Shown one piece after another: positions 1-64,000 of a DNA stretch of 64,000 bases (position 1 is the first letter of the stretch; each line of letters starts with the position of its first letter). This DNA is from Hydractinia symbiolongicarpus (lineage: Eukaryota; Cnidaria; Hydrozoa; Anthoathecata; Hydractiniidae), in assembly GCF_029227915.1 (NCBI RefSeq), contig NC_079886.1:12111501-12175500 (forward strand). The letters are read 5' to 3'. The notes under the pieces are model-generated. The model saw only the letters and a program-made list of their open reading frames with translations, made no database searches and was not told the origin of the DNA. Both the position numbers and the translations under genes were made by a program.

Positions 1-2
1 TA

Positions 3-681
3 CACAGTAATAACATACCTCCTGAGTCACCTGCTGCGATCGAGCACTCTTATAACCCTGCGAAGTACGGACGTGCACTTTACTTTACCAATCACGGCAG
101 ACAAATCAGGTCCATGAGAAAGTTCACCATTGACAAGGACAGCAGCAAGAGTGTTGCGAATTACGATGATGTGCCAACAGAAATGTGCAATAAAGTATTC
201 CCACAAGTCTCGAAGAGTGGGATGACGTTCGTTTTTTTTTGGTTTTGTCCATTGCATGGACACTGTTTCGGCTTCCGTGTAATTCCTGGCAGTGAAGGAC
301 GTAAAGATGTGAATGCTTCACTGTATACACATGCTGAAGTCGCTCCGTCTGTTCTTTTCTACGATCACGCTTGCAGTCTCAGCGAATACGTTAAAAATCG
401 TGAATCTGGATTTTTTCAAAACACTAGATTTTATCACGATGTATTTCACGGTTATACACACAAATGCACTTCCGCTTTTCGATCAAATGGCATCCATGGT
501 TTTTCATCTGCGAACACATCTATATGTGAACAATGCTATCCAACGTATTAAGTCTTCCGTTAAACTGATGAGTCAGACTCACTTCATGTTTTATCTCCAA
601 TTTTTTATTTATCAATGGAACATGTCCCGATTAGAAAACTTTGAGAGGCGTTCAAAAATTGCTCGTCTTGGTAGTGAATGA
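3..681 (+). pseudogene. KDZ-type transposase, C-terminal part, frameshifted
   Basis: The frame is open from the left edge of the window to a stop at 551, so the gene begins upstream. The translation has the hallmarks of Kyakuja-Dileera-Zisupton (KDZ) DDE transposases: a CPLHGHC/GFRVI segment followed by EGRKD, then YDHAC, then YHDVFHGYTHKC, then an NTSICEQ motif. After NTSICEQ the family normally continues into a helix of the type SxxxMxQxHFMxYLQFFIYxWN. That sequence is present in the +1 frame (about 530-681), so a one-base deletion near 530 splits the protein. KDZ proteins catalyse cut-and-paste transposition in the nucleus. This copy is therefore a decayed 3' part and cannot make full transposase. 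The family call rests on motif order and is strong; subfamily is not determined. Confidence 0.8.
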
Positions 682-720
682 AAATAACAATATAACATGT
701 AGCTGGGATGCTAATAAAAA

Positions 721-1160
721 TTCCGAACTCTTTCCTCTGGAAATGTGGTTTTAGTCCCGAAATTCAACAAAACAAGACAAACGGAGTGCGAATTACGAAC
801 GGTATCATGGTCTAGTATTCGATTCCGAACTTTTTCCTCTGAAAATGTGGTTTTAGTCCCGAAATTAAACGAAACAAGACAAACGGAGTGCGAATTACGA
901 ACAGTATCATGGTCTAGTATTCAATTCCGAACTTTTTCCTCTGAAAATGTGGTTTTAGACCCGAAATTCAACGAAACAAGACAAACGAAGTGCGAATTAC
1001 GAACGGTATCATGGTCTAGTATTCGATTCCCAACTTTTTCCTCTGAAAAGGTGGTTTTAGTCCCGAAATTAAACGAAACAAGACAAACTGAGTGCGAATT
1101 ACGAACGGTATCGTGGTCTAGTATTCGAGTCCGAACTTTTTCCTCGGAAAATGTGTTTTC
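721..1160. repeat. 102-bp minisatellite, about 4.3 copies
   Basis: Copies begin at about 721, 823, 925, 1027 and 1129, exactly 102 bases apart, each starting with TTCCGAACTTTTTCCTCTG or a near variant. Because 102 is divisible by three, one frame stays open through all copies (745-1194) as a 34-residue repeat. The few differences between copies do not clearly favour silent sites, so I treat the open frame as a by-product of the period rather than as a gene. Confidence 0.9.
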
Positions 1161-1193
1161 AGTAACTAAATTTACTAAAACAGCTGTATTTTA

Positions 1194-1837
1194 AGGCGAT
1201 TTTCCATCAAGTGGTCCAAAACGCGCTGAGCGTAGGCGGCTATTGTCTAAAACAATAGCCGCTTATAAATCCGCTTCGAATGTTACTTTTTGATTTCCAC
1301 TTGTCAAAAGCAGCAAAAAATGCGCGTACACTTTTACACGACAAAAATATGTAAAAACATGAATGTTCAAAGTAGAAAATTATTGCTGTTTAAGAAAATA
1401 AATCTTCTCAAACTATTCTTATTGCTGAATGAGAAAAAAGAAAAGAAAACAATGAAGTATGCAAAAAAGTTTTGGATAAGATGGCTGTATTAAGAACGAA
1501 AACTAAAGGGAGAATTCAATGTTCTCCTTCAACATCTGAAATTGTATGACAGTCAATTTATTTCAGTAGTTTCGTATGTCACCAACTAAACTGGAAACTG
1601 TTTTTTATTGGTTTGCTCCTTTGATTACAAAAAATGAAACAGAGATGAGAAAAATGATTGTTTTGATGGGTTTTTGCAAAAAGTTGTTCATATCACGTGG
1701 CCTTGGAACATTTTATTTGGATAGCGCTTTGAAGACGAGCGTGAAAGTCGAAGTAGAGTCGACGAGCGGGTTTGTGACTGAAATAACAATAGCAGCCACG
1801 CTCAGCGCGTTTTGGAACGCCTAGTGGAAATTCGGCT
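1194..1837. mobile_element. MITE with inverted ends, PIF/Harbinger-like
   Basis: The left end (AGGCGATTTTCCATCAAGTG, then CCAAAACGCGCTGAGCG) reappears inverted at the right end (AGCCGAATTTCCACTAGGCG, then TTCCAAAACGCGCTGAGCG). Pairing continues inward through GGCTATTG. A 3-bp TTA flanks both sides (1191-1193 and 1838-1840), which fits the TWA duplication of PIF/Harbinger elements, though three bases are weak evidence alone. Just inside the left end a hairpin pairs GCGGCTATTG with CAATAGCCGC. The small internal frame at 1576-1824 resembles no transposase, so the element looks non-autonomous. Confidence 0.75.
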
Positions 1838-1842
1838 TTACG

Positions 1843-2375
1843 TGTATGGATTGCAGTAAATTATCTCCCTAAATGTTTATTTTCAAAGGACGACTTTACT
1901 GAAACAACTTTATTTCTTATGTATGGATTGCTTCTTAATTCGGGTAAATTATCTCCCTAAATGTTTTTTTTCAAACACCAAATTTACTAAAACAACTGAA
2001 TTTGATGTGTATGGATTGCTTCTTAATACGGGAAGATTATCTACCAAAATTCTTTTTTCAAGGACCAAATTTACTAAAACAACTGAATTTCATTTACTAA
2101 AACAACTGAATTAGATGTGTATGGATTGCTTCTTAATACGGGTAAATTTCTTTTTTTAAGGACCAAATTTACTAAAACAACTGAATTTCATTTACTAAAA
2201 CAACTGAATTTGATGTGTATGGATTGCTTCTTAATACGGGTAAATTATCTACCAAAATTCATTTTTCAAGGACCAAATTTACTAAAACAACTGAATTTTA
2301 TATGTATGGATTGCTTCTTAATACGGGTAAATTATCTCCAAAAAGTTTTTTTTTCTGAATTTAGTGTGTAGAGTG
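1843..2375. repeat. minisatellite, 77-110-bp units, six copies
   Basis: TGTATGGATTGC recurs at about 1843, 1920, 2008, 2118, 2216 and 2303. The basic unit is 87-88 bp. Longer units carry an extra copy of the block TTTACTAAAACAACTGAATT, so the array contains a smaller repeat within the repeat. It starts directly at the right end of the MITE. The same TTTACTAAAACA block also occurs at about 1170, just left of the MITE, which suggests the MITE inserted into an older array. Confidence 0.85.
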
Positions 2376-2683
2376 GAAATTGGATACAGGAAATTCATTC
2401 CTAAGCTTTTTATAGGATTAAGAAAAACAAGCTGATGTATGGATTTGTTTCCATTTGAAAGCTTTCTTCGATATGCAAAACTTTTACATATAACTAACGT
2501 TTTACCTTCACAAATAATACCACACAAAATATTAAATATTTAAAAGGAAATCGAACAGAAAAATATTTTGTAGGCCCTAATTGTTAATTCTTGAATATTG
2601 GACTTTAACGTAAGATTGCAAAAGCAATAATTTTAAATTTAACAGAACCACCATCGAATCATCATGCTTGATGTGGATTTAGG

Positions 2684-3105
2684 TCATCTCAACTTCAAAT
2701 CTTTTTACTAAAAATAAAAAGATAAACAAATATGGAACAAATCTTCCAAAGTTTGCGGACGAGTATTGGGAAAAAGAGTTTCTTGACATTGATAATGAAG
2801 AACATTTAAGCATTTCTCTAAAAAAAGTACAAATGTTAGAACTAACCTTCCCTTGTAGTAAAGATTCTCCTTTCTCTAATTCTCTCACTATCGCTTTTGT
2901 CGACAATATTGTCTGTCAAATTTTCTATAAACAAAAAAAAGCACAACAAGGCAATGAAATATGCTTATATGCTCAAAACTTAATATCGCCAAATAATGGT
3001 GTTCTGTGTTCTTTTTTACCTGATAGTGATAGCACGTGCAACTTACACAGCAATACTTTTATATTCTTTTTTCTAAAATTCAAATTTATTAAAAACCATT
3101 GGTAG
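2684..3105 (+). CDS. possible exon of an unrecognised gene
   Basis: An uninterrupted frame of about 140 codons follows a TTTAG acceptor-like site near 2683 and ends at a stop at 3105. The translation begins VISTSNLFTKNKK and includes PKFADEYWEKEFLDI, a normal-looking globular composition for its first two thirds. There is no ATG at its start, so it would be an internal or terminal exon. The last part becomes hydrophobic and AT-driven. I recognise no family. It may be chance, as open frames of this length are uncommon but possible here. Confidence 0.25.
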
Positions 3106-4199
3106 ATCAACCCAGTATTTTCCTGTTGACATCATAACATTTCTCTAAAAAAATTATTATGAAATTATGAACTATCTGTACATTTTTTTAATATTTCTGT
3201 GAATGTTTCACAAATATTTGAGAAGTTTCCTCAAATAATTATTTTTTAACATACAAAATATATAAATGAATGAATATAAACTATCACACATTTAATTATT
3301 AAAAGCTGTAGGTTGTTGCTTTGTCTGTCAAAATAAACGCTAATAAGAATAAGCAATAATTACACAATATTACACAAGTGATGTATGTAGAATCAAGTAC
3401 GTTTGTGTAAGGTTTATCTAAATATGTTAATTTTTTTTAAAAAAAAGACTTAAACTACACTTTTTCAAAGCCTAATAATCTTATCAAAAATAAGCAGCTA
3501 AATTTGCACTACATAACATGATTCCTATACACACATCACTGCACTAAATGAAAAGGGTCACTTTACAGAAGGATCGTGCAATAATAGCATGCACTCTTTT
3601 ATGAAGTTTTTTTCAACATTTTTTTATTCCCAGACTGTAAATACAATCTTCAACATACATTATCTACAATATTATAATTACAATCACATAACATACCAGT
3701 TATACACAATATATTACCATTGCAAATTAAACAAAGAATATTATTTTTGTGGTCAAACTTTCACAAATCACTTTCTTAATTTTAGCTTAATTTAATTTCA
3801 TCCAAATTTTTTATTCTTTTGATGAACAAAGTGCTTTACCTTCCCTATTAAAGTTCCTAGCCAATCTATTGACACTTTCACAAACAAAATATAATATTCC
3901 AACCAATGCAGCTGTATTTGATGTTACTCCAGTTGTTAAGGTATATATGCAAACAATGCTTCATCCATGGATATAAAGTCATACAAATATTAGTTACTCT
4001 GTAAATTACTCTGTAATTAATTATTGTAATTACCGTATGAAACAAAAAAACATTGGGTAAATTTTTAAGCCTGTTCCAGGGGGACACTTATTCAGCTAGG
4101 CTCAACCTAAAAAAAAGAATCCAGGCATTCTCTCTTCCAACGTGCACATGCTATGGTATACTGGGTTGAACCAACCTTTGTTGTCATGCGTTGTTATTC
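3106..4199. other. AT-rich intergenic stretch, nothing recognised
   Basis: Very AT-rich sequence with short homopolymers and no repeat family, splice-consistent exon or domain that I can see on either strand. The small frames at 3589-3795 and 3878-4087 have low-complexity composition. Confidence 0.5.
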
Positions 4200-4345
4200 T
4201 GGTGCTCAGAATGCATGGCCAACATTGGTTACATTAAATAATTGTATAACTCGGAAAACAAAGTATCATGCTCACAATTGTCTCCAAGGGGAATTGAACC
4301 CCTGTCTTCAACATAAAGTGCAAGAGTTATAAGGCCATCCTTAAA
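4200..4345 (-). mobile_element. degraded tRNA-derived SINE fragment
   Basis: On the minus strand a box B-like GGGGTTCAATTCCCC follows a stretch similar to the tRNA-like head of the SINEs at 4883-5210 and 46571-46868, including TTATAACTCTTGCACTTT. The 5' part of the head (box A) is poorly preserved. It is probably an older member or a related subfamily. Confidence 0.5.
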
Positions 4346-4845
4346 AATATAATTGGTTAGCATCACCAACCGACTCACTTTGAAAGGCGAAAGTCGAGTC
4401 CGGGAGACGGTAAATTTGTAAAGAATAAACCAAACAATTCACGAACAATCTTCGACACACAACAAAATTCGGCGTTTACTATTTCAGTGGTCCTCCCAAT
4501 TACTGTTGTTACATCTAAATGTTATTTCGATAGGGGACTGCGCTATGCTACTCAGTGCTATATTTTCCTGCTTCGCATTTATACGGCAATACAAGCGAAA
4601 ATCATGGGAACCAAGTTAATTGAACTTGAAACGGAGGCTAAAAATACAGCTGGCGTACATTTAAAACAAATAACCAAATATGGCTGTGAAATATAGTATT
4701 TTTGTAATTTTTTGGAAATTTTTTTATCTGACCAATTGACTGTTGTAGCTAATTAGAAATGACGCTGACCAAGCATATTTTTTCGACAGTGCCATTAAAC
4801 TATGGTGCCACTTGTAGCTGAAACTTACATAATTGTGGCAGAAAC

Positions 4846-4870
4846 TAGATAGATAGATAGATAGATAGAT
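4846..4870. repeat. (GATA)n microsatellite
   Basis: Six tandem AGAT units sit immediately beside the end of the SINE at 4883, a common position for simple-sequence tails of SINEs. Confidence 0.9.
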
Positions 4871-4882
4871 GTGCATATTTTA

Positions 4883-5210
4883 CATGGCTAGCCTCACAAA
4901 TATCGAGGGATATACTCTGTCTATTATTTCCAGGAGGGGCCATGGCGTAGATGGAGAGTTCTAGAGTATTTAATGCTCATTTTGAGCTACACAGACCCAA
5001 TTAGAGCCTGCGCTCTACTAGACAACTCCCGGCAACATCCAACGGCCCACACAGTGTGCCATCTTCCCAATTTCCCTCACATGGCTTGGGTTAACCCGGG
5101 GGCTATGGTAACATTCACTCGCCCATGCTGAATCGCCGTCAAGAGGAATCGAACCCCGGTCTCCCGCACAGAGTACGAGAGCTATAACCACTAATCTACA
5201 GCGCCACATA
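4883..5210 (-). mobile_element. tRNA-derived SINE, full-length copy
   Basis: Read on the minus strand it begins GTGGCGCTGTAGATTAGTGG (box A-like TAGATTAGTGG), followed by a box B match, GGGGTTCGATTCC, about 45 bases on. This is the internal RNA polymerase III promoter of a tRNA-derived SINE. The remaining 240 bases match the copy at 46571-46868 throughout, including TGGCTTGGGTTAACCCGGG and the 3' end at TAGCCAT. The minus-strand tail abuts the (GATA)n tract. The tRNA-like head does not fold into a complete cloverleaf, so I do not call a tRNA gene. Confidence 0.85.
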
Positions 5211-5970
5211 AAGGTCTAGTCTAGTAAACTAAACCCATCATTTTTCCCTTTTTGACATATTTACACACTCCTTACCTTAGCAGAACCACCAAACAAAACC
5301 ATCGTACCACGGTAAACAATCCCATTTGACGACAGAACACAGATCTCAGCCGCATGTAGGAGGGAAACACAGACACAGGAGGCAGAGAAGAAGAAGGGGA
5401 CCTTTACCTTACAATCACAATGTCAATGATGTCTGTCTTAGCAGTTTACTACATAGGATGATTTGATTATGATCTCAGTATGTCGATTTTCAGTTTTGCA
5501 GCACGCCGTTACCGTGTTACCATCTTGATATAACCGATTATGTAATCAATTGCCTTATAAGGAATTTTTTTCTATTTTTAGTACGGCATCTCCTGGTCTG
5601 AATATGATACAACAAAACCCTCCAGAGCATCCATATATAGCACAATTTTCACCAGGCATAGTAAAATCTTGTACGAAAAACACCCAAAGTCGAAATAAAA
5701 ACACCAAACTAAGTACACACAACACCCAAAAAATGCGCCATTTTGAACTTCTGTGCAGGATCGGAGGTTTGGGAGCCACTATAGTTCAGCCGTAAAAACA
5801 TAGAACAATGGCCTATTGTTTGTTGCTAGACTATCTTTTTTTCTTGTGACTATGCTTAATATTAGAAGCATACAAAAAAAATTTGAAAATTTTAAACATC
5901 TTTTACATAACCTGAAAGTCACATTTAAAATCATTTGCTTTACCGAAAAGGTGGTGTAATGATATAAATA
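5211..5970. other. intergenic stretch, nothing recognised
   Basis: Moderately AT-rich, with no motif or exon that I can support on either strand. The short overlapping frames at 5550-5985 look like chance openings. Confidence 0.45.
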
Positions 5971-5974
5971 TAGA

Positions 5975-6230
5975 GAAAAACTCAATTACACAGTAATTCA
6001 TCAAACTAGAAATTGCAAAAAGAAAGGCGGAGGAGTGTGCATGTTTATTCATAATTTTATTCTATTCAACCTAAAATCAGACACGTGCGCTAACAATAAC
6101 GACTGTGAGTCATTAAGTATAGAGATAATAAACAAAGCAACTAAAAACATCCACATGCATTTACTCTACCGGCCACCTGCAGGATCAATAGAAAACTTTG
6201 AGAATCATGTGAAAAATAAGATAAGATAGT
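5975..6230 (+). pseudogene. LINE endonuclease-domain fragment
   Basis: The frame reads LNYTVIHQTRN, KKKGGGVCMFI, then SIEIINKATKNIHMHLLYRPP, ending near 6230. This is the middle of the apurinic/apyrimidinic-type endonuclease domain of CR1/L2/Jockey-like non-LTR retrotransposons (KGGGV and YRPP are its typical motifs). The domain breaks off before the GDFN motif. Only about 85 residues remain, so it is a dead fragment. The next part of an equivalent protein is found on the same strand at about 41,010 (see findings). Confidence 0.75.
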
Positions 6231-6560
6231 TTAATTTCTACTTTAACTACATTTACAAGAATCTAGTTTAAAACAAAACAAGAAGCCCTGGGTGCTCTAA
6301 GTTTCTCCGCGCGCTACCAAAATATTTGATGAAAACCTGCTAATTCGTTGTGTTATTGTGCCAAACATTCGAAGGGGTTTGGTGCATGAACCTCTGAAGA
6401 TAAAGCACACCAGTGACATTATATCTTACAACAAACGCAAACAAAACGAAACGTGTCATTAAACTCACACTTTAAAAGAAATTGCTAACAAAAAATACAG
6501 CCTATCATTCATGGTTGAAAGTCTTGCAATTGAACGTTGATGGTCTTAAACGGCATTAGT

Positions 6561-7180
6561 TGACAAAAAATCAAAATTTTGATGTGACCATCATTTTCAG
6601 CATACTTTTTTTATTAACTGTGTCAATTTTTGTCGAAAATAAAGCAGCTTTAATTTTTGGATAAATTTTGGTCTGAAATGACATTTAGGTGACAAAAAAT
6701 CAAACTTTTGTACCATAATCATTTTCAGCATACTTTATTTGTTAACTGTGCCAGATTTAGCCGAAAATGAAGTGGTTTTAATTTTTGGACCAATTTTGGC
6801 CTAAAATGGCATTTAGGTGACAAAAATCAAAATTTTGATGTCACTATTATGTTCAGCATACTTTTTTTGTTAACTTTGCTAATTTTTGTTGAAAATGAAG
6901 TAGTTTTAATTTTTGGACCAATTTTGGCCTAAAATGACATTTAAGGTGACAAAAAACCAAAATTTTGATGTCACCATCATGTTCAGCATACTTTATTTGT
7001 TAACTGTGCCAAATTTTGTTGAAAATAAAGTAGTTCTAATTTTTGGACCAATTTTGGTCTAAAATGACATTTAGGTGACTAAAATCAAAATTATTATGTG
7101 ACCATTATGTTCAGTATACTTTTTTTGTTAAATGTGCCAAATTTTGTCGAAAACAAATGCCAATTTTAGCCTGAAACGTC
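6561..7180. repeat. 129-bp tandem repeat, about five copies
   Basis: Units start with TGACAAAAAATCAAAATTTTG at about 6561, 6690, 6818, 6947 and 7076 (spacing 128-129). Each contains TTCAGCATACTTT and a run of TTTTTGGACCAATTTTGG. Copies differ at several per cent. No coding potential. The flanks 6231-6560 and 7181-7588 show no gene. A tRNA-like patch at 7185-7260 (AGTAGTTAAGGAGCTTGGGT, later CCCAGGGTCGATT) may be a decayed SINE but is too weak to call. Confidence 0.85.
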
Positions 7181-7588
7181 AATACGAGACTTCCCAGTAG
7201 TTAAGGAGCTTGGGTACGAAGCTTACATCTGTGACGGAGCAACGTGAAATCCCAGGGTCGATTTTTTCTCAAAAAATGCTCCGAAAGAAAAAAACGACGG
7301 TTTTAAAGAATTTCCTATGCCTTCGGGCGCGGAAATTCAATAAAAAATAATCGTGAATAACATCAATATACTAAATAAAACGCCGACTAATCTAAATCAA
7401 CTATATAAATCGCGTGTCGTTTTCTATAGTTTCGTAAGTGTAGAGAAAGTTCGGGCAACTCGAAGAAGACTTCATGTGAGTCTTGTCACCGAGAACCGAT
7501 GTAGAAAACTGGTTAATTCTCTAAAATAAATCTTTCGATTTAGTAGAATAATAAGATATTTTTTCTTATTATGTTTTTTAAGATATTT

Positions 7589-8820
7589 TTAAAAATATGA
7601 ATCAATTTCGTGTAAGGTTTTGATATTTGCTTTAACTTTACTCTTAAAAACGTTTAAAGAATATATTTCTGTACCTTCTAAAATTAGAGGTGTAATTTTG
7701 GTCCATAAGTGTAGTGCGCGATAGCTGATGCAAAATTCTTCATACTTTGTTTTTATTATTGGTTCTTTGAGTTGTTTTGATCTTGTATTGTATTTTCCTG
7801 ATAACTTTTCTGTATACAAGTTATGAAATATACGAGGAGATAGGCCTATTTTACATTTAAACATAAAACAAAGGTTTTGATAAATATTAATTTCCATTAG
7901 GGTTGGGATTTTCAATTCTTCAAACAGTGGCTTAGAAGGTGTTAGACGATCTTCAAAAGTAATAACTCGGATTGCATGTTTTTGTTTTCTGTAAAGTTTT
8001 AATAGCTTAGTTTTATTGGTACTTGCCCAGGTTATATTACCATGTGATAAGTGACTATGGACGAAGGAAAAGTATAATTGTTTAAGTAGATACTTTGGCA
8101 ATAAGTTTCTTGATTTATATAGGATACCTATGCTGCTGGAAATTTTGCTACATGTTGTATCAATATGATGTTTCCATGTTAAATTTTCATCATTATATAT
8201 CCCTAAAAATTTTGCAACTTTGACTCTCTTAATCTCTGTATTATCAATTTGAAGTTTTGGAAGGGTAGAAGGATTTTTTTCTTCTGATATTGTGAATGAA
8301 AAATTGAGTATTTAGTTTTAGAAACATTTAATAATAACTTATTTGCTTTAAACCATAATGAAATTTTTTGGAGTTCAAGTTTCATTTCTACAAAAAGATC
8401 TTGAACGTTTTTACCTGATTTAAATAAGTTTGTATCGTCTGCAAACATGACGTTAAAAAGTTTTGATGAGGCTTTATAGAGATCGTTGATATATATTATA
8501 AACAAAAGTGGTACAAGAATTGAACCCTGTGGTACTCCACAAATATTTATTCAAAGCTTCTGAATGTTTGTCATTATCATAAGAAACATGCTGCTTTCTA
8601 TTTTTAAGGTAATTTTTTAACAGTTTGTGAGTTTTGTTTGTAATTCCGTAATATTCTAGTTTTTGTAATAAGATCTCATGATTTACTGTATCGAAAGCTT
8701 TAGACAAACCAATAAAAATTCCTAGTGTTACTTCTCCTTTAGAAAAACATTTTATGATATCATCAGCTAATTGCAAAATGGCATGCTCAGTTGAGGTATT
8801 TTTTTGAAATCCATATTGTC
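7589..8820 (-). pseudogene. LINE ORF2 (reverse transcriptase and C-terminus), broken
   Basis: On the minus strand the chain starts mid-reverse transcriptase with QKNTSTEHAILQLADDI and [17 protein letters not shown], continues to a YxDD-type FADDTNLF, and ends with the C-terminal region (SFVHSHLSHGNITWAST, KQKHAIRVITFEDR) and a stop at 7589. At least two frame changes separate the pieces at 8474-8776, 8203-8505 and 7589-8101. The endonuclease and the fingers part of the reverse transcriptase are missing. The family is a CR1/L2-like non-LTR retrotransposon, close to the copies at 41-43.8 kb but in the opposite orientation. Confidence 0.85.
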
Positions 8821-8824
8821 CGAT

Positions 8825-9484
8825 TTTTCCCTAACTAAACGATTATAGTTGACCTTAGCATACCCACCATCTTTTCTTATCTCTTTCATTTCTTCTAATG
8901 CTTTTTTCTTAATTTGAGAGTTTCAAAAGAGAAGTCTTCATTTACGTAAATTTTCTCTTTCCAAAGTTCTTTTTCGATAAATGTGGTTAAAATCATGTCT
9001 TTGCCTTGTAATTCAGGAATTTCGCTACTATTGTTCTGCCAGTACTTTCACCTTTCGGTTTGTAAGACTTGCCAGTTCGGTGAGCTCTCTCAATGACAAC
9101 CTCTTTTTCGATTCCTAATTTTTCTTTGATGACTTTTCTAATATTTTCTTCCGACTTAATCCATGTTTCGCTTTCACTCTCTACGATACCGTTAAACCTC
9201 AGATTATTCCTTCTACTCCTGTCTTCTAAATTAATCACTTTTTCTTCAAATTTTTGAGCCCGTTCTGCTGCATAGTTATTTTCACTGTTTTTCACTTTCT
9301 TCATAGCCTCCTTCATCTCCATAACTTTTTCGTCAAAAGTTTGACTATGAAAGGTCATGGCTTCAGTTAGACTTTTCATTTCCTTTTTCATACGATCCTT
9401 CTCCTTGTTTACATTTAAAACTTCACCCTTTAAGGTTACGCTTTCAACTATGAGATATTCAATTTTTTTCTCAAGTCTTTCCAC
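8825..9484 (-). pseudogene. LINE ORF1-like RNA-binding protein
   Basis: The start at 9484 opens 163 codons. A long charged coiled coil (about residues 1-95, rich in K/E/M heptads) is followed by NLEDRSRRNNLRFNGI and later IERAHRTGK and RTIVAKFLNYKAK. That arrangement of coiled coil plus RRM-like domain is typical of L1-type 'Transposase_22' ORF1 proteins, which coat LINE RNA as trimers. At 8993 the frame is lost; the natural continuation (DMILTTFIEKELWKEKIYV) follows in another frame down to about 8825. It is then joined directly to the middle of the reverse transcriptase, so everything between was deleted. Confidence 0.75.
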
Positions 9485-9563
9485 GTGAGAATTTTAAAAT
9501 TTCATAACTGTATCTTCTGATTTTGTCATTACTTCAATAACTTGAGTTAATTCCATGATTTAC

Positions 9564-9900
9564 AATGCGTGTACCCAAAGGGCCATCCAATTTCTCGTTG
9601 ATAAAACTTGGTTTTTGGCACAGAAAATGTCAATATCCTTATCTATTTAACAATTAGCTCACCTTAGTGTTTCCAATTTTGAATTTCCATACGGGTGAAA
9701 TCGAATTTTGGAATTTTGGATTTTTTTCAATTTTGGATTTTCAATTTTTCAATTTCGAATTTTGGATTTTCATTTTTTTTTTAATTTTTAATTTTTTTAA
9801 TTTTGGATTTTGGATTTTTTTTTTTTTTAATTTTTAGATTGGATTTTTTCAAATTTGAATTTTGGATTTCTTCAATTTAAAGTTTCAATTCCTGACCACT
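9564..9900 (+). repeat. left terminal inverted repeat of A
   Basis: The first roughly 100 bases are about 90% identical to the inverted right end. The inner part degenerates into repeated AATTTTGGATTTTTTCAATT-type units, which also occur in the right repeat. The terminal AATGCGTGTACCC is shared with element B. Confidence 0.85.
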
Positions 9901-10186
9901 ATGTTTTTTAATTTTGGGAGTTTTATTATTTTTTAATTTCACACGTTACGCAGGTCACCTGTTGAGATTTCCTACATTTTTTTGTCTAGTCACCACTAAG
10001 GGGGGTTGTCGCGCATGTTAGTTCATTCACTTATTTTCACTCTTTCAGACAATAGTCTAGAGAAAAGTTCAGACTAACAAATTTTTCTTGTCTACCCACC
10101 ACGAAGGAGGGTGTTGCGCATGTAAGTCCGTAACCTTATTCGCAAGTGTGTCGTTTTTCACTCGTTCCTCTACTCTTTGATACACA

Positions 10187-11849
10187 ATGGAAAAAGTATC
10201 GATGGAATATTTATCGCAACTTTTGAATGATAAAAAAACACACAAAGAGATCAGCGATATTTTTAAGTCCATGTACCCTGGAGTAAGAGGGTTAAGCGAA
10301 AGATCGGTGAAGAGATTTTGCAGTAAACATAACATGACTTCGCGGAAGTCACAAGAAGAGATAAACAGATTGACAGCATCAGCAGTAAGAGAGGTATATA
10401 TACAAATGTTCTTATCTTAGTTTATTGAAATATGATAAACAAATAAGAGATGAATATACTTTTCAAGTTTTCAAGGTTGGACCCACGTACGGACGAAAAA
10501 TGATGACGGGCTACATCAGACAAAAACACAATTTGAATGTAAGTCAAAAACGTGTTGTCAAAGCATTGACAATTGTCTCACCAGCAAATCAAGAATGGAG
10601 GAGGACGGAAACCGAGCGGTTGCTGAATCCAGTGCCATATCAGGCGGATTACTTTGGTCATAAGCTACATATTGACCAGAACGAAAAGGTTGCAATGTAT
10701 GGAGTAACTCATGTTGTAGCTATAGATGGACATACCCGGTATGTTACGGCAGGAACAACAATGGCAATTAAAAACAACGTTAAAATACATGAAAATATAT
10801 ACAGGTGAGAATTTCTTATCGCATTTAAATGTTTCGTGAATATATTTAAATGCAGTTTTTTAAGCATATATCCCAACAATACGTTATTTCTTTTCCTCAG
10901 AAAAACCTTGGTAACATACGGAATACCTGATCAACTGCGAGTTGATTGCGGTAGAGAATTTTATTTAATCCTTGGAATGCAAGAGCATTTAGCATTGCTT
11001 CGTGGAAATCAAGCAATAGAATGTTATCGACAAACAGAATCCAAGCAGGTTAGAAAGAAAAAAAATTAATCATGACATTATAATACGCGGGATATTTGTT
11101 TCTTAATTATATCCTTTTAGAAACTCCCTATTAAAAGATTTTGGGTGGAGGTAAACTGTCGTGTAAATCATCCTTTAGAAACAGTTCTTGTATTTATGGC
11201 AAATGAAGAGATCATAGATATGTCAAACGACTGCGTAAAATTTTGTGTATCATTTGTTTCTTGCTTGGTAGCGAGTTATGGTCTTCAGATTGTTATTTCT
11301 TCGTGGAATAATCACCCTATTCCAGGTATATATCTTCATAAACAATGAAATAATTATTGTTGTTTCTCTTTATACCAAATCAATTTATTTAACAGAAAAT
11401 TATGGTTTCAAATGACCCCTTAGTGTTTTACAGCGAAACTGTTGTAAAAAAAATGTAATAAGCACTGCAAACAAGGTTGTCCGTATGGTTCGTATTGCTT
11501 GATTCCCAAATTTATTTTTTTAGGCAGAGGCGTGCCGTCAGTAATTAAAACCAGAAGTAATGGGATCGTACCATTGATGGCAGAAGTTGTACCAAATGGA
11601 GTAGGAGCTAAATTACTTTACATGCAGTGGTACCCTGAATCGAGGATTGCCAGTGATAGTGTGTTTGGAGTCGATCGACTTTTCAATTCACCAAGCCTTT
11701 TATCAGAAAGAATGCGAGAGTTTGAAAGCCACTATAGTATTTCTGACCTTTTTGGATCTTTAGCGAATGAAACAATTGACAATTTCCGAGAAGCTCTTCT
11801 GTATTTTATTAACTTAACACGTACATTACAACTAAGGATTACATTATAA
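10187..11849 (+). pseudogene. DDE integrase-like transposase of A, catalytic Glu lost
   Basis: Five exons: 10187-10393, 10476-10804, 10901-11048, 11121-11325 and about 11523-11849. Exons 1-3 equal their counterparts in element B base for base in length (207, 329, 148), and splice sites agree. Exon 1 is an N-terminal helix-turn-helix-like region (VRGLSERSVKRFCSKH). Exons 2-4 carry an integrase-core fold: HIDQNEK (first Asp), DGHTR, VDCGREF (second Asp), then the RFW helix. In B the last motif reads LPIERFW with the catalytic Glu; here it is LPIKRFW (AAA instead of GAA). The rest is open, but the DDE triad is incomplete, so strand transfer should fail. The final exon diverges strongly from B. 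The start ATG at 10187 matches that of B. Protein would be about 405 residues. Confidence 0.8.
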
Positions 11850-11949
11850 CTGTGAAAAATTATTCTTTGTATTTCAATCTTCCTCTGCCCTGCTCCCATG
11901 TGTTAAGAAAATTTGTAAGAAACAATTATTTTAGAACAGCTATTTACTA

Positions 11950-12691
11950 TATTATACATTTTTATAAGAACAATGCTGATAATTGCTGAAAGAGTAAGCA
12001 AAAAATGAGAACAATGGCGAGACTGAAATTTTACTGCTATTTTATTTTTTAAGATGTGGAAAAAATGCTTGTCAACAAGAATCTGGTCAATTTAGAAATT
12101 TATTTTTTCAAAATCTTCATTATTTCACGAGTTAGCACAGAACATAATTTTTGCTTTGTGTTTTTTATAATGGGGTTAACTAAGATGAACTACGAGTTGT
12201 TCAACGAATCAAACACTTGAAATTATTGAAAAGTTTAAAATAGATTAAGGCGAATCGCAACATTAAAAAAAGATAAACATTCTTGTATAAAGAAAACATG
12301 TATGTTATTATTATATCCACTCTATACGCACTGGATCTAGTCACTCATGCGAATGAAGTGAAAATTTTGTATACTTCAAACTGCAAAGGAAGATTTTTTT
12401 GTGCTAAGGATTTGTAAAATTTTCAAAAAAGGCGGGATTTTTTCCAAAAAAAATTGCGTAAAATAAACCTAAAGTTTATCGTTTTGATATTATTTTGTGC
12501 TAGAATGAGGGATTATATTATAACGAAAATCAGCCAGACTTAAAATGTTTATGCTCAAAGTACTTGCAAACCAAATGGAAGTCTGGAAACCAACCTTAAA
12601 ATTTCCAGACGTCTGTTTGGTTAGGCATATTTTAATGTAACAAATATTTTTTAGCTGTATGAATGTTTTTCTGCGACATAATAAAAAACAT
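11950..12691 (+). repeat. left arm of a 742-bp inverted repeat
   Basis: This segment recurs, inverted and about 97% identical by eye, at 14428-15177. The outer ends share ATAAGAACAATGCTGATAAT and the inner ends share CTGCGACATAATAAAAAA. It begins about 100 bases after the transposase stop. It carries no coding frame that I can support. Confidence 0.9.
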
Positions 12692-13041
12692 CTTTTTACA
12701 TAGTACACATTTTTTTACATAAGAACAAACCATATAAAAACATAAGGCATTGAATAACAATTTAAAACAAGTTAAGAACATTTTGAGTTTTAAATGGGTT
12801 TCTAATTCTTAAAAATATTGTTGAAATAATCAAGAGCTCTTTAAATAATTATTCACTTTGTTGTTCTAAGAGGCGAACGTCTAAAAAAAATTTAGCGTTT
12901 TTTTTAAAGAACCCTTTAATTGTGAGTTATCTGCAATAATTCTGAAAATATTTTTGCCAAGCGATAAGTAATTCTTCTTTTAAAAGATTATTTCTTTATA
13001 TGGTGATTTTGCCTTTTATAGCTTTCTGTTTTTACATGTAG

Positions 13042-14010
13042 CTACGCTTCTTCCACTACGACAACTTCGGCAACGAGAAAACGAAGTAACGCTTTACCGG
13101 AGACGTTTTCGTTGAACCTCATATTGGCGGAACCCAAGGGCAAAAAAATAAGTAATTATTTATGACTAATTATTTGTGATATTTTTAACGCTAACAGTTG
13201 TAAAGCAAATTATATTGTCTTAAGCTGAGAATGATCATGTGAGAATGGTGTATGCACAAATCAACGAAGAGAACGCAAATGTGAGAAGCATAACTAGTGC
13301 CGCAATGAACATGTTCAAGGATACAAATATAGTACTAGTACAATCAAATCTTCTGAAGTATGAAGATTCACCAGCAACAAGAGGTATAGTCTTACTTTCT
13401 CAATTTTCTTTGATAATTTTTCTGAACTATTGTATTGTTTTTATTAAAGAAAAATCTTCTTTCAACAGGCTTGTCGTTTTGGAAATGCAATTCACGAAAG
13501 TATTCTGCGTGTCAACAATCTTTGTACGCTCACACAGTACCTCCAACACTAATTACACAACTGCAACGCCACAGCCAGGTGACATATTGTGACTAAAACT
13601 CCTGGGGCTTTTTTATACTGCGACGTATTGGATTTAAAATGTTTTAACTTTAATTTTTAGATGACATCTTAATCAAACTGGAAGAAATAAAGGCGTCTAT
13701 GAAGTCCATGGTGGCTGTAGATTGTCGCAGTGAAGATGTAGAAGCGTTGAAGAGATCATTACAAATGCACCGAATAAAAGCCCCTTTGGATGATGCTTTC
13801 CAATGTCTCATTTGCAACGATTTGGCTACACCACCAATCAATTTATCGTCTTGCTGCAGGCAAATTCTTGGTTGTGCGAACTGCATTTTGCAATGGGCAG
13901 TAAACGAGGAGCGGTGCCCACACTGTCGTTCCAGTGATATGAACGCTTATACTGTAGAAAGTTTAAATTGTATTTTAGAAGTTCTTAGAAATATTATATT
14001 AGATAACTAA
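13042..14010 (+). pseudogene. RING-finger companion gene of A, truncated and frameshifted
   Basis: Exons at about 13042-13151, 13225-13383, 13469-13582 and 13661-14010 correspond one-to-one with exons 2-5 of the companion gene in element B. Shared features are TRKRSNALPE, ILAEPKGKKI, the KYEDSPATR|GLSFW junction and phase-1 introns. The final exon encodes a RING-like zinc finger: FQCLICNDL, then SCCRQILGCANCILQW, then ERCPHC (CxxC, CC, CxxC and CxxC pairs), followed by a stop. RING proteins usually act as ubiquitin E3 ligases; here that is inference. Exon 1 and the 5' half of exon 2 are missing, and a base change within the third listed exon shifts the frame. The segment lies between the two arms of the inverted repeat and in the opposite orientation, relative to the transposase, to that seen in B. 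Confidence 0.7.
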
Positions 14011-14427
14011 AAAATCTGTTTTTTTACTTGATGTTTAAACTTGATAGGTAATAAAATACCTTATTGTATCTAAGAACAAGCGATATAAGAACATAATAGT
14101 TACTTTTTTATTGGTCGAAATGTGAAAAGGAGTTAAATCCATTCTTGACTTTACGTGGCTAAAAACATTATGCTTATAAAAAAATGTACCTTTTCGGTAA
14201 AAAAAAAGTCGGCAAAAATAGAAAGTCGGCAAAAATATTAGTAACCTAGCCAAAATTTAGTCACTTTTTGTAAAGAACATAGTAAAATATTTTAAGTTCT
14301 GAACTGCGGAAATAAGATCGTCCTTAGGAATTCTAGAAGTTCATAGAATCTAAGGAAGACGTGCATATAAACAGATATTCGCCACTTTGATAGCACATTC
14401 GGAATAATTCAGCCGGGCTTGTGTGGC

Positions 14428-15177
14428 ATGTTTTTTTTATTATGTCGCAGAAAAACATTCATACAGCTAAAAAATATTTGTTACATTAAAATATGCCTAA
14501 CCAAACAGACGTCTGAAAATTTTAATGTTGGTTTCCAGACTTCCATTTGGTTTGCAAGTACTTTGAGCATAAACATTTTAAGTCTGGCTGATTTTCATTA
14601 TAATATAATCCCTCATTCTAGCACAAAATAATATCAAAACGATAAACTTTAGGTTTATTTTACCGCAATTTTTTTTGGAAAAAATCCCGCCTTTTTTGAA
14701 AATTTTACAAATCCTTAGCACAAAAAAATCTTCCTTTGCAGTTTGAAGTATACAAAATTTTCACTTCATTCGCATGAGTGACTAGATCCAGTGCGTATAG
14801 AGTGGATATAATAATAACATACATGTTTTCTTTATACAAGAATGTTTATCTTTTTTTTATGTTGCGATTCGCCTTAATCTATTTTAAACTTTTCAATATT
14901 TTCAAGTGTTTGATTCGTTGAACAACTCGTAGTTCATCTTAGTTAACCCCATTATAAAAAACACAAAGCAAAAATTATGTTCTGTGCTAACTCGTGAAAT
15001 AATGAAGATTTTGAAAAAATAAATTTCTAAATTGACCAGATTCTTGTTGACAAGCATTTTTTCCACATCTTAAAAAATAAAATAGCAGTAAAATTTCAGT
15101 CACGCCATTGTTCTCATTGTTCTCATGTTCTCTTTCAGCAATTATCAGCATTGTTCTTATAAAAGTGTATCTTATAT
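14428..15177 (-). repeat. right arm of the 742-bp inverted repeat
   Basis: Inverted copy of 11950-12691; together the arms frame the companion-gene segment at 12692-14427. The few differences are small indels in A/T runs and single substitutions. Confidence 0.9.
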
Positions 15178-16070
<893 letters not shown>

Positions 16071-17468
16071 TAAAAACCATGTTTTTTCGCAAACCCTTAC
16101 CCCCTATAACCTTTATTTTTGTATAAGGAGTATTCTTTTTGTCTGCGTATGCGCCCTGTATGCCTTTTTGCCTCTTAAAAAAAATTTGAAATTTTTGTGT
16201 CTACATAACGATTCCATATGATTTGTGTCTACTTTAAGAAAATTTTTACATTAGATCGACTAAATGTAGACAGATATATATTTTATATACATGAGCGTTA
16301 AACCCGATCATCTGATAATTATTAATATTGAACTGCAATATTGTCTTTTTAAAGACATTTGTCTCATTGTTGTAAGTGATATTTTTTATAATCTGTATGA
16401 AAACAAAAAAGAAGCACACGTTAGCAGCTGTCCAGTTCGGAGAAAAAATATAAAGGAAAAAACACAAATTATAGCATCCTTAACATGTATTTAAGAGTAT
16501 GTGAATTTGTACCAAAAGTTTGGTTACAATTTAAGAACTAGCTTAATGAAGCAGCAAAATGCGTGGAAGTGGTTTATGTGGGTACAAAACCAACAAACAA
16601 CGAATGCAACAATTGCGCTTTGTAAAGAGGATCTTAAGCAACATTAAGGGCATTAAAACTGTTGCTTTTGCATGTATTCGATCCGATACGTTTTTTACAG
16701 GGTTCACATACAGCTTTTAAACCAAATTTTTCCCTGACTTTTCATTGAATTCTATATTCTTTGCCCTGAGTCACTGAGTGGAAAGGCCATGATTTCCCAG
16801 CATACAATCAGTAAAAAAAACCCTTTCAAGACATTTTGTAGTTTGCAAACGAACACAACTTATACTGTTTTTGCTATGATGTAGTAACTACGGGTTATAA
16901 ATTTTCCTTAAATTTTTTTAAGATTTTGAGGTTTTTAAGGCTGCTGGGTTTGTTTAAAAAGATACAAAACTAAGAGTGTCAAAATAAAAGTGTATTCCTG
17001 AAACTTCCAAACACATGACATGCGTAGTAATAGACTCCTTTGAACATAACAAAAATCAAAAAAGAAAGAAGAACACCTAAATCTATAATATGCGTTATTA
17101 AAAACAACAGAACAAGGGTAAAAATGAAAAAAAAGGGTAAACACATAAAATTCAGTATTTTCATACATTTTTATATGCAAACAAAAAAACAAAAAACGAT
17201 TAATCATTTGCTGCTTCTTCGAATTTAAATAAACGAACCTGGATAACCAAGCAGTTATATCTTACTAATTCCACAGAAATTAACTTCCTTTTCCTTTTTC
17301 TCATTTGACACTAGTTATATAATGGGGCTGCGTAAGGAAGGACTGAGAAATCAAGAAACGTACGCTAAATGATAATCTGTTTAACGCCTTAAACCTTCCT
17401 AAATGTATCACCTTGTACGAACTATATCACGAATAAACGAGAAATAACTGTGTAAACAAGATACCTTC
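16071..17468. other. 3' flank of the SET-recombinase gene, nothing recognised
   Basis: AT-rich sequence between the left end of C and a MITE. Small frames at 16246-16494 and 16935-17228 have low-complexity composition and no splice context. No domain seen on either strand. Confidence 0.45.
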
Positions 17469-17827
17469 AGGGAATTAATTTTCGCGGGGACTTATTTTCG
17501 CAGAATTTTTTTTTACTAGAATTTGGCGGGAAAAAAGGGAATTTATTTTCACAAATTTAGTGTTGAAGAAAATTTCGCGGTAACTTATTTTTGCGAATTA
17601 TGCAAATTTGGAAAAACAACTATTCCGGTGAGTTATTTCGAAACAACATACAGAAGAGAAAGGAAAATGTCCCAGAGAAAGTTATACATCATTGTCTTTT
17701 GTATCAGGCCGATTTGGAAATTTCCCAGATCAGGGATATTTAAACTTTTCGCGGCGACGTATTTTCGCGTTTTTGGAAAAACTCCGAAAAAACCGCGAAA
17801 CTTAATACCCGCGAAAATTAATCCCCT
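17469..17827. mobile_element. MITE with TTAATTTTCGCGGG inverted ends
   Basis: The left end AGGGAATTAATTTTCGCGGG is mirrored at the right as the complement of CCCGCGAAAATTAATCCCCT. Inside are several further TTTTCGCG / CGCGAAAA motifs, giving strong hairpin potential. No coding capacity. The target duplication is unclear. Confidence 0.7.
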
Positions 17828-18254
17828 TAAAAGATATACTTCACTTATGAGAGCCAGTTTTCTTATCACATACAGTTATGAAAACCACACAGTTCAAAAT
17901 ATTTTTCATGGGAGAGGGGGGAGAGTTGAATTAAATTATCGTTGATCATACATTTTGATTGTTAAAACATGATTGAAACCTGTATAGAAATTATCCTCGT
18001 GACTTTAACACTTTTTCTTGCCTTTCTCCCCGTCTAAGGGGTGACGGAGTGATGTGTTGTTTAGACTTGAATTTTTTAGAGTATACTCAAGAAAATTTGA
18101 TGATGATAAAAGCTGTCACATTATTTATAAAAACATGTATAGTGTACATGTTTTTATAAATGTACTTTTGTAAACATAATAAATAATTATAAACATGTAC
18201 TTTTATGGTAACGTAAAAATAATAAAAATAAAAGAAACCAAAGCTCTATCACAA

Positions 18255-21200
18255 TTAAACAATGTTCATTTTCTTTTTTTTCGCTTCCGCTTGTCGTGCT
18301 ATTTTTCCTCTTTCATTGTTAATTTTATTTCGAACAGTTCCAACAGTAATTCCTTCCTCGTTGGCGAATTTTTTCAGATCATCAGAGCCTACACATACAC
18401 AAATATTAGATATTCAAAAACATGTTTTCATAATTAGTGAAAAACATACATGTCATACATACAAGGCCATCCATTTTTTTTATTTTTTATATGTCTTGCA
18501 AATTTTTTGTATAGTTTATCCTCTTGCTCTGACGACCATTGAATGTATTTTCTTTCTTGTTGACCTGTAAAAGAAAACATTACAAGATTAATTTATACAC
18601 GAAAAGGGCATACAAATTTCAATGATTTCATTCTTATTTCGTCCTCCAATAGAAGAGAAGAAATTGTCGCGGAAGCAATTTTTGCGGATGGATGCTTTCA
18701 AAAATTGTATGAAATATGCGAAATAAAAAAGTTACGAATAGTCTCATTTAGTTGCAATTGAAAATCTTTAATCAGATTGTTGGAATCTCAACTTTGCGGA
18801 TGTCCGCCCTTGTCTGGTAATTTGTGGAATTTTGGTTTGTGAAAACAAATTCGCAAACATTAATTCCGCCATCTTTATTATCATTTTCATTTCTTTATTT
18901 CAGTATTTCTTTAATGAATTTTTTTCCATATTTTAAAAAGGTTAATTATCTATATTATAATACCCGTTTACGTCTGTCTGTCTGTCTGTCACGCAAAATG
19001 GTAGCTTAGCTGCGCAATAGCGAGAAGCACGCAATGCGGTATAAAAAGGACGGGCGAACCCGTGGATTTTCCACGGGCTAACGACGAATAGCGAATTAAT
19101 AATTATTAAGTATTATAGGGATTAAGATAATCTATTTCTTTTTATTAGTTTCTGTATATTTTCGGACTCCAATTTCAAGAATATGGAAATAAATATTGTG
19201 AAAACGGATACGATGATTTCGGATCTAAGCTGTCTGCGAGTTGTATCAAATAAACTTTCGTGTTCAAGTACAATAATTTCATTTATTTGACGCAAAATAT
19301 TCCACTTTAGCAATATTTTCATTTTCGGCAATTACGCAGCAATTTTTAAGATATTATTCTTTTTAGCTGTTGTTTATCACCGGTAAGTACAATCAACTAA
19401 TTTTTGCAATTTCATATACTATATATAGACAGACCAAGAAATTAAAAAATATGGTACTTTTTGATTTTTCTTAGTAAGGAGTTATACAGTATTGTTGATT
19501 AACAAAACCTCACCAGTGCATTTTACAGAATTCTCGAGTTCGCTATCTTCACTTGATTCAGACCATTCAGAAGGTTCATCATCGTTCACATTTGTAAAAT
19601 GTTTGGATTCTTCAGATGTTTCTAAACCGTTAAAAACATTGTAACTTTATTGAAAAATCAGGAAAAAATTAGGGAAAATCAGAATATAAAGCATCACTTT
19701 GCAAACAACCAGTAACTTGTTTATAAAGAAGTTAAATGCTGACAAAAAACAAACAACACAGGATATCATTTTGAAAACACAAAATCATGGAAATCAAGAC
19801 ATACTTTGAGAAACGTTCTTTTCTTTTCTAAGTGCATACTTTCTCGTGGGTGCTAAAAGGAAAACGGCTTTCAGTCATTTTGCAATCAGGTATTGTAACA
19901 AAGTTAACTTACACAACAGAAATACTAAAAAAATTGACTATTTATACTGTCCTTCCCTAGTAACAAATATTATGTGTGATGTTTTATGACGTCACTATAA
20001 ATCTGAGATCGTGTTTTCGCTATTGACCATCTAAGTCGAATAGGTTGGTTTTTCACGTAAATTTTGTTTACATAGGGGCTTTTATTCGAAGCCCTGTTCT
20101 GAAAACAAACATTTTATTTGCAACGTAAGGCTCTAATGATTCAAAAACGAAAATGTTTCCAATAATACATAATATTTTGTGAATAAAATCTTATTGTTAC
20201 GCAATGAACTAACCGCAAGTTTTCTCTTTTTTAAATGTATCGTTTCGATGAGTTTGTCTTTTTTCTCCCACTTGTACACTTTTCTTCATTTTCTTTTTAT
20301 TCGGTAATTTTACAGTGTTCGCTTTACTTGTGTCTTTTTCAGCATTTTCATCTACAAAATACATTTACAACGTAATTCAAGCCTGTATGTAGGTAATTAC
20401 GAACAAGTTAGACCTGAATAGAATGAAGAGTCAAAAGAACTTACTTTGGAAGAATTTCAAAATTAAATTTCTTGTTTGACTGCTCACAAGGAAAAGAAGT
20501 ATGCCAATATGAACAGCCATAATTCTAAGTTTTACCTCTAAATTTTTTTTCATTTTCTTCAACTAAGTTAGGACCCTTTTTCTCGAAGTTATTGTCATTC
20601 TTTATACTTTGCGCTATAAGAAGATATGCGTTTGTTTCACTTTTAAAAAATTGATACACAAGAATAGACTACAGAAAAACAGCTCACCATTATCAAGGAC
20701 AGATAGATGTTTCCCAGTTGACAATAGTTGTCGATGAGCAGCTGGTGCTTGGTATATCGTTTTGTTAATTCTCTCACTGTGCCCAAAATGATCATAGGCC
20801 AAACTCATATCGGACTCTGATAGACCTAAACCAGCAATTAAGGTACTAAGGCGATGTCGGTTACTTGTACCACTAATTCTTTCTCTGTTGGCAATTGGAA
20901 GTTTTGCACAAACATTATCTAAGCTATGCCATCCAGAGCAATGATTATCAGAACCTTGGGTACTGGGAAATATGTATGAGTTTTCTTCAAGGACACCAGC
21001 ATCTTTCCTTACTTGCTCGTTAGCCAACAACTTCATTGCAGCAACAGTATCTTTAGGAATAAAAACAGGAACTAAATGGTTGACTCCTTTTCCCGATTGA
21101 AATGTGATCTTTGTCCCACTGCTTAAGTTAGTTTCTTTTGCAATATCCTGTATCCGCTGTTTGTCTAACCATTCATCCTTTTCAGCTTCAATCCACTGCG

Positions 21201-24200
21201 TAACGGTTAGACGCGATGGTTCTCCACCTCTTCGGCCATTATACAGCACAAGACGAGTGCAAGCACAATCACGTAGTTCAACAAACGTATGTCTGTCCAT
21301 GATGATAAATGGATCTGATGATAAGTGGCGTATCCTTTCAATCACATAATCTCGAATTAGTTGGACATCGCCTTCGTTTGGAAGTTGTGCAGGTTTTTTA
21401 GTTTTTACATTCCTTCTCATGTTTAAATCATACGTTGCGTCAGCGAATATTTCATCTTTGCGTAATTTCAGCAATACCAAAAAGTTTTTAATTTTTTCTG
21501 CATCAACATCATTATTTTTACCAAGGTAATAACCAATTAGTTTTTCGGCGGCGTCTTTCAACACGTAGTACAAGGCTGCCTTAAGTCCTGACTTTTGAAC
21601 TTCCAAATCAGAATGAGTGTAGGATTCAATAGAATATTTCAGCACCTCAAAATTTTCCCTCAGAAACATGTCACCAGCATTGTTTTTGTCATTACAACAA
21701 TCTCTTGGTACTTCCAACACCCTATCTTTAAATCTGGAATAAACATGTGCCAGACGACGCATGTCGCTTCGAACAGACCGTTCAACTTCCATCTTTTTGT
21801 TTAGTCTTCTTTTTATTTTGCCATAGAGGCGATGACCAACCATCAAAATAACGGGATCCGATTTGGCAAGAGTACCAACGGCATCGTCTCTGATGATGTT
21901 CAAAATTCTCTGCTTAAATTGATCATCCGATAGCTTCCATGACTCATCACTAGTACAATCCAGAGCAATTGTAACAGGAAATTGACAGGAGTTCTTTGAG
22001 CAGTCTGCCTTGTGCCTAGCTTTAAAGGTTTTGGCATAAAATCCTTTGCAGGTGGTGCACATAACAAGTGGGTCATCTGAATCGTTTTGCTTTTCACGCA
22101 ACAAATTTCTACCGCCCTCCTCAATTTCTTTAACATTATGATTATATATGCCAATTTTTCGAAAGTTAGCGAAGGCTCTCAGTCTTTCTTTTCGAGGCAT
22201 GTTCAAAGCATCCTTTACATCTGGATGATGCTTATGACATAAAGTGATGTGTCTATTTAATTTCGAATGCTTGATCTTTTTATCGCAAACAAAACAGGGT
22301 CTCAATGGTCTTGAGTTTATCTACGAATAAACATCACGCCTAAGCTACTTAACCGTTTATTCTTACAAAATGTTTAGCATCAGATTTATCAGATTTGTCG
22401 GAGACAAAGGGGTTCAAATAAGCAATTTAGGAAAGAAGCCAATATTACAAAAAGAAGCTCTTGAGCATCAGTTATTCTTGTTTCAGCAAAGAGTCTGGAT
22501 TCAACTTTTAAATGCAGTGACTTAACGGCGTCAACGAAACACACAAAAAATAAAATTACCTGTTTGGCTTCTTTTTCCTCAGATTTTCCCACTTTCTAGT
22601 AAAAAAAGCAAAAGGTTATAAAAGTTAATATATCAAGTGCAAAACATAAGAATACATTTTTAGCATCCAGTGAAGTTATGGATTATCTTGTCAAGATCTT
22701 TTAAAATAAACAAAAAATAAACACTACCTCGTTGGCGCTTTTCTTTACAGATGTTTCTTTCTTCTAATAAAGATACAAATCAGGCTATAGGAAAGATGTC
22801 AATCGCAACATTATGTACATACATTATGTTCAATTCTTATTTGATTCGATTGCTACGGCATGTCATATCCTTCCAATGTCAAATGAAACGCCGCCTTTAG
22901 TTCGTTTGATGTAAATTCTAGGCCTTATTATAATATATAAAATAGAGTCGCTTTTTATAACTAGAACAAACTAATAGTTACACAACATCGGGTATTTTAG
23001 AAGGCTAAAGAGGTACATACTTAAAAATATGATTAATACTTTCGACATAAAATACCAATAAACCCTATAATTAGAAGGAACCTAACTTTAACTTTGGATT
23101 TTAAAGATTGCGTAAAAAAAGTCAGGGATTAAGAAAGAGAAATGACACTATGCGTAAAAAAATGATAACGTCAAAGATTGTAGTTATGCAAACCGAACAT
23201 TCTCCTTATAGGACCACGGAACATTACCTCTATAGCAATACTGTTCTCCACTTTTCCTTCCTCGTCTGTATCAATGATTTCCATATCGTCTTCAACATTT
23301 AATCCGGAATCATTTTTCACAGAAATCTGAAAGAATCGGCATTAAACAATTTATTTTAGTAGGGTAATTTTATAGCATAACGTGTTATTTACCATAAATC
23401 TTCTTTAAATACTTATGATCAATTAAGATAAAAACCTTTTGATTTTTACGTATCCATTTACACTTTCCTCGTTTGCATAACAAAGTATTGTATGGAATTT
23501 CGGAATATCATACACTAAGCTGCTATCAAGTTACCTCACATATGGATGGACTGTCCGTAGTAAAATCAACCTCAAGATTGTCTAAAAAAATTAAACCTAT
23601 TTGAAACCAAAATAACAAAGGACACTTTTTAGCCAATGGACCAATTAAAATAAATACTTAAAACAGACACAGTATGGCTTTTTTAAAACAGATAAAAACA
23701 GTTTATAAAATGGGACTTGATAAAGGTGAGCGGGTTAGTATTTACGAATAAAAGCGAGCAGGTTATGAGTTCTAAGTTACAACAACAGAGTCCTTTTTGG
23801 AAATCCAGTTATATATCATATGAGAACATGCTTTATTCAGAAGGATTTTTTGAAGGCCCAGAATTCGAATAACAACTTAAAATCATTGCACTAAATGCAA
23901 AAAGAATCAGTCACATTGGAGCTTAATAGAAAATTAATTTAATGTAGATGGCAGCTTTACCTTTATCAATACTTGTTTGCACACCTGAAGCCTATGAACA
24001 AGACAAATGTGACTTTTACTTTTAAGTTAAATTAAATTAAAGAAGGGAAGAGAATAAATTTAGTTAGCAGAATTTTTTCATGGCATACAATTAATATTTA
24101 TGCTATCTTTATACTTCCTAGATTATGGCAAACAAGCGTCTAGAGACTTTCAATTTAAAAACGAACACGCGAGATTATAAACTTAGAGAATTGACCACTG

Positions 24201-27200
24201 AATTATAAAATAGCAGTTGTTTGGTATCTTTGACGGCAATAAACAAATCACTCAATCTATTTATGGCGTTATGATTTATAATGAAAAATGTTACACCATG
24301 AAAATTTTACAGCGTTCATTTTCACAATTTTAATGAATTAAAATTGTGGAAGTTGTTTTGAAGTTCCTATCATACCTTATACTGAACTGATAGTTTTCTA
24401 GTCTGTATCGGAGTTGAAACTGTGACCTAAGAGCATTTAAATTTATATAATTGATAGTAATTTTAAATGCAATTATGTCTAGGAAGCATGACATTCAACA
24501 AAGTATGTATTACAAAAGCCTATACCAGTCCGATTTCCTCATATGGACAAAGGTTTAGGTTTAATTTCTTGAATACGCAAAATTATAAATTACTTACAGA
24601 CGAAATATGATTCAAAGTATCCAACTCTGAAATATCTTCTGCCTCTTCAGAATCTTCAACCATGGACTAAAAGGAGAACAAACATTTTTATTGTTATCAG
24701 CAATTATGCTAACACAAACAAATTATGATTTAAATTAATTTAACATTAGTGCCGTAATTTCTGTTATGTAAACCGTCAATGTAATCATAGAAATATATAT
24801 GACCACAACAATAATAAAGCAAAACTAAAAAGTCCATGAATAGTGCACCAAACTCAAATAGGCTTACCATAAAGGGAAGTAAATTTATTAACCTAGTAAA
24901 TAAAGACGTAAAGAATTTAAATAATATTAAACTTTATAACACCAAGACTCTCCATTGCCAGCACTGTGACATTAAGAAAAAAGAAACAAAAATTATACAT
25001 GTTGCCACTTGATTTTAGTCCCTCATCTTCACTGTCTGAAAAATCTGGCACCATATTTTCCATCTTAAAAATAAAGAATGTTAAATTTAACAAGAACTAG
25101 TTTAAGATTTGGCACTCTCAATTTACAACATTTTTTAAAAAAGTTTGTCTTATTCCTATGCTAGAACAGATTGTGTGCTATGTTTCATAAAGCTTGTATT
25201 TCTTAGCAGCCACTCTGAAAACGAGTCTTAGAAGCTTTGAATCAAAAATAACAATTTTAAAAGAACCAGGTATGTAAAGATTCAATTCTCTAATAAAAAA
25301 AATCATTTTTACTTGGCAGCCCATGGCTCAACTGGGATTTTGTACCTGGCCTTTAAAAAATAATAAGGTGATGCTTTTCCTTAAACAGCAAAATGTAGTA
25401 GCTTTACCACTTTACATACTTCAATTTACATTGAATTTTTTATAAAATTAGAAAATATAACAAGTTTATCACCTGAGTTGCCACCACATCATCAAGCAAT
25501 TTTTTGAGAATATCTGTAATGATACCCACATTTTCGTCATTATCCTCCTTCTAAGAAGATATTATCAGTGTTCACATTTCAAAAAACAACATTCGTTTTG
25601 CTATATCAACTGTGTCTTATTTTTTATCACGTTTACCTTTTTTGCAATGACATCAGAGGTCAAGTTATTCTTGCCTTGGACCAAGGTCAAGTTCTTACTC
25701 AACACCTGAAACAACAAATATCATAGAAAAGGAAGATCCCAAGAAACTAGAAAATGGATAAAACATATTGCTAATGGACGACCTTATTATATGCACACTT
25801 ACTATTTATTACATGTAATATAAAAACTTACTAGCCTATCTGAAACTAGGTCTTCTAAATTGAATGGTATATTATGTGTTGGATCCTACAAGAAACAAAC
25901 AGTTTTATTTGACTGTTCTTTCATATATGTATATATCTTTTATCCTAGAAGTTTTTTTTAAAACATGTCCGAAAGCTGTGTTCAAAATAAAAGCTGTTTG
26001 ACATACAACATACTTGCAGACAACAAGCTTAGGCATACTCAAAAGAGGAAAATATAAATTTTGTTAATTGTGTGCTACCTTTTGCCATTCTAGCCCTGAA
26101 ATTCCATAATTGTATCGCAGTTCAGTTCCTAAAGGAATGTCATAGGAAGCAAACAAACATATGAATGCATTTCCACCCTCCTCGATCAATTTTGGATAAC
26201 AATTCAAATATTTCCGATGACTTGAATGGTTCACATATTTTCCCAGCCTGGTCTCATTTGTAGCATCAACACTAAAAATTTAAAAAATATATTAAGACAT
26301 AGAGAACTATAGAAGGGAACTGTTTGTAGTTTCGTTTTTATCTTTACCATAAGATGTTTTAAATCAAATTGCAAAAAATCCAAAACAGAAATTGTTTATG
26401 TCTATATGTAATTTGATGTAAAAGCTAAGTAGTCTTAACTTCCTGGTGCTACTTTGGTACGTCAAGCTTACATAAAACACATCTACACTCCAATTCCTAA
26501 ATAAGACCTTCTATTTTCACCTTAGCTATTAGGTGAATGTGATCCAACTTCAAGTGCCTCCCCAAATGAAACTGAAAACAAAAGGCATTCTCAATTCGAC
26601 ATACCACTTTTTGTCCATAAAGAAAATAAATGATCCACAGGAAGTTGGATACTCTAGCTCTAATCTCTCTCCTTCCTTTCTTGTGAGAACTTTTCCAGGA
26701 TATTGCAGGACAAACTGGTGATGTTTCAGGGGCAATGTTGTAAACACACCATATCCTACAAATATATGTTTACCACACATCTATTCTGTAATCATTAAGA
26801 AGTTAAGTTATAACAGTTATTCAAAAAAATAACAAATTTACCAATGTGATCATTAATCCATTTCTTTACAAATGATTTTGGATCAGTTCCCCTTTTACAA
26901 TAATATAGTGCAGTTTGTCTTGGCGATTTAACATCATTAGCTCTACTTCTTTTCGTTCTCTAAAGAGAATTAAGTAATACAAGTGAGTCAGTAAAATAAT
27001 GCCGAAATTATCATTTGAAATTGGACATATCAAAAACATAAATTTTAAAACTTAAAGTGGACATATACATGGATATTTCCTTTATACATATTTTTGAATA
27101 GTTGAAACTAATATGTCGAAATTGTCATCCTAAAGTGGACATATCAAAAACATAAATTTTAAAACTCAAAGTGGACATATACATAAACATTTCCTTTTTA

Positions 27201-30200
27201 AATATTTTTGAATAGTTGAAACTAATATGTCGAAATTATCATCCTAAAGTGGACATAACAAAAACATAAATTTTAAAACTCAAAGTGGAAATATACATAC
27301 ACATTTCTTTTTTAAATATTTTTGAATAGTTAAAATAATTTTATCTCAAAATTATCATGCTAAAGTGGACATGTCAAAAACATAAATTTTAAAACTCAAA
27401 GTGGAGATATACATAAACATTTCCTTTTTACATATTTTTGAATAGTTAAAACTAATATGTCAAAATTATCATCCTACAGTGGACATATCAAAAACATAAA
27501 TTTTAAAACTCAAAGTGGACATATACATAAACATTTCCTTTTTACATATTTTTGAATAGTTAAAACTAATATGTCGAAATTATCATCCTAAAGTGGACAT
27601 AACAAAAACATAAATTTTAAAACTCAAAGTGGACATATACATAGACATTTCCTTTTTAAATATTTTTGAATAGTTGAAACTAATATGTCGAAATTATCAT
27701 CCTAAAGTGGACATAACAAAAACATAAATTTTAAAACTCAAAGTGGAAATATACATACACATTTCTTTTTTAAATATTTTTGAATAGTTAAAACTAGTCG
27801 AAATTTTTCTTTACATATTCTTGAATATTAAAAATAATTTTATCTCGAAATTATCATGCTAAAGTGGACATATCGAAAACATAAATTTTAAAACTTAAAG
27901 TGGACATATACATTTTCTTTTTACATATTTTAAATAGTTAAAACTAATATGTCGAAATTATCATCCTAAAGTGGACATGTCAAAAACATAAATTTTAAAA
28001 CTCAAAGTGGACATATACATAAACATTTCCTTTTTACATATTTTTGAATAGTTAAAACTAATATGTCGAAATTATCATCCTAAAGTGGACATATCAAAAA
28101 CATAAATTTTAAAACTCAAAGTGGAAATATACATACACATTTCTTTTTTAAATATTTTTGAATAGTTAAAACTAGTCGAAATTTTTCTTTACATATTCTT
28201 GAATATTTAAAATAATTTTATCTCGAAATTATCATGCTAAAGTGGACATATCGAAAACATAAATTTTAAAACTCAAAGTGGACATATACATAGACATTTC
28301 CTTTTTACATATTTTTGAATAGTTAAAACTAATATGTCGAAATTATCATCCTAAAGTGGACATATCAAAAACATAAATTTTAAAACTCAAAGTGGACATA
28401 TACATAAACATTTCCTTTTTACATATTTTTGAATAGTTGAAACTAATATGTCGAAATTGTCATCCTAAAGTGGACATATCAAAAACATAAATTTTAAAAC
28501 TCAAAGTGGACATATACATAAACATTTCCTTTTTACATATTTTTGAATAGTTAAAACTAATATGTCGAAATTATCATCCAAAGTGGACATATCAAAAACA
28601 TAAATTTTAAAACTCAAAGTGGACATATACATAGACATTTCCTTTTTACATATTTTTGAATAGTTAAAACTAATATGTCGAAATTATCATCCAAAGTGGA
28701 CATATCAAAAACATAAATTTTAAAACTCAAAGTGGACATATACATAAACATTTCCTTTTTACATATTTTTGAATAGTTAAAACTAATATGTCGAAATTAT
28801 CATCCTAAAGTGGACATATCAAAAACATAAATTTTAAAACACAAAGTGGACATATACATAGACATTTCCTTTTTACATATTTTTGAATAGTTGAAACTAA
28901 TATGTCGAAATTATCATCCTAAAGTGGACATGTCAAAAACATAAATTTTAAAACTCAAAGTGGAAATATACATAGACATTTCCTTTTTACATATTTTTGA
29001 ATAGTTGAAACTAATATGTCGAAATTATCATCCTAAAGTGGACATATCAAAAACATAAATTTTAAAACTCAAAGTGGACATATACATAGACATTTCCTTT
29101 TTACATATTTTTGAATAGTTGAAACTAATATGTCGAAATTATCATCCAAAGTGGACATATCAAAAACATAAATTTTAAAACTCAAAGTGGACATATACAT
29201 AGACATTTCTTTTTTAAATATTTTCGAATAGTTAAAACTAGTCGAAATTATCATCCTAAAGTGGACATGTCAAAAAAATAAATTTTAAAACTCAAAGTGG
29301 ACATATACATAAACATTTCCTTTTTACATATTTTTGAATAGTTAAAACTAATATGTCGAAATTATCATCCAAAGTGGACATATCAAAAACATAAATTTTA
29401 AAACTCAAAGTGGACATATACATAAACATTTCCTTTTTACATATTTTTGAATAGTTAAAACTAATATGTCGAAATTATCATCCTAAAGTGGACATATCAA
29501 AAACATAAATTTTAAAACTCAAAGTGGACATATACATAGACATTTCCTTTTTACATATTTTTGAATAGTTAAAATAATTTTATCTCAAAATTATCATGCT
29601 AAAGTGGACATATCGAAAACATAAATTTTAAAACTCAAAGTGGACATATACATACACATTTCTTTTTTAAATATTTTCGAATAGTTAAAACTAGTCGAAA
29701 TTATCATCCTAAAGTGGACATGTCAAAAAAATAAATTTTAAAACTCAAAGTGGACATATACATAAACATTTCCTTTTTACATATTTTTGAATAGTTAAAA
29801 CTAATATGTCGAAATTATCATCCAAAGTGGACATATCAAAAACATAAATTTTAAAACTCAAAGTGGACATATACATAGACATTTCCTTTTTAAATATTTT
29901 TGAATAGTTGAAACTAATATGTCGAAATTATCATCCTAAAGTGGACATGTCAAAAAAATAAATTTTAAAACTTAAAGTGGACATATACATAGACATTTCC
30001 TTTACATATTCTTGAATATTTAAAATAATTTTATCTCAAAATTATCATCCTAAAGTGGACATACCAAATACATAAATTTTTAAACTTAAAGTGGACACAT
30101 ACATAGAAATTCCTTTACATATTCTTGAATATTTAAAATAATTTTATCTCGAAATTATCATGCTAAAGTGGACATATCAAAAACATAAATTTTAAAACTT

Positions 30201-32582
30201 AAGGTGGACATATACATTTTCTTTTTACATATTTGAAATAGTTAAAACTAATATGTCGACATTTTCATCCTAAAGTGGACATATCAAAAACATAAGTTTT
30301 AAAACTCAAAGTGGACATATACATAAACGTTTCCTTTATACATATTCTTGAACTAATATGTCCCAATTATCATCCTAACATGGACATATCAAAAACATAA
30401 ATTTTAAAACTCAAAGTGGACATTCATATTTCTTTTTAGATATTCTTAAAGAAAGTTAAATTTATATGCCAAAACTATATATTAAAGTAGATATGTCAAA
30501 GTCATAACTCGTAAAACTTAAAATGACCATATACATAGGCATCTCTTTTGATATTACATGTCTTTTTTGATAAGAAAATGAGCCTCAACAACCTTAAAAT
30601 CTTAGGAAAGTTTTAAGAAAATCCCCGTCCTCCACGTGTCAAGATGCAATTTTTTAGACCACTTACAGTTACCAAATCACCACAGTTTCAAAAAAATACA
30701 ATCAAGTTTCTTTCTTTTAGTCAAATATACATCCTAATAAAGTTTTATCCTAAAAGTAACAAAATAAATCTTTTTTTTATTAAAAATGTCTTCAATAAAA
30801 TACATAAATAAAAGCATTCAACTAGTTCAATTTGGGAAAGTCAAAATAAGGGTACGTCTCAGTAAACGGTCACCACTCACACACCACAAAAGTCATCTCT
30901 GGCGTACCACAAGGAAGTGCGCTTGGACCGCTCATCTTCCTGATCTTTCTGTAAAGGACGCATCTCTCTCAAGCTTTGCAGATGATACAAGACTTACAAT
31001 GAAGGTTAGCTCTGAAAGTGACATTGAAAATGTGCAAGCAGACCTAAACTTAGTCTACGAATGGAGCAAACAAAACAACAAAGAAAAAAGTGACTGACGT
31101 CCGTCGTCCACAACTTCAAAAGTTAACATAAGTAACATAAGTAATGATAAACATCATAAAGTGCACACATTGTAAAAGTTGAGTCAGTGGACACGCAGAC
31201 ATTTCTCTTACATATCCCTAAAAATTTTAGAACTGTTATGTCGAAATTATCATTGTAAAACTCAAAGTGAACATATATATGCATAAATATTTCGTTTATA
31301 TGTTCTTGAATACTTAAAACTTATGTATTGAAAATATCATCCTAAAGTGGACATATCAAAAATATAAATATTAAAAATCAAGGTGGACACATATATAGAG
31401 ATTTCCTTTACATATCCTTAAATACTTAAAACTAATATGTTGAAATTTTCATCCCAAATGCGAGTCAACAATTACAACTTCACACACAACAATCTGGAAA
31501 ATGTGCCTTGAAACAAGCAAAATTCCACCCATTTTTAAAACTGCTACCATCACCCCACAGCACAAAGGTGTCAATGCTCAACATAAAGCATGAGATAATT
31601 GGAAAACAACAACATGGGTAGCAAGTTTTCATATTCGAAGCATGTACATTTGTAAATATACTGGCATATAAAAGTACTTATTTCACTTAACAGAAATAAT
31701 TTTACACCCAATTAAGAAAAAAATAAATTTACTTTTCGTTTTGAATGTATAGTTGTGACATGTTTATCACTTTGCACAAGATTAGAAAGTCGTACATTTG
31801 AATCTAATAGCTATATAATAGCCTCATTTGAATGTGAATCTTACGGGATGGTTTGCACTCACTCGCACTCACTTACTAAGCATGAATAATATATAAGCAT
31901 TTAATTTCTGATTAAATTTAAAGTATATATATATATATATATATACCTGAGTTCATGTTAAAAAAATCAGAGGCAAAGAAGGGTATATAATTACTTGGTC
32001 TGTAGAATAAAAAGAGGGTGCCGATAAGAACCATCAAAAACAGTTCTTTTAAGAACTTCGCTACCACATAGTAAGTTTATTTTAATTTTTATAGTTTTTA
32101 TGAATCATATCAGTGTCTGTTTCCTTTTGTTTTTCGGGCATTGTTCGGGCCTATGCGGGTTTTTTCGGGCGAATACCGAATTTCTTACAAAACGCCGAAC
32201 TAGCCGGAAAACGCCCGCACTTTTTACGGCGTATGCGGCTTATCGGCACCCTCGTAGAATAAAACACTACTAACATGTTTTCAATTAAGTCATGCAAAAC
32301 TGAAAATTCAATCCTGTTGATTAGTGGCCACCAAAAAGTTTTGTATCCTAGATGTAAAGCTCCGGATATCATGTCATATATAGCTATTCTGTGTTGCCTG
32401 GTGAAAGAGAAAGTTACCAAGAAAAATGAAATCACAGAATTAAAATGTTCAGGTGACACACAGCAGTTTCCTAAAGAGCTTTCACTAAGTGGCAAGAATT
32501 AGAAATGCTGAACACATAGTCCAACAACAAAATTTAAATTCCTACTTACAGTATTGTATTGAACTTGAGCTACCTTGGCCAT
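18255..32582 (-). CDS. SET domain - zinc finger - tyrosine recombinase - SANT-like fusion gene, about 21 exons
   Basis: Exons on the minus strand: 32582-32550, 26959-26842, 26780-26605, 26271-26079, 25885-25832, 25705-25637, 25550-25473, about 25063-25006, 24666-24598, 23991-23961, 23581-23535, 23326-23228, 22763-22728, 22595-22560, 22320-20688, 20613-20536, 20351-20214, 19852-19805, 19621-19514, 18564-18463, 18388-18255. Phases are compatible at nearly every junction and many donors are GTAAGT/GTATGT. The predicted protein is about 1,110 residues: start MAKVAQVQYNT (good AAAATGG context), basic segment, SET domain (about 50-173), acidic linker (about 175-365), two zinc fingers, tyrosine-recombinase core (to about 909), basic/acidic tail, and a C-terminal Myb/SANT-like domain with WSSEQEDKLY. 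It would methylate lysine and rearrange DNA, if both domains are active. Uncertain points: the junction of exons 2 and 3 (a stop lies before the ATG at 26780 unless the donor after GKF is used), the 3' border of exon 8, and whether it is one transcript or two adjacent genes. Confidence 0.7.
18463..18564 (-). CDS. exon 20: first half of C-terminal Myb/SANT-like domain
   Basis: Reads GQQERKYIQWSSEQEDKLYK and onward to NGWP, then a GTATGT donor. With exon 21 (18388-18255: SDDLKKFANEEGITVGTVRN and a lysine-rich end, stop TAA) it forms a helix-rich unit starting with Trp and containing a helix-turn-helix-like GITVGTVRNKI. Myb/SANT-like domains bind DNA or histone tails. Assignment is by pattern only. 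The phase-1 join is exact. Confidence 0.55.
18950..19085 (-). repeat. short copy of the CCCGTGG hairpin repeat family
   Basis: On the minus strand it contains CCCGTGGAAAATCCACGGG, CGCCCGTCC and a GACAGACAGACAGACG end followed by a TATTATAATATAG junction, the same layout as copies at 61262-61390 and 63408-63588. It lies between exons 20 and 19 of the SET-recombinase gene. Confidence 0.6.
20688..22320 (-). CDS. exon 15: two zinc fingers and tyrosine-recombinase domain
   Basis: A single 544-codon exon. After INSRPL comes a C2H2-type finger (CFVC ... HITLCH), then about 80 residues on a C2HC finger (CTTC ... HKADC). A helical region follows, then the recombinase core: NGRRGGEPSRLT (box I Arg, near 21,230), SGKGVNHLVPVF (position of the beta-hairpin Lys), SNRHRLSTLIA (box II Arg; the usual preceding His is replaced), and DHFGHSERINKTIYQ (His and the nucleophilic Tyr, near 20,760). 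These are the R...K...R...H...Y landmarks of tyrosine recombinases, including Crypton-type eukaryotic elements. No frameshift or stop interrupts it, so it appears functional. The donor is GTGAGC at 20687. Without an upstream exon it lacks an ATG at its 5' end, which supports its being internal. Confidence 0.85.
26079..26780 (-). CDS. exons 3-4: KMT5A/SET8-like SET domain
   Basis: Exon 3 (26780-26605) reads GKHIFVGYGVFTTLPL, VLQYPGKVLT and FIFFMDKK; exon 4 (26271-26079) reads CVDATNETRLGKYVNHSS and, near its end, GTELRYNYG. The GT|ATGT donor at 26604 gives a phase-2 join that recreates the CVDAT codon. These are the GxG, NHS and ELxYxYG landmarks of SET lysine methyltransferases; CVDAT.ET..LG..(I/V)NHS is especially close to KMT5A (SET8), the H4K20 monomethylase. 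The S-adenosylmethionine site (GYG, NHS) and the catalytic Tyr near YNYG are present. The usual YDYG reads YNYG here. Substrate is unknown. No post-SET Cys cluster is seen, as in SET8. Confidence 0.85.
27000..30545. repeat. 114-bp satellite array, about 30 copies
   Basis: Each unit contains AAAGTGGACATATCAAAAAC, about 40 bases later a second TCAAAGTGGACATATACAT, then TTTTTACATATTTTTGAATA and TATGTCGAAATTATCATCCT. The period is 113-114, with shorter and longer variants in which a block is deleted or expanded. Copies in the middle are nearly identical and the edges are degenerate, as expected for an array homogenised by unequal exchange. It lies in intron 1 of the SET-recombinase gene. The GTGGACA core is the same as at the ends of element C. 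Confidence 0.95.
30830..31097 (+). pseudogene. LINE reverse-transcriptase fragment, frameshifted
   Basis: One frame gives VISGVPQGSALGPLIFLIF (the template-grip motif before the catalytic motif). After a stop another frame gives ASLSSFADDTRLTMKV with the FADD catalytic box. Only about 90 residues remain. It differs from the LINE family at 41-43.8 kb and interrupts the GTGGACA satellite. Confidence 0.7.
31136..31460. repeat. diverged continuation of the 114-bp satellite
   Basis: Degenerate units such as CCTAAAGTGGACATATCAAA and TATGTCGAAATTATCATTG, separated from the main array by the LINE fragment. They are older than the central units. Confidence 0.75.
32014..32253. mobile_element. 240-bp MITE with long direct flanks
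   Basis: The ends GAGGGTGCCGATAAG and CTTATCGGCACCCTC are exact inverted copies. An 11-bp direct repeat GTAGAATAAAA lies left (32002-32012, plus one A) and right (32254-32264). The duplication of about 9-11 bp would fit a MULE-like mobiliser, but assignment is uncertain. It sits in intron 1 of the SET-recombinase gene. Confidence 0.75.
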
Positions 32583-33419
32583 TTTTTTAACAAAATGGAT
32601 AGCTTAAATCCACTCTCAGTGCTCACACAACCCTAAAACATAGGAAATATAGCAATATATATCCATCTAAAGGTAGCCAGATACTTAGCTAAAGCTTAGC
32701 CACTTATATATTTTTTTGATTTTTCGATAACTAACATTGGTGGCTACTTGTTTGACTACATAAATAGAAACGTACATTAGCTAGCTAACCACTCTTTTCT
32801 GGCTAGTTAGCAAAGTAGCTGAGCGAAACTTGGCAATCAGATAAATTATATTACTTGTTTCTGCACATTGAGGTGAAATATAACATAGGGTTTACCTCAT
32901 CTACTTTATTCACATAAACAAGGCAGAGAAATTCCATAAAAACAAAATAATTAACACTTTATCGTTCCCACAGGACAATCCACATGATAAACAAAGGTGC
33001 CATTATGGATGTACGGCATGCCGGCTGGTGAGAATATGTGCTGAAAATTTTCGCGGTATTTTTGCAGGCCAAACCAATAAAATTGCAATATATCTTTTAT
33101 ACCGACATAATTTTGCATAAAAACAATATAATTAGGAGCCTCCTTTGTGTTACAGACCACGTCATCAAAACGACCGAGATATAGCCTCCCGCTGCTTCAG
33201 AATTGCAAGATATATATCGTGTCCACCTAATGTACGAAAATTACAAAAGAGAGATATATACCCCAAATCCAATATGCCTATTTTTTAATAATTGCGCTGC
33301 GTAAAAATATGCATACAGTACCTTAATTAGTACTCTGTTAGGCCCTTAAGAATGACAATTAGATGTCATTATGACTGCGTTAACAAAAGAGGGTTAGAAA
33401 TTAGCGCAAACGTTACGTG

Positions 33420-33624
<205 letters not shown>

Positions 33625-33627
33625 ACC

Positions 33628-33906
33628 ATGTTGCAAGAAAGTATATTGCTACCAAGAGATGTCGGAGCATTGCTGAAATCAACGCTACTCATTGAACCTT
33701 TAAAAGAAACATTCAAGTGTGTTGTGTGTCAAGACATAAGTGCTTCACCAATAGCAATTTCAATGTGTTGCAAACAAGTACTTGGATGCTCCACGTGTGT
33801 GGATCAATGGACGGAATTACGATGCCCCCATTGCCGTAACGAGTTTTACGAGACCGTTACGGTCAATGTTTTTGAAAATATCTTAGCAATTTTAAACAAT
33901 TTGTAA
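33628..33906 (+). pseudogene. solo RING exon of a companion-gene copy
   Basis: The frame reads [20 protein letters not shown], then [13 protein letters not shown], then LRCPHCRNE, and ends in a stop at 33904-33906. It matches the last exon of the companion gene in A (FQCLICNDL..., SCCRQILGCANC, RCPHC) at most structural positions. No preceding exon can be found: (TA)n and element C lie directly upstream. It is therefore either the 3' remnant of a third copy whose upstream part was displaced by C, or a rare intact small RING protein starting at the ATG at 33628. I favour the remnant. Confidence 0.7.
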
Positions 33907-34305
33907 TTTTTTTATATGTGCATTTAACTTTTTTTCCTAAAAAAAAATGTTTCTTATCCTTACTATCCTTACTAGTAAAATTATTTAAGTTCTTGAAACT
34001 GGTGAATAGAAGCTATTCTTATACAAGTGTTCGTTTATTGTCAAATGTCTATGTCACATCTATAACTTTGGAAATAAATTGTTTTCTGCTTCACATTTTT
34101 TTTTTCATGAATTATAAAGGAAGCTCGAACATAATTGTTTTTAGAGAGAAGAAAGATATTTTTTATTAAAAGTAAAACATTGTTATATATTCTAGATTTT
34201 CCTTTTTTAGTTATTTTTTCTTTGAACTGAAGAAAAAAGAAACATTAATAATTTAACACTATTTCCGTCTACATTCATTTGTTCTGATTTTCTGATGTTC
34301 TGATC

Positions 34306-34460
34306 AATGCGTGTACCCTTAGGGCCATTTGATTTTCAATTAAATTGAAAATCAAAAATCAAAATTTGTGAATAATTTTGATTTTCAATTCGATTTGAAA
34401 ATCAAAATTCAAAATTCAGTTTAAAATTTGAAAATTCAAAAATCAAAAATCAAAAATCAA
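34306..34460 (+). repeat. left terminal inverted repeat of B
   Basis: After the terminal 23 bases it runs into nested short palindromes (GATTTTCAATTAAATTGAAAATC-like, each half about 10 bases) and AAAATTCAAAATTC units. The same arrangement, inverted, closes B at about 38830-38979. Confidence 0.9.
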
Positions 34461-34830
34461 AATTCAAAATTCAAAATTCAAAATTCAAAATTCAAAAATC
34501 AAAATTCAAAATTTCAAAAATCAAAATTTCAAAACTTAAAATGACAGGTGGTACAATTGACAGGTGGTTCAATTCTTGCATACCACTATTTTGTAACAAT
34601 ATTTATGATGCAATAAGATTTAGGTTTCCCGCATTTTTTAGCCGACCCCCTGAACTGCGGCATAATTAGGGGGTCGTATAAACTGTTTTTCGTGTGGGTT
34701 CAAAAGGGCCTAGCCCTTGCATTAACCCCCTTTTTGGTGTGTCCTGGTACATGCCTATATAATCCCTCCAGTGAGGGGGGATAAGTCAGTTGCAGGATTA
34801 ATTTGCACACGATAGAAAGCGATATAAAAT

Positions 34831-36323
34831 ATGGATTCTTCATTTATTTTTTACAATGGCCGTGACGGGGATCGCACAGAAAGAACACTGCGGAGAAGCC
34901 AAGTATCAGTCCAAAGACTGGCAATGATTTACAAGGTATGCGTTATTCACACCATTGTAGACTAGCAGAGTTTCAAAGAACTATGATAATTTCATTCTTG
35001 TTTATTATAGCTTGACGTTACATCGGTGTACATAACAGAGGAGTTCGGTTCCTCAGAATTTCCGAATCCGGATGGGACGTTTGATTGCCTTCGGGAGTCG
35101 CCTTCTGGCACGTATTACCAAGTGGAGGGAGAACCACATCAAGGCATGACTCAGGTTAGAAACCTACCGACATCAACGGTCAATGACATCGGCGCGTTTC
35201 GAAGGCCAACAATGTTGCATACATCTTCGTCCACGATGTCGCGTAAACGTGTAGGTGCGGCTGCGGAGAACTATGTTTTAAAAGTTGTTCTGGCGGATAT
35301 AGAGAACAAAAAAATCGGTAAGTTGATATTGTTCTATACTAAACGTTCTAATTTTACACATTCATAAATTATAAATACTCTTCTTTTTTACAGTTAATCA
35401 GAAACGAATTTCGTTTATAACAATAACGGAAGCAGAAGCAAGCGTCGACGCAATCACGGAGATGGCAAAAACACGATTCGAAGATCGAACGTTGGTGTTA
35501 GTGCAAGGAGGTGGTTTACGATACGAGGACTCCGCAGCCACAAGAGGTGTGTATATATATATTTGAATATGGACTGAAAATTGTTTTTCCTCTTCACAGT
35601 TTTAAAGAGAACACTTTCTTCTTACAGGAATAAGCTTTTGGAAAGCCGCGGCTCGGAAGGTTTATGCAGTAAAAGCCAATGATCTCGAAACATTTGATTA
35701 TTTTACGCCACGAAGAACAAGCACACAGTCCATTAATTTTGGTGAGTAATTTTAATGTCGCCAACTTTTCTAAATGTAAAAAAATAAAAATCTTACTAAA
35801 CAGTTAAATAAAATTAATGTTTTAATCATTTTTCAAAGAGGTAACTTTTTCTCCACGTTAAAAATACATCCATCCCTTCCAAAATATTTAATTTTAATTT
35901 ATTTTAGAAGAAATAAAGGAAAAACTTGCTGACCTCACCAGCCTGATAGCGTTACTGACTTTGCGCACCCTTCTTCATAGAGCCTCAAAAATTACCTTTT
36001 TCTACATTATTGATTTGACGATGATCGATCACTCAAACTATCTTTACATAGTTTTAAGGCGGTTCGATGTCAAAAAATTATTTCTTATTTATTTTAGCTT
36101 TTATTTTATTTTATGTACTATATACTTAAAACGGAGAGAGGAAGGCAAAAATCTTCTTACCACTGTTTTTTATGACCCGGTTTTTATCTGTCACAGTGTA
36201 AATATTTTTAATTTTGTAAAAACTTGTATTTTTTATGTTTCAAAATATATTTTATTCTTCACAATATGTTTTACTTATGTTTTAAAGTGGCGGCAATACT
36301 TAGGTACATTACACATTCTCTGA
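34831..36323 (+). CDS. companion gene of B, RING exon missing
   Basis: Exons 34831-34935, 35011-35317, 35394-35546, 35628-35741 and 35908-36323. Exon 1 starts MDSSFIFYNGRDGDRTERTL. Exon 2 contains YVLKVVLADIENKKI. Exon 3 contains TLVLVQGGGLRYEDSAATR; with exon 4 it forms ATR|GISFWKAAARKVYAVK. Exon 5 starts EEIKEKLADLTSLIALLTL and then runs into a hydrophobic, AT-driven tail ending at 36323. In the copy in A this last exon carries on into a RING finger, so here the RING was deleted or replaced. The conserved block around SPATRG-FW is the family signature. The function is unknown; it could be a transposition cofactor. Joins have consistent phase 1, including exon 1 to exon 2 only if read AAG|CTT in phase 0. 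Confidence 0.65.
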
Positions 36324-36880
36324 AAAAAGATCCTTTTTTTCAGTCTTTTGCATTTTGCATGAACTTTAAAGTCTGGAAGCGAATATATTTGCCATAAAAA
36401 AGATGCTTTACGCATGAGAACGAAATAAAGAAAATTTCAGGCTAACCAATGTTAAAAAACACTCCAGGCTGACGACGGTTTTTTTGCAATCGTTTTCATA
36501 TTTACGTCCAAAACATCGTTAAGGAGCATTTTGATTTCAAGTTAATAGAAACCAGGTCTTTCGCAAGTGTTTTTCAGCGAAGATTAAAAACACTCTTGAC
36601 CTTTAGCGAAGATTAAAAACACTCTTGATCTTGCGAGTTCGCGCAACAGAATCCGGGGGTACATAAGCAAGATCTTTCTGTGCGCCCAACCAACAACAGG
36701 GTAACAAACGTCAAAGGAGATAAAAATTAATTCAAATGCTTTTTACAAAAAAATTCTTATGTTTCGTTTGAATATTTTTTTGGAAAGTTAATCCCTACTA
36801 GGAAGACTAAAACTTTTTCTCCCACTCAAATTTTTTCCTGATAACAATGCAGAAGTGAGCGCGAAAGCAACAAGACAATT

Positions 36881-38458
36881 TTACAAAAGAGCGTTGTATC
36901 TTTCAGTGATATCAATAAAACAATGTACGGCATGTCGAAACGATCTATCATTTTCGTTCACAACATCGTTATAAATTTGTTCAATATTACAGATTTCATT
37001 AAACTCTCTGTTTCGATTAGCTAAAAACTGTGGATGGTCTTTTAAAGGATCGTCACCGAATTGGTTAGGCTCAGAAATCCGTCCTTGATATGTTTGGTTG
37101 TATATTTGCATAGCTGTTGCGGTGTCTGGGACATTACTCTGCTGCACTGGAGGATATCGAGTTGTCATCTCTTTAATATTCAATGGAACTCCTCTACCTG
37201 AAACAAAATTTAAAGGTGCAAAGAAGCTGAATAGTTGTTGTTAACAGGATGCCAGGACTTGTATAATCTACCTACCAGGTATTGGGTGACAGTTCCAGGC
37301 TCTTACCAATGTTTGCAGCCCAAAGTTTGCAACTTTGCAGGTGACAAAAGAAACGCAGAACTTATGAATATTGTTATCCATGTCTATAATCAATGAATTG
37401 TCCATGTCGACTAGTATTGATTTGATTGGATAATTAACTCGACCATTAACTTCAACCCAAAATCTTTCAATTGGTAGATTCTAGAAAATATATGAAACTT
37501 ATGAAAAGTTAACCTGTGCAGAAGATGATAGTCGTATTTTTCGTATTTTTTTGTGATGAAAGAACGAAATGTTTTTAAAATATATTGGAAATAATAAAGT
37601 AATTTACCCTTTTCGATTCTGTTTGTTGATAAGGTAAACTTAATTGGTCACCACGAATATTTGCCAGATACTCCTGCATCCCCAGCATGAGAAAAAATTC
37701 TCTCCCGTGGTCCACCCGAACTTGGTCAAACATGCAATATGTGGTCAATACCTTTCTAAATAAAAACAAATAATTGGAATTTGCTGCGCATTTTTACGTG
37801 CGTAGCTATATCTAAATTAGAATCAAGCGAAATTGATTGCGCATGTTCTAACCTGTATATATGCGAATATATCACGGGGTTGCTTTTGACTGGCATTGTA
37901 GCAGCAGCAACAACAAAGCGACTGTGACCGTCCAATGCTACGACATGCGTTGTACCGTACATTACTAATTTTTCGTTTTGGTCTATATGAAGTTTATGAC
38001 CAAAATAGTCAGCCCTGTAAGGGATAGGATTAACAGATCTTGCGGTATCTGTTTGACGTCTTGCGTGATATGCTGGCGAAACAGTTGACAGGGCCTTTCC
38101 AATTCTTTTTTGACTGATATTGAAACCGTGTTTTTGCTTAATGTATCCAGTCATCATTTTGCGACCGTATGTAGGACCAACCTAAATAAGCAATAACTTG
38201 TACAGTTTCACATCATGCACTCATACGCTAAGCACAGGTGAATTTGCTTACCTCTTTAACAGCTGAAGCCACGATGTTCTCTATTTTTTGTTGGTTTATA
38301 CGTAGGCGGATGTCATGTTTCGAACAGTAACGTTTAACCGAACGTTCAGAAAATCCACGAACACCAGGATTTGTCGCTTTCAAAAACTCGCTAATTTCCT
38401 TGAAGTTTTTATGTTGTTTAGCCACATTTACAATGTAATCTCGGTCAATGTTATCCAT
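36881..38458 (-). CDS. intact DDE integrase-like transposase of B
   Basis: Exons 38458-38252, 38181-37853, 37755-37608, 37480-37276 and 37197-36881 sum to 1,206 bases, exactly 402 codons with the stop. The N-terminus (FSERSVKRYCSKHDI) looks like a helix-turn-helix. The integrase core shows HIDQNEK, VVALDGHSR, VRVDHGREF and LPIERFWVEVNGR, giving Asp, Asp and Glu with about 38 residues between the last two. A C-terminal region after NCHPIPGRGVP ends at 36881. Compared with element A, exon lengths 207, 329, 148 and 205 are identical, which validates the splicing. It would cut and join B ends in the nucleus. Its promoter must lie within the roughly 520 bases to the right terminal repeat. This is the only DDE transposase here with a complete triad. 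Confidence 0.85.
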
Positions 38459-38829
38459 TATTTTGGCGCGTTAAGACATCTGAGGGCTAAGCGCGCGTAA
38501 AAACCTTGAGTAAACGATTGCATCAATCAGAACAGAAATCAATTGTTCGCCCTTAAGATTCAGTTTGATTGGCCACCCGAGGAAAGATGTTGAAAGTCCG
38601 GGACAGTTGCGCAAACCTAACAGGGGGTCAAGTATAAATTGTTCTATGACCTCTTTCCAAAGGTTCTGCATCATAGCCGGGTGTTTGTGTCCATGATATT
38701 TCACAATATGACAAAGGTTACAGGTGGCCAGCTTCTTTTTGTGAAGATGAAGAAAATTGGTTGACCCAGCAAAAATTGAAATTGCGAAATTATAATTTGA
38801 ATTCTGTTTTTTTTGATCTTTTGCACGTA

Positions 38830-38979
38830 ATTTGAATTTTGAATTTTGAATTTTGAAATTTTAAACTGAATTTTGAATTTTGATTTTCAAATCGAATTGA
38901 AAATCAAAATTATTCACAAATTTTGATTTTTGATTTTCAATTTAATTGAAAATCAAATGGCCCTAAGGGTACACGCATT
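38830..38979 (-). repeat. right terminal inverted repeat of B
   Basis: Inverted copy of the left end, terminating GGCCCTAAGGGTACACGCATT directly before CTGATC. Confidence 0.9.
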
Positions 38980-38985
38980 CTGATC

Positions 38986-40479
38986 ATATTTAGATTTCCT
39001 GATTTCTAAATTTAAACCTTAAAGTTTACCTTCCGTGACAAAAAAGTTTACCTAAAATGACTTAAATTATTGTAACAATTAGGAAAAACAAATATTTGTT
39101 TTAGCTAAAAATTAAAACTTTGCGGCATAAGTTCTCTGTAAGTTGTAAAAATGAGTTGTGAAAACCTATCTACAATTTTATGGAGTATCGGTTCCACGCT
39201 GAGCGATGTTAGTATTTTATAGGAGTTAGAAGTAGAGCTATTCAGAGAGCAACAAAATTTTTTATGACCTTCTTCACTGAAAACGTAGCCTAATTTATTC
39301 TTTCAACCACAAGTCTGACGTATTGAAAAATTTTCAATATATTAAATTTCGGAACAGCTTTCGGCATAATATTCAAAGCGTGCAAAGTTTTTTTTTTCTA
39401 CTTTACATTCTACCTCACATAAAATAAATAGAAGCACGTATTGAATCGATTCTCAAAAACGCTTTTAACAATAAAAATCATCATTCCTAAAATATATAAA
39501 TTGTTCTTAACAAAATTTGTGTTATGTATCCATTGCGAGAAGTACTGTGACGCTTTAAGTTCGCTATACGAAACTTTTCTTTTCACTGACCGGGAATCTG
39601 CTGTAAGATTCTCTTTTAAACATATTGTCAAAACATCGACTACTTAATCAATTCACTAAATTTGCCTTTTCGTTTCGATCCAACCTAAACAATGCGGCGT
39701 TTCAAGCGCAATATTTTCATAAGATTGTTTTAAGGAATCTTCCTAAGTCCAAATCGATGACATATAAATCTGTAGCTTGATTCCGAAATTTTTGAAATGT
39801 TTGAAGATTTTCTCGCACAGTTGATAAATTATTATGCTGTATTTCAAAATCTTCTCGGAAAAAGTTTAAAAACTGGCCCACGGTTTAAGCTTGGTTTAGG
39901 ACCCTTCTCCCCATTGTAAGTAGACGTAATATGTTGCGTAAATCCTTGTCCGCTAATAATAATAATAATAATAATAAAAAAAGTGATCATTCTTCAGAAA
40001 AAAAATAAAATCGAATTTTCTTTTTTAATTTAATTTAAAAATCAAAGTTGATTTTCAATTTTTGATTTTGATTTAACTCAAAAATCAAAAATTTAATTTG
40101 ATTTTTAAATTTCTATTTAAACCAAAATCAAAAATTGAACTTGAATTTCAATTCTTGATTTAAACGAAATTTGATTTAATTTTCAAATTTGAAAATCTAT
40201 TAAAAATCAAAAATTTGGAAATTGATATTACATTTTGGGATTTTTAGCACCAAATGACCCAAAGTAATCCTTGGGTTTGTAGATGAAAAACGTCTGCGAA
40301 GGAGAGGGTACTTTTTTGCCAAAATATGAAGTCCCTTTTTTGTTTTTTGATTTGCAAACGAAAAACGAAAATTGAGTTGAAATTTTCTTTTTGTATTGAA
40401 TTAAAAAAGAAAAATTGATAAAAAAATTAAAATTTGTTTTTATTTTAAAATGAAAATTGAATGTCCCTTTTAGGTCACG
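38986..40479. other. right inner part of A, no gene seen
   Basis: By analogy with B, the 5' end of the companion gene should lie here on the minus strand, about 500-600 bases from the right end. I cannot find its first exons. It contains a short (AAT)n tract (39954-39976) and many AAAATC/GATTTT units that grade into the terminal repeat. Confidence 0.45.
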
Positions 40480-40900
40480 GATTATAAAAATATAACAAAA
40501 TGAAAATCCAAAAAAAATAAAAATGTCGAATTAAAGAATACAGAAAGTTGAAAAAATATATTAAACATTGAAAATAAGTCAGAAATCCAAAAATTGAAAA
40601 TCCAAAATTGAAAAAATCCAAAATTCGAAATTGAAAAATTGAAAATCGAAAATTGAAAAAATTCAAAATTCGAAATTGAAAAATTGAAAATCCAAAATTG
40701 AAAAAATCCAAAATTCGAAATTGAAAAATTGAAAAATCCAAAATTGAAAAAATCCAAAATTCGATTTCAAACGATTGGAAATCCAAAATTGGAAATCTAA
40801 AGTGAGTTAAGTGTTGAATAGATGAAGATATTGATATTTTCTGTGCCAAAAACCAAGTTTTATCAACGAAAAATTGAATGGCCCTTTGGGTACACGCATT
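40480..40900 (-). repeat. right terminal inverted repeat of A
   Basis: Read on the minus strand it begins AATGCGTGTACCCAAAGGGC, continues CGTTGATAAAACTTGGTTTT and enters repeated AATTTTGGATTTTTTCAATT units. The apparent Phe-rich frames at 40475-40849 are produced by these units and are not genes. Confidence 0.85.
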
Positions 40901-40999
40901 ATTTACCCTAATAAATTCTTAAATGTTTTGAAAAAATAATTATTATACCACTAAGAGATACAGAGCTCTTAAAAAACGTCTGTGCTCAACGTGAGCATC

Positions 41000-43175
41000 T
41001 ACGGATCACAAAGGCACGGGTAAAAACGTGTACCTCGTTGGTGATTTCAATCGTCCTTGATTTTAACACAAACAAATCTGTATAAAATTATTTTATCTCA
41101 GTTTTTCAAAATGGGTTTATTTAATAAAACAACACGAGTGACGAGATCAAATGCTACAGCCATAGATCATATCATAACCAACGATTTCACAAATACGACA
41201 ATTAAAACAGGGATAATTAAAACAGATATTTCTGATTATTTTCCAATTTTCATTATGTCACAAACAACTCATTTACACAATTGCTCTGAAAAAATAAAAA
41301 TAAAAAAAAGATTGATCAATGATAAATCTATTAGTTATTTTAATATCCTGCTGTATTGTATGGATTGGAGCCTTGTTTTAGAGGACAATAACGCTGATAA
41401 AGCTTATGAAATCTTTCTTCAAACATTTCAACAACAATATGATCAGGCATTCCCAGAACAAACAAAAATTGTTAAAACTAAATCTTTGTTAAACCCTTGG
41501 TTAACCAAAGGTTTGTTAACATCATCTAAAAAGAAACAGCGCTTGTATGAAAAGTTTTTGAAAAGCAGAACTCTTGAGAATAAAAAAAAATATAAACATT
41601 ATAAACATTTGCTTGAAAATATCAAGAGGCGCTCCAAGAAATTTTGCTATAGTGGACTGATAATTAAACATAAAAACGATGCGAAGAAAACTTGGAGTAT
41701 AATCAATGAAGTAATATGTAAAACAAAATTAAGCAAAAAAAAACCTTCCAAAAGGGTTGAATATTGATGGAAATAAAATCGAGAATAAGTGTCTAATAGC
41801 TGAGGAGCTTAATGATTTTTTTGTAAAAGTGGGTTCAAATCTGGCATCTCAGATTGAACCTAGCAATTTGAGTTTTAAATCCTTTCTCACTGTTAATAAC
41901 ACACAAATGGAAAATAGCGAACTAAGTGAAAATGAATTATTCAAAGCGATCGACTCACTACAATCAAAAAAAAAGTCCAGGTTTTGATGACGTCAATAGT
42001 AACGTTGTTAAGCAATCAAAAAATGCTATAAAAATTCCACTAATGCATATATTTAACCTTTCCCTGCTGCAAGGATATTTTCCTGAAACACTTAAAATTG
42101 CAAGAGTTCTACCAGTATATAAAACAGGCGAAATGACTAATGTATCTAATTATAGACCAATATCAGTTCTTCCATGTTTCTCAAAAATACTAGAACGCAT
42201 AATGTACAATAGATTTTACTCTTTTTTAACTGCTAATTATATTTTATACGACAATCAATTTGGCTTTCAAGCAGGTCATTCTACTGACCATGCAATAGTT
42301 AAACTTGTTAATGAAATATCAAATGCGTGTGACGAAAACAAGTATATGCTAGGAATATATATAATAGATCTAAGCAAAGCATTTGACACCGTAGATCACA
42401 AAATTCTACTAGAAAAATTCAAAAACTATGGTATCAACAACTCCAACATTCGGTGTTTTAAAAGTTATTTATCCAATAGAAAACAGTACATTTCCTTTGA
42501 CGGTAGAAGTACAAATTACAAAACAGTCATCTGTGGAGTTCCTCAAGGTTCCATATTAGGACCACTCTTTTTCATTATATATGTAAATGATTTAAACAAA
42601 GCTTCGAATATTTTACATTCAATTTTATTTGCAGATGATACAAATCTGTTTTATGCACATAAAGATATAAAAACATTATTTCGCACAGTCAATAATGAAC
42701 TCTCTAAGCTGGCAGAATGGTTTAAGGCAAACAGACTGTCCCTAAATATTTCTAAAACAAAGTACACACTTTTTCACAGGCAAAATAAAAAAGATGATAT
42801 GCCATTGAAGTTTCCTGATTTATCCATTAATAATATAAGTATAAAAAGAGCACAATCCATGTAATTTTTAGGAGTTATTCTTGATGAAAATCTTACTTGG
42901 AGAGAACATATAAATATTTTAGAAGAAAAGGTCGCAAAGAATATTGGCATCCTATTTAAAGCAAAATTTGTTCTAGATCCGAATTGTTTAAAAAACATAT
43001 ATTCTTCTTTCGTTCACTGCTATCTAAATTATGCAAATATTGCGTGGTGCAGCACCAACACTACAAAATTGACAAAATTACAAAATACACAAAAACATGC
43101 AATCAGAATTATTTTAAATGTTGACAGGTACACTCACTCCATAGAGTTATTAAAAGGCTCAGTGTACTGAATGTA
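41000..43175 (+). pseudogene. LINE ORF2, 5'-truncated, frameshifted, one stop
   Basis: It begins at the end of the endonuclease domain (VYLVGDFN, about 41030), shifts frame, and continues with NATAIDHIITNDF. A linker of several hundred residues follows, then the reverse transcriptase: [53 protein letters not shown] and the catalytic FADDTNLF. Further frame changes occur near 41760 and 41970, and a stop at 42864 interrupts SM*FLGVILDENLTW. The C-terminal region (FVHCYLNYANIAWCST, QKHAIRIIL) fades out near 43175. It is a CR1/L2-like non-LTR element; the encoded enzyme would copy LINE RNA at a nick. The left edge lies about 100 bases from the right end of A. Confidence 0.9.
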
Positions 43176-43256
43176 TACCAACTACATAACTATGCATCAG
43201 CAGTTCCAAACACTCAGCGAAAATTTGACGCGTATATAAACTGAAATCAAGAAAAC

Positions 43257-43802
43257 ATGAAGCAAGAAACATTGACTGATAAAGAAATAACTGATGCTTT
43301 TCTCTCTTTTAAAACTAACAAAAGTCCAGGATATGACGATATCAATTCAAATGTAGTTAAGAACTGTCAAGATCAACTATTTGAACCGCTAAAACACATT
43401 TTTTCGATATCTTTAAAAGAAGATATTTTTCCCGAGCAACTGAGAATAGCACGAGTATCTCCAATTTTTAAAACTGGAGGCGACTCGTTACCAACAAACT
43501 TTAGACCAATATCCGTGCCCTATTTCTCAAAATTACTTGAACGAATCATGTACAATAGATTATATAAATTTCTTTTAGAGCATAACATTTTATATGAAAA
43601 ACAGTTTGGATTTCAACATGCACATGCTAACGAACATGCAATTGTTCAACTTGTTGACCAAATGCTCCAGTCATTTAATGAAAATAAATATACAGATTTA
43701 TCAAAAGCCTTTGATACCGTAGATCACGAAATTCTAATAAAAAAACTCAAATCTTATGGTATCAGAAACATATCACTCAATTGGTTTCGTAGTTATCTTT
43801 AA
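43257..43802 (+). pseudogene. second LINE reverse-transcriptase fragment
   Basis: An open frame of 181 codons repeats the N-terminal half of the reverse transcriptase: [45 protein letters not shown] and [14 protein letters not shown], ending at a stop at 43802 before the catalytic motif. It is a related but distinct copy, placed tandemly after the previous one. A few residues are missing near [10 protein letters not shown] relative to its neighbour. Its right edge is cut by the repeat starting at 43803. Confidence 0.85.
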
Positions 43803-44105
43803 GGGAAAATGAGCACATCCACTTTGCCTGTCACAGAGACACGGAACTGGCGTATTATTATAGAGACTAGTCGATAGAGCCCGTGGAAAAGTCCACTTAG
43901 GCAGGAGGACAACGTAAAAATTGGTTATTTTAGACTTTTTGCTGATGTCAGCAGTGCATATGCAAAAACAAATTGACGAATTCAGTTTATCCGTTGCGTC
44001 CTATTGTGTAGAGCTTAAACTACTGATCCAGAAAATGTATGTGATTATGTGCTTTTGATGAGCGGTTAATTAATGAGTTATAAGGGTTTCTAGAATGCTA
44101 CAGAA
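43803..44105 (+). repeat. partial copy of the TAGACTAGTCG repeat
   Basis: Contains the 3' end of one copy (CACTTTGCCTGTCACAGAGA, then GGCGTATTATTA) joined directly to the 5' end of another (GACTAGTCGATAGAGCCCGT, GTCCACTTAGGCAG), so a head-to-tail junction is preserved. See the large arrays at 47636 and 54918. Confidence 0.85.
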
Positions 44106-45780
<1,675 letters not shown>

Positions 45781-45800
45781 CGTTCAGATCTTTTATTAAG

Positions 45801-46340
45801 GGATTTCGCGATTATCCTGCAACTTTGTAATGGTATCCTGTTATAATATATAGCTCGAGCTCCCCCAGAGTTCCTGCAGTGCTCAATACTGGCTCTGGTA
45901 TCCGCTGACGAAGGCTAGTTAGTCGAAATACCAAAGTTGTCTAGATTCTCACGAATCCTTTTTGCCGACGACGTGGCTCAGTGGATAAGAGCCTGCGGTG
46001 CATCTGATGCTACGATCCCGGGTTCGAGTCCCTGGGCTGCCGAGGCAAATGGATTTCGCGATTATCCTGCAACTTTGTAATGGTATCCTGTTAATATGAT
46101 ATGAACTCACAGTTGCTCTCCACATTGGAATATATATAGCTCGAGCTGCCCCAGAGTTCCTGCAGTGCTCAATACTGGCTCTGGTATCTGCTGACGAAGG
46201 CTTGTTAGTCGAAATACCAAAGTTGTCTTGATTCTCACGAATCCTTTTTGCCGACGACGTGGCTCAGTGGATAAGAGCCTGCGGTGCATCTGATGCGACG
46301 ATCCCGGGTTCGAGTCCCTGGGCTGCCGAGGCAAAGGGAC
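45801..46340 (+). mobile_element. tandem pair of tRNA-derived SINE-like units
   Basis: Two units start with GGATTTCGCGATTATCCTGC at 45801 and 46051. Each ends with a tRNA-like 3' part (45963-46047 and 46250-46335): box A-like GTGGCTCAGTGGATAAGAGC and box B GGGTTCGAGTCCC, closing with GGCTGCCGAGGCA. The second unit has about 40 extra bases (ATATGAACTCACAGTTGC and neighbours). The tRNA-like part has mismatches in the T stem and no clear acceptor stem, so I do not call functional tRNAs. The tRNA-like domain lies at the 3' end of the unit rather than the 5' end, unlike the SINE at 46571. Confidence 0.7.
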
Positions 46341-46570
46341 TCTTTTTGCAAAATCGTTTCTTGTTCTTTTTCTTGGTTTTAAATGAAGCACAACTTTATG
46401 TTGATCTATATAATTATAGATGACTATGGGGAGATCAATAACGAAGAAAAGTGAAAATTAAAGTAAAAGGATATATATCGTATAAGTAGCTGTATAAGCG
46501 GCTAATTATACTGTACGCACCGTATATATAATTATTCTGCATAGATAAATAGAATGTCTGTATAATTTAT

Positions 46571-46868
46571 ATGGCTAGCCTTACAAATCCTGTCTACTAT
46601 TTCCAGGAAAAGCCATAGCTTAGATAGGGAGTCCTAGAGTATTTAATGCTCATTTTGAGCTATTCAGGCCCAAATTAGGGTCCCCGCTCTACCAGACAAC
46701 CCCCTGTAGCATCTAACAGCCCACATAGTGTGCCATCTCCAAAATTTCTCTCACATGGCTTGGGTTAACCCGGGGCTACGGTAGCACTTACCAATATTGA
46801 ATTGCCGCCAAGGGGAATCGAACCCCGTTCTCCTGCACAAAGTGCTAGAGCACCAAGCTATGGCGCCA
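46571..46868 (-). mobile_element. tRNA-derived SINE, second copy
   Basis: Same family as 4883-5210: on the minus strand ATGGCGCCATAGCTTGGTGC, box B GGGGTTCGATTCCCC, and the shared body through to TAGCCAT. It differs from the first copy by scattered substitutions, so the two are not recent duplicates. Confidence 0.85.
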
Positions 46869-47635
46869 TTAAAAACGGCTAACTATTTTGTTACTGGCTA
46901 ATTATCAGTTCTCCTTGTGCCTAATTTGCTTGAAAATCTTTCTGGAACTCACCCAAAGTATCACAAAATATTTTTCTAAGATTTCTTAGAAATGATTTGA
47001 TTTTTAAAAATCTTACGAAAAGGACCCTCGATTTCTCAAATCCGCAAATTTATCGTGTGTGTACCCTTTTATGTTTCAATTTGTCACTTTGTCAAACAAA
47101 ACAATGACCAATCAGTTTCCTCAAAATGAAAACTTGCAACTAACCCGACTCCCAAAAGAAATTCAAATTTGAGAATCTAAATCAAAAAAGAATAATAAAC
47201 AATCAGTTAAATTCGATAAATCGATTTCAACAAAATAAATCCTGTATTGTCCACAGGTTTCAAAATCATGCATCGCCTGCTTAATATGTTACTTGTTTAA
47301 CAAAGATATCAAAAGTCGGCCTGATTAAATTTATATACATATTTATATATAAAATATACCTGTGCATCACATCGCATGGATTTGTATCTTTGTATTAAAT
47401 TCCCTTTTTAAATCAAAGAGGCAAAGAGACGTTAAAGAGACAATAATTAAACAACCTGGTTTTAATGCAGTTTATGGTAAAATTGTATTCTTGTTTCTCA
47501 TTTTTAAAACGTACTTTTTTTAGATCAGCTGTTATCAAACCATGCACCATCAGCATTTTCAACACGAGAGAAAATTTTGAAGGCCTAAATACTGAAATAT
47601 TCAAATGCTAATATGTATTTTTGCTGAATTAATAA
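46869..47635. other. anonymous AT-rich region
   Basis: No supported gene. A 63-codon minus-strand frame (47413-47604) begins MNISVFRPSKFSLVLKML but has no splice context or family. Confidence 0.4.
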
Positions 47636-50600
47636 ACAACTAGATAAAGCCCGTAATAAACAACTCGATAAAGCCCGTGGAAAAATCCACTTAGGCAGGA
47701 GGACAATGTAAAAATTGATTATTTTAGACTTTTTGCTGACGTCAGCAGTGCAGATACAAAAAAGAATTAGCGAAGTTTAGTTTATTGGTTGCCTGTAATG
47801 TGTAGAGGCTAAAACCCTCATGAGAAAAATGTATAGGATCATGGGTTTTCGACGAATGTATAAGGAAATATAAGGGTTTGAAAATTTGGCTGATGTCAGC
47901 AAAGACCTGCAATCACACATAAAATTTTTTTCCAGAATTTTATATATCTAATGTCTTCATTGTATAGATCTTGAAACGCTGATCAAGAAAATGTATAGGA
48001 TCGTGTATTTTTGACAAACGGTTGCAGAGATATTAGGGTTTGAAGGTTTTTTGATGACGTCATCAACCCGTCCATTCCCGAAACGGATTCAGGGACCCAG
48101 GTTTGGGAAACTTACCCAAATTGGTCAAAGGTGGTTCCTAGTTACCTACGCAGGAGATGACGTCAGTTATTTCCACCTGTTTCCAAGTTATTTAGCCTTA
48201 AATTTAAAAGTGCAATGCAATGGCTTCACTAATCTTAATATACTTTCCTTTGACGTCAATATTGCTTTAACATCAAAGTTTGGTAATTTACAGAACAAAT
48301 TTATAGACGATGTTTTATTGACTTTATCAAAGAAATTTTATCCACTTTGCAAAAGTCACAGACAAACAGAAGTGGGGTAATATTATATAGACTAGTCGAT
48401 AAATCTCGTGGAAAAATCCACTTTTGCAGGAGGACAATGTAAAAATTGGTTATTTTAGACTCTTTGCTGATGTCAGCAGTGCATATACAAAAACAAATTG
48501 ACGAAATTCAGTTTATTCATTGCGTCTATTGTGTAGAGTTTAAACTGCTGATCAAGAAAATGTATATGATCATGTGCTTTTGATGAGCGGTTAATGAGAT
48601 ATAAGGGTTTAGAAATTTTGCTGACGTCAGCAATTGTCGTCAAAACCCCGAAAAAATTTTTCTGAAATTTGTATACCTGTGACCTTCATCCTATAGATCT
48701 TGAAATGTTAATCAAGAAAATGTATAGGATCATGAACTTTTGATAAACGGTTGCAGAGATATTAGAGTTTAAAGATTTTTTGATGACGTCATCAACCCGT
48801 CCAGTCCGAAACAGATTTGGGGACCTAGGTTTGGGAAACTTACCCAAATTGGTCCCAGGTGGTCCCTAGTTACCCACGCGGTAAAAAATCATTGACGTCA
48901 CCAACTGGTTTCCAAGTTATTTAGCCTCAAAGTTTTATGTGCACTGTAATGGCTTCATTAATTTAATATAGGATATTGACGTTAAAGTAGTGTTATTTTC
49001 GTCGCGCCATAACGTCTGAATATTTACCAAATTAGACATGCATTTTTCGGCAACATCAAAGGAAAATGAAGACATCCACTTTGCCTGTCACAGAGACACG
49101 GAACTGGCGTATTATTATATAGACTAGTCGATAAGGCCCGTGGAGTAATCCACTTAGGCAGAAGGACAATGGTAAATAGGTTGTTTTAGACTTTTCGCTG
49201 ACGTCAACAGTGCAAATACACAATAAATAAATTGAGAAACTTGTTTTCATGTTTCCTCCATTGTGTAGAGCTTACACTGCTGATCAAGAAAATGTATATA
49301 ATCGTGTGGTTTTGATGAACGATTAATGAAATATAAGGGCTTTAAATTTTGCTGATGTCAGCATTGGCCTGTCAAAACCCCTAATTTTTTTTTTAGAAAT
49401 TTGTATACCTGTTGCCTTCATCGTATAGATCTTAAAACGCTGATCAAGAAAATGTATAGGGTCATGTACTTTTGACAAATGGCTGCAGAGATGTCAAGGT
49501 TTAAAGGTTTTTTGATGACGTCATCAACCCGTCCATTCCGAAACGGATTCAGGGACCCAGGTTTGGGAAACTTACCCAAATTGGTCCCAGGTAGTCCCTA
49601 GTTACCCACGCAGGAGATGACGTCAGTTATTTCTATCCGTTTTTAAGTTATTTAGCCTTAAATTTAAAAGTGCAATGCAATGGCTTCACTAATCTTAATA
49701 TACTTTCCTTTGACGTCAATATTGCTCTAACGTCAAAGTTTGCTAATTTACAGAAAAAATTTATAGGCGATGCTTTATAGACTTTATCAAAGATATTTTA
49801 TCCACTTTGCAAAAGTCACAGACAGACAGACCTAGCGTATTATTATAGAGACTAGTCGATAAGGCCCGTGGAAAAATCCACTTAGGCAGGATAACAGAGA
49901 AAAATAACCGTCATTTAAATTTTGATGACGTCAGCAGAGACATGTCAGAACACAAAACTTTTTTTTTCAGAAATGTGTATGCCTGTTGCCTTCATCGTAT
50001 AGATCTTGAAACGCTGATCAAGAAAATGTATAGGATCGTGTATTTTTGACAAACGGTTGCAGAGATATTAGGGTTTGATGGTTTTTTGATGACGTCATCA
50101 ACCCGTCCATTCCCGAAACGGATTCAGGGATCCAGGTTTGGGAAACTTACCCAAATTGGTCAAAGGTGGTCCCTAGTTGCCCACGCGGTGAAAAAACATT
50201 GACGTCACCACCTCGTTTCCAAGTTATTTGGCCTCAAAGTTTTAGGTGCACTGTAATGGTTTCATTAATTTAATATAGGATATTGACGTTAAGGTAGTGT
50301 TATTTTCGTCGCGCCGTAACGTCAGAAAATTTGACATATTAGAGATGCATTTTTCGGCAACATCAAAGGAAAAAGAAGACATCCACTTTGCCTGTCACAG
50401 ACAGACGGACACACTTAGCGTATTATTATAAGAGACTAGTCGATAAGGCCCGTGGAGAAATCCACTTAGTCAGAAGGACAATGGAAAATAGGTTGTTTTA
50501 GATGTTTTGATGACGACAGCAACCCATTCACAAAAAAAAATTAGAACCTTCTTTCCACGTTGCCTCTATTGTGTAGAGCTTAAAACGCTGGTCAAGAAAA

Positions 50601-51690
50601 TGTATATGATCATGTACTTTTGATGAACGGTTAATAAGTTGTAAGGCTTAAAAAATTGTGCTGACGTCAGCAAAGTCTCCTAAAAGTAATAATTTTTTTT
50701 TTGTTAAAAATCTGTATACCTGTTGCCTTCATCGTATAGATCCTGAAATGCTGATCAAGAAAATATATAGGATCATGTACTTTTGAGAAACGGTTGCAGA
50801 GATATTGGGGTTTGTAGGTTTTGTGATGACGTCATCAACCCGTCTGTTCCGAAACAGATTTTGGGACCCAGGTTTGGAAAACTTACCCAAATTGGTCCCA
50901 GGTGGTCCCTAGTTACCCACGCGATGAAAAATTATCGACGTCACCACTTCGTTTCCAATGGCTTCACTTATGTTAATATACTTTCCTTTGACGTTAATAT
51001 TGTTTAATAATAACATAACAGTGAGCAGTAAGTTCAACAAACCAAAGTTTTCCGTTTGTTAGTCAGCTAACAGCTTTATGTAGCATTTTGAATTTTAGGA
51101 CAAACACATTAGTTACGCACCAGGGGATACATTAATTATGCAACAAAAACATAAACAAATATGGTGGCTAGGTTTGTTTTTAAAAAAGCGCTAAAATATA
51201 AAACTTCAAGAATTTGAGGCTTTTCTTGGAAAATGCGAGTCTGCTTGCTCCAGTGACATAAAAACTAAACGTCTAAAAACATCAAAGTTCTTACTATTAT
51301 TGATTTTAAATCCACTTCAAACTCTAGCCTTTATTTTCTAATTCTAACTTTACTACTTTACTTCTAGCTCTAGCTACCACTTCTTAATTCACTTCTTGGA
51401 CTTTTCTTTCTCTGAATTACTTTTTGCACTTTTTTTAAGACGAAGGGACCGTTCTTTTTTTGTTGTCGAGGGACACCATTTTTGTACAGAAAGCCGTTAA
51501 ATTTATTTCAGCAAATCAAGTTGATCCATTTTGATCACGTGATGTAAACAAAGTAAACCTGCTAGCAAAATGGATATAACTTTTTCGGAGACTTGAAAGG
51601 AAATTTCGGCTACATCAAAGGAAAATGAACACATCCACTTTGCCTGTCACAGACAGACGGACACACTTAGCGTATTATTATAAGAGATGA
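47636..51690 (+). repeat. head-to-tail array of a 0.6-0.8 kb repeat with CRE motifs
   Basis: Units begin TAGACTAGTCGATAAGGCCC, then the hairpin CCCGTGGAAAAATCCAC, at about 47660, 48390, 49117, 49849 and 50431. They end with CACTTTGCCTGTCACAGAC, then a GCGTATTATTATA junction into the next unit. Internal modules recur: GATCAAGAAAATGTATAGGA, GATGACGTCATCAACCCGTC, CCCAGGTTTGGGAAACTTAC and GTCCCTAGTTACCCACGC. The last unit is interrupted by about 580 bases of other sequence (51010-51590) before its 3' end. No conserved open frame: the frames at 48051-48380 and 50783-51007 are not shared by other units. Probably a non-autonomous transposon that has multimerised. Confidence 0.9.
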
Positions 51691-52150
51691 ACTACTTTAT
51701 CATTCAAATTGAGCTCGTTCAAAAGTTATTTTATTCGAATCGTTAAGTTTCTACATAGCAAGATTTGTATTCTGGAATTTCCAGAATTTTCCTGATCACT
51801 TTTAAAAATATCCAGTTAAAGTTTTAACTGTTATTTTTAGAATAATTCATAAAGCTATGTAGAATTTTTATTTTTTATTTATTGAGTTGTATTTTAACAT
51901 TGCAGGTTAGTTACAAAAATAGTTCAGAATTGTGATACTTGTAATTTTTTTACCCCATAATTCTCCGTTTTCAAGGTCTACTTTAAATTTCAAAATCTTA
52001 AATGTTTCTATCTTAAAATCTTAAAATCTTAAATGTTTCTAATGTGAACAGAATTGTTCACATTAGAAACATTTAATTAACACATATAATTCCTGCCATG
52101 TGGAACTAAATTTTTTCTCATGAACTTTAAAATTCTTAAAACAGGTGTAT

Positions 52151-52522
52151 GTTTTGCTGTCCGTTCTTGCGTGCGCTCCTATAATCGTAATCACTAGCGT
52201 CCAAATAAACATCTATTTGTGGAATTCTGGATTCCAGCAACACTTCTCGCTTTTAAGTAATTATGCGCCTTTTTTCGTCAGCAACGCCGAATCAAACTCA
52301 AGATACATGTCCATGAGCTGTGTCGTGCCCATGGAGCACGGACCAATTTCTTTTAATTTTATCATAGAGGATAATATTAGCATTCCGGTATATGGCTCCG
52401 TGCAAGACGTAAAGAAACTGCGAAATCCTTATCTGCCTATCATAGAGTCACCAGGTGTTGTGTATTTAATCAATGTTAAAGACGATATCACTTCAGTTTC
52501 AGGGGATTTAATAAGGCAATAA
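52151..52522 (+). CDS. possible exon of a host membrane-protein gene
   Basis: A frame of about 125 codons follows a good acceptor (CTTAAAACAG at 52150). It opens with a hydrophobic segment (VLLSVLACAPIIVITSV), then a normal-looking globular stretch with CVVPMEHGPISFNFII and SVQDVKKLRNPYLP. It can stop at 52522, or splice at CCAG|GTGTTG (about 52452) in phase 1, which would join the exon at 54377. It lies in the only sizeable low-repeat island of the right half. I recognise no family. Confidence 0.35.
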   Translation, partial: VLLSVLACAPIIVITSVQINIYLWNSGFQQHFSLLSNYAPFFVSNAESNSRYMSMSCVVPMEHGPISFNFIIEDNISIPVYGSVQDVKKLRNPYLPIIESPGVVYLINVKDDITSVSGDLIRQ

Positions 52523-54376
52523 TAAGAGCGTGGCCAATCATGTGCTTTTTTGTTGGGTGCGGCTGTGTCAGGCGTAATTGTATGGGCGTTGGTAAGAAGC
52601 TGTAATTAAATAGTAAGGGTTTCTTTAGAAATAGCGCAAACAGAATAAAAGATTACATCATTGCATTAAGCATATTACATTTCGTAGGTATGAATTTTCC
52701 GGCATTCCACGGGCTTGGCTAAATTCGCTAAATAAAGCACCTGTTGCGATCGAACAAATAGAAAGCTCTTCTCGTAAATTTTTATAATCTTAAACGTTGT
52801 ACAAATTCTAAATGCTACTGTTTCTTGTAAATTATACATGCAACACCTTAACAAAATGGACTAGAATGTTCAATTCCAGAAAATTCCTATTGTAAATAAA
52901 ACAAAAGAATATTGCCTCTTTATGTACAAAGTTCAAAGTTTATTTGTCTAAAAAATTCTTCTGTATTATTCTCTACGTTCGCGACAGCACCTGTGAGATA
53001 TTATTGAGGACAAACATGAACTTGTCATTTTAATGACATCAAGTATTTTTTAAAACGCAGTTCTGAAATTTGTAACATAAGCTTAATTATGTCATAAGAT
53101 TTTTTCCATTCTAGAAGATTAGTGCCTGTAAATTGTTTATCGAAATTATTACCCGCGTAAATAAGTAACATTAAGGTAGATAATTAGTTCTCGACTCAGC
53201 GTAGTGAGTCTTCCAAAGTGTATGAAATACTTATAATTGGGAAAATATAATAACTTTTGTTAGGATTATCCTCAGAGCTTGAAATTCGCGACATATTTAT
53301 TTCATTAAGGGGAACCATTCTATAAATCTTGGACACTTGATTATTCCGATTTCCCGTTTGTTTCAGATTTTACCCGAAAACCAAGAAAAATCGGATTTTG
53401 GGGTAGTTTTTATCAATTTTAACTATGGAAAATCCGGAAAATATGTTAACCCAATTCATGCTAGAGTATAGGTTGGTACGAATGATGTCTGTCACGTGGC
53501 AATTTAAAAATTACGCTTCAAATAAGTGTCAGCAATAGTTGTTGGTGACGTCAGCATTTTTTAAATGTTTGGCTTGATTTAGTTTCCTGAAAGAATAAAG
53601 TTATGTCCACCCTTGTATATGCACAGCTCCCAGTTAGATAAATGTTGAGGGTTTAGGACACAGTTACAATAAAAAAATATGAAAATATATGATTAATATT
53701 AACAAACAACGGAAATATCAGTTTTAGTGTAAAAAACGGCGTAAGAGGGTGTGTCTAAAAAATAAAACAACGTCTACGGGTGGTGGGAGGCGAAGTACGC
53801 AAGCTCCCTGAAGTATTTTAAATAAAAATAAATAAGACTTTGAGACTAAAGCGTTCTTTTAGTCCTGTTTTTACAGAAGAAAAAGCGTTACATCTTCACT
53901 GATGTTTTCTCTTTTAATAATATCTCTATGTGTGGAAGGATTAAAAAAAATCAAGTGGTTGAAAAAATCAAAAAATTAACAACGCCTATTTCCCGCTAGT
54001 TTAATTAACGTATTGTTACCATTTTTCACATCCCATCCCCAAAGCTCATTGGCATAAACACCGGTTTAAACTAAGGGTTGTAAAAACAAGAATTTCTTTT
54101 TTTTTTGAATTTGCTAAAATACTTGCCAACAAATCTGGACACTAAAAATTACATTACATCACGTTATTTTTCGCATCCAGCCTGGTATTGTTTTTAATTT
54201 TTTGTTATACCTCAATTTTTAATTCTTCTGCTGCAGTACATTACAAATTTAAGCGAAGAATTCTATAGTATCGAATAATCTGTCAGTTATAATAAACGGG
54301 TTTTGTTGCGCGAAAAAAAATTATTCTCTTGTTTAAACATCTTTCATTCTAACATATTTTTTCAATTTAATTACAG
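52523..54376. other. low-repeat island, nothing recognised
   Basis: AT-rich sequence without repeats of the flanking arrays and without further exons that I can support. Confidence 0.4.
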
Positions 54377-54473
54377 GTGTGGGTATATCGCCTCAATGTT
54401 TTGAACAAATTAAATGCTTTGCTTATCTTAATAAATTAATAAATGGGGAGACAGAGGAGGAGGTCGAAAATTA
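54377..54473 (+). CDS. possible terminal exon
   Basis: After the acceptor TTAATTACAG the phase-1 frame reads GVGISPQCFEQIKCFAYLNK, LINGETEEEVEN and stop TAA. The phase and composition fit a terminal coding exon, perhaps of the same gene as 52151-52452. Tentative. Confidence 0.3.
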
Positions 54474-54685
54474 ACAGTCCGGAAAAGTGCGATTATTTGG
54501 TGCTCTAAAGTACGTATAGTTAGTTTTATTGTTGCCACAACAGCAAAAACTATAATTAAAAACTAATTATACTGTAATTACACAACAACTGTCGCTGGAT
54601 TATGTTTAACTTTTTGTAGCCAATGAATCCAAGCATGCTTGTGTTTATGAACAAAATGAGCAGTCAATTGATTGGACAGATCAGT

Positions 54686-54898
54686 TTAAGCAGTCCATTG
54701 ATTGGATAGGTCAGTTTCTTTTTTAATTCCATCGACTTCACAACATTCTTCTCTTTTCTTTTGTTTATAAGGGTCACGTGGTACTCCTAAGCAACGACAG
54801 CAATAGAGTAAATCACTAAATAAGGTAATCATACCAATGAAACAGACCAATACAAGAGGAATGCTAGTATACTGTGGCAGTTCTTGTAAACCAGCCAT
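54686..54898 (-). CDS. small single-pass membrane protein candidate, 70 codons
   Basis: Starts MAGLQELPQYTSIPLVLVCF, with one transmembrane segment (about residues 12-34), followed by a Cys-rich juxtamembrane stretch (CCRC) and a charged tail with KQKKREECCEVD. Such a layout resembles small integral membrane proteins (SMIM-type), but I do not recognise the family. The CRE-repeat array begins about 20 bases upstream of the ATG, so its 5' UTR or promoter would lie in repeat. It may be an internal or single exon. Confidence 0.4.
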   Translation of the reverse strand: MAGLQELPQYTSIPLVLVCFIGMITLFSDLLYCCRCLGVPRDPYKQKKREECCEVDGIKKETDLSNQWTA

Positions 54899-54917
54899 GT
54901 GGAGATAACACAGTAGC

Positions 54918-57900
54918 TATATTATAGACTAGTCGATAAGGCCCATGAAAAAATCCACTTAGGCAGGATAACAGAGAAAAACAACCGTCATTTAAATTTT
55001 GCTGACATCACAGAGACCTTTCAAAACACAATAAAAAAATTTTCAGAAATATGTATACCTGTTACCTTCATCGTATAGATCTTGAAACGCTGATCAAGAA
55101 AATGTATAGGATCGTGTACTTTTGACAAATGGATGCAGAGATGTTAGGGTTTAAAAGTTTTTATATGACGTTATTAACCCGTCCATTCCGAAACGGATTC
55201 GGTGACCCAGGTTTGGAAAACTTACCCAAATTGGTCTCAGGTAGTCCCTAGTTACCCACGCATGAGATGGCGTTAGTTATTTTCACCCTTTCCAAGTTAT
55301 TTAGCCTTAAATTTAAAAGTACAATTCAATGGCTTCACTAATCTTAATATACTTTCCTTTGACGTCAATATTGCTTTAATGTCAAAGTTTGGTAATTTAC
55401 AGAACAAATTTATAGACGATGATGTTTTATAGACTTTATCAAAGAAATTTTATCCACTTTGCAAAAGTCACAGACAGACAGACAGAACTGGCGTATTATT
55501 ATATAGACTAGTCGATAAAGCCCGTGGAGAAATCCACACTTAGGCAGAAGGACAATTGAAAAAATAGGTTGTTTTAGATTTTTTGCTGACGTCAACAGTG
55601 CAGGTACAAAAAAAATTGGCCAAGTTTAGTTTATTTGTTGCCTATAACGTGTAAAGGTTAAAACGCTGATCACAATATTGTATAGGATCATATGTATTCG
55701 ACAAAACCTAAGGAGATATAAGGTGTTAAAAATTTTGTTGACGTCAGCAATGGCATGTCAAACCCAAAAATTTATTTTCAAGAAATTTGTGTATCTATTG
55801 CCTTCATGGTATAGATCTTGAAACGCTGATCAAGAAAATGTATAGGATCGTGTACTTGAGACAAACGGATGCAGAGATATTAGGGTTTAAAGGTTTTTTT
55901 ATGACGTCATTTACCCGTCCATTCCGAAACGGATTTGGTGACCCAGGTTTGGAAAACTTACCCAACTTGGTCCCAGGTAGTCCCTAGTTACCCACGCAGG
56001 AGATGACGTCAGTTATTTCCACCCGTTTCCAAGTTATTAAGCCTTAATTTTAAAAGTGCAATGCATTGGCTTCACTAATCTTAATATACTTTCCTTTGAC
56101 GTCAATATTGCTTTAGCGTCAAAGTTTGCTAATTTACAGAACAAATTTATAAGCGATGTTTTATAGACTTTATCAAAGAAATTTTATCCACTTCACAAAA
56201 GTCACAGACAGAAGCTCCGTATTATTATAAGAGACTAGTCTATAAAGCCCGTGGATAAATCCACTTAGGCAAAAGGTCAATAAAAAGAAAGTTGTTTTAG
56301 ATGCTTTGCTGACGTCAGCAGTGCAGTGCAGATAAAAAAAACATTGCGAAATTTATTTATTCTTTGTCTGTAATGTGTAGAGGTTGAAACACTGGTCAAA
56401 ATAAGGTACAGAATCATATGTTCTCGACGAACGCCTAATGAGATATCAGGGATTAAAAATTTTGCTGACGTCAGAACTGACCCGTCTAGATCCCTCAAAT
56501 TTTTTTTTTAGAAATTAGTATACCTGTTGCCTTCACCTTCATCGTATAGATCTTGAAACGCTGATCAAGAAAGTGTATAGGATCATGTACTTTTGACAAG
56601 CGGTTGCAGAGATATTAGGGTTTGAAGGTTGTTTGATGATGTCATCAACCCGTGCATTCCGAAACGGATTCTGGGACATAGGTTTGGAAAAATCACCCAA
56701 ATTGGTCCTAGGTGGTCCCTAGTTACCCACGCGGTGAAAAATCATTGACGTCACCACCTCGTTTCTAAGTTATTTCCCCTCAAAGTTTTAGGTGCACTGT
56801 AATGGTTTCATTAATTTAATATAGGATATTGACGTTAAAGTAGTGTTATTGACGTCGCGCCGTAATGTCAGAAATTTTAGCATATTAGATATGCATTTTT
56901 CGGCAACATCAAAGGAAAATGAAGACATCCACTTTGCCTGTCACAGACACACAGACACACTTAGCGTATTATTATAGAGACTAGTCAATAAAGCCCGTGG
57001 AAAAATCCACTGAGGCAGAATAAAAATTTTGATGACGTCAGCAACCCATCCACAAAAAAAAATTAGAACTGTGTTTCCACGTTGCCTCTATTGTGTAGAG
57101 CTTAAACTGCTGATCAAGAAAATGTATATGATCATGTGCTTTTGATGAGCGGTTAATGAGATATAAGGGTTTTAAAATTTTGCTGACGTCAGCAATGGCC
57201 AGTCAAACCACCAAAACTTTTTTTTAGAAATTTGTATACCTGTTGCCTTCATCGTATAGATCTTGAAACGCTGATCAAGAAAATGTATAGTATCCTATGT
57301 TTTTGACAAACGCCTAAGGAGATTTAAGGGCTTTAAAATTTTGCTGACGTCACCAAAGTCCCTATCAAAAGTTCCAAAAAAAATTTCTTCACAAATTCGT
57401 ACACCCGTTGCATTCATCGTATAGATCTTGAAACGCTGATCAAGAAAATGTATAGTATCCTATGTGTTTGACAAACGCCTAAGGAGATTTAAGGGCTTTA
57501 AAATTTTGCTGACGTCAGCAAAGTCCCTATCAAAAGTTCCAAAAACAATTTCTTCACAAATCCGTACACCCGTTGCATTCATCATATAGATCTTGAAATG
57601 CTGATCAAGAAAATGTATAGGAACGTGCACTTTTGACAAACGGTTGCAGAAATATTGGGATTTGAAGGTTTTGTGATGACGTCATCAACCCGTCCATTCC
57701 GAAACGGATTCGGGGACCCAGGTTTGGGAAACTTACCCAAATTGGTCCCAGGTGGTCCCTAGTTACCCACGCAGTAAAAAATCATTGACGTCACCACCTC
57801 GTTTCCTAGTTATTTGGCCTCAAAGTTTTAGGTGCACTGTGATGGCTTCATTAATTTAATATAGGATATTGACCTTAAAGTAGTGTTATTTTCGTCGCCC

Positions 57901-59312
57901 CGTAACGTCAGAAAATTTGACATATTAGAGTTGCATTTTTCGGCAACATCAAAGGAAAATGAAGACATCCACTTTGCCTGTCACAGACACACAGACACAC
58001 TTAGCGTATTATTATATAGACTAGTCGATAAGGCCCGTGGAAAAATCCACTGAGGCAGAATAAAATTTTTGATGACGTCAGCAACCCATCCGCAAGAAAA
58101 AGTTATAACTTTGTTTTCACGTTGCCTCTATTGTGTAGAACTTAAACTGCTGATCAAAAAAATATATATATTCGTTCGAGTGGTTTTGATGAGCGATTAA
58201 TAAAATATAAGGGTTCAAAAATTTTGCTGACGTCAGCAATGACCCGTCAAAACTATTTTTTAGAAATTTGTATACCTGTTGCCTTCATCGTATAGATCTT
58301 TAAACCCTGATCAAGAAAATGTATAGGATCATGTACTTTTGACAAACGGTTGCAAAGATATGAGGGTTTAAAGGTTTTTTGATGACGTCATTAACCCGTC
58401 CATTCCGAAAGGAGAAAATAACCCAAATTGGTCCCAGGTGGTCCCTAGTTACCCACGCGGTGAAAAATCATTGACGTCACCACCTCGTTGTCAAGTTATT
58501 TGGACTCAAAGTTTTAGGTGCACTGTAATGGCTGCATTTTTTAATATAGGATATTGACGTTAAAGTAGTGTTATTTTCGTTGCACCGTAACGTTAGAATA
58601 TTTAACATAATAGACATGCATTTTTCGGTTACTTCAAAGAAAATTTCGGTAAGATCAAAGGAAAATGACGATATCAACTTTGCCTGTCACAGAGACACGG
58701 AACTGGCGTATTATTATATAGACTAGTCGATAAATCCCGTGGAGTAATCCACTTAGGCAGAAGGACAATGGAAAAATAGGTTGTTTTAGTTTTTTTGCTG
58801 ACGTCAGCAGTGCAAATACAAAATAAATATGTTTTTTTAGAAATTTGTATACCTGTTGCCTTCATCGCATAGATCTTGAAATGCTGATCAAGAAAATGTA
58901 TAGAATCATGTATCTTTGACAAACGGTTGCAGAGATATCAAGGTTTAAAGGTTTTTTGATGACGTCATCAAACCGTCCATTCCGAAGCGGATTCGGGGAC
59001 CCAGGCTTGGAAAACTTACCCAAATTGGTCCCAGGTTGTCCCTAGTTACCCACGCAGTGAAAAAACATTGACGTCACCACCTCGTTTCCAAGTTATTTGG
59101 CCTCAAAGTTTTAAGTGCATTGTAATGGCTTCACTAATCTTAATTAACTTTCCTTTGACGTCAATACTATTTTATCGGTAAAGTTTGGTAAATTACAGAA
59201 CAATTTTATAGGCGATGTTTTATAGAATTTGTTAAAGGAGATTTTGAAGAATGTAATCCACTTTGCAAAAGTGACAGACAGACACACGGAACTGGCGTAT
59301 TATTATATAGAT
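54918..59312 (+). repeat. second head-to-tail array of the CRE-rich repeat
   Basis: Unit starts at about 54926, 55504, 56233, 56977, 58016 and 58717. The unit starting at 56977 is longest (about 1.04 kb) because the module GATCAAGAAAATGTATAGTA to GCTGACGTCAGCAAAGTCCC is tripled inside it. Two 3' variants exist: one with AAAGTTTGGTAATTTACAGA and one with TTTTCGGCAACATCAAAGG. Both also occur in the array at 47636, so units were exchanged or amplified after the variants arose. The array ends at 59312. Confidence 0.9.
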
Positions 59313-61261
59313 GTGCACGATGCATTTATAAAAAAGAACTAGAATGGGATATTTTTTTAAAGTTAAGAATAAACAATAACTTCTTCTTCATAACTATATC
59401 TTTAAACTTGTTTAAACTTTTCGTTCCTAACTAAACTCACCGAAAGCTGTGTTCAACTTTTTGTTTTCATATACTTAACATGTTTAATTACATTGTTGAT
59501 GATTTCTGTATTATGTCAATTTCTCCATCCTTGGGATTGATTTTTTTTTTAATTTTTTCTACAATGACACCACGTCTCTATGGCGCCAAGGTTTTTAATG
59601 TTTGACGCTCTCCATGCCAATACTTTAGGCAGTAATCAGAGAAGAATACATTTGAAAGGAATGAACAAAGTTTTTATAAATAAAAATAAATAAAAGAAAG
59701 TAAAAAATGAATCTTGTTTTAAATTTTTGAAGCATTTTTGTTTTTAAATACTAAAATACAAAAACTGAAAAGTTTTGCTATCACTCGGCATTGCTCAAAT
59801 ATAAGATGGTAGTAACGTAACATAGAAAAAGACAACCTCGTTCCCAGGGCATTTTGCCTTGTTGATAAGTTCCGTAATAACGCCTCCGGGGCCACAAGAC
59901 CCTGCGGAAAAGGTTGAGAAAAAGAGTCTGAGTTTGTAAATAAACGGCCCAGGTACCCAGACTCATTTCTTATGACTATGAATACAATGTGCTTATCATC
60001 CATGAATAACAACTCTAGTCCTAAACCTAGAACTCTCTTTCTGTTTTTTTAATGCTGACAAATAAAATCGCGGTAATGGGAGGAACCAAAAAAATAAGAG
60101 AGTAATCTGCTATAAATAAACATATTACGCGTGAAATAATTTTATAACAGGTTAAAGAAACGAGGAATTACATTGGCGACTTACATTGCACTAACGCTTG
60201 TAAAAAGCTTGTCATATGTCAAAATGTTGTCAAGCATTATGAATAGCGTTGGGTAATGATGTCTCTTTTTTTCTCTCTTTATGCTTCGTACTGTATTAGA
60301 CTGGGCGTTTGTGGTATCAAATATATTTGGGTGTGAGATGAATTTAACCACCTTAAGAAATGTAGCATAGCGTAAAAGAAAGTGATTAGTGGGAATAAAA
60401 ATTTGACTTCGGATTTTTGGTTATGACGTCATACGTGTGCTCACCAGGCTGGCCTTTTATGAGTCGATTAGATTTGTTATTATTATTTATATTATGACCT
60501 TTTCGAACAATAGAGAAAGTAAAAAAACGAAACTTTAGAATTTTTTTTGGAACGACATCTAGCAACACGGTAGCCATTTCGAATCCCACAATGAGATTTT
60601 AAATAATTGTTTAACATAAAAAGTTGCCAAATAGTAAAAAAATATAATAAAAGTTACTATTTTTGAGCCCGTGACAGCCACATTTTAGGAGCTATATAAG
60701 GAAAAATGGCCGTGGATTTACAACCAAACCACCCTCACGGGGTATAAATTGGATTAAACTCTTTTCTTGTGCGTATTAGCTGATCGATTGGTCGATTTCC
60801 CCGTATTTTATCTGTCGTTAAGGAGAACGCTATTTTGTTAATGAAATTTAGACAACATTTTCACTGAACAAGTTAAATTTATTTCTTATTAGCATTGTTA
60901 CTGGAATCCTGCGCAATTTCCTGTTAATTTTTTCAAGGGATCTTGGGAGAGCTTTAGGTGGCCCTGTGTATCCATGACCACTGTGGGGTAAGAAGCACTT
61001 GTTGTGATTTAATAAATTAGTTATTTGTTTTAAGCTCATAGAAACACTTCAAATATTCATCCTCCAATTTAAGATATTCTGTTTAAAAAATGTAATTAAA
61101 ATTAGGAAGTAAAAGTAAAACAAATAAAAAATCTCCCGTGGTCCACGTTCCATCGTTTTCAGTGCATTTGAAAGATTAGTTAGCTTAATTTAATTAGCGT
61201 CTGTTTGATTTTTAAGAAAAGACATTAGCAACCTTAGCAAATCAAAATTTAAGTATATAGT
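59313..61261. other. anonymous region, nothing firmly recognised
   Basis: No supported gene. The minus-strand stretch 59790-59930 (GGCATTTTGCCTTGTTGATA and around) looks like a dispersed repeat fragment but has no second copy in the window. Confidence 0.4.
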
Positions 61262-61420
61262 CGGTGGCCCGTGGAAAAATACACGGGTTCGTCCGTCTTT
61301 TTATACCTCATTGTGTGCGTTTCGCTACTTGCGGTACCATTTTGCGTGACAGACAGACGTATATGAGTATTATAATATAGACTAGCCGGGAAACCCGGCG
61401 TCGAAACGCCGGGGTAAGCC
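61262..61420 (+). repeat. relative of the CCCGTGG hairpin repeat
   Basis: GGCCCGTGGAAAAATACACG and CGTCCGTC, then GACAGACAGACGTATATG, TATTATAATATAGACTAG and a GC-rich hairpin (CCCGGCGTCGAAACGCCGGG). It shares the termini but not the interior of the CRE-rich units. Confidence 0.65.
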
Positions 61421-61714
61421 ACAAGTCAAGGTGTGACCATGCGTTCAACGCCCTGGGGAGTGCTTAATAAGTGTCGTAAACTGTGCCACATGGTCAGGTG
61501 GCTGCTTTAGTATGCCGTAAATCAAGTAAAGCGCATACACCATTATAGTGTTGCAACTGTCATATATTTTTCAAAAAGTAACTTTCCCGCAACAAAAGCT
61601 GAAATAAAAACAGAGTTTACAAACCGTTGCTACTCCGTCATAGCAAAAACAATTAGTCATTTTTATTTTATCTTATGGAATAAGTTTCAGTAAACGTTAA
61701 AAAATTAATTGTGA

Positions 61715-62165
61715 CATCAAGCTAAGCGTTTAGTACAGTTAAACAGAGTTGAAGAGGCGTGTAGGGACAATACCCTTTTGAAAAAACTTTCTCGCAGACT
61801 CTGTTTAAATAAAAACACAAGAAACAGTCCATTACCAACACGGGGTTGAGTGGTTAGTGCAGGTAAACAGTGTTGCACAACCGTACAGACGTGATTCCCA
61901 AGAAAGTTTAAAAAGTAATTGTCACAGTGGGCTGACCCCTTAGTACAGGTAAACCACATCGCACATGCTCTAGGCGTAAAAGCCTTTTCCAAAAAAACAG
62001 TCCATTGTTAATACTGAGCTTAGCACTTAGTACAGGTAAAATGTGTCGCACATGCCTAAAAGCTTAATAGCCTTCTCCAAAATACTTCAGTTTAAATAAA
62101 AACACAGGAAACAGACCGTCGTTTAACAACACGGGATAGGCACATAGCATAGGTACTCTGTGTCT
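61715..62165. repeat. degenerate tandem repeat, about four copies
   Basis: The core TTAGTACAGGTAAA with a following CGCACATG or similar recurs at about 61731, 61855, 61942 and 62030, with AATAAAAACACAGGAAACAG blocks between. Spacing is 85-125 bases. Confidence 0.65.
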
Positions 62166-62385
62166 CATTAATAAACTTTTGACTTTTGCTAAATTTTACA
62201 GTAAAATGGTACCTAACTACTTAATTGCATTTAGTATGAAAAAGATTACTTAAAAATTCTTTTGCAACCAACTGTATTTGGTTACTTTTACGTTTTAGCT
62301 AGAGGTAACTAACCTCAGTTCACAACCAAGTAAAAATCAGATTGTCAAAGTTAACACAAAAATCAGAAATGTTAGCTAACATCTA

Positions 62386-62612
62386 CGTTGGTAGCCAGAA
62401 TCTTAAAATTGGTTTTGTTAAGATTAATATATGGCTAGAGAGCGTGACAGTAAGAAGCAATTAAAGCTAATACAAATCTTTAGGTGGCTGAATAGGTAGC
62501 TTAGCTAGTACTTGGTAGCCGGAATCTTGAAATTGGTTTGTTTAAGATTGATATATGGCTAGAGAACGTGACAGTAAGAGACAAATAGAACTAATACAAA
62601 GCTTCAGGTGTC
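62386..62612. repeat. two-copy tandem duplication, about 122 bp
   Basis: GGTAGCCAGAATCTTAAAAT at 62391 and GGTAGCCGGAATCTTGAAAT at 62513, each followed by ATATATGGCTAGAGA and GTGACAGTAAGA. Divergence of about 10%. Confidence 0.8.
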
Positions 62613-62803
62613 AGGTGGCTGAGCTAGCTAGCTAACTTTAACATAAGATGAATAAAAATGTAAAGAAACAAAAAAAAAATACACGAAAAGAAGTTTTAAA
62701 AGAAACAGCAATCTTGTTGAAATACAAATAAAAGTATCACATAGCAAAAAATAAAGCAAACAGTTCAAAAACTTTCCATTCTCCAGCGCTGAGTTGGTCA
62801 GAT

Positions 62804-63031
62804 CTTCTTCTTCTTCTTCTTCTTCTTCTTCTTCTTCTTCTTCTTCTTCTTCTTCTTCTTCTTCTTCTTCTTCTTCTTCTTCTTCTTCTTCTTCTTCTTC
62901 TTCTTCTTCTTCTTCTTCTTCTTCTTCTTCTTCTTCTTCTTCTTCTTCTTCTTCTTCTTCTTCTTCTTCTTCTTCTTCTTCTTCTTCTTCTTCTTCTTCT
63001 TCTTCTTCTTCTTCTTCTTCTTCTTCTTCTT

Positions 63032-63061
<30 letters not shown>
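62804..63061. repeat. (CTT)n microsatellite, about 86 units
   Basis: Uninterrupted trinucleotide tract. The poly-Ser and poly-Lys open frames on the two strands are artefacts. Confidence 0.97.
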
Positions 63062-63062
<1 letters not shown>

Positions 63063-63284
63063 TGCCCTTTCAATTTATAAAAACAGTGTTTTATTTATCT
63101 TCGGCGAGGCAAATGACTTTAAATTCATTCGCTTCTGTAGACTAATCCCTTTATGTTAAAATGAACGGGGAGACGGGAAATCAGTCCGCCATTTTGTTCG
63201 CTGTTTTAATTTCGTAAGAGCATTAGTTTCTGATTGGTAAATTATATAAAACTCCGCTCCTGATTGGACCTTTATTTTAGCGGG

Positions 63285-63588
63285 AATCGTCCCTGTGACA
63301 GCGGAGGCCCGACGGGTTTCTCGCCCCTGCGTATTTTGTATTTCGTGCGTGGTTAACACAAGTCGCTTTTGACGCACGAACAGACAGACGACGGCTATTA
63401 TTATAGAGACTAGTCGTTGCCCGTGGAAAAATCCACGGGATCGCCCGTCCTTTATATTAACCCGCCGCAACAAATTGGATAAAAATATAACGCTTTTGAT
63501 ATTCGTGTTTCCGTAACATCATTTTCTAACTCAGCGGGGGGTCTGCGCAGAGACAGACAGACGGAATACGGCTATTATTAAAGAGACG
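63285..63588 (+). repeat. two joined copies of the CCCGTGG hairpin repeat
   Basis: The 3' end of one copy (ACGAACAGACAGACGACGGC, TATTATTATAGAGACTAG) runs into a second copy (CCCGTGGAAAAATCCACGGG, CGCCCGTCC ... AGACAGACAGACGGAATACG, TATTATTAAAGAGACG). Here the hairpin is a perfect 20-base palindromic arm pair. The rest of 63589-64000 shows nothing recognisable. Confidence 0.7.
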
Positions 63589-64000
63589 TTTCTTACAAAG
63601 TTAAAAACCGCTAAAACCGCTTTCCCGGTATACCGCTTTTTTTTTGAAATCTTCATCAATTTAGCCCGGGGTGAAATGAGCAGTAACTTGCCGGAATTTC
63701 GCTTAAACAGAGCGAATCATTACCATGCAATCATCCCTGCAAATAGAGATTAATTTGTCATTGCCATATAATACCGACTTAAAAAATTGTCTTGACATAG
63801 CGGGTTAAAATTTCGTTAAGCTAACCGTGTTTATGTAATCAGCCCTTCACAGTTTTTAAGTATTTTTATCATTACAATGTATCTACTGTTCCACGTTCAG
63901 AGAAAACAGACACGACGGGTTTGGTCACTATTGCTGGATTTAATGGCTTCATCACTGCACAATTGACAGGTTTAGTAATGTCTAACAAGCTTTTACAAGG

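Follow-up and report, generated by a model that had tools for sequence, protein, structure and literature searches.

SETMAR is a host gene in which a SET domain is fused to a mariner transposase, and the Starship elements of fungi are large, are moved by a tyrosine recombinase, and carry other functions in separate genes. Cryptons are DNA elements moved by a tyrosine recombinase, with cnidarians among their hosts; in oomycetes, some of them also encode an additional enzyme, a C48 peptidase, and animal Cryptons are described as having neither a C-terminal domain nor terminal repeats (Kojima and Jurka, 2011; PMC3212892). By word search, "methyltransferase" and "microsatellite" were both absent from that paper. 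DNA methyltransferases occur in some retrotransposons (de Mendoza et al., 2018; PMC5890265). Among these, SymbioDIRS-Dnmt3 uses a tyrosine recombinase and has taken up an epigenetic writer, a cytosine DNA methyltransferase encoded in its Pol ORF; its recombinase is encoded by another ORF.

The window, namely, the whole 64-kb stretch (64,000 nt) of Hydractinia symbiolongicarpus DNA analyzed here, holds what is probably a recently moved tyrosine-recombinase DNA transposon of 17.5 kb, with one predicted gene encoding a SET domain, an acidic linker, two zinc fingers, and the recombinase. Judged from its sequence, the best reading of the element is a Crypton-like DNA transposon family with a predicted SET-recombinase fusion and TA-microsatellite targeting. 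The element, with its predicted fusion of SET to a transposition enzyme, resembles SETMAR, whereas here SET travels with the element; like the Starships, it is large, presumably recombinase-moved, and equipped with extra functions, but the recombinase family differs. Compared with animal Cryptons as described in the paper cited above, it has imperfect inverted ends, an N-terminal SET domain, and charged C-terminal exons. Its length of 17.5 kb and its (TA)n surroundings likewise set it apart from the Cryptons described there. SymbioDIRS-Dnmt3 is the nearest conceptual precedent; it is, however, a retrotransposon with a DNA methyltransferase, whereas the present element would be a DNA transposon with SET and recombinase in one predicted protein.

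A sequence-only reading of this DNA had proposed about 21 minus-strand exons with matching phases. When the gene was rebuilt from the window sequence, 21 minus-strand exons were indeed joined into one open frame of 1101 aa, and all 20 introns were GT-AG and compatible in phase. The predicted gene and its parts are as follows.

18255..32582, minus strand: predicted 21-exon gene, 1101 aa, with ATG at 32582 and stop at 18255
32550..32582, minus strand: exon 1 with the start codon, the weakest exon (gene model)
26842-26959, 26605-26755, and 26079-26271 (span 26079..26959), minus strand: exons 2-4, SET domain (Pfam and KMT5A match)
22560..25885, minus strand: exons 5-14, acidic low-complexity linker (gene model and exon-candidate scan)
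20688..22320, minus strand: exon 15, 544 aa, with both zinc-finger patterns and the tyrosine recombinase (model, motifs, and profile)
22234..22296, minus strand: zinc finger 1, C2H2, C364-C367-H379-H384 (pattern only)
22000..22059, minus strand: zinc finger 2, C2HC, C443-C446-H458-C462 (pattern only)
20752..21237, minus strand: catalytic part of the recombinase, R719, K766, T840-x-x-R843, H869, and Y878 (roles assigned by alignment)
18255..20613, minus strand: exons 16-21, charged tail with the WSSEQEDK end (resembling SANT by eye only)

Exon 1, which comprises 11 codons upstream of a 5.6-kb intron, is together with the linker exons the softest part of the gene model. An extra exon candidate near 25001-25063 was found to have no in-phase donor. 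The C-terminal WSSEQEDK region had been described as SANT-like, a claim that was left unconfirmed: the C-terminus had no accepted match in Pfam, and no match in PDB was better than E 0.28. Window positions 18980-19085 (within an intron of the gene), 61260-61358, and 63413-63457 are copies of one dispersed repeat.

The gene lies within an element whose boundaries were set by comparison of its copies, with the following features.

16016..33504, minus strand (gene sense): whole mobile element, 17,489 bp; copies align to its ends and diverge beyond them
33505..33621, no strand assigned: (AT)n tract adjoining the element 5' end
33475..33504, no strand assigned: imperfect inverted repeat at the 5' terminus, containing GTCCAC
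33221, 33432, 33449, and 33482, with 33417 inverted (span 33221..33487): 5' subterminal GTCCAC sites, candidate recombinase binding sites
26999..30423, no strand assigned: 114-bp minisatellite in intron 1, GTCCAC-rich
16034 and 16062: 3' GTCCAC sites, candidate recombinase binding sites
16016..16045, no strand assigned: imperfect inverted repeat at the 3' terminus, containing GTCCAC
15700..16015, no strand assigned: (TA)n tract adjoining the element 3' end, presumed target microsatellite

In the best of nine registers, the terminal inverted repeats matched at 18 of 30 positions, and 26 of 20000 random pairs were equally good. The hexamer GTCCAC, which was chosen after looking, occurred at 11 sites outside the minisatellite against 2.5 ± 1.7 expected (maximum of 200 simulations, 9), some of the 11 lying in minisatellite-like DNA near 31.2-31.5 kb. 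Its orientation was mostly mirrored between the two element ends. The intron 1 minisatellite appears to vary in length between copies; it is a possible recombinase-binding array.

All seven readable intact 5' junctions were located on (TA)n, with pure tracts of 116 (window), 358, 168, 42, 108, 58, and 220 nt, as were all five readable intact 3' junctions, with pure tracts of 316 (window), 32, 28, 52, and 72 nt, the 28-nt tract sitting inside a longer impure one. Past these tracts, the sequence was different at each insertion place. Only four pure TA runs of at least 20 nt were present in the 64-kb window, two of them at the element ends. The interrupted tracts beside one copy suggest that the element inserted into an existing microsatellite and did not bring the tract along as a tail.

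Searches of the 480.9-Mb assembly (76 contigs) revealed about 11 copies of the element on several contigs, each with a SET match. The first 22 of at least 150 SET matches came from 11 window-family loci, with a pair of exon matches per locus; the 3' terminal 200 bp of the element was found at 11 places, all at 100%, and the 5' end at 10 places, one of them truncated. The recombinase exon gave at least 83 matches, some from broken copies and many from divergent relatives; among the matches listed, nine full-length copies, the window included, showed 100% protein identity. No short derivatives sharing the element ends were seen in the searches with both ends. This pattern of many near-identical copies with common ends and different flanks supported the earlier proposal of a mobile recombinase carrying its own histone-type module, which is also backed by divergent lineages, described below, that place SET ahead of the recombinase on one strand.

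Eight further copies were compared with the window across 10.4-13.6 kb, the minisatellite being excluded, and showed 2-6 mismatches (0.15-0.58 mismatches/kb) and 0-2 gaps. In five of these eight, all 21 exons and splice dinucleotides were identical to those of the window. The copy at 14.2 Mb on contig C6 had one substitution in exon 21, the contig C4 copy had 14 extra bp in exon 19 and one exon 21 substitution, and the copy at 13.1 Mb on contig C6 had its 5' side in an assembly gap, which hides exon 1. Because introns were kept in the eight compared copies, movement is most simply understood as having occurred as DNA. The element is, from these comparisons, apparently young and intact. On the contig C15 copy at 3.01 Mb, the recombinase was found in two overlapping pieces, suggesting a broken frame, and one further copy is, we infer, divided over two contigs, with one part at the end of C6 and the other on C41. 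The contig C9 copy (C9:15606908) is truncated at its 5' end at window position ~33370, continues into other sequence, and is not beside a TA tract. One copy carries a 3.5-kb nested insertion (C15:7407948-7411423; window ~25268-25272), where an overlap of 5 bp resembles a target duplication.

As a single sequence, the recombinase had no match in Pfam, PHROG, or PDB. Its hhalign comparison with phage/bacterial recombinases gave P 0.018, and an HMM of 10 phage/bacterial recombinases scored the window sequence at 1.0 bit, the best of 500 shuffles reaching 5.1. A Pfam scan of the whole protein at E ≤ 1, the filters of which drop weak matches, returned SET and a sub-threshold zf-C4 alone, with no DUF3504-type match. 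The window was also compared with pieces from four other lineages of the same genome. A profile of the recombinase C-terminal part from these five lineages scored 37.2 against ten phage/bacterial recombinases (probability 70%, P 4e-5), and the Lys, Arg, His, and Tyr motifs lined up; 300 column-shuffled controls gave a mean of 13.3 (s.d. 2.6, maximum 21.2), and the reversed profile gave 18.3. A strict motif pattern, which was written after the sequence had been seen, was matched by none of 20000 shuffles, and a loose one by 740 of 20000.

The catalytic Arg-Lys-His/x-x-Arg-His-Tyr order and spacing characteristic of tyrosine recombinases was present, the Arg I motif being read from the window only, and GKG, TxxRHRxST, GHS, and YQAP were invariant across the five lineages read. 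The usual His of HxxR was Thr in all five, a partial departure from the superfamily. In the contig C10 piece, one stop lies behind the recombinase motifs. The profile match and the motifs in register supported the tyrosine recombinase assignment made from the window alone. As for the two zinc fingers also claimed there, the C2H2 and C2HC patterns were present, but no Pfam zinc-finger match was accepted in the 1101-aa product (zf-C4, E 0.14, below the cut-off). Structure predictions made without an alignment gave pLDDT values of 33-34. No confirmed relative was obtained from viral contig scans with the recombinase and SET or from a prokaryotic contig scan with the recombinase, and phage tblastn gave no relative. 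Five-lineage PDB/Pfam profile searches brought up AMPK, STAS, and BPTI-like proteins, which were rejected as relatives, the matches being insignificant (AMPK, E 0.26) or from one of the five members each (STAS, 0.0024; BPTI-like, 0.0075; AMPK, 0.033).

To place SET relative to the recombinase across the genome, the 83 listed recombinase matches were merged into 64 loci, and SET was sought within 20 kb using one SET query. Among the matches listed, SET lay upstream on the same strand at 28 of the 64 loci and downstream on the same strand at none; on the opposite strand, it was found once upstream and once downstream. The other count, again among the matches listed, was 36 of 64 loci with no SET match ≤20 kb upstream, many loci being fragments and the single SET query being insensitive. 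Grouped by place and identity, the 28 SET-linked loci fall into at least seven lineages: the window family, the C1:23477388 group, the C14:6184655 group, C10, C2:6972991, C5:16701109, and C1:29354588. C11:27200487 was rejected as an eighth; its recombinase is 86-92% window-like, but the SET match lies 19 kb off at 55% and may be unrelated. Co-variation of SET and recombinase distances was not significant (r 0.19; 37 of 120 permutations as good). Homologues that always encode SET and recombinase separately were not seen, the other lineages being judged by linkage and strand.

The SET domain (aa 51-157) matched Pfam PF00856 with E 2e-11, and its best solved relatives were KMT5A/SETD8 (E 7.6e-13) and then EZH2 (1.1e-11). 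KMT5A is a histone H4K20 methyltransferase (monomethylation). It is a stand-alone host enzyme, whereas the SET of the element lies within a predicted recombinase protein. Both share the catalytic motifs CVDAT, NHS, and YxYG, which are not exclusive to KMT5A, EZH2 being close behind; since EZH2 scores nearly equally, the substrate cannot be inferred from the KMT5A match. The SET part is likely a histone-type methyltransferase domain. The motifs DAT, VN[H/D]S, and RYxY and the subsequent Trp were kept in the five lineages read. The window has NHS and the four other lineages have NDS, and therefore SET activity may differ or be absent; the NDS variant of the relatives gives real cause to doubt a methylation role.

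This variant would fit the alternative that SET is a passenger or a non-catalytic binding module and that the recombinase alone matters for mobility, as would the 36 recombinase loci with no upstream SET neighbor among the matches listed. Frames have nevertheless stayed open and motifs conserved in lineages 50-59% different from the window, and the SET side was present at 11 of 11 window-family copies. We regard this alternative as unlikely.

According to another alternative, which we likewise consider unlikely, the mobile element is the same but SET and recombinase are two same-strand genes joined in our model through chance linker exons. In its favor, the other lineages give order and strand only, and short linker exons readily arise by chance: a scan of 3.1 kb (22325-25460) for open phase-0 GT-AG candidates, with two linker exons joined in phase 1 lying outside it, yielded 16 candidates, of which five were model exons. 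However, every exon in between is compatible in phase, and most differ from the antisense candidates. The D/E/K/S/T/N shares of the five scanned linker exons were 0.83, 0.67, 0.65, 0.61, and 0.41, against 0.07-0.54 in the antisense candidates (n = 10), so that four of the five (0.61-0.83) exceeded every antisense candidate and the fifth (0.41) did not. Moreover, the open frame of exon 15 is immediately preceded by a stop located at the splice acceptor itself, and the zinc finger 1 pattern lies upstream of the first in-frame ATG of the exon (22200); exon 15 therefore needs an upstream exon or loses the finger.

A DIRS/Ngaro-type retrotransposon, in which tyrosine recombinases are used as well, is very improbable. 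Intron 1 does contain a plus-strand ORF (30786-31094) with an ADDT reverse-transcriptase-like motif seen by eye; it had no accepted Pfam match, and no Pfam reverse transcriptase or RNase H was detected in the predicted product and six element ORFs, this one included, of about a dozen. In addition, the introns are retained, and the self-comparison of the window revealed no long direct repeats bracketing the element. Segmental duplication of a host gene family, or an assembly artefact, could account for nearly identical copies but is scarcely credible, given that identity ends at the same points within the TA tracts and that both flanks and contigs differ.

For the tyrosine-recombinase DNA transposon, the following mechanism can be proposed. 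The zinc fingers and recombinase would bind the GTCCAC-bearing inverted ends, and the element would be excised or copied in circular form, with a short TA spacer lying between its two inverted ends. Such a circle junction would resemble a classical recombinase core site. Insertion would then take place in (TA)n microsatellites by spacer homology, since spacer and target have to match for strand exchange. With less support, SET may be an active lysine methyltransferase, likely acting on histones, that is taken to the element or to its target by the rest of the protein, where it might mark nucleosomes, perhaps at H4K20 as KMT5A does, and thereby favor insertion or expression; such a mark might open chromatin, silence it, or time the reaction.

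Further SET-bearing loci were encountered in the genome searches. At L057 (C1:30388868 region), a SET match (2.9e-15) is followed by a DBF-type zinc finger (3e-12) in one frame; C7:9286740 and C8:15973111 have frames similar in length to that of L057, a second multi-copy SET kind. In L061 and L062 (~1489-3300, match orientation), a SET frame is followed downstream by a zinc-finger-like frame with CPVC...RHLRQKH that had no accepted Pfam match; these two are possibly another SET-bearing mobile family. At C4:6127861-6128265, a SET match lies within an open frame of 1272 aa. The surroundings of the element in the window include reverse-transcriptase fragments at 41926-43802 (RVT_1, 1.9e-32 for 41926-42864), an inverted repeat pair of 740 bp at 11954-12688 and 14433-15170 (98% identical), and a large tandem-like repeat block at 47656-59311 with many copies roughly 75-90% identical.

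Searches of openly licensed full texts brought up no description of a SET-tyrosine recombinase element, subscription papers and Repbase falling outside their scope. A fuller proposal is put forward tentatively, with somewhat less than even confidence: tyrosine-recombinase transposons with a histone-type SET methyltransferase built into the recombinase protein would form a class not yet described, kept in at least seven lineages of this genome, and would use a chromatin mark of their own making for access or expression at (TA)n targets selected through spacer homology.

Transposons are usually the targets of histone methylation, and numerous KMT5A-like gene models exist in fish. Here, a likely histone-type methyltransferase domain and a recombinase occur in one predicted protein, and the pair is kept by related lineages; the element may be a transposon equipped with a chromatin-marking enzyme of its own. 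Questions that thereby become open to testing are whether transposons are able to set their own chromatin state, for what reason TA microsatellites serve as targets, and from where some of the KMT5A-like genes in animal genomes originated.
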